Shown here: piece after piece, positions 1 to 64,000 of the stretch
How the letters are laid out: every line of letters begins with the position of its first letter
Numbering within the stretch: position 1 is the stretch's first letter
Translations under genes and position numbers: made by a program
The notes under the pieces: model-generated
What the model was told of the DNA's origin: nothing
Databases searched by the model: none
Seen by the model: the letters and a program-made list of their open reading frames with translations, nothing else
Assembly (NCBI GenBank): GCA_015178975.1
Contig: WHVD01000015.1
Coordinates: forward strand, 992,001-1,056,000
DNA: 64,000 nt
Origin: Hysterangium stoloniferum
Taxonomy: Eukaryota; Basidiomycota; Agaricomycetes; Hysterangiales; Hysterangiaceae
Direction of reading: 5' to 3'

Positions 1-30
1 AATCTCATTGGAACAGTTTTGTCTCTGTCA
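1..30 (-). repeat. Fragment resembling a Tc1/mariner element terminus
   Basis: The first 30 bases resemble the outer terminus of the Tc1-type element at 1989-3515 in reverse orientation: CATTGGAA, a diverged middle, then TTTTGTC and a pyrimidine-rich end. The rest of that copy would lie outside the window or is lost. The match is short and diverged, so this is only a probable remnant. Confidence 0.35.
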
Positions 31-67
31 TATGATTAGCATATAACCTTATTGATTATCCACAAAT

Positions 68-193
68 GTTAGATTGAGTAATGCTAGCAGTGCTTCCCAG
101 GGTCAGGTGGTGTAATGGTTAACACCCCTGCTATATATGCAGAAGCCCTGGGTTCAATCCCCAGTCTGGCCATTCATTTCTACACTTTTAACA
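68..193 (+). repeat. tRNA-headed SINE, copy 1
   Basis: This 126-bp unit carries a complete tRNA-like cloverleaf at 101-172: a 7-bp acceptor stem (GGTCAGG with TCTGGCC), D-arm GTGT/ACAC, a T-arm CTGGG/CCCAG around TTCAATC, and a pol III B-box. The anticodon loop TATATAT has A instead of U at position 33, and the stem has one mismatch, so a working tRNA is unlikely. The same unit with the same flanks recurs at 19410-19535. Here a 6-bp direct repeat ACAAAT (62-67 and 194-199) looks like the target duplication. There is no poly(A) tail. Confidence 0.7.
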
Positions 194-297
194 ACAAATA
201 AATGCAAATAAAATCATGTGACCTGTTCAAATTGTGTATATATACAAATGTTCACTTCTCCAAGTGATAGCATCCCAACAAGCCATCAGTTTACATC

Positions 298-1291
298 ATG
301 AGAGCTCTCACTCCTGCTCAACTTGATCGTGTTCTTACTCTACTTGACAAGGGCAAGTCTGCACATGAAGTAGCTGCTACCACTGGTCATTCTGTCTCTA
401 TTATATCCAGAATTCACTCTAAACACTCTTCCTCCCTCTCCAAAGCAGCTGGAGGTCGTCCACACAAATGTTCCCCCTCTGATACCCATTACATCATCCA
501 ACAAATCACTTCCCAGAAGATTGATCATGCCAATCAGGCATCTAAAGTCCTACAAGATATGAATGGGGAGTCTATCTCGGCAAGAACAATTTGTAGGGAA
601 CTCAAGAAAGCTGGAATGAAGGCTGTGGTGAAGAGGAAAATGCCTAAACTCACAAAAAGGCATAGAAAGGAGAGGCTGGACTTTGCATTGGCACACAAGA
701 ACTGATCTCTGTAGGGTTGTTTGGTCAGATGAGACTAAAATCAATCATTTGGGGTCAGATGAGAGGAAGTGGGTGTGGAAAAAGCAGGAGAGGGGCTCAG
801 TGATAGGCTGGTTGAGGGCACAGTTTGGAGGGGGGAATCTGATGTTGTGGGGTTGTATGTTCTGGGAAGGACCAGGATATGCCACCAAGATTGATGGGAG
901 GATGGATGCTGAACTTTATGTTAGCATTTTGGAGGATGAACTTCAAGAATCTCTCAAGCATTACAAGAAGAAGACTGGGGATATTGTCTTTCAGCAAGAC
1001 AATGATCCTAAACACAAGAACAAGAAGGCCACCAATTGGCTTAATGGCAGTGATTTTGATGTCATGATATGGCCCCCTCAATCTGCTTATCTTAATCCAA
1101 TTGAACACCTTTGGCATTACCTCAAGAAGATGCTACTAGAGTAAGAAGTGGAGCCTAGAGTATTCAGGAGTTATGGGAAAGGGTCCAGACAGAATGGGAC
1201 AGCATTCCTGCTTCTACTTGTCAGAATTTGATGGAGAGTATGCCTAGAAGGATTGCAGCTGTTTTGGATGCCAAGAGGGGTTACCCCAAGT
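298..1291 (+). pseudogene. Tc1/mariner transposase, frameshifted
   Basis: Two overlapping reading frames (298-705 and 683-1144) together encode one Tc1-family transposase. The first has the paired-like helix-turn-helix DNA-binding region (about residues 1-110). The second has the DD34E catalytic core with VVWSDETK, QQDNDPKH and WPPQSAYLNPIEHLW. The C-terminal PRRIAAVL segment continues in another frame to about 1288. At least two frameshifts disable the enzyme. The matching terminal repeats are mostly gone: sequence just upstream resembles the inner edge of the terminal repeat of the copy at 1989-3515, with a deletion and a SINE inserted. The family cuts and pastes DNA at TA dinucleotides in the nucleus. 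Confidence 0.85.
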
Positions 1292-1356
1292 TTCACATAC
1301 CTCATTGCAATGTTTCATATACCTCATTGTAATGTTTCACATACTTCATTGCCAAT
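1291..1356 (+). repeat. 22-bp tandem repeat, three copies
   Basis: Three consecutive 22-bp units (TTTCACATACCTCATTGCAAT and variants) follow directly after the broken transposase. They differ from each other at a few positions. No function can be inferred. Confidence 0.75.
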
Positions 1357-1654
1357 AGCTTCTAAGGTTGCCTTTGCATCTCAATCTCTGGATCTCATAC
1401 TCACCATACATCCACTTTGTTTTGATAGCCAAAGCTCTTCTTCCATTATCTATGAATGGTTTTCAACTCTTTGGGAAGCCACTTCACTTGCTCAGAGCCA
1501 CCAATATTATTCAGACACACCTGTATCTCTTCAGATTTTACCTTCTCCTTTTCAGTAAGATCTAGGGATACAGATATTAGCCTTGTTAGTATCCTGGTTA
1601 TGACCTTATATTTGGGATAGGATGTATATATTATCTAGTATCTGTGTGAGTTGT

Positions 1655-1927
1655 AAAATATGCACAGCAGTCATGGTTAAACAAGTTTATTTGGGTTATG
1701 ACTTAATCTTTGGAATAAAATGCTTCTCTTGTATATACATATATGAAGTTTCAAATATACTGTAGTTCATATAATTTAAATTTATTTGGTTTAGAAAGTT
1801 AATAGAACTATCTGGCCTACCAATTCACATTGTGCAATTTATTCCAAAATAATAATCTACAGATGAATTGTTTGACTAAATTTTGTCAGATACAGGATAA
1901 ATGTTAATATTTCCCAAATCTTCAGAG
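1655..1927 (+). repeat. Left arm of a 270-bp inverted repeat
   Basis: This stretch is repeated in reverse complement at 4825-5108, at clearly high but imperfect identity. Shared landmarks include TTTGGGTTATGACTTAATC and the reverse of CTGACAAAATTTAGTCAAAC. The arms enclose the Tc1 element at 1989-3515 and the integrase fragment at 3780-4175. They may be the terminal inverted repeats of a larger DNA transposon, or two copies of one repeat inserted in opposite directions. I saw no transposase that fits them. Confidence 0.7.
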
Positions 1928-1988
1928 TATTGGCTGACAGACTGGATATGATGAAATATTAATTTTTATGTCAAACAATATAAATATA

Positions 1989-3515
1989 CAGGGAGGGACA
2001 AAACCCTTCCAATGATTTTTAGTTGTGCAAAGATTCTTGAATAACTCAAGAACTACTGTAGATACAGACCTGAAATTTGGAGGTTGGTTAGGTCTATATG
2101 TTATCTATATGCTCTTAAAATATTATGACATAAGCATTAGTATTTTCCACACTATAAATAAAACACTAATAAAATCACATTGGAAGGGTTTGTCCCTAGT
2201 ATAAAAAAAATACAAATTAAACAATCTAGTACTTGGTATAGCCTCCCTTGGCCTTCAAAACAGCCTCAACCCTTCTAGGCATACTCTCTACTAAGCTCTG
2301 ACAAGTAGAGGCAGGGATCTTCTCCCACTCTGTCTGAACCCTCTCCCACAACTCATGAATACTCTTGGGTGCCACCCAGCCTCCTTTTGAGGTAATACCA
2401 GAGGTGTTCAATTGGATTAAGGTCAGCAGACTGAGGTGGCCATACCATGACCACAAATCCATTGCCTTTAAACCAATTGGTGGCCTTTTTGCTCTTGTGT
2501 TTGGGGTCATTGTCTTGCTGAAAGACCACATTCCCTGTGTTCTTGCCATAATACTCCATGATTTCTTGAAGTTCATCTTCCATAATGCTAACATATAGGT
2601 CAGCATCCATTCTTCCATCAATTTTGGTGGAATATCCTAATCCTTCCCACAACATACAGCCTCACAACATCAGATTTCCTCCTCCAAACCTGATTGTACC
2701 CTCAGCCACCCTATCACTGAGCCCCTCTCCTGCCCTTTTCCACACCTACTTCCTCCCATCTGACTCCAAACAATTGATTTTTGTCTCATCTAACCAAACA
2801 GCCCTCTTCCAATCATCCACAGTCCAGTCCTTGTGTGCCAGAGCAGAGTCCATCCTTGCCTTCCTATGCCTCTTAGTGAGTAAAGGCCTTTTCTCTCCAC
2901 CACAGCCCTCATTCCAGCCTTCTTGAGTGCTCTGTGAACAGTCTTCACTGAAATGGACTCTCCAGTCATATTTTGAAGGATTTTGATCACCTCAGTAGCA
3001 TGTTCTGCCTTCTGAGAAGTGATTTGTTAGAGGGAATAATGAATATCTGAGGGAGAAAGCTTGCATGGATGGCCACCAGGTGCTTTGGCAAGTGATGGGC
3101 AATGGGTAAAGTGAATTCTGGATATAATAAACAGATCTCTGCCAGTGATTGCAGAGATCTGAGAAGTAGACTTGCCCTTATTGAGCAAAATGAGAATGTG
3201 GCAACCTGAGGAGGAGTAAGAGCTTTCATGGTGTAGAATGTTGAGTCGTGGGGATGTTGTTGAACTAAAAAGTGAACAGCTATATATATATATCTAATTT
3301 TGAAAGGTCACAAAACCCTTCCAATGTGATTTTATTATTATTTTATTTATAGCATGGGAAATACTAATGCTTATGTCATAATATTTTAAGGGCATATAGA
3401 TAACATGTAGACCTAACCAACCACCAAATTTCAGGTCTGTATCTACAGTGGTTCTTGAGTTATTCAAGAATCTTTGCACAACTAAAAATCATTGGAAGGG
3501 TTTTGTCCCTCACTG
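1989..3515 (-). mobile_element. Tc1/mariner element with both ends
   Basis: The element has terminal inverted repeats of about 210 bp (1989-2199 and 3306-3515), starting CAGGGAGGGACAAAAC on the left and CAGTGAGGGACAAAAC on the right strand. It is flanked by the TA dinucleotides (1987-1988 and 3516-3517) expected for Tc1/mariner insertion. The length is 1527 bp. Each 210-bp repeat also carries an inverted copy of the outer tip at its inner edge, so each arm looks like a small foldback element of its own. The transposase inside is broken. Confidence 0.9.
2226..3229 (-). pseudogene. Tc1/mariner transposase, several frameshifts
   Basis: The reverse strand encodes a transposase closely related to the one at 298-1291. 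It starts MKALTPPQ at 3229, continues with the helix-turn-helix C-terminal part at 2990-2790, then the catalytic core with FQQDNDPKHKSKK and VWPPQSADLNPIEHLW at 2655-2353, and ends PRRVEAVLKAKGGYTKY at 2226. Four reading frames are needed, so several indels have accumulated. The DD34E spacing is preserved in the fragment that remains. It belongs to the element at 1989-3515, in which it could once have acted. Confidence 0.85.
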
Positions 3516-3779
3516 TATATATAGTGATTGAATAAATAATTTTAAAAATGTTTGGTTTTCCTCCTATGTACCATCCATGCCCATTCTGACGATATCCATT
3601 AGTCACATTGCAAAATCTGGTTATAATTTAATGTTTGGACAGGACAGTGTCCAACTCAACCATTCAAATGGAAACAAAATTTTCAAAGTCCACAAGAAAA
3701 AGCATTTATACATAAGCACACCAACATATGGACCTACCAATCACATTGAACATACTAGTGTATACTAGTTTACTTACAC

Positions 3780-4175
3780 AGACACCTTAGCCACATCTAC
3801 CACCTCCCACATTGTGAATTGTCAAGAATAAAATTGTTGACAGTTGTTGACAGTATTGAACTAGTGGGGAAAGAACTCAGCTTCTGTGAAGCATGTGTCA
3901 AAGCAAAACACTTGGTTTTCATCATTCATGTATTTTTCAAGCATGGTGTTCCATCCCACATAACCTCTGATTGGGATTCTGAATTTTTATCTCATTTCTT
4001 TAGATTCCTTAGAAAAGCCCTCAGCATGAAGTTACATTATATGTCCATATACCATCTTGAAGGTAACAAACAAACTGTACATATCAATCACACTTTGGAA
4101 CAATACCTCTGCATATTCTCTTATTTATTGACAGGACAATTGGAAATCCCATCTTCACCCAACATAATACACTAA
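3780..4175 (+). pseudogene. Chimeric copia / gypsy integrase fragment
   Basis: The first part reads, after CACAGACAC, as a copia GAG-pre-integrase zinc finger: an HRxLxHI-like start, then SFCEACVKAKH. At about 3915 it switches without a frame change to a Ty3/gypsy integrase core: IIHVFFKHGVPSHITSD, then HLEGNKQTVHINHTLEQYL. The same gypsy block in E1 reads IIHVFSKHGVPSHMTSDRG, so several catalytic-core residues are mutated here. The fragment ends near 4175 without the rest of integrase. It is a dead mosaic of two retrotransposon classes. Confidence 0.7.
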
Positions 4176-4824
4176 CAACAACACACCATCCACCACTAAA
4201 CTGACGAGTACTTCTAGGGCTTTTTTGGAACTTGGGTAGTGTCACAAAAGGAATATTACATTGAGAAGTAAGTCTCACTGCTATTGCTAGTATCAATTGA
4301 AATTTCAATGAGGAGTCTACAACTGTCAGTGTCAGGGAGACCTTAAAATTTATAAAATAAATAAATAAATAATAAAAAAGAGACATGGGAAATACCACAT
4401 TTAAGTTTAGTGAGTAGCCTTGGCAGATATTTCTTTGCAGGGAGCTCTGGATGCTCGTCCAACAGCTCTGTCAATCAAACTGAAGTAAATACTATAAGAA
4501 CTTGTGACATGCACTACAAAAATATAGGGATGAACACACTCCAGGTATTGCATCCTGTCCACAGACGAGCACAAGCTCCTGCCATTTTGCCATGGTTGAG
4601 ACCACGTTTCTGAAGAACCCAAACTTTATAATCATGCACAGGGACACTGAGGGCAAGTTATTGGAATTTTCTCAAAAGCTTCTGGTAACTCATGTGTGGC
4701 ATAGAGAGTTCCATTTCAGAGGATAACCCAAAACTTTAAAAGTTATTTATCCACTAAAGTATATATATTTATATTGTTTGTTGTAAAATTAATATTTAAT
4801 CAAATTCACTTGATCAGGTATCAC

Positions 4825-5108
4825 TCTGAAGAATGCAAAAATATTAATATTTATCCTATATCTGACAAAATTTAGTCAAACAATCATCTGTAGATTATTC
4901 TTTTGGAATAAATTGCACAATGGGGATTGGTACCCCAGATAGTTCTGGTTAACTCTCTAAACCAACTAAATTTAAATTATATGAAATATATTTGAAAGTT
5001 TGCTTGTATACAAGAGAATACATCATAACCCAAAGATTAAGTCATAACCCAAATAATCTAGGTTAACCCAAATAATTTTGTGTAACTATGTCATTTGTGC
5101 ATATTTTA
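4825..5108 (-). repeat. Right arm of the 270-bp inverted repeat
   Basis: Reverse-complement partner of 1655-1927. The outer edge is the AAAATATGCAC motif (reverse strand near 5108) and the inner edge is the sequence around ATCCTATATCTGACAAAA near 4855. Confidence 0.7.
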
Positions 5109-7690
5109 AAAGGGCATGCATATTTTAAAGATGAAATTTCAGGTAATTAAATATAAACTCAGAATAAGTTGTCATGGCCAGAAGGAATAGTCTCACTTAA
5201 AAAATATGAGGATTATTCAGTAAACTTTTGTATATTCAGTAAAATTTTGTATATTCAATAAAGTGTGACCATCCTCTTCCATGTCAGGGAGGGCTGATTG
5301 TACATCAAGAACTGTCTGTAGCCCCATCACCTACCAACACCATATAATTTCTCTCTGACAACTCCATGTGAGAATAATGACTGGAACTCTCATGAATTCC
5401 TTTTCAAATGGTGCATTTGAATGGGTCATTTCATGCTGTCACACTTCTATGGCTTTCTTGTTTTGAATTGGTGGTAACTGTTATTCAGAACAGGACCCCC
5501 ATCTAGCAATTGGTCTTTTTTGCCTGATTTTATTGGAGTTATTCTCAGCAATTTAGGAAATCTCCCCATCCGAAATCACCATTCAGGACCATTTCACTAT
5601 ATAATCTTGGAATTGGTAATGCTGGACATGGCTTTTATTTCAACATCATTGATAACTTACATCTCAATTACAGTTGTCTTTCATCTCCATTGAGACAATT
5701 GAGGAATGTGATAAATATGCAGAGTTGTTGGCAATATTGGACTAAGAGCTTGTAAGTATGCATGCTTTCGGTGGCAACTTTAGTTTATTATTCCTCATTC
5801 TAATACCTTGTTTTTAAAACAGCAATCACAAGCTTCAACAATGTTAGTACAGAAACTAGCATGCCATATTCCACAAGTATGTATGATCGACATGCTTCCT
5901 CAAACATCTGCAAGTTAGAATCAGGTAGGCTGTTCTTCAGTGGGAGCTATCTCCAATCACTTTTTGATCTGCTAATACAAGTACCAGGCCAAGTACTCAT
6001 GTTATTAAAATTAAATGACCTTACAATTTTGTGGCTGGGATTCAACACCTTCTGGTGAGAGACTTTTGCCATTGAGGAAAGTTCTGTTTGAGCTCTTGAC
6101 ATCCTCAAAGGTGTTGCATGAGTATATACATGGAATGGACTAATAAATTAGACCGCAGTCTTTGTAATGGGAGTGTTTTCCCCATTTAAGCTCTGCTACA
6201 GTGGAACCTTTTCCTATCACCTTTGTCTCTTGCCACCATTGTCTGAGTGGCTGGCCCTCAAGGTATTGCTCAGCCTTGCCTTGAGTAGTTTTCTTTTTCC
6301 CACCATCCCACCCTTTCCTGCTCCTTTATTGCCCTAAAACTCATAGTTTAGATTGAATTTTCATGTATTTACTACTAGTTTGGCATGCTGTCAGGGCTCA
6401 CTCATGTCCCATCAGCATGCTTTGTGCAATGGAGCCTGTGGCCCCTGGATTGACTTCCACTGGTGGTCCACTCATCAAATATGGACAGAGGCAAAGATAA
6501 TCAGTAAGAGTCAAGTCATGTTACATGCATGTGAACACCTCAAATGCCTTTGGCAATATGCAGCCCCCCTTAGTTCTTCTCTTTCTCTTTTCTCTTTTTC
6601 CTTTGCTCTCTCACCCTCCTCCTACTCTACATTTGACCCACATACCCACACCTACTTGCCCTAGTACCTACATACCTATCCACCTACCATTAGGGTACCG
6701 CTCCTAACTGCTATGTATCTACATTATGTGATGCAGTATACAAATGTATTAAAAAATAAAATAAAATAAAAGTTACATGTATATGATGTGCATGACCTAC
6801 CCACATTCACCCACATGGATAACCCCTAATCTGCTAAGCCCAGTGAGTGCTTACACATAAAACAATTGCAATGAAATGTGTGATCCATGTGACACAGTGT
6901 GTAAACATCATGTACTACATATTGAACAAGTGAACAGGGCTGATCACATTTGCAAGGAGGTCATTAATCTTGAATTAAAATTGGCATCAGCATTAGAAGA
7001 AAAGAAGATAGCTATAGAGAATGTGAATCAATTACAAACTGAGAAGAAAACAAGTGTTCAGTGGTAAGAGGATTAATCTCAAAGCTTCTGGGAGAGGGTT
7101 GCCAACACCAGTTGTTGCAATATCCACCAAAACGGAAAATTTCCCTTACCCATCCCTATTCTTACCCTCTTCATCCCATCATCCCACATCCAAGCCTTTC
7201 TACATACCACTCCTGGAAGCCTGTTGTCAAATAGGCTCACAGGTCCAGGTCACACAGGTTGATATATAGGACCATGGTGTATTGCTCAATGAACTAACAA
7301 ACAATATACATGATGGGCAGCATACAGTAAGGAAATAGAAGGAAAACTCTCCAAGCTAGATATGCCATGATCATGTGGTAATAGAAACTAAAGGGGAAGA
7401 CAAAAGGCAAATGCAACAAAAGATGAACACAAACAATAGTGAATGCATAAGACTGGTGCATCAGGCTTACAACTCCCTCCTGAACTGGACCCACTTCCAT
7501 CTTCTTATAATGTTCATTTATCTTACCTCCAATATAGACTGTGCACCAATTCTGAGCCTGTGTTTCCACCTGCCACCTGCCCTCCCAATCTTGGTCCTAA
7601 CCAATAGCTGTTTTAATTTTTTTATTGTAGGATTGTGAAGCATGTAAGAATTTAGTTAATTATTCAAACTTCCTTAAATGGACAGGATGA
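5109..7690. other. No recognisable gene
   Basis: AT-rich sequence with only short open frames (for example 5861-6058, 6353-6664, 6876-7067). None shows a motif I know, and none has a convincing intron-exon model. The stretch is probably decayed transposon or intergenic DNA. I see no repeats shared with the rest of the window. Confidence 0.5.
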
Positions 7691-7705
7691 CTTGACTCGT
7701 ACAGA

Positions 7706-8257
7706 TTATGTACAGCCTTGTGTTGCATAATCAGTAGGAAGTCGAATTGGATTTCCCATGGTATGGGAGTGACGAATTTGATGCAGACAAAGAAAAATAG
7801 TAAATTTGTTGAAATATGATATATGAGCGATTAGAAGGCTAAGGGACAGGATCCATATTATAAGAAATGAGAAAGCGGTTACTATGATATTGAGGGCTTG
7901 TATAACATGGAACATTTGGTTAATAGTAACGTTGGCATTGGTATAAGCCCAACAAGTTTCTAATAAGTCTCCCAATTGCTATGTTTCTGGGGTAAAATGA
8001 AGGATTTGGTTATGGTTGTGAATAGTGCATTTGGAATCGCGGTTGCAGCTAAGAGTGTGCATGCCTTGCACATTTGCGAGCTTTTGGTCGAGCCTTAAGG
8101 AGAAAAGGGTATGTATTGCATATTTGGTAAGGACTTGAATTATATTTTCCATAGTATCATAGTGATATGGTAAAACAAATTGGCTGACATAGGATATATC
8201 AGACGACCCAGGCACACACAATAACTTATTACATTGCAAGAAACGAGAAATGACTGG
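7706..8257 (-). pseudogene. Unrecognised reverse-strand open frames, cut by a solo LTR
   Basis: Two adjoining frames on the reverse strand (7975-7706 and 8314-7979) contain a hydrophobic stretch (FSFLIIWILSLSLLIAHI) and could be exons of a membrane protein. The upstream frame runs straight into the solo LTR at 8258-8928, so any gene here is interrupted. I cannot identify the family. Proximity to the DUF6533 remnant at 10068-10250 suggests, without proof, the same broken gene. Confidence 0.3.
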
Positions 8258-8928
8258 TGTTACGACTGTGTCGCAACCCCTCGCAAGCCGATGGCCCCGA
8301 TGGTATAACGTCATAGTATTTGTCTGTCTTCAATCAGCTAGACATCTCAGACGCCATCATCGTCCTGACACTGATGTATACCCTCCCGGCTATTCAAACC
8401 CAACTACGCCTTTTCTGTCTGGATATGCTTTGATATGTCCCTTTTCATTATGATGATCTGTTTTACACTATGTCTCACCTATGTCTATATATATATGTAA
8501 CCCTTGAACTATTTCCTTTTACTGTAGTCCCACTCTCGGTTATCATCGGCCTCCAAACTAATCATAAACTTCCCATTCCTAGTCAAGCTTATTGTTAATA
8601 CCGTCTTCCACCTTTCTCCCCATTAGTATTTTCTAGACACCTGTTACTCGTATATGAACCCGCTGTAGTTGTAGTTACTAGGCAATCAGAATATCGACTC
8701 AGAACATCCCCCTAGCTCTATTATAAGTATCCCACTGTCTGCATCCTTGGTCTTCGACCTCAGTCTCCGACTTTGGCCTCTGACCTTGGTCTCTGATCTT
8801 CACCCACCCGAAATCTAAGGACATTCAACGTGAACTTGTGAGGGCGCAGCACATAAGCTGAAGCCAAGTCCTTCCGTTCAACCCCCATCGGTTACCTGAC
8901 ATTTTAGCCCATCAGTCAGTTCTTAACA
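8258..8928 (+). repeat. Solo LTR, family K
   Basis: The 671-bp sequence starts TGTTACGACTGTG, ends TTCTTAACA and is flanked by the 5-bp duplication ACTGG (8253-8257 and 8929-8933). Its start resembles the LTRs of E1 and E2 (TGTTACGAC). It also has the conserved hairpin GGC-G-CAGC-ACATAA-GCTG-AA-GCC at 8843-8865. No internal retrotransposon sequence is present, so it is a solo LTR left by recombination. Confidence 0.9.
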
Positions 8929-8933
8929 ACTGG

Positions 8934-10067
8934 CTATGATATGAAGGTGCATGGTAAGGAATGCTCTGTAACGGGTAGCACTAAAAATTCTCTAGCACAG
9001 CACTTCCTCCATTCCCCTGAAGCATTTTTCTTTGATTCCCGTGCATCGACTTCGTCGGGATCATGTCCCTTCACCTCAGGCAGAAGAAGAGTACACCCAG
9101 TGCCGACAATGCAATAGGGAAGAAGACTGTATGATATGTCGTGAGGTTAGGTTTGTTGTAGAAAGAGAAGGAAAAAGATAACATTCTCCATAAGATGTTG
9201 GGGGTACTGATCTTACTCGTGCGTGTTGTGCAACCGAGTGAGGATATAATAGCTCCCGCTTTCCACTTGCGGTACATATGGTGTGAGGTTTGGCTTGGAT
9301 GTTTGGAAGACTTCAGCAGGGTATAAGTATGTTATTCTGTGTATAAACATAGTATGATGAGTGCCAAAAAAAGGGGGGAGGGGGTTATAGTAATGATGAA
9401 ATGCGAAGCAGACAACAAATGAAGCTGTGTTTAATTCACGGAACCCTCTGACCAATATTCCAACTATGCATGGATAGAAACCGCTAATCCACCTCTCCTG
9501 CCCAACCTAAAAAGCGTTGACTATGTTTGCAAGTGTATCGTCGAGGACAATGAACTCTTCACCTTATGGGGTGAATGTTTACAAAAGAATCGTTTTCAGA
9601 GATTCAGAGCATTTGTAATTTTCTATTATATTTCTCTTGTGCCATTTGTCCTCATTGCGCTTGCACTACTAATATTAGAGATGCTTCAACCTGTGACTGC
9701 CTGACATCCAGGTAACCAGCCATAATCAATGCCAGTTATGGACTCAAAGCAGTTGGAGTTGTGGGGATGACTGAGGTGATTTATTATTTGCATAACAGTT
9801 GTGTATTCTGAAACAATTTTTCGCTGAAGTGACTTCAGAAACCTCCATCGGTTAACAGTTTATAGAAGTGAAATATGTCTCACTTGCCTGCAAGCTTTCA
9901 TCTCAAGCTTTACATGAAGTATTGCTTCCAGTGGAAGTAAGTGCTCATCAAGATGACAAGGCGTATTACAGGGTGTACCTGTCAACTGTTCAGAGCTCGG
10001 GTAAGGGAAATGCCCATCTGATTGCAGAGGTACTCTTTATACTATTCAATAAGGTTATCACATATTT
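8934..10067. other. No identified gene; possible remnants
   Basis: Open frames at 9071-9455 (minus) and 9868-10116 (plus) are not recognisable. The sequence between the solo LTR and the DUF6533 remnant is not repeated elsewhere in the window. Confidence 0.3.
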
Positions 10068-10250
10068 TTACTTGATGTCTACCTTGGAAAAAGCAATGTA
10101 TTTGTGGTACATCTGACTTTGCAGGATAGGCTTCCATATGTGTTCCACTTTGCGAGATAATGTGAGGAGGGTGTCATATGTGAAAAGCGCTGCAGAGATT
10201 TCATTGAGAATATACCAAAACCATGCACGGGACTGACCAATTGAGGCCAT
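10068..10250 (-). pseudogene. DUF6533-type membrane protein, fragment
   Basis: The reverse strand encodes SRAWFWYILNEISAALFTYD followed by TLLTLSRKVEHIWK. This matches the conserved core of the fungal DUF6533 family, where a first membrane helix is followed by a YDxLLTLxxEVxxIW signature. The same exon occurs on the plus strand at about 51846-51987. In both copies the rest of the gene is unclear. Members of the family are multi-pass membrane proteins of unknown function, common in Agaricomycetes. This copy has no assured start and no continuation, and its 5' side is cut by the rearranged segment ending at E1. Confidence 0.6.
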
Positions 10251-11013
10251 AAGAACATGGTTGTAAGACCGACTGTTAGGCGGACGTCATCAGCCTGTCA
10301 TCTCGGACAAGTAGATACGACCTGATACAGCTTACCCATCCAAAACTTGCAGAACAAATTCAGCCAGCTCTTGAGACATCGTGAAGAAATGCAAGGTGAG
10401 GGACTCGTGTAGAAATGACTGTTACTTATATGGGACAACATCTTTTAATAATAAGAAGGCTGTATAGTAGGCACATCTACCTCATAGAATAGGGCTCCAC
10501 CTCCAATCATCGGATCTTCATTCTGATACTATCCATTGATATGAACTGAGTGTTACGACCCGGACAAATCCCGCCGGACTCCGGGCACTAACCCGTACGC
10601 CCCCACGCGCCACAAGCACCAATCGTCTGTTTATAGGATTTCCCGCCCGGACTCCGTTATGCCAAGACTCATTACATTCGACCTCATTACGACACATATC
10701 AGTAACCAGACTTCCCCCGGACTCCATCTTTGTCTATGTCCGTCTTTGTCCCACGCATCAGTCACCGGATCCCACTCAGAATCCCGTCACCGCTCTATTC
10801 GAGCCCCGTTCCCGTTTTAGTCAAATGACCTGTCACGATTAGGACTCCGCTCCCGCTCCGTTTCCCGTTATGGGTTATGCTTTGTCACGATTCGGACTCC
10901 GCTCCGTTCCGTTCCGTTCCTAACACCAAATTTGGTGTTTACATTTCCCGTTTGTGTTTTGTTAGTTTCGTTTTCATTATTACCGGATTAGTATGTTCAT
11001 TCACTCCATGGTC

Positions 11014-11057
11014 TATTTAAACTGGCAGATGTTGTACATACAATCCAGTCAGAAAAT
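11014..11057 (+). promoter_or_regulatory. E1 TATA box and predicted transcript start
   Basis: TATTTAAA at 11014-11021 lies 32 nt upstream of CAGTCAGAAAAT (11046-11057). That 12-mer is exactly complementary to the sequence 2 nt after the LTR (11363-11374). In self-priming elements such as Tf1 the first bases of the transcript pair with the primer site, so 11046 is the likely start of R. The same geometry is seen in E2 and in the element at 21157. Confidence 0.75.
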
Positions 11058-11276
11058 TAGTTTAGATTCCCCCCTTTAATCTATATATTTTCCCTACTCT
11101 AAATCACACCGCTCGCACTAGTCGGAGCCCACGGGCTCCGACGTATCTATCTCTCCCGACTATCTCGACTCACGACTCACGACCTCATGACCTACGACCT
11201 ACGACCTACGAACCCTGCCCGGACTCCCCGGGATTCCCGTCTGCCTGTTCGAAATTGGACAACACGATCTAGCGAG

Positions 11277-11299
11277 GGCGCAGCCTATAAGCTGAAGCC
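11277..11299 (+). promoter_or_regulatory. Conserved leader hairpin, E1
   Basis: GGC-G-CAGC-CTATAA-GCTG-AA-GCC can fold into a stem of GGC/GCC and CAGC/GCTG with a small internal loop and a 6-nt apical loop. It is transcribed between the predicted transcript start and the primer site. The same stem occurs in E2 and solo LTR K, whose surroundings are otherwise unlike, and in decayed form in several older LTRs. Confidence 0.65.
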
Positions 11300-11362
11300 A
11301 AGTCCTACCGGATATCCCGCGGGTTTCTCACGAGATCCGCCCTGTGTGTGTATCCTAACAGT

Positions 11363-11374
11363 ATTTTCTGACTG
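11363..11374 (+). promoter_or_regulatory. E1 primer binding site, self-priming
   Basis: ATTTTCTGACTG is the exact reverse complement of 11046-11057 in the LTR. No match to a tRNA 3' end (TGG start) is visible next to the LTR. This suggests that the transcript's own 5' end primes reverse transcription, as known for Tf1 and sushi elements. Confidence 0.75.
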
Positions 11375-11395
11375 ATACTCACAGATTGTTTCATT

Positions 11396-12671
11396 ATGCC
11401 ACCAAAAAGAAATACACGCGCTCAGGCATCATTACCTGGACCGTCAACTCTTCATTCCCCGTTATCTCTGTATACCAGCCAGACATCCTTGGACCAACTG
11501 GAACCCATGGAAGAAGCCCGTATCGAAGAAGTCCCGGAAAACCAGGACGACTCCGAGCACGAGGACGATTCCGTGGCACCCGACAAAGGAAAAGGTGTCG
11601 AAAATCCTCCGCCAAATCAGCGACCGCACTTGGGGGATCCTACTTCTGATTTTTAGCAGGCACTATAGATAAATTTATGACGCACCTGCTTGAAGAACGA
11701 AAGAAAAAGGAACAAGAACCTCCACACGGTCAAAAGTCAATGCTCCGGAACCCTTCACGGGTTCCAACCCAAACAAACTTTCCACTTTCCTCATGCAATG
11801 TCGCTTCAATTTCCATGATCGTGCCGCTGCATTCTCCACGGACTCCCGAAAAGTCAACTACGCACTTTCGTACTTGTCGGGATCCGCGTTGAAATGGTTC
11901 GAACCGGCTTTTAGCGGGATTTCCGAGGAAGAGCCGCTCTGGCTTGAAAATTGGGATGCTTTTGTTGAAGAGCTTGAAACCAACTTTGGCCCGTATGACC
12001 CGACAGGAGAAGCCGAGAACAGTCTCACAAATCTTCGCATGAAGGACACGCAGCGCATCACGGACTATATCGTCCAATTCAATAATCTTGCAGCTCGTTG
12101 TCAGTGGGGCGATTCCGCTCTCCGCCACCAATTCTACGCCGGTCTGCCGTCCCGCCTTAAAGACGAAGTCTCGAAAGGAGAAGATGGCAAGCCAAAAACC
12201 CTGTCCCGTATGCGCCTTAAGGCTCAAAACGTGGACGCACGTTATTGGGAATGTCGCGCGGAAGTTGCCCGCGAGACGTCCGCGGACAAAGGAAACAAGT
12301 CCAAGGACAATAAAAATAATACCAATAATTCATCAACCGGCAACTCCACGCAATCCGACAAGAAGAACGATAAAAAGTCTTCAAACAACAACAACAACAA
12401 CAAGGACAATAAGGACAACAAAAGTCAACAGTCCAGCAAGCAAGCCGGAAAACCCGATCTCTCAGGCAAACTCGGACCCGATGGCAAATTGACCCCACAG
12501 GAAAGACAACGTCGTATGGACAACAACCTCTGTCTACTGTGCGGGAAACCCGGTCATCGAGTCCCGGAATGTCCGCTGGCAAAAGCAAACTCTTCTAAGG
12601 GACGAACAGCCAAGGCCTCCACGGATACCCCGTCGAAGGACAAACCGGCGTCCGACTCGAAAAAAGAGTAA
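11396..12671 (+). pseudogene. E1 gag, stop and two frameshifts
   Basis: The start is the ATG at 11396 (MPPKRNTRAQ). That frame ends at a TAG at 11654-11656. The capsid region continues first in the frame of 11677 (LEERKKKEQEPPH) and then in the frame of 11793, which runs open to TAA at 12669-12671. The homologous E2 gag is intact at 408 residues and shows what is missing. The capsid has WFEPAFSGIS and WDAFVEELETNFGPYD. A CCHC zinc knuckle (CLLCGKPGHRVPEC) sits near the C-terminus, after a Lys/Asn/Ser-rich linker. Gag would form the particle and bind RNA. About 65 bp around 11655-11720 hold all the damage. Confidence 0.9.
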
Positions 12672-12706
12672 GCAACCCCGCGGACTCCGCGCGGGTTGGG
12701 GGTTGC
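12660..12706 (+). promoter_or_regulatory. E1 gag-pol -1 frameshift signal
   Basis: Six A's (12660-12665) followed by GAG and the gag stop TAA lie just before a hairpin. Its arms are GCAACCCC (12672-12679) and GGGGTTGC (12699-12706), with a smaller GCGG/CCGC stem inside. Slipping back one base opens a frame without stops that joins gag to pol. E2 has the same slippery run and spacing, with arms GCAACCCTC/GAGGGTTGC, a compensated change. Function is inferred. Confidence 0.75.
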
Positions 12707-15700
12707 GTTGCCTCTCCGCGCATTCAAGAGTTCACTCGCCTCAACGCATCCGCTCTCTCACATTCTGATTCATTTTTCGTTAAACTTATGTCTAATATGA
12801 TCCCGAAATTCGTTTTTTCAGCTCTCATAGATTCCGGCTCGACTCATTGTTTTTTAGATACAAAATTCACGCAAAAAAATTCTTTGTCAACTTATTCGAT
12901 AAATCCCGTCGGCCTCCACCTCTTCGATGGCACAAGTAATTCGGTTGTTACCCAAGCTTGTGATTTATCCATCACGTTCCCGTGTGGAACATCTCAATTG
13001 GTCACTTTCTATGTGACCCAGTTAGACTCAAGTTGCTCGGTGGTTCTAGGACATAACTGGCTTACCCGCTACAATCCGTTGATTGACTGGATAGCTAACA
13101 GTATAACATTCCGGACCCCCGTGGCAGCCGAGGAAACTGCACCTGTCTCGGCCTCCACGGCACCCATGGCCTTCCTGGCACCTGCAGTCTCGAGGACTCC
13201 TGTGATCCCTACGGCACCTACAGCTTCCCCGGAACCCACGGCACCTCCGTCCATTTCTCTGATTAATGCTGCAGCTTTTATTAGGGCTTCAAAAATGGAT
13301 GGGTCCCAGGCGTTCACTATCAACTTAAAAATTGATGAAGCAACTGGACGTTTTTCAACCCTGGTATCTGAATCTGAGCAAGCCGCTGACCTAGAAGGCG
13401 TCCCGGAGAAATATCATGACTTCGCGGATGTTTTTAGCAAGCGAAAAGCTGACCGGCTTCCGCCTCACAGAGAATACGACTTAAAAATCGATCTTGAAGA
13501 TGGCACCCAGCCACCCCTAGGACATATTTACCCGCTCTCGTCCACGGAACTCTACGCAATCCGTGATTTCCTGGATGAACATTTGTCCATAGGTTTTATT
13601 CGACCCTCAAAGTCTCCTTTTGGAGCACCTGTTCTGTTTGTCAGAAAAAAGGATGGATCCCTTCGACTATGTGTTGATTTTAGAGGACTCAATGCTGTCA
13701 CCAAGAAGGATAAATATCCACTCCCACTCATATCTGATCTGCTCGATGCTCCGCGGAATGCCTGAATTTATACCAAAATAGATCTCAAACATGCCTATCA
13801 TTTGGTCCGGATCGCCGCGGGTGACGAATGGAAAACCACTTTTAGAACCCGTTATGGGGCCTTTGAGTGGTTGGTGATCCCCTTTGGACTCACCAATGCT
13901 CCTTCTGTTTTTCAGCATTTTATCAACGACATTTTCTCCGACATGCTCGATGTATGCGTCATTGTTTACTTGGACGATATTCTTATCTACTCCGAGAATC
14001 CCGCGGAACACGACAAACAAGTCCGTGAAGTTCTCCGGAGACTTCGAAAACATGGTTTATTCGCAAATGGTAAAAAATGTACTTTTGACACGGACTCCGT
14101 GGAATACCTAGGTTTCATGATGGGACCCGATGGACTCCGCATGGACGAAACTAAAGTGCAAGTCATCAAAGATTGGCCCGAACCCCGAAAAGTTAAAGAT
14201 ATACAATCCTTCCTCGGCTTTGCCAATTTTTACAGACGTTTTATCCGTGGATATTCCGACATCACGGTACCCCTTACCCGTCTTACGCGCAAGGGTACTC
14301 CGTGGAATTTCAACGATAAGTGTCAAAAAGCTTTCAATCTTTTAAAAAATTCTTTTTCTACAGCTCCTATTCTATCGCATTGGAAACCAGACTTCCCACT
14401 CATTGTTGAAACGGACGCCTCGGACTATGCACTTGGAGCCATTCTGTCTATCCAGGACTCCGACGGAGAAGTCCACCCCGTGGCTTTTCTGTCCCAGACT
14501 TTTACCGGAGCAGAGCTCAACTACGACGTTCATGATAAAGAACTTCTGGCAATTTTTTCAGCTTTCAAAGTGTGGCGACACTACTTGGAAGGTTCAGGAG
14601 CTCCTATTGACGTTGTAACAGATCACAAAAACCTGGAATACTTTTCTACCACAAAACTTTTGACCCACCGGCAGGCCCGCTGGTCTGAATATCTATCTGC
14701 TTTCAACATGATTATCCGCTTTCGACCCGGCCATCTCGGCGGCAAACCCGACGCTTTAACTAGACGATGGGACGTCTACCCTAAAGAGGGGAGCAACGAC
14801 TATGCCATGGTAAATCCGCACAACCTGAAACCTATTTTCACGAATCAACAACTTACCGCATCGGTCCGCGCAACTTTCCTCGTCAATCCCATTGTCCGTG
14901 GAATTATCATTATGGATATCGAGAAGTTACATCAAGATATTCTATCGGCAATTCCCCTAGATCCAATTACTAAAGCTCATCTAGACAATCCCATGGACCC
15001 CGATCAACCTCGGTGGTCTCTTGATCAGCATGGTTTCATTAGACTTGACGATAGGATCTATGTACTGGACTCCGATGGCCTCCGCCTAAGGATCCTTCAA
15101 TACAAACATGATCATCCACTCTCAGGACACTTCGGGTACAACAAAACTCTATCATTAATAAGAAGAGAATACACTTGGCCCGGACTCCGTGGATTCGTTA
15201 AGCACTATTGTAAATCTTGCACTACTTGTCCCCGCTCGAAATCTCAGCGACACAAGCCATACGGCCTTTTGAAACAACTCCCGGTACCGGAACACCCGTG
15301 GAATTCTATCTCTATGGATTTCATTGAACACCTACCGGATTCCGAAGGCTTTTCTGCCATTCTAGTCGTTGTTGACAGATTCTCAAAACAAGGTATATTC
15401 ATCCCTACATATGACACAATTACGTCCGTGCAGCTAGCGGAACTTTTCATTATCCACGTATTTTCCAAGCACGGAGTTCCGTCCCACATGACTTCCGATA
15501 GAGGATCAGAGTTCGTGTCTCACTTCTTTAGATCCCTCGGAAAATCCTTGGACATGACCTTACATTTCACGTCCGGACATCACCCGGAAGGCGACGGACA
15601 AACCGAACGCGTCAATCAGACATTGGAACAATACCTCCGCGTATATTGCAATTATCAACAGGACAATTGGAAATCCTTGTTACCACTTGCAGAGTTTGCT

Positions 15701-16387
15701 TACAACAATGCTCCTTCGGCCACTACTGGCGTTTCCCCGTTCTTTGCAAATAAAGGATATAATCCAAATATTACAGTACATCCAGAACGAAATCTCGCCT
15801 CTGCTCGCGCTCAAGAGTTCACCACGGACCTCCACGAGGAACTCCGGACTGCAATCAAGTCCGCCCAAGAGCAATATCAACATTCAGCGGACAGACACCG
15901 GATCCCGCCACCCAATTTCAAGATAGGTGACCGTGTCTATGTCAAAGCTCAATTCTTTAGGACAACCCGTCCATCAAAAAAGCTTGCTGAAAAATATTTA
16001 GGTCCGTTTGAAATTATCGCACAAGTAGGTTCAGTTTCTTGGACTCTACGGCTTCCGGATAGCATGTGCGCGGTACACCCAGTATTTCATGTTTCTATGT
16101 TAGAACCTTGTACTGCTAACACTATCCCGGATCGCGTGCAATCCCCGCCTCCTCCTGTCGTCATTGACGGAGAACCCGAGTTTGAAATCTCTCAGATTTT
16201 AGATTCAAAAATTGACAAGCGTCGACGCACTTGTAAACTGCTTTACTTGGTCAAGTGGGCGGGTTACGAGGGCACCGATGAAGAGACTTCATGGATTTTG
16301 GCCACGGAACTCGGTAATGCCACGGAAATCGTTACTGACTTTCATACAGCTTACCCACTCAAACCTGGACCATTATCGTCTCCCTGA
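12663..16387 (+). pseudogene. E1 pol with chromodomain, one premature stop
   Basis: Read in the -1 frame from the frameshift site, pol is open except for one TGA at 13763-13765, where CGA (Arg) is expected from E2 (CGG). In order: retropepsin ([11 protein letters not shown], near 12815), reverse transcriptase with YLDD (near 13970), RNase H (ETDASDYALGA, near 14410), zinc-binding HHCC domain (from HDHPLSGHFG near 15110), integrase core (MDFIEHL; SDRGSEF; HPEGDGQTERVNQ) and a C-terminal chromodomain (EFEISQILDSKID, LLYLVKWAGYEGTDEETSW). The chromodomain would steer integration to modified histones. The single stop fits deamination of a methylated CpG. The polyprotein is otherwise full length. 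Confidence 0.93.
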
Positions 16388-16591
16388 CCGCACTCCACGG
16401 ACCCCGTGTTACGTTTGGACTCATTAACATTTTTCCCTGTCGCCCTATGTCTCTCTTTGCTTTTACAGGTTCTGACATGTCTTTTTCAAGTCTTTAAGTG
16501 GAATTCCCACGGACTTTGACTTTGACTTTTATTTTTATGTTTTTCACGCTTTACTTTTAATTTCAATTATTTTTTATTTCTATATTACTTT

Positions 16592-17584
16592 TCAGTCTAC
16601 ATTTATGGGACTGTCCTTTTTCCCCGCCTCCTGTTTTACCGCCTCAGCCATCTCCCCAGGAAGCTCCGCGATCTCCGTGGCAACCCCTTCCTCATCCGAC
16701 CCGGCATCCTCGGAACTTCCATTCTGCGGCTCCTCATACACATAGCCGCCATACTCCGCCAGGAATTTCCAAAACTCCCCGCGGAGTCCGGACAGCTCCT
16801 TCGCCACCCTCACTTGGACTCTGTTGCTCTTTTGGAGCAACACATTTTGGGCCTCGATGCCCTCAGCGATCCGCCCGAGGACCTCGTCCAACCCGGAAAA
16901 CCCGTCCGTCCCGCTAATGTCCCGCACCCCGGACCCCGTGGCTTGCTCATGCACAAGCGAACACCTCGCCTTGAGGTGCGCGCATTGATAGCAGCCCGGC
17001 CCCTGGCCGGACTTCCTGTTACACTCCGTGTTCCGGTCACTACAACCGGAGCACCGCGGCTCGTTCCACGTCGGCAGTCGGACTGGTGCCGCCTTCCTTG
17101 CCCTCTGTTGATATGATCAGTTCTTATCGGTTATCCCACGGACATGAGACTTACCTTTTGGGGGCTCTCCGGCTCCCCCTCGGACTCCGACTCCACCTCT
17201 GTCACTTTGCACTGAAAATCACTAGTCAGTAAAAAGCTTGACAAGTTGAACATTGGGACTTACCTTTCCCGCAACAACGGCGGCCCTCTCCGCGGCCACC
17301 CGGGCCTTCTCTGCAGCCACCCGGGCGTTCTCCGCAGCCATCCGTGCAGCCTCCTCCACCTCACGTTCCCTCACGGCCTCTTCCTCCGCGGCCAATGCTT
17401 CCTGGTACTCCTTATCCAGGGCCTCCTCGGCCTCCCTCGCCTCTCTCTCTGCCGCTTCGTGCAGTTGGCGCTGCTCTTCTCGCCGCGCCAACAACTGGGC
17501 TGCACTCCATGGCGCCCGATACGGAGTGCCCGTGGAGGGCCCTGCTGTCGGCATTGGTTTGCGTGGTGTGGGTTTTGGTCCCAT
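16592..17584 (-). CDS. E1 antisense spliced gene: coiled-coil protein with Zn(II)2Cys6-like cluster
   Basis: Three exons on the reverse strand between pol and the 3' LTR: 17584-17264, 17211-17155 and 17104-16592 (891 nt, 296 residues plus stop). Both introns have GTAAGT donors and AG acceptors (51 and 50 nt) and keep the frame. The start ATG (MGPKPTPRKP) lies 52 nt after a TATA box. Residues about 28-105 form an Ala/Glu/Arg-rich coiled coil, exon 2 is acidic, and exon 3 starts with a cluster C-x2-C-x6-C-x9-C-x2-C-x6-C (residues 144-174). This is the spacing of fungal Zn(II)2Cys6 DNA-binding domains. E2 carries a homologue with the same three-exon layout. The frame is fully open although gag is broken. 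Role unknown; a regulator of the element or its host is inference. It could also be a captured host gene. Confidence 0.8.
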
Positions 17585-17633
17585 GATGACGATGATGGGG
17601 GTAATGAAGAAGAAGAAATATCTATTTTTCAAA

Positions 17634-17643
17634 TTTTTATATA
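17634..17643 (-). promoter_or_regulatory. TATA box of the E1 antisense gene
   Basis: The reverse strand reads CCTATATAAAAA here, 52 nt upstream of the antisense ATG at 17584 and outside the LTR. This points to a dedicated promoter. E2 has GTATAAAAAC at the same relative place. Confidence 0.6.
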
Positions 17644-17783
17644 GGCTCGTCGCATTTGAACCTTACCTTCCAGATCACATGACTCTTTGACACATACGTG
17701 TAACCGACATGACTTTTGACACATGCGCGTAGCCGACAAGAACCTTATCTAGGTCTAGAGCCTCTTTGGGACTTCGGCATAAA

Positions 17784-17793
17784 GGGAGGATAC
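17784..17793 (+). promoter_or_regulatory. E1 polypurine tract
   Basis: AAGGGAGGATAC immediately precedes the 3' LTR, the usual site for plus-strand priming. Confidence 0.7.
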
Positions 17794-18603
17794 TGTTACG
17801 ACCCGGACAAATCCCACCGGACTCCGGGCACTAACCCGTACGCCCCCACGCGCCACAAGCACCAATCGTCTGTTTATAGGATTTCCCGCCCGGACTCCGT
17901 TATGCCAAGACTCATTACGTTTGACCTCATTACGACACATATCAGTAACCGGACTTCCCCCGGACTCCGTCTTTGTCTATGTCCGTCTTTGTCCCACACA
18001 TCAGTCACCGGATCCCACTCAGAATCCCGTCACCGCTCTATTCGAGCCCCATTCCCGTTTTAGTCAAATGACCTGTCACGATTAGGACTCCGCTCCCGCT
18101 CCGTTTCCCATTATGGGTTATGCTTTGTCACGATTCGGACTCCGCTCCGTTCCGTTCCATTCCTAACACCAAATTTGGTGTTTACATTTCCCGTTTGTGT
18201 TTTGTTAGTTTCGTTTTCATTATTACCGGATTAGTATGTTCATTCACTCCATGGTCTATTTAAACTGGCAGATGTTGTACATACAATCCAGTCAGAAAAT
18301 TAGTTTAGATTCCCCCCTTTAATCTATATATTTTCCCTACTCTAAATCACACCGCTCGCACTAGTCGGAGCCCACGGGCTCCGACGTATCTATCTCTCCC
18401 GACTATCTCGACTCACGACTCATGACCTCACGACCTACGACCTACGACCTACGAACCCCGCCCGGACTCCCCGGGATTCCCGTCCGCCTGTTCGAAATTG
18501 GACAACACGATCTAGCGAGGGCGCAGCCTATAAGCTGAAGCCAAGTCCTACCGGATATCCTGCGGGTTTCTCACGAGATCCGCCCTGTGTGTGTATCCTA
18601 ACA
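17794..18603 (+). repeat. E1 3' LTR
   Basis: 810 bp, same length as the 5' LTR. All 14 differences between the two are CG in one copy against TG or CA in the other. Confidence 0.97.
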
Positions 18604-18689
18604 CTGAGCATCCATGACAAGTACCTTCCGAACTGGACACAGGAAAGAAAGCACATAATAGAAGCTTTTGTCATTTGATGAATCTATAG

Positions 18690-19229
18690 ATGCAGTACAT
18701 CAAAGAAGGTACTTCATTTAGAAATTTAAACTTTGTTTCCACATTTGTTAGAGTGGGGGGTGATCCTTGTTTTTTTGAGACATCCATACTACGTGTGACA
18801 CTTTTCTACAATTCTTCCCCTTACACGTTATTTGGATACAAACTGAACGGCACTCAATTATGTCAGTCACACCACCCACATTGCGCTCTGTTTATGTCAA
18901 CTGACATCTTATCTCTTCTCCCAGATTGGAGTTTCTGTCATTGTAGTTTTCTTGCATGGTCAACTTCCATGATTGCAGTTTACCATGAATAAATGCTGGC
19001 TGACACACTGGGTAGGTGACTTCAACTGAAGACACTGGACTGATGCCCTGAGTCCAAGTCAGCCAGCTTCAATAGAGGTGGCAAAATTTATAGAAAAAAT
19101 CATAAATTAAACTTCGATAGCCACATTTAGCAGCGTTGTTATTTTGGAATGATCAGGGTCATTGAGCAATATATCCCATTGCAAATGGGAACATCCATCC
19201 AATGTGTTCAGAGTCAACTTCTACAAAAT
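18690..19229. other. Duplicated intergenic sequence
   Basis: From 18690 to about 18880 the sequence is the reverse complement of about 51300-51476. From 18880 to 19229 nothing is recognised; it leads into the broken isomerase copy. No gene is visible. Confidence 0.5.
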
Positions 19230-19409
19230 GTCACCTCAAGTGCAGTCTACAAAAGTATGACTGGGGAAAGTGCGGTTCGGATTCTCTAGTCACCCGCCTA
19301 GCCCCAGAAGCCTGTGGGCTTGATTTCGAGGTCAATGAATCGAAATCTTATGCGGAAGTGAATTGAAGATGCACATCAATCTTTCCTTGGCTGACATTCG
19401 CTCATAGAT

Positions 19410-19535
19410 TGTTAGATTATGTAATACTAGCACTGTTTCCCAGGGTCAGATGGTGTAATGGGTAACACCCCTGCTATATACGCAGAAGCCCTGGGTTCAA
19501 TCCCCAGTCTGGCCATTCATTTTCTACACTTTTAA
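19410..19535 (+). repeat. tRNA-headed SINE, copy 2
   Basis: Same 126-bp unit as 68-193; tRNA-like body at 19444-19515. It sits at the end of intron 1 of the broken isomerase. The target duplication CATAGAT (19403-19409 and 19536-19542) is exact, and the intact gene at the same place reads CGTAGATGTGG without the insert. This proves that the unit moves as one piece. Confidence 0.85.
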
Positions 19536-19565
19536 CATAGATGTGGATGGGGACGCACCCAAAAG

Positions 19566-20625
19566 TGTGGGAATTACATAAGCAGGGGTCAAATATTGAC
19601 CTGAGCTGGATTTTCCACCATTTTCTTGCTGCATGAACATTGACAGATGACCCAGCAGGGAAACCTGCTACCTCGTAGCATGACCTACATCAGCTTAGGT
19701 GATCGTTGATCACGGGTTAAAGCCTGACAGAATTTCATTGCAGGCAAAGGTCGGCATGAATTCATTATCTTATCACTCCCTTTGGACCAGGCTCAGTAGT
19801 AGACTCCTAAACAGTAACTCTGGAAGGATGAAATGGTAGGGGTAAGTGGTATCCCCTGATGAGAGCTTTCGTTGGCTCGAAACCGTTACATTCTGTTTCT
19901 CCTAGCCACCCTCTACTCTAGCTGACAAAGTTCAATCTTCAGAGACAACTGATTGCAGTGATTGATAAGGTGGTGGTCTGCCTAGCGGCGCTCTGGTGGA
20001 CACTGGTGACCATGCATTGCTTCACCTTGCTAATGAACCAGCAACCCCTAAGTTTGGATTACATGTTTAATGCTCTTAACCCCTGAGCTATCAGGCCATT
20101 AAGAGTAGTTCTATTAAGAACCAGTTACTCTGAGATGATTAGTCATCAGTAAGATATTAATATATCCAGGTCAACCATTACTGTCACAACTGTCACATGT
20201 CACGTATTGTCACAAACATTCAAAGGTAACTTTCGACAACTCTTCGACCTATTGAATTCAACTCGACAAACCGAACATTAATCGACACCATCGAATCTCT
20301 TTCGACATGTCTCATTTCGACGTCATATATGATTTCATAATTAGTTCATAACATAGTCATAGTGATACGACAAAAAGCATAAAAGGGCTACGAAAGGAGC
20401 GAGGGAAGTCAGTCGAAATATCTGTATATTAGTGATATTAGTAATCTACTTTGTCGTAACCTCTTCGACAAATACTTCCATGAGTCCTCGCGACTGGTAT
20501 TAGCCTCTTACTTCATCGACAGGGTGAATATATACTTCGTCGAACGAGGCTTCCGAATTCGATTTGTAGAATATTATTCGACTTTATTGAAGAACATTCG
20601 ATTCGTGACAATTACTCATTCAACA
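19566..20625 (+). repeat. Solo LTR-like insert J in isomerase exon 2
   Basis: A TG..CA-bounded insert (TGTGGGAATTAC to TCATTCAACA) is flanked by AAAAG (19561-19565 and 20626-20630). The intact gene reads CCAAAAGCTCC at this spot. Without the nested LTR H it is 626 bp. No coding sequence is seen. The reverse strand near 20097 has a TAGCTCAGGGG pol III A-box-like motif, probably fortuitous. Confidence 0.65.
20182..20610 (+). repeat. Solo LTR, family H
   Basis: 429 bp from TGTCACAACTG to GATTCGTGACA, flanked by ATTAC (20177-20181 and 20611-20615). It is saturated with TCGA (about 14 in 400 bp). A decayed relative lies inverted at 50743-51206. Confidence 0.85.
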
Positions 20626-21156
20626 AAAAGGACCTTCTACCTTATATGATCATCCCAACACCTCGTTTGCATCATTGCTTGCTATCAATACGGAGTACTT
20701 CCTCGGCCCATGTACAATATCTAAATTTCCTATCACATCTGGCAAGGAGAGTAATAAGCGGAGTCCTGAAATTCCTTACCTGTTCAAAGTTTTTTCAATC
20801 GCCAAAGCCCTTCCATTATAGGCTCACCCCAATAAAAAACTCACCAAGAAACTTAAGATTACTAACCAGAAGGGTTTCGTAGATGCCAATCACAAACCAG
20901 AGATGGCACTGGCATTAGGAGACTTTCGAGGATTTGTCGGTTTCAAGCCTATCAAAGATATCCTGCAGGTTTGGGAGGCGACACCAGAACTCCGAGAGGC
21001 TTGTGGAATAGAGATAACGGCCAGGGATGCAGATCCTATCAAATCCGTCATATCCAGTTTGCTTCTCGTGTTGAAATAGTTGAATAACACTTTGCAGAAC
21101 ACCCCTGTGAGTGTGATTGGAAAGTAAACACTAAGGAGACTTTAAACTGTAAAGAC

Positions 21157-23151
21157 TGTTAACTTTTGGGAATTTGGTAAACGAGCGGCAAGGACTCAGG
21201 GTATTAGTAAGCAGGTTACTAGGCTATATAAGGATGAGTCATGTATAGTAGTACTCATCCGTTTACAACGAGTTAACTGTTACCTACTCAGACAAACGGA
21301 AAGTTATATGGTCTAAGAACAGCACCACTGAAAACTTAACATAAACGGATCACGGCTAGCTACCGTTAACCAAAGCTAGGTGCTGTGCAGACCACCTTTG
21401 ATCTCGTCGCTACAAATCGCCGTTCCGCGCACTGTCGTTCGTCGCGTGGACTTCATTCGTCGCATACCACCACTCATTCTTATCGTCATTCTCACACACC
21501 ATACAAGGCCTTCTGCAATATCCTGGATCTCGAATACGCTTCCAATAACGCTGCGGTGATCTGGCTGACCGAGGTGCCGAAGATCCTAGAGCCGCTGAGC
21601 CTGAGGATGGCAACCCGACAGGTCAATCGTGAGCTGGAAAGACAAGGTGTCTTTGCCAGAGGGAATGCTATGACTGCTATGTCTTGGAGAGCTACTGTGC
21701 GTCAGGATGGAGTTGCTGTAAGAAGGATCAGACTGTGGGGAGAGTTGGACGGTATGTATTCTTCACTTGAGGGAGTGGGAATGGTCACTGCGAGCCCCTC
21801 ACGCTCGAGGGAGTGCAATAGATTTGGGATAGCGAGGGATAGCGAGCATTAGGACTCGTGGCACAACATGCAGGGACTGCCACGTACGCAACAGCCAGGA
21901 GCTGCTGTCTACGTCACACGCATCACGGGTGGCTCCCGTTAACCACAGCTGAACTGCGAACATGCGAGACCTCAAATCGAGATGACTCGACGTACAAAGA
22001 CCCGCGGGCAGTTCCGGGCATCGAAGAAAGTCCTCACCTTTTCGAGGCACCACCAATCACAACTACCGCCAATCTCGCAATCGACGACAGTTGCGATAGA
22101 GATGGATGCGAAAGTATGGCGCGCAGGAACACCCAGCGGATGACTGAGGTAGCGGCCGATCGCAGTCTCATCGTGAGCCAGAGGGACGGAAGAGCCCTAC
22201 TGGAGGGAATGCTGACCCGGGTGATTAGCTAGATGGGCAAGGGAATGTTGGTGATGGGGTGACGAATTGGAAGAAGAAAATTAAGAATTTCACTTCGAGG
22301 CGCATCACAGGATGACGACAACTGGCGACTGACTTTCTCACCAGCGCACATACTCACACACGTTTCGGATCGTTTGCACCTCAACGCTGCATGATATATT
22401 TCTGAGCCTCTATGCTCGAGGGAGTGTATTGGAGTATTGTGAGCACTAGGGCTGGAGTCGCAAGGGTCAGGGACTGTCCACATCCACAATGGTCCAAAGC
22501 TGGCACGTAACCGCCATATATTGCCACGTATCAAGAAACCGACTGTCCTTTTTTTTCAACGTCGCACATTGTTTATCATTTATCACACATCACATTGGCA
22601 CTAAGACACTAATTCACGCCTATATTCACACAGCGGCAACTCTTACGATCCGCGTTTATCATTGCCCACCCATTGGAAGAGCCAAATCGTGATTTTACTA
22701 CTCGGCAGGTTTGTCCTGGATCACTGTCGAACATCGCTACTTGCCAATATCGCCTGCAATATCCGTGATAGGATTTGCGATTGGATTGGGAGTGGGAGTC
22801 GAAGTGATGGACAACTGTGTGGGAGTACTCGGGGTTCAAGGAGCGCATTTGAGAGGGACTTAGAGGTTGTTGCAGTTGTCTCAGGGAGTTCAGGCAGATG
22901 AATTTAGGGAACTTAGGTTTCAGGGAGTGCTATGGTTACTGTGAGTCCCTTTTGCTCGAGGGAGTGTGTTAACTTTTGGGAATTTGGTAAACGAGCGGCA
23001 AGGACTCAGGGTATTAGTAAGCAGGTTACTAGGCTATATAAGGATGAGTCATGTATAGTAGTACTCATCCGTTTACAACGAGTTAACTGTTACCTACTCA
23101 GACAAACGGAAAGTTATACGGTCTAAGAACAGCACCACTGAAAACTTAACA
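21157..23151 (+). mobile_element. Small non-autonomous LTR retrotransposon
   Basis: LTRs of 186 bp (21157-21342) and 185 bp (22967-23151) differ by one base and one indel. The target duplication is AAGAC (21152-21156 and 23152-23156). The primer site TAAACGGAT directly after the 5' LTR is the reverse complement of ATCCGTTTA (21257-21265), 32 nt after TATATAA (21225-21231), so it too looks self-priming. The tract CGAGGGAGTG precedes the 3' LTR. The 1.6-kb interior has no retroviral domains. Open frames at 21385-21852 and 21858-22232 are unrecognised. A decayed solo LTR of this family is at 28335-28505. The near-identical LTRs mean a recent insertion. Confidence 0.85.
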
Positions 23152-23402
23152 AAGACATACCTGTGAGTGTGATTGGAAAGTAAACACTAAGGAGACTTTC
23201 CCACACCCACAGTGGACTATACTACTAGGTACTTATCTAAGCACCTATACAGGAGGTACCGACCTAAGGTAACTCACTCAATACTGCACCTATGTACAGT
23301 GCTGGGAAAAATACTACAAATATCAGAAAAATATAGAGATCATAATAGACTATGTTAGAGCTGTAGTATCATACTCTAACACTCTTACCTGATGAGACAG
23401 CT

Positions 23403-26400
23403 CTATGCTAGTCCCAATAGTTTTCTCAAATATTCCACCTTTGGCTTAGCCAATGGTTTGGTTAATAAATCTGCAGGCATCTCTGAAGTAGGTAGATGAA
23501 CCACTTTAATCTTCCCACTATCAACTTCCTGCCTTAACCAATATGTCCTCAAATCAAGATGCTTCATTCGACCATGGTGTTCAGGATCTCTGGCAACTGC
23601 CATAGCAGATTCAATCGGTTGTCAAGGTACAATGTGGATGCAGTCTTTTGAGGATATCCCAATTCCTCAAACAAGTTCCGCAACCATAATACCTCTGCAC
23701 CTGCTGATACTGCTGCAATATACTCTGCTTCATTAGTAGAGAGAGTAACAATAGTTTGCAGTTTACTCTGCCAGCTAATGGCTCCAGTACCCATTTTAAC
23801 CACATACGCACCAGTAGATTTTCCAGTAGATTTATCACCTCTATGATCAGCATCTGAATAGGACACAAATAGTTCCTTGTCATTACTAGGGCCATAGGTC
23901 AAACCCAAGTCAAGGGTGCCTTTGAGGTAGCGGAAAAGATGTTTTACTGCTAGCCAATGAGCCTTTCCTGGATTGTGATTGAATCTAGCCAATACACCAA
24001 CAGTGTAAGCAATGTCTGGATGAGTGGCAACAGCTAAATACATAAGAGACCCAACAGCATGGATGTATGGAATGTCCTTCATATATGCAATCTCCTCAGG
24101 GGACACTGGAGCCTGGTCTTTACTCAATTTCAAGTTAGGCACCATAGGTGTACTAATTGGATTGCAATCAGCAAGACCATAACGCTGTAACATGTCCAAA
24201 ATGTATTGCCGCTGTGATAGAGTAATGGTTCTCTTCTTCCTGTCCCGTTCAATGCCAACACCCAATAAGTAAGTAATTGGACCAAGATCATGCAATTTGA
24301 AGTGGCTCTTTAGATCATCTTTGAGCTTCTTGATAGCCTCCTTGGACTTAGATGCAATAGTCATGTCATCTACAAATACTGGTATAATGACTTTGACATC
24401 ACCCTTTTGGAAGACCCAAATACTATGATCACATAGTACCTGTTTGAAACCCAAGCTGAGCAAGACAGCATTCAACTTCTTGTGCCAGATACATGGTGAT
24501 TGACGTAAACCATAAAGTCCTTTCAAGAGAAGTAAAAACTCATCATGAGCACCTTGGTGAAAACCCTCAGGTTGTTGCAAGTACACCTCCTCTTCAAGTT
24601 CACCATTTAAGAATGCAGAAGAGATATCTATACTCTCAAGTTCCATATCCTCTAGGGCAGCCAAAGCTAGAACAGCACGTAAGGTGGCCCATTTGGCAGT
24701 AGGAGCAAAGGTATCAGTCAAGTCAAACCCTGGTCGCTGTGCATAGCCTTTGGCAACAAGACGAGCTTTGAACTTATCAATTGAGCCATCCTTTTTATGC
24801 TTTATTACGAATACCCAACGAGAGCCAATAGCTTTACGACCCTCAGGTAATTTGGCAAGACGAAAGGTGCCATTTTCAAGCAAAGATTGCATTTCAGCAT
24901 ATGCAGCATCATACCATTTGTCAGCATCAGGACTTTGCAAGGCCTCTTTGAGAGTTCTAGGTGCATTATCATTGGCACTAGCCTTGTAAGCAAACTCAAA
25001 GGCCTCATCTACAGAGATATAAAGATCTCCTTCACTGGCACCTAGAGCTTCCTCCTCAGACTCCACTGGTTGAGGAGAAGCTGGTACAGAATCCTCTGCT
25101 TCATCACTGGACTCAACTACAGGAGTAGATTCTCTATAATTGTGGATGTTAGCAGGGTAATGCATAGGAGGAACTCTGTTTCTGGGTGGATTGCGATGTG
25201 GTTGAGGACTTGGTGAATGCTCAGAAGCAGAATCAGAGCTAGAGCCTGAATCAGGAGCCAAAGCATTACCCTGATCATCTCCCACCCGATTTGGTTCCTG
25301 TGGAGCTCCCACCTGAGTAGACCCAGAGGGGCCAGGAATAAACATATCAATGAATTGTTGGGTATCAGGAAAAACCTTAGGAATAGATAGTGGTGGTGGT
25401 GATGGTGTAGTCTGCTTAGATAGTCCTGGCAAAACTCTCTCATCAAAAACAGCATTATTACTGACTATAATCTTTTTAGTCAGTGGATTGTAAAATAACC
25501 AACCCTTATAATCTGAAGGATATCCAATGAAGACACACTTTTGTGTGTGAGAGACAAGTCCAACACGTTGATCCTTCTGTATATGTACATAGGCAGTGGA
25601 TCCAAATACCCTAAGATTTGACACATCTGGTTTTCTGCCATGGAAAGCAGTATAGGGCACAGAATGTTTAAGAGCAGTAGTAGGGGAGCGATTGCGTACA
25701 TAAGTAATTGCAAGAACAGCATGTCCCCAAAAAGAAGGAGGAAGGTGGGATTCATTCAAAATTGAAGTGGACCCTTCTTCCAGTGTCCTATTAAAGTGCT
25801 CAGCCACACCATTCTGGTGAGGCTCACTTCGGACAGTATGCTGCTGACTAATGCCAGCATTTGCAAGGAAGGCATCAAATTCCCTTGATATATACTCTCC
25901 ACCCTTGTCATCCCTAAAAATCTTAATCGTCTGACCAAGTTTATTTTCAACACTAGCCTTGTATAGCTTAAAAGCCTCAAATACATCCCTCTTGTTTTTG
26001 AGTAATGCAGTCATAGCATAGCGTGAGGCATCATCAATGAAGGTTACCCAATAGCGAAACCCTTCCAGAGTTTGTGTAGGTAATGGACCATGAACATCAC
26101 TATGAATGAGTGCAAGTGGTTTAGTATAGCATGTTGTCACCATCTTATTAACCACTCTGTTCTGTTTACCAGCTAAGCAAGGTTCACAAATAGGATCTGG
26201 AGCAATCTGAGAGTCAATCTGAATACCAGTGACCAAGTCCCCTGTCATAAGCTTCTTAACATCAGCATGATTCAGATGACTGAAACGACAATGCCAAAGT
26301 GTAGAGTCTAATGGACAGGTTGTAACAAGACCAGCATAATCTGTCATAGGTACTGTAATTCCATCTAAATAGGCCTGATTCTGTTCATTGACTGTTGCAG

Positions 26401-27157
26401 TGAAACGCAAAACCTTCTTCTGATAGAAAGACATAGTAGAACCAAAGATAGAAACATGGTAGTTCTTTTTCTTTGTCAAGTACAAGACTGAGAGTAGATT
26501 GCTTGTGAGATGGGAAACATGAAGAACTCTTTGAAATTCCAAAATTATATTGCCTTTGCCTTTAGGCTTAAACCACACAGCTCCTATTCCTGCAGACATA
26601 ATGATATGTCCATTTGCAACTTGGATAGGAATTTGAAATGGTTTATAGCTTGAAAACCAGTGACGATGTGGTGTCATATGGGAAGATGCACCTGTGTCAG
26701 CTGTCCAATCAGAACTAGCATGAACAAGGAGAGCACAAGATGGATCAGAAGGATCAGGAATATAAGCACTTGCATTTCCAGCAGACTCTGGCTGTTTCTC
26801 CTCTGAGACTTTATCAGAGACATTAGCATGTGCTTTGGCTACCTTTCTCCTTTTATATTTCCTCTTCTTCTGCTCCACTTGTTTTAATGCCTTCTTCTGT
26901 GCAAATTTATAAAGATGGCAATTATTCTGTATATGACAGCAACACTTGCAAAAGGTGCAAGTAGAATGTGCCTGGTGAAGTTTCAACCACATATCATTAG
27001 GAGCATCATTAATATTAATATGACTGCTCTGGATAGATCCAATAGAGCGCCAAATAATACCAGCTGCTTTGTTGGAGCATTCCAACCAGGATGTAAGTAG
27101 TTTAACATCATTGGGCCGTTTTTCTTTTCCAAGGACAATGGAAAGGCAATTCTCCAT
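23403..27157 (-). pseudogene. Copia gag-pol polyprotein, gag deleted and one frameshift
   Basis: The reverse strand is open from 27157 to about 23620 and then continues one frame over to 23403. The order is: a short gag start, a CCHC knuckle (CTFCKCCCHIQNNC), protease (DTGASSHMT), the GAG-pre-integrase finger (HCRFSHLNHADVKKL), integrase core (DVHGPL, HQNGVAEHFNRTL), reverse transcriptase (VFVDDMTIAS) and RNase H (SYSDADHRGDKSTGKST; ending VEYLRKLLGLA). Most of gag between the first 60 residues and the knuckle is missing. The frameshift lies in RNase H near 23620. Upstream of 27172 the open frame is antisense isomerase sequence, not copia. Confidence 0.9.
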
Positions 27158-27626
27158 ACACAATAAACCAATCGCATATCTATTGGGAGACATCATCGAG
27201 TGCATGGCTGCCTCGGATAATGTGGTGAATGCAGTATTTGTGCCTCCAGAAGATAGAGACCCACGTATATTCATGGAGATGCTGACCTATGTGCCCCGAC
27301 CAGCAGAAACCTTCAGCATACCTTCAAACTCGTATAAGGGCAGTACATGTGGACGTACAACAGCCTATGACCCACCCCTTGCGGAATTTACTGTACTGCA
27401 TACTTCTCTCGATCCGCATTACAACGAGGAACAGCTTGAACCTGCCCCCGGGCCGACTACCGGGATCATGCTGGAGGGTGAAGTTCATATTACCACTGCA
27501 GCGGATAAAGAGGGGATATATTTAAAGGCCGGTGGCATGATTTTTGTGGCTGCTGCTCAGAAATTTCAATTACACGCAGTTGCTAGAGGAGCAACGGAAA
27601 TATTCTGGTCTACAGTCATTGTATAG

Positions 27627-28891
27627 CCGCTGCTCTGTTGCTATTTTGTCGGGATTAGATCTGTTATAAATGTCTGACTAGAAACAAATAAAATTATCTG
27701 TGTGGCAGATTAAACACAGTGGGGATGCTGGGAACAGACGAAGTCAACAGGTGAACTCATTCTCTGATTCACATGACCCTTTAACTTGCGTTTCAGATGC
27801 CATTTGTCAAACAGCGCATTATACTCTCAATGCAGGCGCAAGCTGTTTAGCTTTGACAATGTGAAAAATGCCCCTGCCTTTCGAATACGAACTCCAGTCT
27901 CCCAGCCTTCTGTCCCATCCGACGGGTACGTTGTACAGAAGGTCCTTCGTTGCTGTCAGACCAAGGTGTGAAAACTTACTGCAATCGTTTGAAAGGTAAG
28001 CATCTACTTGTCAAGCTACCAGCGACGTGTCCGCGCTCACCTATGCAAAGCAAAAATCAGTGTGTTGAGTGTACTTCATCTACCTATGGGATAACAACAT
28101 TTCACACCAAGGACACAGATACTTAAGTGGGGGTTTGGAGTTGAATGCTCACAATCTGTTCGTGAATCCCCTCGGCTTTCATTTCCTCAAAGACTGCATT
28201 AAGACGTTATTACCTGTCTCTCCCTCTGACATGCACAGAATGTATTCAAGTGGAACACAAGACATATGGCATTCCACTGACGGTGTGCAACCTGGGTGCT
28301 ATTCACACATGAAATTGCGAAACCTGAATAATGTCCCACTGTTCTTAGACTGTATAACTTTCCGTTTGTCTGAGTAGGTGATGGTTAACTCATTGTAAAC
28401 GGATGAGAACTATAATACAAGTCTCATCCATATATACCCTAGTAACCCGCTCACTAATAGCCCTGAGTCATTGCTGCTCGTTTACCGAATTCCCAAAAGT
28501 TAACACAAGAAGCCATACCCATGCTGATCAAGCTTATCATGAAAGCTTATCCGAGCTGACTGTGAGTGGAGCCCTTCCAAATCATTTAAAGAGTGATTGC
28601 AAGTGGAAGCAATTATGCAATTATGCATGTTGAAAAATATAACGAGATTGACTCATTGGGGACTATATCAAGGAAAGGACAAATATGACACATTTTGTTC
28701 ATCAGCCCGAGCTGCTGTGGCATCAGCTGGTGCCATACCATTTCAGCTATTATCTATAAAATATTGTTATATGTATTTTAAGCAGTAGTATAATTACACA
28801 TTCACAATGATGAGTTCACATTTCAATGTTGTCTTAGGACCTCCTGGACAAACTATGTGGCGGCATATAATTGATGGATGCGGAAACACTG
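27627..28891 (+). repeat. Inverted copy of the region downstream of the isomerase gene
   Basis: Matches 56270-57272 in reverse complement with scattered substitutions, and is interrupted by a decayed solo LTR at 28335-28505. The match stops at GCGGAAACAC (about 28891), where copia sequence begins. The shared block includes an open frame ending ASAGAIPFQLLS in both copies. Confidence 0.85.
28335..28505 (-). repeat. Decayed solo LTR of the 21157 family
   Basis: Reverse-strand start TGTTAACTTTTGGG at 28505. It ends near the GTCTAAGAACAGT motif at 28335 and lacks the last bases of the LTR. It replaces a short stretch that is present in the uninterrupted copy near 56620-56645. Confidence 0.7.
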
Positions 28892-29437
28892 GCTTACATT
28901 TCACCTGATGTTGCCCAACATCTCATTGAGGAAGGCTCTTTGTGACAGGTGTCAAGCTTGATAAGACATCAAGTGGCGATCCCTTTTTGTGAATCTTGCA
29001 TATATGCAAAAGCAACATGCAAACCCATCAAGAAAGTCCATCAAGGGAAGTGTGCTTCAGAATTTGGTGGTGAAGTACATACAGATGTCTGGGGACCAGC
29101 TCCAGTACCTACAAAAGGTGGTCAGTATTACTATGTGACTGACCTCAATGTTCTTGCTATGCAACAAAAGTGACACTTTTGAATCATACAAGCAATATGA
29201 GGCTTGGTGCACAACTCAGCTCAATGCAGGTATCAAAGCTCTGCATTCTGATCGTGGTGGGGGAGTATCTTGGAACCACATTCCAGATGCACCTAAAAGA
29301 AAAAGGAACTGTTCAAAAACTCACTGTTCATGACACACCTCAACACAATGGCATTGCTGAATGGCACAATCACACCATACTTGAATGTGTTCGTGCCCTC
29401 CTCAGCTCTAACTGTCCTCAGAGGCAAACAGGATCCA
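28892..29437 (+). pseudogene. Copia integrase fragment
   Basis: Starts within the GAG-pre-integrase finger (LAYISPDVAQHLIEEG, then CESCIYAKATCKPIKK) and continues with the integrase core: GGEVHTDVWGPAPV, then in shifted frames ALHSDRGG and DTPQHNGIAEWHNHTILECV. There are several frameshifts. Near 29438 the sequence turns into a gypsy element. Whether copia or gypsy arrived first at this junction cannot be told. Confidence 0.75.
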
Positions 29438-30525
29438 TGCACTACTGGAAGACCTCAATGATGAAGACCAGGATGTCACAAGGGAATTCCTGCTTGCAGA
29501 AGCTGACATCCAATTCGCTCAGGCTAAGATGGTTGAAGTTGAGGACTCCCCATGACATGTTGAGTCAGAGGATTTTCCCACCAGCAGCAAGTGAAGGGTA
29601 CACCCTCATTGCTTCATTCAAATAGATTTAGTGTTCTCTCAGTTGATGATGTACATACATCCAATACATCCTCTGCTCAATCAAAACCAAGTGAACATAC
29701 CATAAATCAAGTCATACCCGACCCCACAATGCCCCCCTTTCCCCATCCTCATCTTAGGAGGTCCACATGGGAGTGCCATTTACCTAAATCATTCATTATT
29801 TCCTCCATTGCATCCACCAAATCCCTACACCTGAAGGTTGAGATTCAGACCATGGATACAGGGTTCCATCTATTCACTCATGCTCTCATTGATTATGGCA
29901 CAAATGACTTGTTCATCGATTGGGACTATGTACACACTAATCGGATCTCCACTCGGACACTGACCTACCCAATATGCATCTATAATGTCAATGGGACACC
30001 CAACAAGGCCGGTTTGATCACAGAGATGGCTGAACTAGTCCTGTGCTACAAGGATCACTCAGAGAGAGCTTTGTTCATGGTCACCCAACTAGGAAAGGAG
30101 TCCATTCTCCTAGGTTATACTTGGCTCAGTGACCACAATCCCAAGATAGACTGGCAGACCCAGGAGGTTAAGATGACCCAATGCTCTCCACAGTGCAAAG
30201 AGTGTTGAATCTCAACCATGAAAGGACATGCCAAGGTTTGACAGTTACAGGCCTGTTGAGATGTGCCTGCTCTGGATTTCACAATCAAAGAATTGGAGGG
30301 GATCCCCAATTTGATCATTGTAGACTCAAATGATGAAGAGGACCAGCCAGACAAATCCCTTGAGGATGGTGATCACCTATTTGCAACTGCTATTCATCCC
30401 GATGAGGGGTCAGAAAGATTTCATGTGACCACCTGAGGTGAGGTTCTGTGCACCATCTCCAAAAGGCTTTCATGAGGTCATCCCTGAATACCTCTCTGGT
30501 TTTGAAGATGTGTTCTCCAAGGAGT
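29438..30525 (+). pseudogene. G gag C-terminus and protease
   Basis: The frame at 29591-30208 has a retropepsin fold in which the active site DSG has become DYG (ALIDYGTNDLFID). The typical second half follows (ILLGYTWLSDHNPKIDWQ). Downstream the frame is broken by stops until the FEDVFSKE motif, which ends at the GGAGT target site (30521-30525). Confidence 0.75.
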
Positions 30526-30895
30526 TGTAATGTATTTAGGGGTTTTTTCTCAGATAGCTCAATAAATGCTATAGTGTCATAGAGCTTCAACAATAAAACA
30601 AGCAAAGGTCCAGTAATTTAAATACTGATAGATTAATTAGTTGTGCTATTAAGCTTAAACAAGTAAAATCAATGCTTATTTTGATTATTGAAAGGTTCAA
30701 TAGAACTGTGTATGACACTTTTAGCAAATAAACAACTATTCCTTGAGAATAGGGGCTGGAAGCTGAATATATGCACAGTAACTTGGCAGAGACTTGATAT
30801 AAAGCTTCGGTTTCTTGTATGCTTATTTGTAACTATTAATAGATATTTAACAAGGTGTTAAATAATTTATTAACAGAGAGAATAATTTATATCGG

Positions 30896-31701
30896 TGTTA
30901 GGGGTGTGTACACAGAGGGTTTCTGGAGAAACCCGCAGGAAAGCTGGTAGGACGTGGCTTCAGCTTATAGGCTGCACCCTCGTGAGATCGTCTTGTCCAA
31001 TTTCAAATGGGTGGACAGGAATCCTGGGGAGTCCAGGTGGGGTTCGTGCATCGAGAGGTTGTGTGTTGAGATAGATAAGTTGGAGGTTGAGTGACAGATG
31101 TGTTGGAGCCCATGGGCTCTGACTAGTGAGAGTGGTGTAATTCAAAGAGGAGTTTAGAGCAGAAAATATACTAAGATTACTGGGGGAAATCTAAGCTGAT
31201 TTTCTGACTGGATTGTATGTACAACATCTGCCAGACTATATAGACTGTGGAATGAATGACATACCAAATGCAGTAATAATGAAAACGAAACTAGCAAACA
31301 TAAGACGAGATAAGTAAACACCAAACTTAGTGTTAGGAATGGAACAGAATGGAGTGGAGTCCGAATCATGACAGGTCATAAACCATAATGGGAAATGGAG
31401 TGGGAGTGGAGTCTGAATCGTGACAGGTCATAAACCAAAATGGGAACGGGGCTCAGTTAGAGGGATGACATGTTTTCCGATCAGGGTCTGGTGACTGATG
31501 TGTGAGACAGGGTTGGAGATAGACAGGGTTGGAGTCCGGCAGGTATTCCAGTGACTGATACATGAAGTAACAAAGTTGAACATAGACAAGTCTGATATAC
31601 AGAGTCTGGTGGGAATTCCAGTGAACTGACAATTGGTGCATATAGGGTGCAGGTGTGTATAAGTTAGTGCCTGGAGTCCAGCAGGACTTCCAGTTGTAAC
31701 A
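30896..31701 (-). repeat. Solo LTR a, E1-like family
   Basis: Reverse-strand LTR from TGTTACAACTGG to CCCCTAACA, flanked by ATCGG (30891-30895) and ATCAG (31702-31706). The one mismatch is a CpG transition. It resembles the E1 LTR but has lost most CpGs. The hairpin motif survives as GGCTTCAGCTTATAGGCTGC on the plus strand. Confidence 0.85.
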
Positions 31702-31855
31702 ATCAGATTAATTGAGTGCTTGTACTTGATTAATTCAATAAACTTAGGGATGGGCCTTGAATAATCTAAGTGTTGGCAGGGATTTCAGTAAGAATACTTA
31801 TTAGATTTATTATGTATTTAATAAGCCTAAAGGGCTGGGGAACTTAGATGATTAG

Positions 31856-33992
31856 TGTTACGACCAGAATTCCCACTGGACTCTGGGCACTAACTTATAT
31901 GCACCTGCACCATACATGCATCAATGTTCAGTTTACCGGAATACCCACCGGACTCCAGATGTCAGACCTGTCCATGCTTAACCTTCATCTTCATGTATCA
32001 GTCACTGGAATACCTGCCAGAACCCACTCCTATCTATCTTGGACCCTGTCCCATGCACCAGTCACTGGACTCCACTTGGAAAATCTGACAGCTCTCTAAC
32101 TGAGCCCTGTTCCCATTATGGTTAAATCACCTGTCATGTTTCAGACCCCACTCCCGCCCCATTCCCATTTATGGTCTAATGACCTGTCACATTTCAGACT
32201 CTGCTTCATTCTGTTCCATTCCTAACACCAAACTTGGTGTTTACTTATCTCGTTTCATGTTTGCTAGTTTAGATTTCATTATTACTGGATTTGGTATGTT
32301 ATACATTCCACAGTATATATAGTCTGGCAGAAATTGTACATACAATCCAGTCAGAAAATCAGCTTAGATTTCCCCCAGTAATCTAATACCTTTTCCACTT
32401 TAAAACTCCTCTTTGAAAATACCACTTCAACCTCGTCGGAGCCATGGGCTCTGACTCTCCTATTGCTCAAGCTCTGACTTATCATCACTCAACCTTCCCT
32501 GAACAATCAGTGACTCCGCAGGTTCCCCACCATCAATCTCCCTGATCCCCAACCTATCATTGTAATGTATTCAGGGGATTCTCTCAGATAGCTTAATATA
32601 TGCTATAGTGTCACAGAGCTTTAACAATAAAATAAGCAAAGGTCCAGTAATTTAAATACTGATAGATTAATGAGCTGTGCTCTTAAGCTTAAACAACTCA
32701 AATCAATGCTTATTTTGATTATTGAATGGTTCAAAAGAACAATATATGACTCTTTTAGCAAATAAAAGAACTATTCCTTGAGAATAGAGGCTAGAAGCTG
32801 AGTATATGTGCAGTAACGTAGCAGAGACTTGATATAAAGCTTCAGATTCTTGTATGCTTATTAGTAACTATTAATAGTTATTTAACAAGGTGTTAAATAA
32901 TTTATTAATAGAGAAGATAATTTGTTTTGGATTATTTGAGTGCTTGTACTTGATTAATTCAATAAACTTAGGGCTGGGCCTTAAATAATCTAGTATTGGC
33001 AGGGAATTTCAGTAAGGATACTTAGATACTTATTAGGTTTATTATGTAATTAATAAGCCTAAAGGGTAGCTGTGAGGCTGGGGGAACTTAGATGATTATC
33101 TAAGTTCAAGAGTTGCTGACAAAGATTCAAGATTCTGCAAGTGTAGGTGCTTGCAGTGAGTGTATCGGACTAAGGCTATTATTGTCCTTAGGATGATTAG
33201 ATAAGCTTCTGAGCTGTGCTGCAAATATGTGTGAGATAGATTGATTTTATTGGAAACTTTGCCCTCCTTATATACATTTTGATAACTAAATATTTAACCA
33301 TTTATTTATTTTATGAGGTCATTATTTAGGTCATAATGACCTCATATTCTACTTATTTTTTACCCTTATTTACCATGTGATTCCCCTCTCTGAGACAAGG
33401 GTTCTAACCTTTGGCTTGAACATGAAGGTTCAAGGCCGCAGTCCCGGGATGGAAGCATTTGATGAGTTGGCAGAATCAAATTATGACTCGAGTAAGTCAT
33501 TACAGTCACATTCGTGACTTGTGTGATATCCCACACCGGAGGCTTATCTAATAAGTCACATGACTCCAAAAATATGCAAACAAGGCTGCAGCAAGGTGCC
33601 AAAAAGCAATAACTAAGTAAATAAAATATAAATAATTAGTTAAAAATTATAATAAAATAAATAAGATATAATAGCATTATATGAGTTCATATATGCTATT
33701 ATTATGCAAAGTTAGGAATTAGGCCTTATATTTCACAATAAAAATATAATAAAAATACAATAAATTCAAGAAAATATTAAATAATTCACAGAAAATTAAG
33801 AGAATATTATGAGATGAGGCTGATACCTCACAACTATCCCTGGACTCCCCGGGATCCCTGTCCACCCATCTGAAATTGGACAACATGATCTCACGAGGGT
33901 GCAGCCTATAAGCTGAAGCCAAGTCCTACTGGCTTTCCCATGGGTGGTTTCTCCAGAAACCCTCTGATAAGCTCCATGCACAACTTTTAACA
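31856..33992 (+). repeat. Solo LTR b, E1-like, split by LTR C copy 2
   Basis: Starts TGTTACGACCAG and ends CTTTTAACA. The target duplication ATTAG is exact (31851-31855 and 33993-33997). Its sequence is interrupted at 32561-33832 by a second LTR C, so LTR C was active both before and after LTR b inserted. Confidence 0.85.
32561..33832 (+). repeat. Solo LTR C, copy 2
   Basis: An uninterrupted 1272-bp copy from TGTAATGTATT to GATACCTCACA. Flanks ATCAT and ACTAT match poorly, so the target duplication is decayed or absent. Confidence 0.85.
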
Positions 33993-34330
33993 ATTAGCTA
34001 AGTTCAAGAGTGCTGACAAAGAGTTCTAGATTCTGCAAATGTAGGTGCTTGCAGTTAGTATATCAGACTAAGGAGGGTGTTGTTAAGTTGCCGAACAAAT
34101 GCTTCCACGGACAGTCCCACGGAGGTTTCTCCGGTAACTATATGCCGAACACACACTCTCCAGGTAATATTCCCATGGACTCCCCGGGTAATCGGTCCGG
34201 GGAGAGTTCCGGGGATATTAGTAGTACAAGACATGTGTGTCAGAATAGTTACCAGAGAGAACAGGTATAACGACTGAGATGGACTTGGCTTCAGCTTATA
34301 GGCTGCGCCCTCGTACACTCATTCGGGCGT

Positions 34331-34895
34331 TGTTACGACCCGTTCCCAGATGTTTCAATATCCGACTTCCGATCTCCCACTTCCGATATCCGATATCCGA
34401 CTACGGAACATCATAGTTACCGTATCATCCGAATTCTTTCCTTGTTCCGCATTTGGTAATTTGTCCGTTGACAAGTATTCACTCGTTTGTCTGTTATATT
34501 CCCATTACGGAATATTGTCTTCCTAATACGTCTTATTGTATTTCCGTTTTAAGAACACTTCCGTTTCCGTCTTATTATGGTCTTAGTTTGTAGTACAATA
34601 ACGAGCAGACTTATATTAGTTTCCGCGAATTTGTACTTTACCTTAGATCTGATATCAACTTAGTTTCTTATTCCTTCTCCCGTCTTTCTGTACGCTCGAT
34701 ATTCGGAACTCTTCGGAACTCTGAATATCCGTATCTTCCATCATAAGTCTCACCTCCGAAATTAAGGACACTGAGCGTTTGCGTAGAGGCACAGCACATA
34801 AGCTGAAGCCGACGTCCTGACCCTATCTAGAAGTTTCCGACTTTCCGGTGACTTCCCGATAGTTCCGGAATAAGTTCCCGACACGGCACTTAACA
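34331..34895 (+). repeat. E2 5' LTR
   Basis: TGTTACGACCCGT to CACTTAACA. TATATTA at 34612-34618 lies 33 nt upstream of AGATCTGATAT (34645-34655), the predicted transcript start. The hairpin GGC-A-CAGC-ACATAA-GCTG-AA-GCC is at 34788-34810. Confidence 0.95.
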
Positions 34896-34897
34896 GT

Positions 34898-34908
34898 ATA
34901 TCAGATCT
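34898..34908 (+). promoter_or_regulatory. E2 primer binding site, self-priming
   Basis: ATATCAGATCT, 2 nt after the LTR, is the exact 11-nt reverse complement of 34645-34655. As in E1, a GT dinucleotide separates LTR and primer site. Confidence 0.75.
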
Positions 34909-34929
34909 CAACTCTGCGACTCGCTCATC

Positions 34930-36156
34930 ATGGGTCCCAAACGCAAAGCTGCCGAAGGACCATCCCAACTTCAATCCCCGTTGCAACTTTACACCACCCA
35001 ACCCGAAACCCCAATTCAGCCGACAACATCAGCTTCAATCGAAGAAGTTACCGAGGAGGTTACCGAGGTAACGAAGGATCCCAATGATCCCCATACTTCC
35101 GACAACAAAGCAGAAGATCAGCCGGAGACATCGAAAAAGAAATCTTCCGACGAACCGACTGAAATGTTGTTTATCAACTCCATTGTGAAATTCGCTGACT
35201 ATTTGAAATCCGCTGAGGATAGTAAAGAATCATCCCGCACCGGAGTCAAAGAACCCGAACCATTTACCGGCAAGGATCTGAAAAAATTGAAGAATTTCCT
35301 TCTCCGATGCCGTTTCAGTTTCCGTGATCGACCCAATGCTTTTAAATCCGACAGTCGAAAAGTCAATTTTGCGCTCTCATATCTCAAGGATACCGCTCAG
35401 GATTGGTTCGAACCCGGATTATCCAGAATATCCGACGAGACACCCGTATGGCTCGACGACTGGGATGCTTTCGTGGAAGAACTGGAAACTAATTTCGGAC
35501 CTTACGATCAATCCAGCGAAGCAGAAACTGAACTAATGACGCTCAAGATGAAGGACAATCAACGAGTTTCCGATTATCTCGTCAAGTTAAATACCCTCGC
35601 CGCACGATGTGGATGGGATGATTCCGCCCTCAGGCACCATTTCTATATGGGACTTCCGTCACGCCTTAAAGACGAAATCTGCAAAGATGGAAAGCCAAAA
35701 ACTCTCCAACTCATGCGAATGAAAGCTCAAACATCTGATGCCCATTATTGGGAACGAAAAGCCGAGGTTTCTCGAGAGAACCCGATGGAACGTTCTCAGA
35801 ACAACAAGGTGTCGACTAGCAAGTCTTCCGGCAACAACTCAGGCAATAATACCGGCTCTGGCACTAATACTGGCAAATCAAATTCCGACCGGGAGAAAGA
35901 CAAGAAATCCAACAAGGAAAAACAGTCAACTTCCGACAAACCCGACATTTCCCATTTGTTGGGCACCGACGGTAAACTCACCCCGAAGGAGAAACAACGA
36001 CGTATGGACAACGACCTCTGCCTTTTCTGCGGGAAAGGTGGACACAAGGTTTCCGACTGTACCGTTAAATCTAGCTCTTCTAAGGCTCGCGCAGCAACTT
36101 CCACTACGACTACAACGTCTAAGGAAAAACCCGCCACGGAGTCGAAAAAAGAGTAA
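34930..36156 (+). CDS. gag: E2 Gag
   Basis: An intact 408-residue Gag starting at ATG 34930 (MGPKRKAAEG), 35 nt after the LTR. Acidic N-terminal third; capsid region from about residue 105 (EPFTGKDLKKLKNFLLRCRF) with WDAFVEELETNFGPYD; Ser/Asn/Lys-rich linker from about 290; CCHC zinc knuckle CLFCGKGGHKVSDC near residue 365. Gag forms the cytoplasmic particle and binds the element RNA. It ends at TAA (36154-36156) right after the slippery run. It is close to the E1 Gag in order and motifs. Of all element genes in the window it is one of only two fully open ones, the other being the E1 antisense gene. Confidence 0.93.
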   Translation: MGPKRKAAEGPSQLQSPLQLYTTQPETPIQPTTSASIEEVTEEVTEVTKDPNDPHTSDNKAEDQPETSKKKSSDEPTEMLFINSIVKFADYLKSAEDSKESSRTGVKEPEPFTGKDLKKLKNFLLRCRFSFRDRPNAFKSDSRKVNFALSYLKDTAQDWFEPGLSRISDETPVWLDDWDAFVEELETNFGPYDQSSEAETELMTLKMKDNQRVSDYLVKLNTLAARCGWDDSALRHHFYMGLPSRLKDEICKDGKPKTLQLMRMKAQTSDAHYWERKAEVSRENPMERSQNNKVSTSKSSGNNSGNNTGSGTNTGKSNSDREKDKKSNKEKQSTSDKPDISHLLGTDGKLTPKEKQRRMDNDLCLFCGKGGHKVSDCTVKSSSSKARAATSTTTTTSKEKPATESKKE

Positions 36157-36191
36157 GCAACCCTCCGGAATCTGCATGGACAGAGGGTTGC
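36145..36191 (+). promoter_or_regulatory. E2 gag-pol -1 frameshift signal
   Basis: Six A's at 36145-36150, GAG, stop TAA, then a stem GCAACCCTC (36157-36165) / GAGGGTTGC (36183-36191). The -1 frame is open from here into the protease. Confidence 0.75.
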
Positions 36192-39100
36192 GTTGACACT
36201 CTCCGTGTTTCCGAGGTTATCCGTCTCAACGCGTCCGCTCTCTCTAATCCCGATTCATTATTTGTAAAACTCGTTTCTGACTTTCTTGGAAATTTAGTGT
36301 TCCGAGCTCTGATAGATTCTGGCTCCACACACTGTTTTGTAGATACCACCTTTGCCACAAAACATAATCTGAAACTCCATTCTGTTCCCGCAATTTCCTT
36401 GCGTCTGTTTGACGGCACTAGCAATACGGCAATTACTCAAGCCTGCGACATGTCTATCTGGTTCCCTTGTGGAACATTCCAGACGGTTACCTTTTTCGTA
36501 ACACAGTTGGACTCTAGCTGTTCGGTAGTTCTTGGATACAACTGGCTCACCCGATATAATCCGTTGATTGACTGGGTATTGGGCAGTATTACTTTCCGGA
36601 CTCCCGACACTTCCATTCCTCCTGCAGCGTCTTTTCCGGCCAACGCCTTTTCGGCATCAATGGCACCTCCAGCTTCTACCGAAACTTCCGAGCCTCCAAA
36701 AATCTCTCTCATCAACGCTTCGGCATTTGTTAGGGCGAGTAAACTGGACGGTTCGCAATGTTTTTCGATCAGCTTAAAAGTTGATGAAGCATCTGGACGT
36801 TTTGCAACTCCAGAATTATCCGAGCTAAAAGCCGACCTGGAAGGAGTTCCCGAAAAATACCATGATTTCGCGGACATTTTCAGTAAGCAAAAAGCTGACA
36901 AGCTTGCACCACATAGGCCCTACGACTTAAAAATCGATATTGAGCCCGGTTCAAACCCTCCGTTAGGACCTATTTACCCATTATCCCAATCGGAACTTTC
37001 GTCTATTCAGGAGTTCTTGGATGAACATCTGTCGATAGGTTTTATCCGTCCCTCAAAGTCTCCGTATGGAGCACCCGTCCTTTTCGTCCGAAAGAAGGAC
37101 GGCTCTCTTCGACTATGTGTCGACTTCAGAGGATTAAATTCCATCACGCGGAAAGACAAGTATCCACTTCCACTCGTTACCGATTTACTCGACGCACCAC
37201 GGAAAGCTCGGATTTACACCAAAATAGACCTCAAACATGCCTATCATTTGGTCTGAATTGCCGAGGGCGACGAATGGAAAACTGCTTTTCGGACTCGCTC
37301 TGGATCCTTTGAATGGTTGGTTATGCCGTTTGGCCTTACCAATGCCCCTTCTGCTTTTCAATGTTTTGTTAATGATATATTTTCCGACATGCTTGACGTA
37401 TGTGTTATAGTCTATTTGGACGACATTTTGGTATTTTCCGAGGATCCCGCTCTTCACGATGAACAGGTCCGTGAAGTTTTCCGACAACTCCGTAAAAACG
37501 GCCTTTTCGCCAACGGTAAAAAATGTTATTTCGACATGGATTCTATTGAATACTTAGGTTTTATCATCGGCCCTGATGGTCTCCGTATGGATGAAACCAA
37601 GGTTCAAGTTGTCCGTGACTGGCCCGAGCCACGGAAGGTCAAGGACATTCAATCATTTTTAGGTTTCGCCAACTTTTACCGTCGTTTTATTCGGAACTAC
37701 TCGGATATTACAGTACCGCTCACTCGTCTTACCCGTAAAACTCAACCATGGGTTTTTGACGACAAATGCCGCTTCGCCTTCCAGACTTTAAAAAATGCTT
37801 TCACTTCTGCCCCAATTCTCTCCCATTGGAAACCTGATGTTCCGATTATTGTGGAAACCGATGCTTCCGATTATGCAATTGCCGCGATTCTTTCCATTCA
37901 AGATTCCGACGGTGAAATTCATCCGGTTGCATTTCTTTCTCGGACACTTTCAGTATCTGAACTCAACTACGACGTTCATGACAAGGAACTTTTGGCAATT
38001 TTCAAAGCTTTTAAACATTGGCGCCATTATCTCGAAGGTTCTGCAACTCCCGTTGACGTTGTTACCGATCACAAAAATCTCGAATATTTTTCTACCACTA
38101 AACTTTTAACCCGCCGGCAGGCCCGTTGGTCTGAATTCCTTTCCGCTTTCAACATGATCATCCGTTTCCGACCCGGACGTCTTGGTGGAAAACCAGATGC
38201 CATGACTCGACGATGGGACGTCTATCCTAAAGAGGGGGAAAGTAACTACGCTGTTGTTAATCCGCATAACTTGAAACCGGTTTTTACAACGCAACAACTT
38301 TCCGCATCTATCCGAGCAACTTCCCTTTACTATCCAATTATGCGTAGCGTCATGATTATGGACATCGAGCAATTACATTACATCAAGATATTCTTTCCGC
38401 ACTCACTTCCGACCCGGCTCTCAAGCCACACCTCGAAGTTCCCGACAATCCCGACCAACCCCGATGGTCACAAGACTCTCAAGGTTTTATCCGTCTCGAT
38501 GGACGTATCTACGTTCCAGATTCCAACAATCTCCAACTCCGCGTACTTCAGTATAAACACGATCATCCAATCTCCGGACATTACGGCATCAACAATACTC
38601 TTGGTTTAATCCGTAGAGAATATACTTGGCCCAACCTCCAAGATTTCGTAACTCAGTTCTGTAAGTCATGCACCACCTGCTTACCCTCCAAGACCCAGAG
38701 GCATAAGCCGTACGGCCTTCTCAAGCAACTCCCGACACCGGAAAAACCCTGGAATTCAATTTCCATGGATTTTATTGAACAACTCCCGACTTCCGAAGGC
38801 TTTACATCCATTCTAGTTGTTGTGGATCGATTCTCGAAACAAGGCATTTTCATACCCACTCATGATACCATCACGTCCTTACAATTAGCGGAACTTTTCA
38901 TTATTCACGTATTTTCCAAACACGGAGTTCCATCTCACGTAACTTCCGATCGAGGCTCTAAGTTCGTTTCCCATTTCTTCCAGGCCCTCGGAAAAGCCCT
39001 CGATATGAAACTACACTTCACCTCGGGATATCACCCGGAAGGTGATGGACAAACGGAACACGTTAATCAAACACTGGAACAATATCTCCGCATCTATTGC

Positions 39101-39847
39101 AACTATCAACAGGACAACTGGAAATCCCTTCTTCCAATCGCAGAATTCGCCTACAATAACTCTCCGAATACAACCACCGGCATATCTCCCTTTTTCGCCA
39201 ATAAAGGCTATAATCCGAATCTCACAGTACACTCCGAACGAGATTTGGCTTCTGTCCGTGCTCAAGAATTTGTTACCGACCTCGACGAATTACATCAAGA
39301 ACTTCGGAAAGCTATTTCTTCCGCACAGGAATATTATCAACGTTCCGTGGACAAAAACAGGATCCCACCTCCTAATTTCAAATTCGGTGATCAGGTTTTT
39401 GTAAAAGCTCAATTCTTCCGTACTACCCGACCTTCTAAAAAACTCGCTAAGAAATTCTTAGGACCTTTCGAAATTATAGCACAAGCCAGTTCACTCTCAT
39501 GGACTCTCCGTCTTCCCGACAGTATGCGAGCAGTCCACCCCGTTTTCCACGTTTCCATGTTAGAACCTTGTGTTCCTAACACATTCCCGGAACGTACTCA
39601 ACCTCCGTCCCCTCCGGTCATCATTGACGGAGAACCCGAGTTTGAAGTTTCCGAAATTTTGGATTCTAAAATCGACAATCACCGACGTACTTGTAAATTG
39701 CTCTACTTAGTCAAATGGGCAGGTTATGAAGGTACCGACAAGGAGACTTCATGGATATTGGCCACGGAACTTGGACATGCGATGGAAATTGTTACTGACT
39801 TCCACACGGCTTATCCAGGCAAACCCGGACCTTTATCATCACTCTAA
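36148..39847 (+). pseudogene. E2 pol with chromodomain, one stop and one frameshift
   Basis: From the frameshift site pol runs through the protease ([11 protein letters not shown] near 36305) and the first part of reverse transcriptase to TGA at 37254-37256; E1 has CGG (Arg) there. It reopens with YLDD (near 37420), RNase H (ETDASDYAIAA near 37855) and stops making sense near 38375. There ATTAC is duplicated, adding 5 bp and sh­ifting the frame. The new frame carries the integrase zinc finger, core (MDFIEQL; HPEGDGQTEHVNQ) and chromodomain (EFEVSEILDSKID, LLYLVKWAGYEGTDKETSW) to TAA at 39845. With two lesions the copy needs help in trans. Confidence 0.93.
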
Positions 39848-39930
39848 TCTTTCCGTTCTTTTCTGTTCAGCTTCTGACACTTCCGTTTTCACACTCGTTC
39901 TAGGTTTTGCAAATCAAAATATTATTAAAA

Positions 39931-41063
39931 CTATCTTAAAGTCTCTGACACCCCAAATCCACCTTCCGGCTCTTCAGCAATTTCCGCACTTTCCACCATA
40001 TCCTGCACCTCTCCATCTTCACTCTCTGACTCTTCCGGCTCTTTTCCCGACCCCCATCTCCGCTCCACACACTCTGCCAATGGATCGTTCGGCTGGTCTT
40101 TCGCCTTATCGGCAAATCGTTCGGATACCGCGATTATACTGATGCTAACCATCATCTTCTCCAGGAAATCGTTTTGCCTCCGGAAGTTCCGGACCAACGA
40201 ACGGAAACCCTTCTCCTGGATCTCATTATGGCGATCCAGTGTTTCCCGCATTTTCCGCATCTCAACCCCGATGAAGACCAATGTATCAACCAATTCCTTA
40301 AGGAGCTCAACGCCCATACCATCCGTACTTGGCACCTTAGTTTCCGCAGTTTTGCTCGCTCCTGAACCTTCCGCAATGGTAGTTTTTTGAGCCTTTTCGC
40401 TTTTTGGAACCCTTTTCGCAGCAAGAGTGTACGGAAGTTTGAGGACCGCGCAGGGATAACAAGTTCCACCCCATTTTACCTTCTGTTTCCAACAGGTTAT
40501 ATCCCGTACAGAACATCGAACACATGGAGTGTCATGGGTGATTTCCATCCATTCCGGAGCCTTGACCTTTTGTTTCTATTTCGGAAGATTAGTCAATTAC
40601 CGATCTTTTGTAGATGCACTTACTTTAGGACTCGAAGGCCCAGCTTCTCCCTCTACCTCCACCTCCACGGCTTTTCGCTGTACGCAACAGTTATCGGTTG
40701 GAACCATGGAAAATTATGGACGGCACTTACTTTTCCTTCCTTTATCCCCTCATGTTGTTTCACCGCATCTAATTCCCGCTGTAACTTCTCCGCCTCTTCC
40801 TTCTCTTTCTGGACCTTCGCCATTTTCCGGATCCACGCTTCCTTCTCCGCTTTCACCCGTTCCACTTCCCGTTTTTCCGCCTCTTCCGCATCCTTCAACT
40901 CCTGCATCAATGCTTTTTCCTCCTCCTCCTGTCACCTTTTCAACTCCTCCATTTTCTGGTGTTTTTGTTGAAGTTCTGCGACCTTCGACATTCTTTGAAG
41001 TACGGATAATTCAGTATCTGAGTCTTCCGGAGTAGTAGTGAACAACGGCCGACGAATCGACAT
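39931..41063 (-). pseudogene. E2 antisense spliced gene, homologue of the E1 antisense gene, one stop
   Basis: Three exons: 41063-40731, 40677-40624 and 40575-39931 (1032 nt, 343 codons plus stop), both introns with GTAAGT donors and TACAG or ATAG acceptors (53 and 48 nt). Start ATG 41063 follows GTATAAAAAC at 41120-41111. Exon 1 encodes a long Glu/Lys/Arg coiled coil and has one TGA (40934-40932). Exon 2 is acidic. Exon 3 has C-x2-C-x6-C-x10-C-x2-C, with Tyr in place of the sixth Cys. Exon sizes and intron positions match the E1 gene closely (321/57/513 nt there), and both share a Pro-Trp-rich lead-in and CYxCAxLK. The pair shows the gene is an ancestral part of these elements. Confidence 0.75.
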
Positions 41064-41249
41064 GCAAGTTGTGGTTGAAGAAACAAAAAACGTTAAATCG
41101 AATATTTGGAGGTTTTTATACTCAGAATAACAGCCGAAATTCTCACCTCCATATTTGCGTAAATTTCACGACACATAACAATCAGCCGTCGCTTCAAAAC
41201 ACTCAGTACCTAATCGCCTCTATGGGATTTCGGCCTAACAGGGGGGTAC

Positions 41250-41828
41250 TGTTACGACCCGTTCCCGGATGTTTCAATATCCGACTTCCGATCTCCCACT
41301 TCCGATCTCCCACTTCCGATATCCGATATCCGACTACGGAACATCATAGTTACCGTATTATCCGAATTCTTTCCTTGTTCCGCATTTGGTAATTTGTCCG
41401 TTGACAAGTATTCACTCATTTGTCTGTTATATTCCCATTATGGAATATTGTCTTCCTAATATGTCTTATTGTATTTCCGTTTTAAGAACACTTCCGTTTC
41501 CGTCTTATTATGGTCTTAGTTTGTAGTACAATAACGAGCAGACTTATATTAGTTTCCGCGAATTTGTACTTTACCTTAGATCTGATATTGACTTAGTTTC
41601 TTATTCCTTCTCCCGTCTTTCTGTACGCTCGATATTCGGAACTCTTCGGAACTCTGAATATCCGTATCTTCCATCATAAGTCTCACCTCCAAAATTAAGG
41701 ACACTGAGTGTTTGCGTAGAGGCGCAGCACATAAGCTGAAGCCGACGCCCTGACCCTATCTAGAAGTTTCCAACTTTCCGGTGACTTCCCAATAGTTCCG
41801 GAATAAGTTCCCAACACGGCACTTAACA
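41250..41828 (+). repeat. E2 3' LTR
   Basis: 579 bp, preceded by the polypurine tract AGGGGGGTAC. It has an extra 14-bp copy of CTTCCGATCTCCCA compared with the 5' LTR. Confidence 0.95.
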
Positions 41829-43986
41829 GGCGTCCATATTTCAAACTGACAGAATGCATGCAAGGAGATATAGATTCCGGAGTTCCTGTGGGAGTTCCGG
41901 GAATCGAGCATGCAGACAGACAAGAGGACTAGAGACTGGGATCAAAGGGAAACTTGTTCAAGGGTCAAACTAGTTCAGGGGTCAAACTTGTTCGAGATTG
42001 AAACTGGATTCTAAGTACATGAATATAGCAGACTTATATAGACTGTGAAATGTAATAATACCAAATCCGGTATTAATGAGAGGCAGAACTATTAACCATT
42101 AAACAAAACAAGTAAATACTAAACTGGGAATTAGGGATGGAACGGAACGGGAGTGGAGAACGAATCATGACAGGTCATTTAACCATAACTGGAGTGGGGC
42201 TCAGTTAGAGGGGTTCCGGAAGTCTGGTCGGAGTCCGGTGACTTGGTGCACAAGATAGTGTTGGGTATAGACAGGCTTAATGTGCAGGAGGTCCAGTGGA
42301 GTCCGGTGGGTTTTCTGATGACTGGTGTGAGAGACGCAGAGACAGATCATAACAGGAGCGGGGTTCTATGCTCTGTTAGAGGGGTTCCAGGAGTCCGGTC
42401 GGAGTCCGGTGACTGGGACATAAGACACAGAGTGTCGGGTGTATGTGGGGTGGAGTTCGGAGTCCGGTGGAGTCCAAGGACTGGCATACGAGACACAGAG
42501 GGTTAGGTGCAGACAGGTGGGGTTCGTACAGAGAGTCAGGCATAAACAAGTTGACGTGCAGGCTCCATGGGAACTCTGGTTGTAACTATACAATATAGAG
42601 GGTCGGGAGCATGTAGGATGGGGTCCAGGGACCCGGAGGCCGGCGGGTTTTCCAGTTCCTGACAGGTGTTTATAATTACTATAATCTCAAATATTTACTA
42701 ATAAAAGTCTTATTTTTACAAAACTCCATCTTTAAATAGTGATATCTATTCTGAAACAATTATATCATCAAAAAACAACCATCAGAAATAGTTCTCCATA
42801 TTACATCTTATACAACCCATAGTTATTTAACAAATTCCATTGTATATAATTTCCTTCCTTTTACAGATGTCTACTAATACTTTTATTAGTACTTTGTTTT
42901 TTAAAAGTTGTAATGCAGCTATTTCCATGTAAAATATGTAAAATATTATTGAAAATTTTTCATACCACAACTGTCTTTATTAAGTAAAACCCCCTATATA
43001 TTCTGGGTATGTCGAACCAAGGAGAAATCTGTTTATATTAACAGATCTATTCCGAAGTAATACATATGTATTTAGTGGTGCCAATGATATACATATGCAT
43101 GGAATGGACTATCTAAAGGTATCTATTTTTTAAAAGTATTAGTGTTTCAAACTACTAATTTTTTTTATTGTCTACTTGTGTCCAGAAAGATTCTTTAGTT
43201 TGTAATGTACGAGAGAGTTGAAATTTTTTGAAATTTTTAAAAACCAAATTATGTTTGAATCACATCCCAGATGTTTCAATGACCTTTAGAGTATATTAGA
43301 ATTTGGTATACTTAATAGTTTTCAGATATCCTCCTAAGGCTATTATTGTCTGTAGGATAAGCTTCTGAGTTGTGCTGTAAAATACATGTGATAAGATGAT
43401 TTATTGTGGATTTCTGGCCCTCCTTATCTACATTTTGATAATTAATTATTTAACTATTTAATTACTTTATGATATCATTACTGAGTCAGTAATGATATTA
43501 TGTTTAACTATTTATTACCCTTTTCTATCCTATGACTCCCATGTCTGAGACAAGGGTTCCAATCTAAGCCTGAACTCAAAGGTTTAGAGGCCAAGATCCA
43601 GGATGGAAGCAAAAGCCAATGACTCATGCTGTCACTGTCACCTGCTGACAAATCATTCCTTCAGTCCCAAATTTGAAGTACCGGGCATGAATGATGATGT
43701 AATGTGTTCCCATGCTTCAAGAGCTCATTGCACAAGGGTAAAGCAAAGTGCCAGGAAACAATAACTAAGTAAATAAGGGTAAAATAATTAGTTAGAAATT
43801 ATAATAAATTAAATAAGTAATAATAGCATAATATGAGTCCATATATACTATTATTATGCAAAGTTAAAAGGAATAAGGCCTTAATTTTCACAATATGCAT
43901 AATAAAATTACAAATAAATTCGAAAGAATATTAAATAATTCAAAGAAAATTAAGAGAACCTTATGAGATAATACTGATACCTCACA

Positions 43987-45267
43987 GGAGTCATTTGACT
44001 CCCTGCCAGACCGAAAGCCTTGGGATCATGTGATTGAGTTGGTTCCTGATGCCAAACCAGCCAACTGCAAGGTCTATCCCATGTTGCTTAACAAACAGGT
44101 GGAATTTGATGCCTTCCTTGCAAAGAATCTCATGACTGGTCATATATACCCATCAAAATCACTGAAAGGAGGATGGTTCCCTGTGATTAGTACAGGACTA
44201 TAGGGCTCTTAATGTGATGACCATTAAAAATTGATACCCACTCCCCCTCATCTCGGAGCTGGTAAATTGGTTGAAGGGCATGCAGTATTTCACAAAGCTC
44301 AACATCTGCTGGGGGTATAACAACATTCAAATTACAGAAGGGAAGGCGGTGTTTCACACCAATCGAGGGCTATTCGAACCACTGGTAATGATCTTTGGAC
44401 TCATAAACAGCCCAGCAATGTTTCAGACCATGATGAATGACATCTTTTGCGATCTGATCATGGAAGGGATGGTCTGCATCCACCTTGACAACATCCTGAT
44501 TTTCACCAGGACACTTGAAGAACATCAATGTGTTCTCATGCTAGTCTTGGACCATCTCTGCACATACAAGCTGTATCTGAAGCTGGAGAAGTGTGAGTTC
44601 GAAAAGACATGGGTTGAATACCTTGGCTTGATCATCTCAGAAAATTGAGCTGAAATGGATTCAGTCAAGGTAGCTGGTGTGCAAGAGTGGCCTGCCCTGA
44701 TAAACCAAAAGGAGGTACAAGCCTTTCTGGGGTTTGTCAACTTCTATTGATGATTCATCTGCAATTTCTCCCACCACACCTGACCACTGTTCAATTTAAC
44801 TTGCAAGGAGATTCCATGAAAATGGTCCTCAGCTGAAAATGATGCCTTTCTCCTTCTCAAGGACCTCATGACAAGTGCACTGATCTTGACGATGCCAGAC
44901 AACTCTAAGCCATTCCGAGTAGAGGCAGATGCTTCCAACTATGCCACTGGGGCTGTCTTGTCACAACAACATGAGGACCTGAAGTGGCATCTGATCGCCT
45001 TCTACTCAAAGAGTCTATCACCTGTCAAAGGCAACTATGAGATCCATGACAAGGAGATGCTCACCATCATCTGCACTTTTGAGGAATGGAGACACTCCCT
45101 TGAAGGAGCATGATTCCTGGTTCAAGTCTGGACAGATCACAAAACGTTGGAGTACTTCATGTTGTCAAAGAAACTCAACCACAGATAAGCACAGTGGTTG
45201 TTGTTTTTAGCATGCTTCACCTTCAAACTGCACCACTGATAGGCAAACCCGACACACTGTCTCACCA
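43987..45267 (+). pseudogene. G reverse transcriptase and RNase H
   Basis: Degenerate gypsy reverse transcriptase (LPDRKPWDHVIELVPDAKP; FGLINSPAMFQTMMNDIF; the YxDD box is now IHLDN) followed by RNase H (FRVEADASNYATGAVLSQQ; NYEIHDKEMLTII). Several stops and frameshifts are present. The segment ends at LTR j (KPDTLSHH). Confidence 0.8.
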
Positions 45268-46088
45268 TGTTAGGGTATGTACACGGTGGGTCTCTGGAGA
45301 AACCCACAGGATAACCAGTAGGACTTGGCTTCAGCTTATAGGCTGCGCCCTTGCGAGATCATGTTGTCCAATTTCAGACAGGCAGATGGGAAACCTGGGG
45401 AGTCTGGGTGGGGGTCGTGGGTTGAGGGGTCATAGGTTGGAGGTCATGGGTCAAGAGGTTGGGAGTCAAAATAAATAAGAGAGATAGATGTGCCAACTGT
45501 GGGCTCTGACTAGTGTGAGTGGTGTAATTCAAGTAGGAGTTTGGAGCGGAAAATGTATTAGATTACTGGGGGGAATCTAAGCCAATTTTCTGACTGGATT
45601 GTATGTACAACATCTGCCAGACTATATAGACCGTGGAATGAATGACATACCACATCCAGTTATAATGAAATGAAACTAGCAAAACATAAAATGGGAATAG
45701 TAAACACCAAATTGGTGTTAGGAATGGGATGGAATGGAGCGGAGTCTGAATTGTGACAAATCATAAACCATAATGGGAAATGGAGTGGGAGTGGAGTCTG
45801 AATTGTGACAGGTCATTTGACTAAAATGGGAACGGGGCTCAGTTAGAGTGATGATGGGTTTTCTGAGTAGGGTCTGGTGACTGATGTGTGGGATGAGGTT
45901 GGACATAGACAGGGATGGAGTCCGGCAGGTAATCCGGTGACTGATACACGATGTAATGAAGTCGAGCATAGACAACTCTGATGTATGGAGTCTGGGCAGG
46001 AGTTCCAGTAAACTGACAATTGGTGCGTATAGGGCATGGGTGCATATGAGTTAGTGGCCAGAGTCTGGCAGGATTTCTGGTCATAACA
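45268..46088 (-). repeat. Solo LTR j, E1-like
   Basis: Reverse-strand LTR from TGTTATGACCAG to CCTAACA (plus strand 46088 to 45268), flanked by CACCA and CATCA (45263-45267 and 46089-46093), one C to T change. 821 bp, CpG-poor, with the decayed hairpin motif near 45325-45350. Confidence 0.8.
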
Positions 46089-46453
46089 CATCAATCCAAC
46101 CATGGCTCAGGTGAGGGGGACAATTCCAACCTCACCCTGCTCAGGCCAGAAGTACTTGTGGTTTGGGTCTTGGAAGGAGTCTCTATGTGGGCCAGAGCAA
46201 GAGTTCCTCACAGCAATTCATCAAGGGAACCAGGATGGTGAACAAGATGAATCACTCATGAAGGTGGTAAAAGAACTGCACAAGTTGAAGGGGCACTCAA
46301 TTCGGTCAGCAGAGTGGTTGGAAGAGGATAGACTGGTGCTGTATCGGGGTAAGATCTACATCCCAGCTGACCCTGAGTTGAGATGTAGGATCATCAAATA
46401 ACACCACAATTCCTGGATTGCAGGCCACACTGGTCAGTGGAAGATGTTGGAAC
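46089..46453 (+). pseudogene. G linker and integrase zinc-finger start
   Basis: Reads KYLWFGSWKESLCGPEQEF, then VLYRGKIYIPADPELRCRII and, after a stop, GHTGQWKMLEL. This is the usual link from RNase H to the HHCC finger. It is cut after GGAAC by the copia-like element at 46454. Confidence 0.75.
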
Positions 46454-46598
46454 TGTACAATGTTGACGGTTTAGTGAAAATGGGCAAAGTTTAGTTTGTA
46501 TGACTAAGCTACTAAAGTACACAATTAGCTGAGTGTCAACAATGTGCAATACTATGACTTCTAACATACCCACTTTGCATGTCATTGAGAGCCCATAG

Positions 46599-47281
46599 GA
46601 GGGTGTTTATAATTACTATAATCTCAAATATTTACTAATAAAAGTCTTATTTTTACAAAATTCCATCTTTAAATAGTGATATCTATTCTGAAACAATTAT
46701 ATCATCAAAAAACAACCATCAGAAATAGTTCTCCATATTACATCTTATACAACCCATAATTATTTAACAAATTCCATTGTATATAATTTCCTTTCTTTTA
46801 CAGGTGCCTACTAATACTTTTATTAGTACTTTGTTTTTTAAAAGTTGTAATGTAGTTATTTCCATGTAAAATATGTAAAATATAATTGAAAATTTTCTAT
46901 ACCACAGCTGTTTTTATTAAGTAAAACCATCTATATATTCTGGGTACATATGTTGAATCAAGTGGAAATCTGTTCAGATTGACAGATCCATTCTGAAGTA
47001 ATACATATGTATTTAGAGGTGCCAATGATATACATATGCATGGAATGGACTATTTAAAGGTATCTATTTTTTAAAAGTATTAGTGTTTCAAACTACTAAT
47101 TTTTTTTATTGTCTACTCATGTCTGGAAAGATTCTTTAGTTTGTAATGTATGAGACAGAGTTTAAAACTTTTTGAAAGTTTTAAAAACCAAATTATTTTT
47201 GAATTACATCCCAGATGTTTACATGACCTTTAGAGTATACATATTAGAATTTGGTATACTTAATAGTTTTCAGATATCCTC
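46599..47281 (+). mobile_element. Element D, copy 2 (complete, 683 bp)
   Basis: Starts GAGGGTGTTTATAATTAC and ends TTTTCAGATATCCTC. The target duplication CATAG is exact (46594-46598 and 47282-47286). No open frame of note. The ends form only a short inverted repeat (GAGGrTrT). Copies at 34073-43333 and 48538-50024 share both ends. Class unknown: the 5-bp duplication fits an LTR or a few DNA transposon groups, but the ends are not TG..CA. Confidence 0.8.
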
Positions 47282-47289
47282 CATAGTAG

Positions 47290-48400
47290 ATCCATTACCA
47301 GCCAAAAATTAAACATCTTTTTAACACAAAACAAAATGTGCCCACTTGACACAAAATCTGTCTGAAAAAAAATCCATCTGAAAATCCATCCAAAAATCTC
47401 AAAACTACCCACTGCACCCACTAGACACAATATCCATCTGGTACAATTTGGCATCAAACTGAACCTCAGAGCATCATTGCTCCTAGAACGTGTTCCCCCA
47501 ACCTCCCAGAATATGAAAAATGCCAGACCTTGGAGCCCTGCTTGCAACTCCTAGTTCATGCAACAATTTCAAAGGCACAAAACATAAGCACTCTTCCCTG
47601 TGCTATCAGTGGGGATCTCTGGGTTTTCAGTAGGTAATCCACTTGAAGATGAACCAACTGGCCTCAGTGCAGGACAAAAATGTGCAATGTGACCTTCACC
47701 GTTGCACCTATGTATAGCAATTCTTTGGCTGTCACGCATTTGGTGAGTTGATTTTCATTTTCATGGCAATCTGATTTTCATGTTCTTTCCACTCTTTTAA
47801 ATGGCTTTCTTCTTCTACCAGTGCCATGGAAATTTCTTCAACAGTAAGTGATCCCATGCACTGCATAAGCAGCTGCTACTGCACCAAATTCCAGGGCCAA
47901 ACAATAGATGAGGCCATCCGGCACATCCTCATGACATAACTCAACTCCAATTGCTCAAAGCTGCGAAGCAAGAGTCAAAATACTATGGACATATTCCATC
48001 ACTTGTTTTTTGACATCATACTGGTACATATAGAGCTGGTGTTTCAATGAAATCGGATTGGCCTGATTATTTGCCTGATAGATTTTTGCAAGTGCTTGCC
48101 ATGCCTCTGGTCTAGTAGTGCAATCCCAAATATATAATTGTTAGCTTGATGCAATTATGAGTCCAATTGCCATGTAACCATCCTCCAAATGCTTTTCCCA
48201 TTCCAAATACTCCTTGCTATTCTCATCTTTAAGTGTCTTTGCTCCACCACTAACAACACTCCATGACAGCATGTCGCAAAACCATTAACAGTGAAAACTT
48301 CCATTCATGGTAGTTATCACCCGAGAGTTTTGGGATGCTTGCAAGTAAAGCATTGATGTTGGACACAGGATAATGAGATAGTATTGATGTGACTCTTTAA
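47290..48400 (-). pseudogene. F element gag (copia type)
   Basis: Near 48340 the reverse strand reads IPKLSGDNYHEWKFSLLM, the N-terminal copia Gag motif, then EYLEWEKHLEDGYMAIGLI, then RPEAWQALAKIYQANN, HQLYMYQYD and a zinc-knuckle remnant CNGEGHIAHFC near 47690. Stops and frameshifts are scattered. No pol follows. Confidence 0.75.
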
Positions 48401-48537
48401 AGCAATGGGGCAGGGCCCATAACCTGTATAATGTTGACAGTATAGTGAAAATGGACAAAGTTTAGTTTGTATGACTAAGCTAGTGCAAAGTACACAATTA
48501 GCCGAGTGTCAATGACATGCAACACTATGACTTCTAG

Positions 48538-50024
48538 GAGGATATCTGAAAACTATTAAGTATACCAAATTCTAATATACTCTAAAGGTCATTTAAACAT
48601 CTGGAATATGATTCAAACATAATTTGGTTTTTAAAACTTTCAAAAAGTTTTAAACTTTCTCATACATTACAAACTAAAGAATCTTTCTGGACACGAGTAG
48701 ACAATAAAAAAAAATTAGTAGTTTGAAACACTAATACTTTTAAAAAATAGATATCTTTAGATAGTCCATTCCATGCATATGTATATCATTGGCACCTCTG
48801 AATACATATGTATTACTTCAGAATGGATCTGTCAATCTAAACAGATTTCTACTTGCTTCAACATACCCAGAATATATAGGGGGTTTTACTTAATAAAGAC
48901 AGCTGTGGTATGAAAAATTTCCAATAATATTTTACATATTTTACATGGAAATAACTACATTACAACTTTTAAAAAACAAAGTACTAATAAAAGTATTAGT
49001 TGTTATGACCTGAATTCTCACCAGACTCTGGGCACTAACTTATACGCACCTGCACCCTATACACATCAATTGTCAGTTTACCAGAATTCCCACCAGACTC
49101 CGTACATCATACTTGTCCACATTTGACTTCATTATGTCCCGTATCAGTCACCAGAAGACCCACCAGACTCTGTCCCTGTCTATATCCAACTCTGTCCCAC
49201 GCATCAGTCACCAGACCCTGCTCAGAAAACCCGTCATCCCTCTAACTGAGCCCCATTCCCATTTTAGTCAAATGACCTGTCATGATTCAGACTCCACTCC
49301 TGCTCCATTTCCCATTATGGTTTATGACCTGTCACGATTCAGACTCCACTCTGTTCCATTCCATTCCTAACACCAAAGTTTGGTGTTTACTTATCTCATT
49401 TTTTTTTTTGCTAGTTTCATTTTCATTATTACTGGATTTGGTATGTCATTCATTCCACAGTCTATATAGTCTGGCAGATATTGTACATACAATGCAGTCA
49501 GAAAATCAGCTTAGATTCTCCCCAGTAATCTTAGTATATTTTCCACTCTAAACTCCTCTTTGAATTACACCACTCTCACTAGTCAGAGCCCACAGGCTCC
49601 AACGCATCTATCACTCAACCTCCAACTTATCTATCTCAACGCATGACCTCTCAACACATGAACCCCACCTGGACTCCCTGGGATTCCTGTCCACCCATTT
49701 GAAATTGGACAAGATGATCTCATGAGGGTGCAGCCTATAAGCTGAAGCCAAGTCCTACTGGCTTTCCCATGGGTTTCTCTGGAAATCCTCCATGTATGCA
49801 CCCTTAACATTAGTAGGCATCTGTAAAAGGAAGGAAATTATATACAATGGAATTTATTAAATAACTATGGGTTGTATAAGATGTAATATGGAGAACTATT
49901 TCTGATGATTGTTTTTTGATGGTGTAATTGTTTCAGAATAGATATCACTATTTAAAGATGGAGTTTTGTAAAAATAAGACTTTTATTAGTAAATATTTGA
50001 GATTATAGTAATTGTAAACACCCC
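48538..50024 (-). mobile_element. Element D, copy 3, reverse, split by LTR f
   Basis: Begins GAGGATATCTGAAAAC (the reverse of the D right end) and runs to GTAATTGTAAACACCC. The flanking CTAA-like target is decayed. LTR f (49001-49809) is inserted in it. Confidence 0.75.
49001..49809 (+). repeat. Solo LTR f, E1-like
   Basis: 809 bp from TGTTATGACCTG to CCCTTAACA, flanked by TTAGT (48996-49000 and 49810-49814). CpG-poor relative of the E1 LTR of nearly the same length, with the hairpin as GGTGCAGCCTATAAGCTG. Confidence 0.88.
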
Positions 50025-50034
50025 TAACAGGAAC

Positions 50035-50437
50035 TCGTAAGCCAAAATTTTTGGTGGCCAGGCATGTCTTGTTACATTGGACAGTACATGAAGACATGCA
50101 ACACATGTATGCATACCAAGTTTCAATGGCAACTTCCGATCAGAGAACTGCACCTGAACCCACCCCAACCAATTGTTGGGAGGCAACTTGTGTCAACTTC
50201 ATCATCAACCAACTGGAATCTCAGGGATACGACTCAATCATGGTGGTCGTAGATCTTCTGATGAAATAGGGTCACTTTCTCCTGACACATAAGACCATAG
50301 ACTCCATGGGAGCAGCCAGAATCTTCTTCAATGATGTGTGGAAATACCAGGGCTACCTCAGCACATCTTTTCTGATTGTGGGCCCCAATTCACAAGTCAG
50401 TTCACTCAGGAGTTGTACAAGTGTCAGGGGACAAACC
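50035..50437 (+). pseudogene. G integrase zinc finger and core
   Basis: Reads WWPGMSCYIGQYMKTCNTCM and then, in shifting frames, LESQGYDSIMVVVDLLMK and a GFLSTSFLIVGPNSQ-like second catalytic block. It is cut off by LTR i at 50438, so the third catalytic residue and C-terminus are missing. Confidence 0.75.
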
Positions 50438-50742
50438 TGTTACGACTGGGATTCCCGCTGGACTCTGGGCACTAACTTATACGCACCCATGCCCTATACA
50501 CACCCATTGTCAGTTCACCGGAATTCCCACTGGACTCCGTATGTCAGACTTGTTTACATTTGACTTCATTATGTTGTGTTTCAGTCACCAGAAAACCCAC
50601 TGGACTCTGTCCCTGTCTATGTCTGACCTCATCCTGCATGTCAGTCACTGGACCCTGCTCATAAAACCCATCATCCCTCTAACAGAGCCCCATTCCCGTT
50701 TTAGTCAAATGACCTGTCACAATTTGGACTCCGCTCCCACTA
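50438..50742 (+). repeat. LTR i, 3'-truncated
   Basis: Starts TGTTACGACTGGG like the E1 family and breaks off after about 305 bp, where an inverted H-type LTR begins. The missing part is not found downstream. Confidence 0.75.
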
Positions 50743-51206
50743 TGTTATGAACTAATAATGAAATTATACATGTATTAAAATTAGTATGAGTTGACTCTAT
50801 TGCAATACACAATATACAAGGGTTTAATAAGCTTGTAATAAAAGTACTTGTTTCTCAATATCTTGTGTCAGTTAGTATAGCACCTCCTGACAATATAGGT
50901 TTGGTGCTCTGGGAGGTGTATAGTGGTTCTGACACACATTAACCTCCAAATGCATGGTCCACAATTAGCATCTTCATATGAAAAGTTGCAATAATTGGTG
51001 GACTCCCCCTATAAAAAGGTGTGTTTCATCATCAAATTTAACAACATAATGTCAAAATGAGACATGTTGAAAGAGATTCGATGTTGTCAAATAATGTTCG
51101 GGTTTGTCAAGTCAAATTTGATGTGTCAAAGAGTTGTCAAAAGTTACCTTTGAATATTTGTGACAGTTGTGACTTGTGACAGTTGTGACTTGTGACAGTT
51201 GTGACA
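50743..51206 (-). repeat. Decayed H-type LTR, with 18-bp tandem repeat
   Basis: Reverse complement of an LTR related to 20182-20610. The start TGTCACAACTG is at 51206, and shared blocks such as ATTCAAAGGTAACTTT follow. It has lost most TCGA motifs by C to T change. A TTGTGACAGTTGTGAC unit is repeated about three times at 51156-51206. Confidence 0.65.
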
Positions 51207-51219
51207 GCCAGCCAGAATA

Positions 51220-51297
51220 GGCTCAACATCAATGTGCCATAGTTGGCTCAACATCAACATACCATAAATGCCTCAACATCAATGTGCCATAATCGGC
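51220..51297 (+). repeat. Tandem repeat of about 27 bp, three copies
   Basis: Units built on GGCTCAACATCAATGTGCCAT repeat three times with substitutions. They lie directly before the duplicated segment that starts near 51300. Confidence 0.7.
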
Positions 51298-51845
51298 TGG
51301 CGGTGTGACTGTGACATAATTGAGTCTGTATCCGACTCATAACGTGTTAGGGAAGAATTGTAGAAAAGTGTCACATGTCCTACGGATGTCTCAAAAAAAC
51401 AAAAGATCACCCCCCACTCTAAAAAATGCGGAAACAAAGTGTAAATTTCTAAATGATGGCTCCTTTGATGTACTCCGTATAGTAGGCGCATCTACCTCGC
51501 AGAATAGGGCTCCACCTCTGATTATCGGATCTTCACTCTGATACTATCCATTGATACGAACTGAGCATCCATGTCAAGTACCTTTCAAACTGGAGACAGG
51601 AAAGAAAGCACATGGATGTCGTTTGATGAATCTATAGAAGCCCTTCGTATTATTAAAAGATGTTGTCCCATATAAGTAACAGTCATTTCTACACGAGTCC
51701 CTCACCTTGCATTTCTTCACGATGTGTCAAGAGATGGCTGAATTTGTTCTGCAAGTTTCGGATGCGTAAGTTGTATCAGGTCGTATCTACTTGTCCGAGA
51801 CGACAGGCTGACAACGTCCGCCTAACAGTTGGTCTTACAACTATG

Positions 51846-52812
51846 TTATTACGGCCTCAATTGGTTAGTCCCGTGCATGGTTTTGGTATACTCTCAACGA
51901 AATCTCTGCAGCGCTTTTCACATATGAAACCCTCCTCATATTATCTCGCGAAGTGGAACACATATGGAAGCCTCGACCATTCTTCAGGTTAGGGACTATT
52001 CTTTATCCGTGACACGATATCCACCGCTTCTCCTCTGGGGCATGATGTTATATTTGGAACTGGCGAACACATCTATCACGGTATGTGGTTTTGTGGCTTA
52101 TATCAGAGGAACGCTGTGACAGTACCCACAGTATGGGGCTTAGATACTCGATGTAATCCTCCTGGCTTACATGATTCCTATCTTAGAACATGTACACTGC
52201 TTCTCTATTTAATTAACACTGTGAATATCTTGTTTTCGATCGGGGCGCATGGTAATCACAGGTGGTTCGGTCATATTATTGCTGGAGTCTAACAATCAAA
52301 CGCTTTAGGATTCCTTATAGCAAGAGCATACGCCATCTCAAACAAGAATATTTTCCTGATAGTAATACTACTGCCTCTTGTATTTGCATCCACAGGATTA
52401 GTAGTGGTACGTCCACAGGCCAATCGCACTCGGCGAATCCTGATTCAGGATTACATTGGCTGACGGATTCAGATCAGTTCTTGACAATCCTGGACACATG
52501 TCAATTAACTTTCGCTACACACAAGCGCATTAGCTTGTACGTCCAGCCGTTTGCGATGCAATTCATTTATGTTGCATAACTAAGAATAAATTTTTGAAGA
52601 GGTACCAACTTGCACCCATCATCAGACATCAACTGAATTTGTTGACAGTAAGCACCATTCAAAGTACGATCGTATTGGGCTACGACACGATTATATTTCT
52701 GATAACCATCTGGTACATGTTATCAACGGTCAGAAGACAAAGATCTCTTCCAGATCAATTTGAAAAAAAATCTATTCTATTTCTCATCGCTTACCAAGGT
52801 ACGACAAAATAG
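51846..52812 (+). pseudogene. DUF6533-type membrane protein, probably broken
   Basis: An exon at 51846-51987 reads SRAWFWYTLNEISAALFTYE and TLLILSREVEHIWKPRPFFR, the DUF6533 core, after an in-frame TAG where the left copy has CAG. Later pieces fit the family: VTRYPPLLLWGMMLYLELAN near 52030, a helix NIFLIVILLPLVFASTGLVV near 52350 and VLGYDTIIFLITIWYMLSTVRR near 52675. Joining them needs introns I could not place with confidence, and several frames contain stops. It may be a multi-exon gene with a few lesions. The family is a multi-pass membrane protein of unknown function. Confidence 0.5.
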
Positions 52813-54500
52813 TGTGTCTGAGTAAAATATCATTGAGAAGTTATTCTTTAGGGGCTTTGAGATATGGGTAATTGCGTTCCTTCTTTAAAAAGCTTTCAAC
52901 CTTGAACAGCCCGTCATAGCTTTGTCCTCACGGTTACCGTCGCAGGTTTGTCAGCCCCTCTTGTTAACTGAAAATTCCTTCTTGACCAAGTCTTCAAAAT
53001 AGACGCTGAGGGTGAGTCAATTAATACGTCTAATGTAGGGTTCGTAATAGCTCAACCTCCGAGGCGTTATTGCACCAGTGCAGAACTTGTAAGTGTACTC
53101 CTGCTATGTCGCTTTATATCAGCTCTCATAAAAATGCTCTCAGTTTATCCGCCATCATTTTCTGCCGATTTCAGCTGGACCTAAGGGAGAGACATGTTAG
53201 ACGTGACGATTGCACTGTGGGCCGCACCCTGGATCAAGTTACACTTGGAACGTTCAAGGCCGCCACTAGGAGAGTCCATGAGGCGGTCGTGGACGAGTTT
53301 GGGGACACGGTGCTTATTGATAGCTTGCAAATGCGACAGCGATAATAGTTTGGAAGATTATCTGCCTCTCCCGCCCGTGGTATATGAAATGTTCGTCTCA
53401 CTTGTCTTGAAAGTGTAATTATAGCCTCGCGTATCATATTGCTGTTTGTTGTGGGTAATGATAAAGATGATTGAGCCATGGAGACTAAAATTGCTAAGTG
53501 CTTCGCGTAGAAGATAAGAAGGTGCAGAGGATGGCAACAAGGTTGACAACGGGAGGTTTAAACCAGTGGCAACAGACATCCTTGGCTATCATGCATTCCT
53601 TCCGCCACTCCCTCTTCGACTTAACAAAGCGGTTCAGTCAGTAGGAGTTTGGTTGCCGATTTCACCAACAACTCGCCCGCTGTCCCCATATTTAGGGAGA
53701 CTTACGATTAGTTCCACCATAGCACCGCACTCCCCTCGATTTCACTTCCCACGCATACCCTGAATATCATAGGAGTGGACACTATCCAGGCGGTCCTGTG
53801 TGCTGTGTAGGGAGTTTCTCAGAGCTGACGTTTAGCATTGTCGCTACCAAAGTGGATTGAGTCCAAGAAGCGCAGAAACATAATAACTTGCTATGTATCT
53901 ATTCTCTCGGCTCGGATTACGAAAGCTGGTGGGGTGCGGTTGCGGCGGCACGTGGTAGCACGGGAGAGGAGTTGGTGCGGCAGCTGTACCTGGGCATATT
54001 CGACGATCATACGGTATACGAGCCAAAGTTAGTTGAGTTTGTTCGGGGAGATAAAATTGCAAGGATGGCCCCGCATCAAAAGACGACAAGTCACCTTCTT
54101 CCCAGCCAAGCCGCTATCCAGTCCCATGCCTTCCCTAGAGGCTAACCTGGACAATGTGTCATACAGCTGGCCCATCAAAAACTGCAGAGGTCTCTCAGCT
54201 CAAGCATCGTCTGAGCGTTGAAATTACGTGGGTATGGTTGTAAATGGTCACAGGAAATGAGGGCAGATGTCAAAGCGAGGAAGCTGGGTTGATCGCCAGC
54301 ACAAAAGTCAAACGCACCATTCCTATCCTTTCCAACGCTATCCCAGGAGTTCGTCAGCCGTCAAAGCACACCACAATATGCAAGCGAAACGCTTCGAACG
54401 TTAGTCTTCCATACGTCCCGTCTAGGCCCGCTCTGGCGCCGCCGTTCATGCAAGAAAACTACAATTGCAGATATTTCAACCAGGTTTTCAAGTTATACTG
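52813..54500. other. No identified gene; one coding-like frame
   Basis: The plus frame at about 53880-54145 (CIYSLGSDYESWWGAVAAAR, then ELVRQLYLGIFDDHTVYEP) reads like protein but matches nothing I recognise and has no clear start. Frames at 53070-53345 and 53194-53418 overlap and are also unrecognised. Confidence 0.3.
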
Positions 54501-54720
54501 GCATAAAAAATCGCTTTAGCTCATCTGATTTCTTTTGACACGTTTCTCATCCCATGTTTCATAGCGCTGAGACCCAAATTCTCGATCTCGGAAATATCTT
54601 CTAAACTTGAAGTTGATGATAAATTTAAATTTTAGCCCGAGAATGTTCATTAAACCTTTTCTGTCTTGAGATTTCCGTTTGTGTAAGTTGTTTGCATCCA
54701 TTATGGTTGCCGCCATCCTA

Positions 54721-54942
54721 CTAGGAGACGAGTATTGAAGAACTCAGCGCGCGAACAAAATGAGGCAATGTACCGCTGAGAGTATGTAGCGTTAGGTCGT
54801 ATCTAATGATACTCCCATCTAGATAACCGTGAATTCCTCTGATGTGAGCTGTGGACAAGATGATCTCCTTCCAAGAATACCACTTATTTCCATCAAAACG
54901 CTCATCAGCAGAGAGTTGAAACAGGGATGGTTGAGTAGACAT
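54721..54942 (-). pseudogene. Copia gag N-terminus
   Basis: From ATG 54942 the reverse strand encodes MSTQPSLFQLSADERFDGNK and WYSWKEIILSTAHIRGIHGYLDGSI, the standard start of fungal copia Gag. The frame then leaves the family, and no later copia domain follows, so only the 5' end of the element remains. The primer site lies about 120 nt upstream. Confidence 0.75.
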
Positions 54943-55061
54943 ATTCACAAGTTATCAGTTATAATCAAGTTGGTTGTTAAGAGTTTGGTGAACACTAGTT
55001 CGGTGGTCGGTTCGGGTCAAGAGTGGTCAGTAATTCGGTCGAGGTTCAGCAACGTGGGACG

Positions 55062-55073
55062 GGGCTCATAACC
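55062..55073 (-). promoter_or_regulatory. Copia primer binding site (half initiator tRNA-Met)
   Basis: The reverse strand reads GGTTATGAGCCC, complementary to the region around the anticodon of eukaryotic initiator tRNA-Met (GGGCUCAUAACC). Ty1/copia elements of the Copia and Ty5 type use such a cut tRNA. The LTR should lie at 55074 and upward; its far end is not clear. Confidence 0.65.
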
Positions 55074-56265
55074 TATAACAAATAGAATCGACTAAATATT
55101 GTAATTGTACACATAACAAAATAGAATCTCTCAGTTGACACGAAAGAATCGACTGAGGTGCAATAGCGCCGAAGGAGCCTAGTATTTATACAAAAAAAAA
55201 CAATAGAGGAATAAGGACTCTGAGTGGTGATAGCTGTCAAAACTAATGGAGCTAACGGAACAAGGAGATTCCGGGAAAGCCCTTCTCTCCAAAAGATTTT
55301 AGGATCCGTAGTAAAGCCTTATCTTCTATAAACTCCAATAAACTCTATCTGATCCTTATAAGATTTAAAATTGGTTACATAACCCGAAGGAGCAAGGTCC
55401 TTGGGTCCTTTCGGGAATTGAGCACGTAATTCAACAAGTTTTCCGTAAGGGGGCACGAAATTGGCAGTACCACATGAGTGTCTAACTGTAAAATCGTGTC
55501 CACTACGGTTCACCCGCATCTATCCTATCAACGCGCGATCCGTCCCCATTCTCCGCACTCGTCAAAAGAAGAAGGCCTAAAGCATGTGTAATTGTAACGC
55601 GGTGATTTAATCGACGTGTTCGTGCAATCATAAACGAGTATATATGAATGGATATACATGGACCCGCATGCACTTATAATACGCCTTATCTGATTGTAAC
55701 ACATCAAGTCAACGAGCGACACTCTAACCGACGGGAAAATTGATCGCATCAGCCTTATAGAAATTCAGAAGACCTCTTGAGGTGTTCTGAATTTCTGTAA
55801 GCTGTGAAACCCGGCTGTGAGGGTCGCAAGAAGGTACAAGGCGTTGACTCTACCATCGCAGCTTTATTACGGTAAAGGGTATTCGCTCTGCCTGGCTAGT
55901 TCCTGGCAATTTCTTTTATTACCCAAGCCTCTGAGCCACCTGAGCATTTGACATAGTTCACAAAGACTGATAGAATTTCATATCCACATCAAGGATCTCT
56001 GTCCCATCTACCTCGCACATGCTCCCCCAATGCCCAGGGTCCTAGCCCCTGGGAGACGGCGCCTGAGCGAGCCTCTCTCGTTAATCCGCCAACACCCGGG
56101 GACTCCCTGACTACATCACACACTGGTCCCCTCACACTACTGTCTCCCAGCTCACCTGTACTTAGTGACTTTGCGATAAAATCTAATTTATATACATCCT
56201 GAATTAATCGTGGTTTCTCATGATGGACTTTGTGTTTCCGCATCCGTCAATTATATGCCGCCGCA
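55074..56265. other. Copia LTR side and intergenic sequence
   Basis: Presumed copia LTR sequence, then unrecognised DNA. Short reverse frames at 55319-55519 and 55528-55749 have no known motif. A long palindrome is listed separately. Confidence 0.35.
55759..55796. repeat. 18-bp palindrome
   Basis: AGAAATTCAGAAGACCTC and GAGGTGTTCTGAATTTCT are reverse complements with one mismatch, separated by TT. It could fold as a hairpin in DNA or RNA, or be a small insertion. Confidence 0.75.
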
Positions 56266-56269
56266 TAGT

Positions 56270-57272
56270 TTGTCCAGGAGGTCCTAAGACAACATTTAAA
56301 TGCCAACTCATCATTGTGAATGTGTAATTATACTACTGCTTAAAATACATATAAAAATATTATAGATAATAGCTGAAATGGTATGGCACCAGCTGATGCC
56401 ACAGCAGCTCGGGCTGATGAACAAAATGTGTCATATTTGACCTTTCCTTGATATAGTCCCCAATGAGTCAATCTTGTTATATTATTCAACATCCATAAGT
56501 TCTTAATCGGTTCCACTTGCAATCACTCTTTAAATGGTTTGGGAGGGCTCGACTCATAGTCAGCTCGGATAAGCCCTCACGATAAGCTTGATCAGCATGG
56601 GTATGGCTTCTTGCCCTACCAACTACTTCGTTATATATTAGGACATTATTCAGGTTTCGCAATTTCATGTGTGTGAATAGCGCCCGGGCTGCACACCGTC
56701 AGTGGAATGCCATCTGCCTTGCGTTCCACTTGAATACATGAAAGCCGAGGGGATTCACGGACACATTCAACTCCAAACCCCCACTTGAGTATCCGTTTCC
56801 TTGGTGTGAAATCTTGTTATCCCATAGGTAGATGAAGTACACTCAACGCACTGATTTTCGCTTTGCGTCGTGGCTGGTAGCTTTACAAGTAGATGCTTTA
56901 CATTTCAAACGATTGCAGTAAGTTTTCACACCTTGGTCTGGCAGGAACGAACGACCTTCTGTACAACGTACCCGTCGGACGGCACAGAAGGCTGGGAGAC
57001 TGGAGTTCGTATTCGAAAGGTAGGGGCATTTTCACATTGTCAAAGCTAAACAGCTTGCGCCTGCGTTGAGAGTATAATGCGCTGTTTGACAAATGGCATC
57101 TAAAACGCAAGTCAAAGGGTCTTGTGAGTCAGAGAACGAGTTTACCCGTTGACTTCGCCTGTTTCCCTAGTATCCCTACTAAAACTGCCACATCCACATT
57201 GATAAGTTTATTTGTTTCTAGTCAGACATTTACAATAGATTTAATCCCAACAAAATAGCAACAGAGCAGCGG
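56270..57272 (-). other. Region downstream of the isomerase gene; possible small gene
   Basis: This block has an inverted copy at 27627-28891. Reverse frames at 57110-56898, 56668-56486 and 56522-56340 could be exons; the last (ITRLTHWGLYQGKVKYDTFC, ending ASAGAIPFQLLS) stays open in the duplicate too. I cannot name a family or join the pieces. Confidence 0.3.
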
Positions 57273-58585
57273 CTATACAATGACTGTAGACCAGAATATC
57301 TCCGTTGGTCCTCTAGTAACTGCGTGTAATTGAAATTTCTGAGCAGCAGCCACAAAAATCACGCCTCCGGCCTTTAAATATATCCCAGCTTTATCCGCCG
57401 CAGTGGTAATGTGAACTTCACCCTCCAGCACGATCCCGGTAGTCGGCCCGGGGGCAGGTTGAAGCTGTTCCTCGCTGTAATGCGGATCGAGAGAAGTATG
57501 CAGTACAGTAAATTCCGCAAGGGGTGGGTCATAAGCTGTTGTACGTCCACGTGTACTGCCCTTATACGGGGTTGAAGGTATGCCGAGGGTTTCTGCTGGT
57601 CGGGGCGCATAGGTCAGCATCTCCGTGAATATACGCGGGTCTCTATCTTCTGGAGGAACAAATGCTGCATTCACCACATTATCCGAGGCGGCCATGCACT
57701 CGATGATGTCTCCCGATAGATATGCGTGTGCATCGTCCGCCCCGATATACACGGCTTCGCCTTTCGAGAGTGTGACGAGATTCATGAGAAATGGGGCCAC
57801 CAAAACGCCGACGTCTCCGGGATATTGTGAGTTGACGTCTAGCACAAGTTTGGAAAAGGCATCATTTTGCGTTTGCAAACGGTCGACGACGGCACGGACA
57901 AACGGCTCGATTTCGGATTGGGCGCGAAGAAGCAAACTGGATACGATGGATTTGATAGGATCTGCATCCCTGGCCGTTATCTCTATTCCACAGGCCTCTC
58001 GGAGTTCTGGTGTCGCCTCCCAAACTTGCAGGATATCTTTGATAGGCTTGAACCCGACAAAGCCTCGAAAGTCTCCTAATGCCAGTGCCATCTCTGGTTT
58101 GTGATTGGCATCTACAAAACCCTTCTGGTTAGTAATCTCAAGTTTCTCGGCGAGTTTTTTATCGGGGTGGGCTTGTAACGGAAGGGCTTTGGCGATTGAA
58201 AGAACTTTGAACAGGTAAGGAATTTCAGGACTCCGCTTATTACTCTCCTTGCCAGATGTGATAGGAAATTTAGATATCGTACGTGGGCCGAGGAAGTACT
58301 CCGTATCGATAGCGAGCAATGATGCAAGCGAGGTGTTGGGATGATCATATAGGGTACAAGGAGCTTTTGGGTGCGTTCCCATCCACATCTACGATCGAAC
58401 GTCAGCCAAGGAAAGATTAATGTGCATCTTCAATTCACTTCCGCGTAAGATTTCGATTCATCGACTTCGAAATCAAGCCCGCAGGCTTCTGGGGCGAGTC
58501 GGGCGACTAGAGAATCCGAACCGCGCTTTCCCCAGTCATAGTTTTGTAGACCGCACTTGAGGCGATATATAGGTTTATGGGACAT
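57273..58585 (-). CDS. Mannose-6-phosphate isomerase
   Basis: Catalyses the interconversion of fructose-6-phosphate and mannose-6-phosphate in the cytosol, feeding GDP-mannose for glycosylation and wall mannan. Two exons: 58585-58439 and 58388-57273, with a 50-nt intron (GTGAAT..GTAG). 420 residues. The start is MSHKPIYRL, which fits the family N-terminus better than the in-frame upstream ATG codons. Type I isomerase motifs: QNYDWGKRGSDS near residue 15, YAEMWMGTHPKAP across the splice, the zinc ligands in QAHPDK (about 121-123) and HKPEMA (about 148), and DDAHAYLSGDIIECMAASDN (about 270). Length is normal and there is no lesion. A broken inverted copy lies at 19230-27626. Confidence 0.95.
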
Positions 58586-58827
58586 TTTGTAGAAGTTGAC
58601 TTCGTGGGAGCCTCCAGTGGGTAATATATAGGATATGGCGGACATGACGATTTCGTGCATAAATCGATGGCCCGTGGATGTTCCGTGAAGTCATGAGTAC
58701 CACGCCGCCCTCCTCTTGGCCGCTGCTGCTGCCAACTTCCTATCGTCCCTTTTTTTTAGAGTTGCAGAAGGTAACAACGGTCGTGTCACGGTTCATACCA
58801 GGCATGGCTCACGAAGGCTACATCATT

Positions 58828-58922
58828 ATCTGGCTAGCTCAGTTGGTAGAGCGTAAGATTCTTACAGTCCCTCTGACCGGGTAAGAGTCTTAAGGTCACG
58901 GGTCCGATTCCCGTGCAAGGTA
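58828..58922 (+). tRNA. tRNA-Lys(CTT) with a 22-nt intron
   Basis: D-arm GCTCAGTTGGTAGAGC, anticodon stem TAAGA/TCTTA with loop TTCTTA..G, anticodon CTT at 58861-58863. The intron (58865-58886) starts one base after the anticodon, the canonical place. T-arm ACGGG/CCCGT. The acceptor ATCTGGC against GCAAGGT pairs with one G-A mismatch and one G-U, so activity is uncertain. A tandem copy follows at 59251. Confidence 0.7.
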
Positions 58923-59250
58923 ATGTTTTTATCCCGTTAAATCAGAGGCTCCTTCCTACATATATTTCGTTTTCTGAGTGTGTGTGTGAAATATTTTTAA
59001 GAATTATGGAACTAGCCATTAAGTACCAACATGCATATGCAGAACTATATAGAAGTTCAAAGTTTGCACCACAAGATATATTGACTTAGCTCTTGACCTT
59101 TTGTCACTGTAAATACTAGTACAACAAAGTAAGGTGTAGTATAACAAATAAGTCTGGAATGGGGGGAAAAAATAGCAGATTCAAATGCAGAATGTTACAA
59201 CGGTGGTGTCGTGGTTCAGTATGTGGTACGATTTGGACCATTTCAGTCGC

Positions 59251-59333
59251 GCCTTGCTAGCTCAGTTGGTAGAGCGTAAGATTCTTACAGTCCCTCTGAC
59301 CGGGTAAGACTCTTAAGGTTGCGGGTTCGATTC
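59251..59333 (+). pseudogene. tRNA-Lys copy lacking its 3' end
   Basis: Same D-arm, anticodon region and intron as 58828-58922, but the 3' T-stem half and the acceptor 3' strand are deleted (15 bp compared with the first copy). Its 5' acceptor GCCTTGC would pair perfectly (with G-U) to the 3' acceptor of the first copy. Flanks also match, so the block of roughly 200 bp was duplicated in tandem. Confidence 0.8.
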
Positions 59334-59855
59334 ATTTTTATCCCATTAAATTACAGGCTCCTTCTACACATATCTCCTTTTCCAAGTACGTGAAATATTT
59401 TTAAGCATGGAACTAGTCTAGGAACTCCAACGGCACCTCCAACTCTAATTGTCTCCAGGTTTGAATTTTTCAAACAGCCAGGGAAAGATCAAAGCTGGGC
59501 ATAAGTCGACGGTTATAAATAATTAGTCTATATCTTACTTGCATATCTGTGCGGTTGAGTATCACTAACTGTTGACCTCATTAACTAGCCAGGAAACTGT
59601 TGATTTATGTTATCTGGGGGTGAAAAACGTAGCTACCACAAACAATTTCATCCGATGGCAAGATGAAGGAATTGAGTCTAACAGCGCGTCCAAATAAAAT
59701 TCTCTGCATGCGGCCAGCGTCTATCACACGGCACTGCTACAGCTTTTCAGAAAGGAAAAAAAAGGAAATAGATAACACCACAATCACTCTATACAATACA
59801 AACTCAGAAGTGCAACATGCACATTATTTTTTTCAACAATATATTACAGTACTTC

Positions 59856-60944
59856 CTAGCTCACTAGCGCCAACCGGGACGACACCTCCACCTGAGACCG
59901 AACTAAGTTCGCCAAGTATGAAACCATGAGCGTATCCTGCAGCCAAAAAATCAGTCAAGCCATCAATAAGACGTGGGATGGGGCATACTTGTAAGTGTGC
60001 GTTGAACAGGCCTTCCAACTTGCCCTTTTCAATACCCGCACTGCTCACACTCAGTGTGTCCATGAGGTAGCGCCCAACTGCAATGTCGCCGTTGATCTCG
60101 CCAGAGATTACGGAGCGCACATAGGCCAGCACCCGCTCAACCATGTCGGCTACCTGTTGAAGGGATGCCTCGAGTGTGGCAAGGTCGCTTTCTAACGAGA
60201 CGGTGGAGGATGATGAGGCGGCCTTGGAAAGCAAGTCAACTGCAGCGCACATTAGCAGGCACCGAAGGGGAACCAACAGCACAAACTTACGACCGCTGCG
60301 CTCCGCGTCGTGTAAGCGGAGTTCGCAGGGAATAGGGACAAATACGCAGTTCTCTGGTCTGGGGGACACGCCGACGGGGGAGCTGTTTGGCCGGTGTAAG
60401 AGAAGCGAGCGGCCACGACCATCATACTGCGCTCACCTCAAGTAAGCCTTCACTCCCACCTGCTCCCCCTCTTGCACACCGGTGTCCATCGCAATATGAA
60501 CCGCCTGGTATGGTGCAGTCTCTTGGGAATAGAAGTTTTGGATTAAGGCAGAGTACGTGTTGAGATTGGAGCCGGTTGAATACCTGCAATGTGTCAACGG
60601 AGGGGCATCGGCACGACACTTTTGCACGATACATACCATCCTACAATGACTTCTTTGGGGTTCACTTTCTGATGTAGTTCGTACATGGCACGGTGGTAGT
60701 CCATGTCAACAGCGACTTGCTCTGTTGTTTCGCTGTGCAGGACAGCAAAGGCATTGCGCACTTCGATCTCATTGTCCGTCCGTGTTCCTAGCAGTGTACC
60801 AATTACCCGCTCCTGGGTTTCTTTACGGCGAAGGAAGTGGTCGAGAATGGCAAAGAGTGCAACTGGATGAACGGTGACACTCGACGGTGCTCGTCTTCGC
60901 AAAGATATAAATGCCTTGTTACATAGAACTGAAACAATAAACAT
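59856..60944 (-). CDS. Eukaryotic translation initiation factor 3 subunit F
   Basis: Part of the eIF3 complex that recruits the small ribosomal subunit to mRNA in the cytoplasm. Four exons: 60944-60637, 60583-60437, 60382-59989 and 59936-59856, with introns of 52-55 nt, GT..AG. 309 residues. The MPN domain begins with [20 protein letters not shown] and has [20 protein letters not shown] and [20 protein letters not shown]; it lacks the metalloprotease metal ligands, as in other eIF3f. Spliced exons give [36 protein letters not shown] and the C-terminal [18 protein letters not shown]. The N-terminus before SSVTV is uncertain; ATG 60944 is taken, and a short first exon is possible. Confidence 0.93.
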
Positions 60945-61710
60945 ACATTGTTCCAGGTAACGCTGAAGCCAATGGTTGTTGTAGATAGATTGCGGAGGTT
61001 GGCTGTCCTAAAGTCATGATTACAATGGGCTTGTCGCAAATTTCGGGCGTCTAATTCCTTATAATCCCGCCTTTTAACCACCACACTAATGCCTTCCGAC
61101 GAGACCAAGGTGACTGGAATCATCGTTACAGAGGTAGCATGAAGCATTCTAATACAAGTTTATAGGAGCGTATACTTAAGGTCGTAGAGTTTGGACGGGT
61201 GCGTTGACGTACTCTCCAAACGATTGTAGTATTGAAAACATTTTTTATCATCTAGACTATCCTCCATTACGGCTGGATACCTCTTATTATTTACGTGGGA
61301 TACAAACAGAGCACACCTCAGCCATCACTCATCAAGTACGTGTACTACCTGTTAAACAGACGGAAGTGCTTACTGTCTTGTAGACTCCTCACTCCACTGG
61401 CATGACTCCTACATTCACTGATAGCCCTACATAGAATATTGTTTATATCACAACTTTGTATGGTAAAACAATCTAAAAACTTTCTGTGAGTAACCGTTTC
61501 ACACCAACACCTTCGCAATGATGATACACCCGTGGTGTGCCCCTGGCATCCGATCGTACTTCGCACTGTTTGTAACCGCTTTCGAGCAGGTTTAACCTTG
61601 CTAACGACGTGCGGACCACAATAAGGCCAGACTTGAGCTTCCTTTTCCTTTCATCTTTCCTATTTTCTGAACAATTCACTCATTTGCCGCTTCTCAGATG
61701 ATAGTTGGTT
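60945..61710. other. Intergenic, unassigned frames
   Basis: A reverse frame at 61147-60945 (starts MLHATSVTMIPVTLVSSEG) and frames at 61679-61473 and 61566-61345 are open but not recognised. They may be 5' UTR of eIF3f and 3' sequence of the RING gene. Confidence 0.3.
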
Positions 61711-63166
61711 TTACAAATAAATTCTCCTGAGATCCCCTGCCGCTGTGATACGTTTACATATTGGACATAGTTTTGTTGAGCCAAGACACCGGAGCCAACA
61801 CTCCTTGCAACATGTGTGCCAACATCCAGTTGAAACTGTCGGATCTGCATACGGATCCAGGCATATACGACACATGAGTCCGCCGAGTGTGGCTGAGTCC
61901 TGTTGATATGTCAGAACGAATTCCAAACCAGCAAAAGAATCGATTACCGTCGAAACCATGGTTGTTGTGGCAACACCGTTCCCTCCTGACTTTAAGACAA
62001 CCTTTCCTTGTGCAACCAATTCCCGTAAACTCGTGCCTAACCGTTGTTGTGCAATTGACGCTGTTTCGTCCTCCTCCGCACTATCTATTATTACTTCTTC
62101 ACTCTCGGTACTATCAGGGAGTATAATATCCCCTTCTGTGAATTGTGCGGCTCCAAAAGAATCGTCACCATCTACGTCTATTTCATCCTCTACATCGTTA
62201 TGGTGCGGATTACGAACGTCATAGCCTGCACCTGTGGAAGTGCGCGAACTAAGAATTATTTCTATCACATCGCATCAATGGAAGGTTTTACACACCACGA
62301 AAATTGACAGAGCCCGAGATGCGTATCCGAGTCTCGCCTCCAACTTCGTATTCTTCCAAGCCATCCGCCGCCAACTCAGCTTCGGTTGTAATAGCAGCGG
62401 CAGAAGCATGTGCTAAGCAAGCATCTATATGGGCCTCTACTATGTCGTTTTCTCCGTTGACGGCAATCTGGCACACGGGACACACTCTGCGTTCTGCAGT
62501 GGGTATATGTTGATCAATTTCCAAATCAGCTCTTGACATTTCCTTGAGTTTGATATGGCGTTCGCGTCGATGGCGTTGCACGAGTTTTAAGGTTTTAGAT
62601 ACCTGGGCAACTGCACTTGTCTTGCTAGTCCCTGGCGCCGAGACGTGGCTTTGCCCGGGGTTGAGGGAGCGACGGGCTCTCACTGCTGCTGTACGTCTGC
62701 TGGGCCTTATAATAGCACTATTAGGCAGCGTACACAGTCATCAATAATTGTCCACACACCCTGCAGTATTGAAAATATCTTCTTCGACCTGTTCCCAAGG
62801 AACTAAGTCTTCGTCTTCCATCCTTGCTTGGCATATTTCTTCTACGCGCTGCAGCTCGAAAACTACATGCGAGGCGAGCAGACGAACCGGTATAGTGTCC
62901 TCACAAACAGGACAAACCCGCGTCTCAGCTTTCTTCGCTATCCACGAACAACTTTCAAATTCCTATAATGACCGTAGAATAACCATGCAGCCAACGTACG
63001 TTTCTTAATCCGCCTCTCTTCTGGGGCCGTCATTGGCTCCGATTCTACAACTGCCGAATCTCCAGATGCTGCCGACAGTGCCCGCTTTTTACCACTGGGA
63101 AGCTCCCTCAGCAAATATTTGTGCAATAAACTCGGAAAATTCGTACTTCATTTTGGAGACTGACAT
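61711..63166 (-). CDS. RNF220-like E3 ubiquitin-protein ligase
   Basis: Predicted RING-type ubiquitin ligase. Five exons: 63166-63147, 63094-63000, 62937-62760, 62717-62296 and 62231-61711 (1236 nt, 411 residues), all with GT..AG introns (42-64 nt) and matching phases. Motifs in order: a Lys/Arg N-terminus (GKKRAL, EERRIKK), a Cys pair region TRVCPVCEDTIPVRLL, a basic helix (VQRHRRERHIKLKE), a second zinc motif RRVCPVCQIAVNGENDIVEAH with IDACLAHA, the RNF220 middle block (VEDEIDVDGDDSFGAAQFTE) and a C-terminal C3HC4 RING (CRICLDPYADPTVSTGCWHT, then CCKECWLRC and CPICK). The tiny first exon is the least certain part. Substrates are unknown. Confidence 0.88.
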
Positions 63167-64000
63167 GTCCTGTGATTTATTTAACCGACTTCGCTGCCTG
63201 AGACGGTGAGCAAAGCGATGGATTGTGTCAAGGCAAGTTGGATGGGAAGTATCATAAGCGCTCGAAATATTGTGACACCCGCCCCGTCACACCGCGACTG
63301 ATCGGTGATCAACATCGCATGTCACAACCTTCTTTGGAGTCAGAAATTAAATGTGAGTCGTACTTTTACTGTGTTATGTTATCTTATTTTTCTATGCTTG
63401 TTGGTTGAGATGCACGGTTTTATTTTGGGGGGGGGACAGTGGTCTCCCACGAAATTTGATATTTAAGGTTCGTGTTTACTCCGTATCTCATCTGGATCTC
63501 AGCTTCCCCTTATGAATGTTCTTTCAGGTCTTCTAGGATAAGTCCCGTAAACTTGCGAATGTTTATTGAAAAAACACATGGTTACGCCTTCGTATATCTC
63601 TCACATAAATTCGGGATTCTTATTTCGTTTCCTGCGCCATAAGGACGCCGGCAGGATTTCTGAATGTGCTACTAATCCAGGCATTGACGGAATTTCAAAA
63701 ACGTTTCCCCATCATTGAATCTCCCTTAACTATATCCAAGTTTAGGTACCAATTGGTGCCAAATCATCAGTGTCATGTGACAGACCAGTCGTCTGTCAAA
63801 CTTAATTTATCCTCAAAACCCCTTCCCTCTTTTCTTCCTGGAATATTTTCTCTCACTACATATTGCGAGGTATTTTCCATTAAATATTGAAAAAGCCGCA
63901 AGCCCTCCCCCCCTCCTTCTCGCAGCCATCCCAAGGACAATATGCAGGCAAGTTCTATCTAATTTCTCAGGCAGGAATACACCATCTCACTCGTTTAAAG
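63167..64000. other. Upstream region, possible start of a divergent gene
   Basis: An ATG at 63319 (MSQPSLESEIK) runs into a GTGAGT donor-like site at 63352 and could be the first exon of a plus-strand gene continuing beyond the window. This is weak. A G9 run lies near 63428. Nothing else is recognised. Confidence 0.25.

Follow-up and report, generated by a model that had tools for sequence, protein, structure and literature searches.

The window analysed here, a stretch of 64,000 nucleotides, belongs to the genome of Hysterangium stoloniferum (Agaricomycetes, Hysterangiales), a truffle-like fungus whose assembly comprises 111 Mb in 554 contigs. One full-length chromovirus insertion, E1, occupies positions 10546-18608 including its target duplications, with gag-pol on the plus strand. 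It is flanked by the 5-bp target-site duplication CTGAG (10546-10550 on the 5' side and 18604-18608 on the 3' side) and bounded by a 5' LTR of 810 bp with the termini TGTT...AACA (10551-11360, plus strand) and a 3' LTR (17794-18603, plus strand), which are 98.3% identical with 14 mismatches in 810 positions. The gag region (11372-12671, plus strand) was recognised as Retrotrans_gag, with a CCHC knuckle under the Pfam cut-off, and pol (12599-16387, plus strand) encodes a protease, RT, RNase H, integrase, a Tf2-type SH3 domain and a chromodomain. The gag and pol frames are both broken in this copy, whereas a third gene, located on the minus strand in the interval that separates pol from the 3' LTR, is uninterrupted.

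This antisense gene consists of three exons. Exon 1 (17264-17584, minus strand) encodes 107 aa rich in Glu, Ala and Arg that appear coiled-coil-like by eye; exon 2 (17155-17211, minus strand) encodes 19 aa of acidic character (CKVTEVESESEGEPESPQK); and exon 3 (16592-17104, minus strand) encodes 170 aa and the stop codon, comprising a zinc-cluster-like stretch, a linker and an acidic C terminus. The exons are separated by intron 1 (17212-17263, 52 nt) and intron 2 (17105-17154, 50 nt), both minus-strand sequences of the form GTAAGT...CAG, both junctions are in phase 0, and the predicted spliced protein has 296 aa. A preliminary description of this DNA had drawn an intact three-exon gene at this place; its exons were confirmed, the joins 17264/17211 and 17155/17104 being exact as drawn, and the cysteine pattern C-x2-C-x6-C-x9-C-x2-C-x6-C that it gave is present in exon 3 at 17053-16961 (minus strand). 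The public gene model P0002 likewise contains the predicted link between the first two exons. The basic clusters GK-RK and QK-RARK / PK-KPKVK assemble across the splice junctions, so that exon 2 and its flanks may unite two basic clusters into a putative bipartite nuclear signal.

The TATA box attributed to the gene in the preliminary description was found at 17643-17636 (minus strand, TATATAAA), 59 bases upstream of the ATG. Beyond it, at 17680-17738 (minus strand), lies a repeat of about 30 bp in two tandem copies (TGTCGG...TGTGTCAAA...AGTCA), which was present in 12 of the 12 E1-type copies aligned, and the antisense promoter as a whole (30-bp tandem repeat and TATA) was near-invariant across these copies. 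Among copies with fully open gene models, promoter divergence had a mean of 0.044 in 20 E1 models and 0.067 in 21 E2 models (see below); since it reached 0.288 and 0.488, respectively, some copies have altered promoters.

A second chromovirus in the window, E2 (34331-41829, plus strand, LTRs 95.2% identical), carries a homologous antisense gene. Its exon 1 (40731-41063, minus strand) is coiled-coil-like and has one in-frame stop in this copy, exon 2 (40624-40677, minus strand) encodes 18 acidic aa (RKAVEVEVEGEAGPSSPK), and the Cys-bearing exon 3 (39931-40575, minus strand) encodes 214 aa and the stop codon. The two introns (40678-40730 and 40576-40623, minus strand) interrupt the gene at the same places as in E1, and a TATA box is found at a similar distance. 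Because both introns are at the same places in the E2 homologue, the E1 antisense gene is not a product of chance. In exon 3 the E1 and E2 groups share about 30% identity. In 14 aligned exon 3 sequences the six cysteines, one Gly and a core of C-Y-x-C-x2-L-K-x2-C were invariant; the sixth cysteine is missing in the window's E2 copy and kept in the other 29 E2-type loci. When 8 copies of one family were compared with 8 of the other, the whole antisense gene was 33% identical as against 81% for the pol C terminus, and dN between the families was 0.78 for the antisense gene as against 0.11 for pol.

Both exon 3 sequences were used as queries against the fungus's own genome. For E1, the best 150 of 1289 first-look candidates were scored, all with E <= 1e-79, and 112 of these 150 were stop-free by hand count; for E2, the best 150 of 604 candidates were scored, with 116 stop-free, likewise counted by hand. 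The two lists cannot overlap, since their members are at least 68% identical to their own query and the queries are 30% identical to each other; the genome therefore holds at least 300 exon 3 copies. The 30 best matches per query were taken as a sample of 60 loci, in which rates of intactness are biased upwards because these are the best matches. In all 60 loci pol was found 3' of the antisense gene and in the opposite orientation; the placement between pol and the 3' LTR was established in full for E1 and E2 and on the pol side alone for the 60 loci. The six-cysteine pattern was found in 59 of the 60 (the exception being the window's own E2) and a fully open three-exon model in 41. A TATA box was located 48-61 bases upstream of the ATG in 41 of the 41 open models and in 46 of the 60 loci overall; in the remaining 14 loci exon 1 was broken or the start was placed elsewhere by the script, one of them having a TATA 127 bases before a later ATG. 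Two introns were obtained in 60 of 60 models, and the second donor was GT in 29 of 30 E1-type loci; the other splice signals were presupposed by the search patterns, so their counts are not independent. Conservation of frame and cysteines, on which the preliminary description depended, therefore extends to other copies and to a second family. Three further loci of the E1 clade sampled through pol (L071, L073 and L074) all carried remnants of the antisense gene, in what is a small sample. In the protein collection the only homologues were P0001 and P0002, both hypothetical proteins of Hysterangium stoloniferum, which is no proof of restriction to the genus, and among viral contigs 51 stretches were matched by pattern and none by tblastn.

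The antisense gene is under purifying selection. The median dN/dS of the coding sequence (Nei-Gojobori) was 0.169 in E1 (108 pairs) and 0.343 in E2 (178 pairs), calculated for pairs with dS > 0.05 from the 39 distinct sequences among the 41 open models. For a comparison with pol on the same pairs, 37 models were used whose gene and pol end were both open (gene dS > 0.05, pol dS > 0.03): dN/dS was 0.160 in the antisense gene and 0.154 in the pol C terminus over 81 E1 pairs, and 0.355 and 0.193 over 109 E2 pairs, so that the E2 gene had 1.8 times the value of E2 pol. When exon 3 was read in wrong frames (16 distinct E1 and 21 distinct E2 sequences), dN/dS was 1.40-2.07 in E1 and 0.75-1.60 in E2, one sense frame excepted. 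This is the sense frame whose third positions coincide with those of the antisense gene, with values of 0.20 against 0.17 for the antisense frame in E1 and 0.38 against 0.33 in E2; since it scores nearly alike, dN/dS alone cannot separate the strands. The antisense strand is singled out by its open frame, ATG, introns and cysteines. The coinciding sense frame was open in 0 of 23 E1 and 0 of 26 E2 distinct exon 3 sequences, a set chosen for an open antisense frame.

The E1 introns have lengths of 48-58 and 47-52 nt, with differences that are not multiples of three, and have drifted (mean p 0.110 and 0.155), with donors and acceptors kept; a CTGAC branch-point-like site was present in intron 1 in 30 of 30 E1-type loci. 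In the E2 group, divergence of intron 1 (0.046) was lower than that of exon 3 synonymous sites (0.198), which is unexplained.

Zinc clusters of the Zn(II)2Cys6 type keep within the spacing C-x2-C-x6-C-x(5-12)-C-x2-C-x(6-8)-C. The antisense product has this spacing, with a C3-C4 loop of x9 in E1 and x10 in E2. The Pfam family Zn_clus (PF00172), of which the host genome itself has 42 matches, was missed at 10.7 bits against a cut-off of 21, and among 14 members the best E-value was 0.38, with 10 of 14 listed at E <= 10. When a profile of 14 exon 3 sequences was compared with PDB sequences, PPR1 was the top match with all six cysteines aligned, at an E-value of 0.036 that is not significant; LEU3 occurred twice among the 9 matches, and ranks 2-4 were taken by unrelated proteins (langerin, interleukin-12). 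Profile-profile comparison by hhalign with 8 zinc-cluster stretches of the host genome gave P 1.5e-4 and a probability of 52% over the Cys6 stretch (P 1.1e-3 for the E1 group alone and 5.3e-4 for the E2 group), as against P 0.23 and 0.88 for the controls, the integrase H2C2 and the gag knuckle. The basic residue at the place of Gal4 Lys18, a lysine that contacts bases in Gal4, is absent: with columns read by eye, E1-type sequences have Asn (8/9) or Ser (1/9) and E2-type sequences Asp (3/5) or Asn (2/5). In the available text of PMC5559640 it has been reported that Pho7, a proven zinc-cluster regulator, has Asn at this place, as most E1-type sequences do, and that its sites contain a single CGG, for example TCGGACATTCAA. 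AlphaFold2, run with 14 sequences on an E2-type exon 3, predicted a long helix at residues 85-160 (pLDDT block means 62-88), and its model of the Cys region is unreliable (block means 36-38).

The product resembles regulators such as Gal4, PPR1, LEU3 and Pho7 in the order and spacing of six cysteines and in a predicted long helix after the cluster. It differs from them in lying below the Pfam cut-off, in its origin from a retrotransposon-borne antisense gene and in its extra N-terminal coiled-coil-like part, and from PPR1 in addition in the C3-C4 loop, which has 6 residues there and 9-10 here. The zinc-cluster-like character put forward in the preliminary description, along with a profile search of the cysteine region, is borne out in part: the cysteine spacing speaks for it, the weak top match to PPR1 (E 0.036) and the similarity to host stretches (P 1.5e-4) lean the same way, and the missed Pfam cut-off (10.7 against 21 bits) and the Asn, Ser or Asp in place of Lys18 speak against counting it as an ordinary Zn(II)2Cys6 protein. 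We describe the product, as predicted from its sequence, as a zinc-cluster-like protein of an antisense accessory gene and do not class it as a member of Pfam Zn_clus.

Counted over both strands, CGGA has a density of 18.6-36.0 per kb in the LTRs, gag-pol and antisense genes of the two elements, which is 2.1-4.1 times the context expectation in these six parts, and its density peaks in the LTRs (28 per kb in the E1 3' LTR). The density was 5.5-7.8 per kb (0.56-0.92 times expected) in 8 host loci, 6.6 per kb (1.0 times) in the host stretch at 57-64 kb of the window, and 1.1 per kb (0.9 times the context expectation) in Copia. With protein and codon usage fixed, the top 6-mers were CCACGG (17 vs 2.9) and CACGGA (18 vs 3.5) in E1 and TCGGAA (24 vs 7.6) and CACGGA (12 vs 2.2) in E2, and no comparably outstanding CGG-bearing 6-mer was found in Copia, in one host gene or in the gene-less pol, that of a chromovirus-type family (pol 41% identical) in which the antisense gene was absent from the three copies examined. 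CGGA itself showed no excess over codon-shuffled versions in the diverged relatives L076 (10 vs 13.9) and L077 (7 vs 7.3), in Copia (4 vs 10.6) or in the gene-less pol (1 vs 8.3), and a milder excess in one host gene (15 vs 8.8). By context, CGGA in L076 and L077 was 2.0 and 1.7 times expected, and L076 is rich in CCATGG (12 vs 4.3), which we interpret as CCACGG after CpG decay. Inverted triplets of the form CGG-N3-CCG, which occur 5 times in the E1 3' LTR against 0.36 expected by shuffling, were rejected as the common denominator, since they are in excess in E1 only (gag-pol, codon-shuffled expectation: E1 10 vs 1.8, E2 0 vs 0.6); CGGA is the motif that both families share.

In the gag-pol alignment of E1 and E2, which are 71% identical in nucleotides, the other family shared CCACGG of E1 at 1 of 16 sites, TCGGAA of E2 at 3 of 24 and CACGGA of E1 at 3 of 17. 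Since this is near the 6-mer background of 14.5%, the family-specific forms arose mostly after the split, and since bare CGGA was common to both families at 32 of 89 sites against a background of 27%, part of the CGGA stock is older than the split. The motifs were picked from counts in these same elements, so their z-scores carry selection, against which the ranking of all 6-mers and the host loci were used. The gene-bearing elements form one clade, so gene presence and CGGA density are confounded by ancestry, and a host factor or biased mutation might have produced the CGGA excess.

The CpG content was also compared. The observed/expected ratio is 1.08-1.40 in the LTRs and gag-pol of E1 and E2 and 0.88-1.02 in their antisense genes, with pol-side medians over the 60 loci of 1.09 and 1.19 (minimum 0.58), and it is 0.85-1.02 in host loci. 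The gene-less pol family had values of 0.00-0.29 in 9 of 9 stretches, one of which contains an open frame of 1189 aa. The antisense gene was absent from the three copies of this family whose 3' side was examined; because similarity among these copies ends right after pol, the CpG-poor gene-less copies may not be normal LTR elements, and the contrast between gene-bearing and gene-less elements concerns one lineage under different ascertainment.

On these grounds we lean, with modest confidence for the chain as a whole, towards the antisense gene being an accessory gene of a chromovirus lineage that encodes a nuclear, dimeric, zinc-cluster-like binder of the element's own DNA. We infer that an antisense transcript would start from its own TATA promoter just internal to the 3' LTR and would be spliced. 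Since these sites cannot be used for splicing in the sense genomic RNA, every new copy inherits the introns, and only the antisense transcript would lose them. The product of about 300-350 aa would carry a coiled-coil-like N terminus, the basic clusters, the Cys6 stretch and, following this, a long helix; the basic clusters across the exon junctions are a probable nuclear signal and would bring the protein into the nucleus. There it would bind zinc, dimerise and occupy sites of the CGGA type, most concentrated in the LTRs, in the element that encodes it. The bound protein may then control the transcription or the chromatin state of the element, as a transcriptional regulator or as an anti-silencer. 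The peak of CGGA density in the LTRs fits promoter control, and the spread of CGGA through coding DNA would fit an anti-silencing role like that of VANC.

In its more specific anti-silencing version, to which we give a low probability, the protein would coat CGGA sites element-wide, in the LTRs, in gag-pol and in its own gene, block CpG methylation and co-evolve with its motif family by family, the motifs being CCACGGA and CGGACTCCG in E1 and TCGGAA in E2. The finding that CpG in gene-bearing elements equals or exceeds that of the host, and is nearly absent from the gene-less family, is in line with such a role. For VANC of the Arabidopsis VANDAL transposons, the available texts of PMC5735166 and PMC10398659 describe anti-silencing proteins that co-evolve with motif-dense targets, with binding and loss of methylation demonstrated. 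The E1/E2 protein is likewise encoded by the element and diverges by family, with short family-specific motifs dense in its own element; according to the same texts, the targets of VANC are noncoding tandem repeats, whereas the E1/E2 motifs are dispersed over both LTRs and coding sequence. The comparison is one of descriptions, with E1 and E2 known from sequence alone.

A doubtful alternative casts the protein as a helper in integration or in nuclear import of the pre-integration complex and not as a factor of transcription or chromatin, with the coiled coil binding Gag or integrase and the Cys stretch binding DNA unspecifically. Under this reading the basic clusters at both exon junctions would have a natural role, the loss of the Lys18 equivalent would fit, since binding then need not depend on sequence, and nuclear import is treated together with plant antisense ORFs in the available text of PMC7264820. 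The conserved separate promoter, which uncouples the protein from Gag-Pol output, argues against it, and the family-specific CGGA motifs would be left without a role. Many fungal regulators belong to the large zinc-cluster class, and the host genome has 42 Zn_clus matches. Host genes, and not the element, could therefore be what the protein acts on, as a manipulator or a captured host transcription factor. We consider this improbable: the 8 host loci show no enrichment of CGGA, the divergence between families (dN 0.78 vs 0.11 in pol) is more like co-evolution with own-element motifs, and no host homologue appeared among the best 150 matches per query, a list that could hardly reveal one. Among the functions offered in the preliminary description, then, the one that CGGA density supports indirectly is an effect on the DNA of the element itself; for action on integration or on the host no support was found.

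It is slightly less probable still that the antisense transcript itself is functional, pairing with genomic RNA to trigger or buffer RNA silencing, with the protein secondary. An antisense transcript of the region from pol to the 3' LTR would be complementary to part of the sense RNA, as discussed for such transcripts in the available text of PMC7264820, but this role needs neither the dN/dS of the gene (pol-like in E1, 0.36 in E2), nor conserved cysteines, nor splice sites kept amid the drift of the E1 introns. That the open frame arose by accident in G+C-rich DNA, next to splice-like signals that are themselves accidental, has next to no probability: the region does have sense-strand open frames, and of the 23 distinct E1 exon 3 sequences 19 have frame -0 open, but this reading is refuted by the homologous gene structure in two families, the low dN/dS in the antisense frame against 1.40 in frame -0, and the conservation of all cysteines in 59 of 60 loci.

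Returning to the favoured reading of an own-element DNA binder, several known systems can be compared. HBZ of HTLV-1 is a spliced antisense gene encoding a nuclear regulator of the bZIP type. It is similar in its antisense position near the 3' terminus of an LTR element and, on the favoured reading, in having a nuclear regulator as product, and differs in having a bZIP rather than a zinc cluster, an antisense promoter within the 3' LTR and a retroviral carrier, the two being likened by description alone. HBZ is mentioned in the available text of PMC11963269, which together with that of PMC7264820 describes the aORF-3R genes of plant Ty3/gypsy elements, namely gene23 of maize Grande, RIRE2 of rice and Retand of Silene with a TRP28 domain. 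According to these texts, the Grande antisense ORF has its own promoter and a nuclear product, and the TRP28 domain of Retand is predicted to bind DNA. The E1/E2 gene is similar in being antisense to gag-pol between pol and the 3' LTR and in being kept with constraint near that of pol (0.160 vs 0.154; 0.355 vs 0.193). The aORF-3R genes differ in belonging to plant elements, of which Retand is termed a non-chromovirus (PMC11963269, available text), and the likeness is again by description alone; neither "intron" nor "zinc" is mentioned in the available text of that paper. In Botrytis cinerea, Boty-like elements carry an antisense gene, brtn (Zhao et al. 2011, as cited in the available texts of PMC8365987 and PMC7264820). 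Here too a fungal gypsy-type element has an additional antisense gene; the host is an ascomycete, and the comparison is limited to descriptions.

Antisense accessory genes are thus a known kind, because Grande, Retand and Boty have them, and the 2020 review PMC7264820, in its available text, asks readers to seek antisense and spliced transcripts. Among the open papers searched, none was found to describe an antisense gene of this sort that is spliced or encodes a zinc cluster, and what appears to be new, as far as these papers go, is a spliced, zinc-cluster-like antisense gene in basidiomycete chromoviruses with family-specific dispersed motifs.

The finding extends antisense accessory genes to basidiomycete chromoviruses. 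As antisense introns are invisible to the splicing of genomic RNA, an LTR retrotransposon can pass a multi-exon gene from copy to copy. The domain type points to a mechanism, DNA binding, and to a candidate site, CGGA; if this link is true, the role of such antisense genes could be put to a direct test, one genome offering at least two pairs of protein and motif. If the anti-silencing version is true, the gene would be a counterpart of VANC borne by a fungal retrotransposon, with the binding motif written into coding sequence. The element seemingly brings its own regulator along.

The window also carries other repeats and a host-type gene. Fragments of a transposase, presumably of the Tc1/mariner type, lie on opposite strands at 271-1144 and 2226-2636, and additional LTR-like fragments related to the LTR of the chromovirus E1 were located in both orientations at 31141-32930 and 45273-50817. 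A gene at 57194-58373, which by eye we take to encode mannose-6-phosphate isomerase, has an inverted second copy (about 94% identity) at 20621-27705. This copy is split into two parts, which are separated by an element with a 1240-aa open frame (23564-27286), assumed here to be of the Copia type.

For the antisense zinc-cluster-like gene of the second chromovirus, E2, intron 1 (window 40678-40730 and its homologues) had a fixed length of 54 nt across the loci with a complete, uninterrupted three-exon gene. Divergence within the E2 group was 0.046 in intron 1, lower than the 0.198 at synonymous sites of exon 3, in contrast to 0.222 in intron 2. In a public gene model from H. stoloniferum (P0002, BU17DRAFT_86143), the exon 1-exon 2 junction agrees with our prediction; a large part of exon 3 is then left out, and the cysteines with it.

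The same genome contains another pol family of chromovirus type, with 41% identity to the pol of E1. The CpG observed/expected ratio was 0.00-0.29 in all nine stretches examined (L075 and L078-L085, on contigs C441, C221, C532, C24, C525, C79, C346, C410 and C146), yet a 1189-aa open frame is still present in one copy within the fetched stretch. This family seems to have persisted as it lost nearly all CpG. Three copies of it (L069, L070 and L072) resemble one another only as far as the place where pol ends, about 326 bases beyond the SH3 match; after this point they were unrelated, and no common 3' LTR was seen past pol in these three.

Synonymous divergence between the same pairs of loci was 0.378 for the antisense gene versus 0.142 for the pol end in the E1-type loci (L009-L038), and 0.155 versus 0.059 in the E2-type loci (L039-L068), a ratio of about 2.6 in both types. 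This gap looks as if gene and pol modules had been swapped among element lineages.
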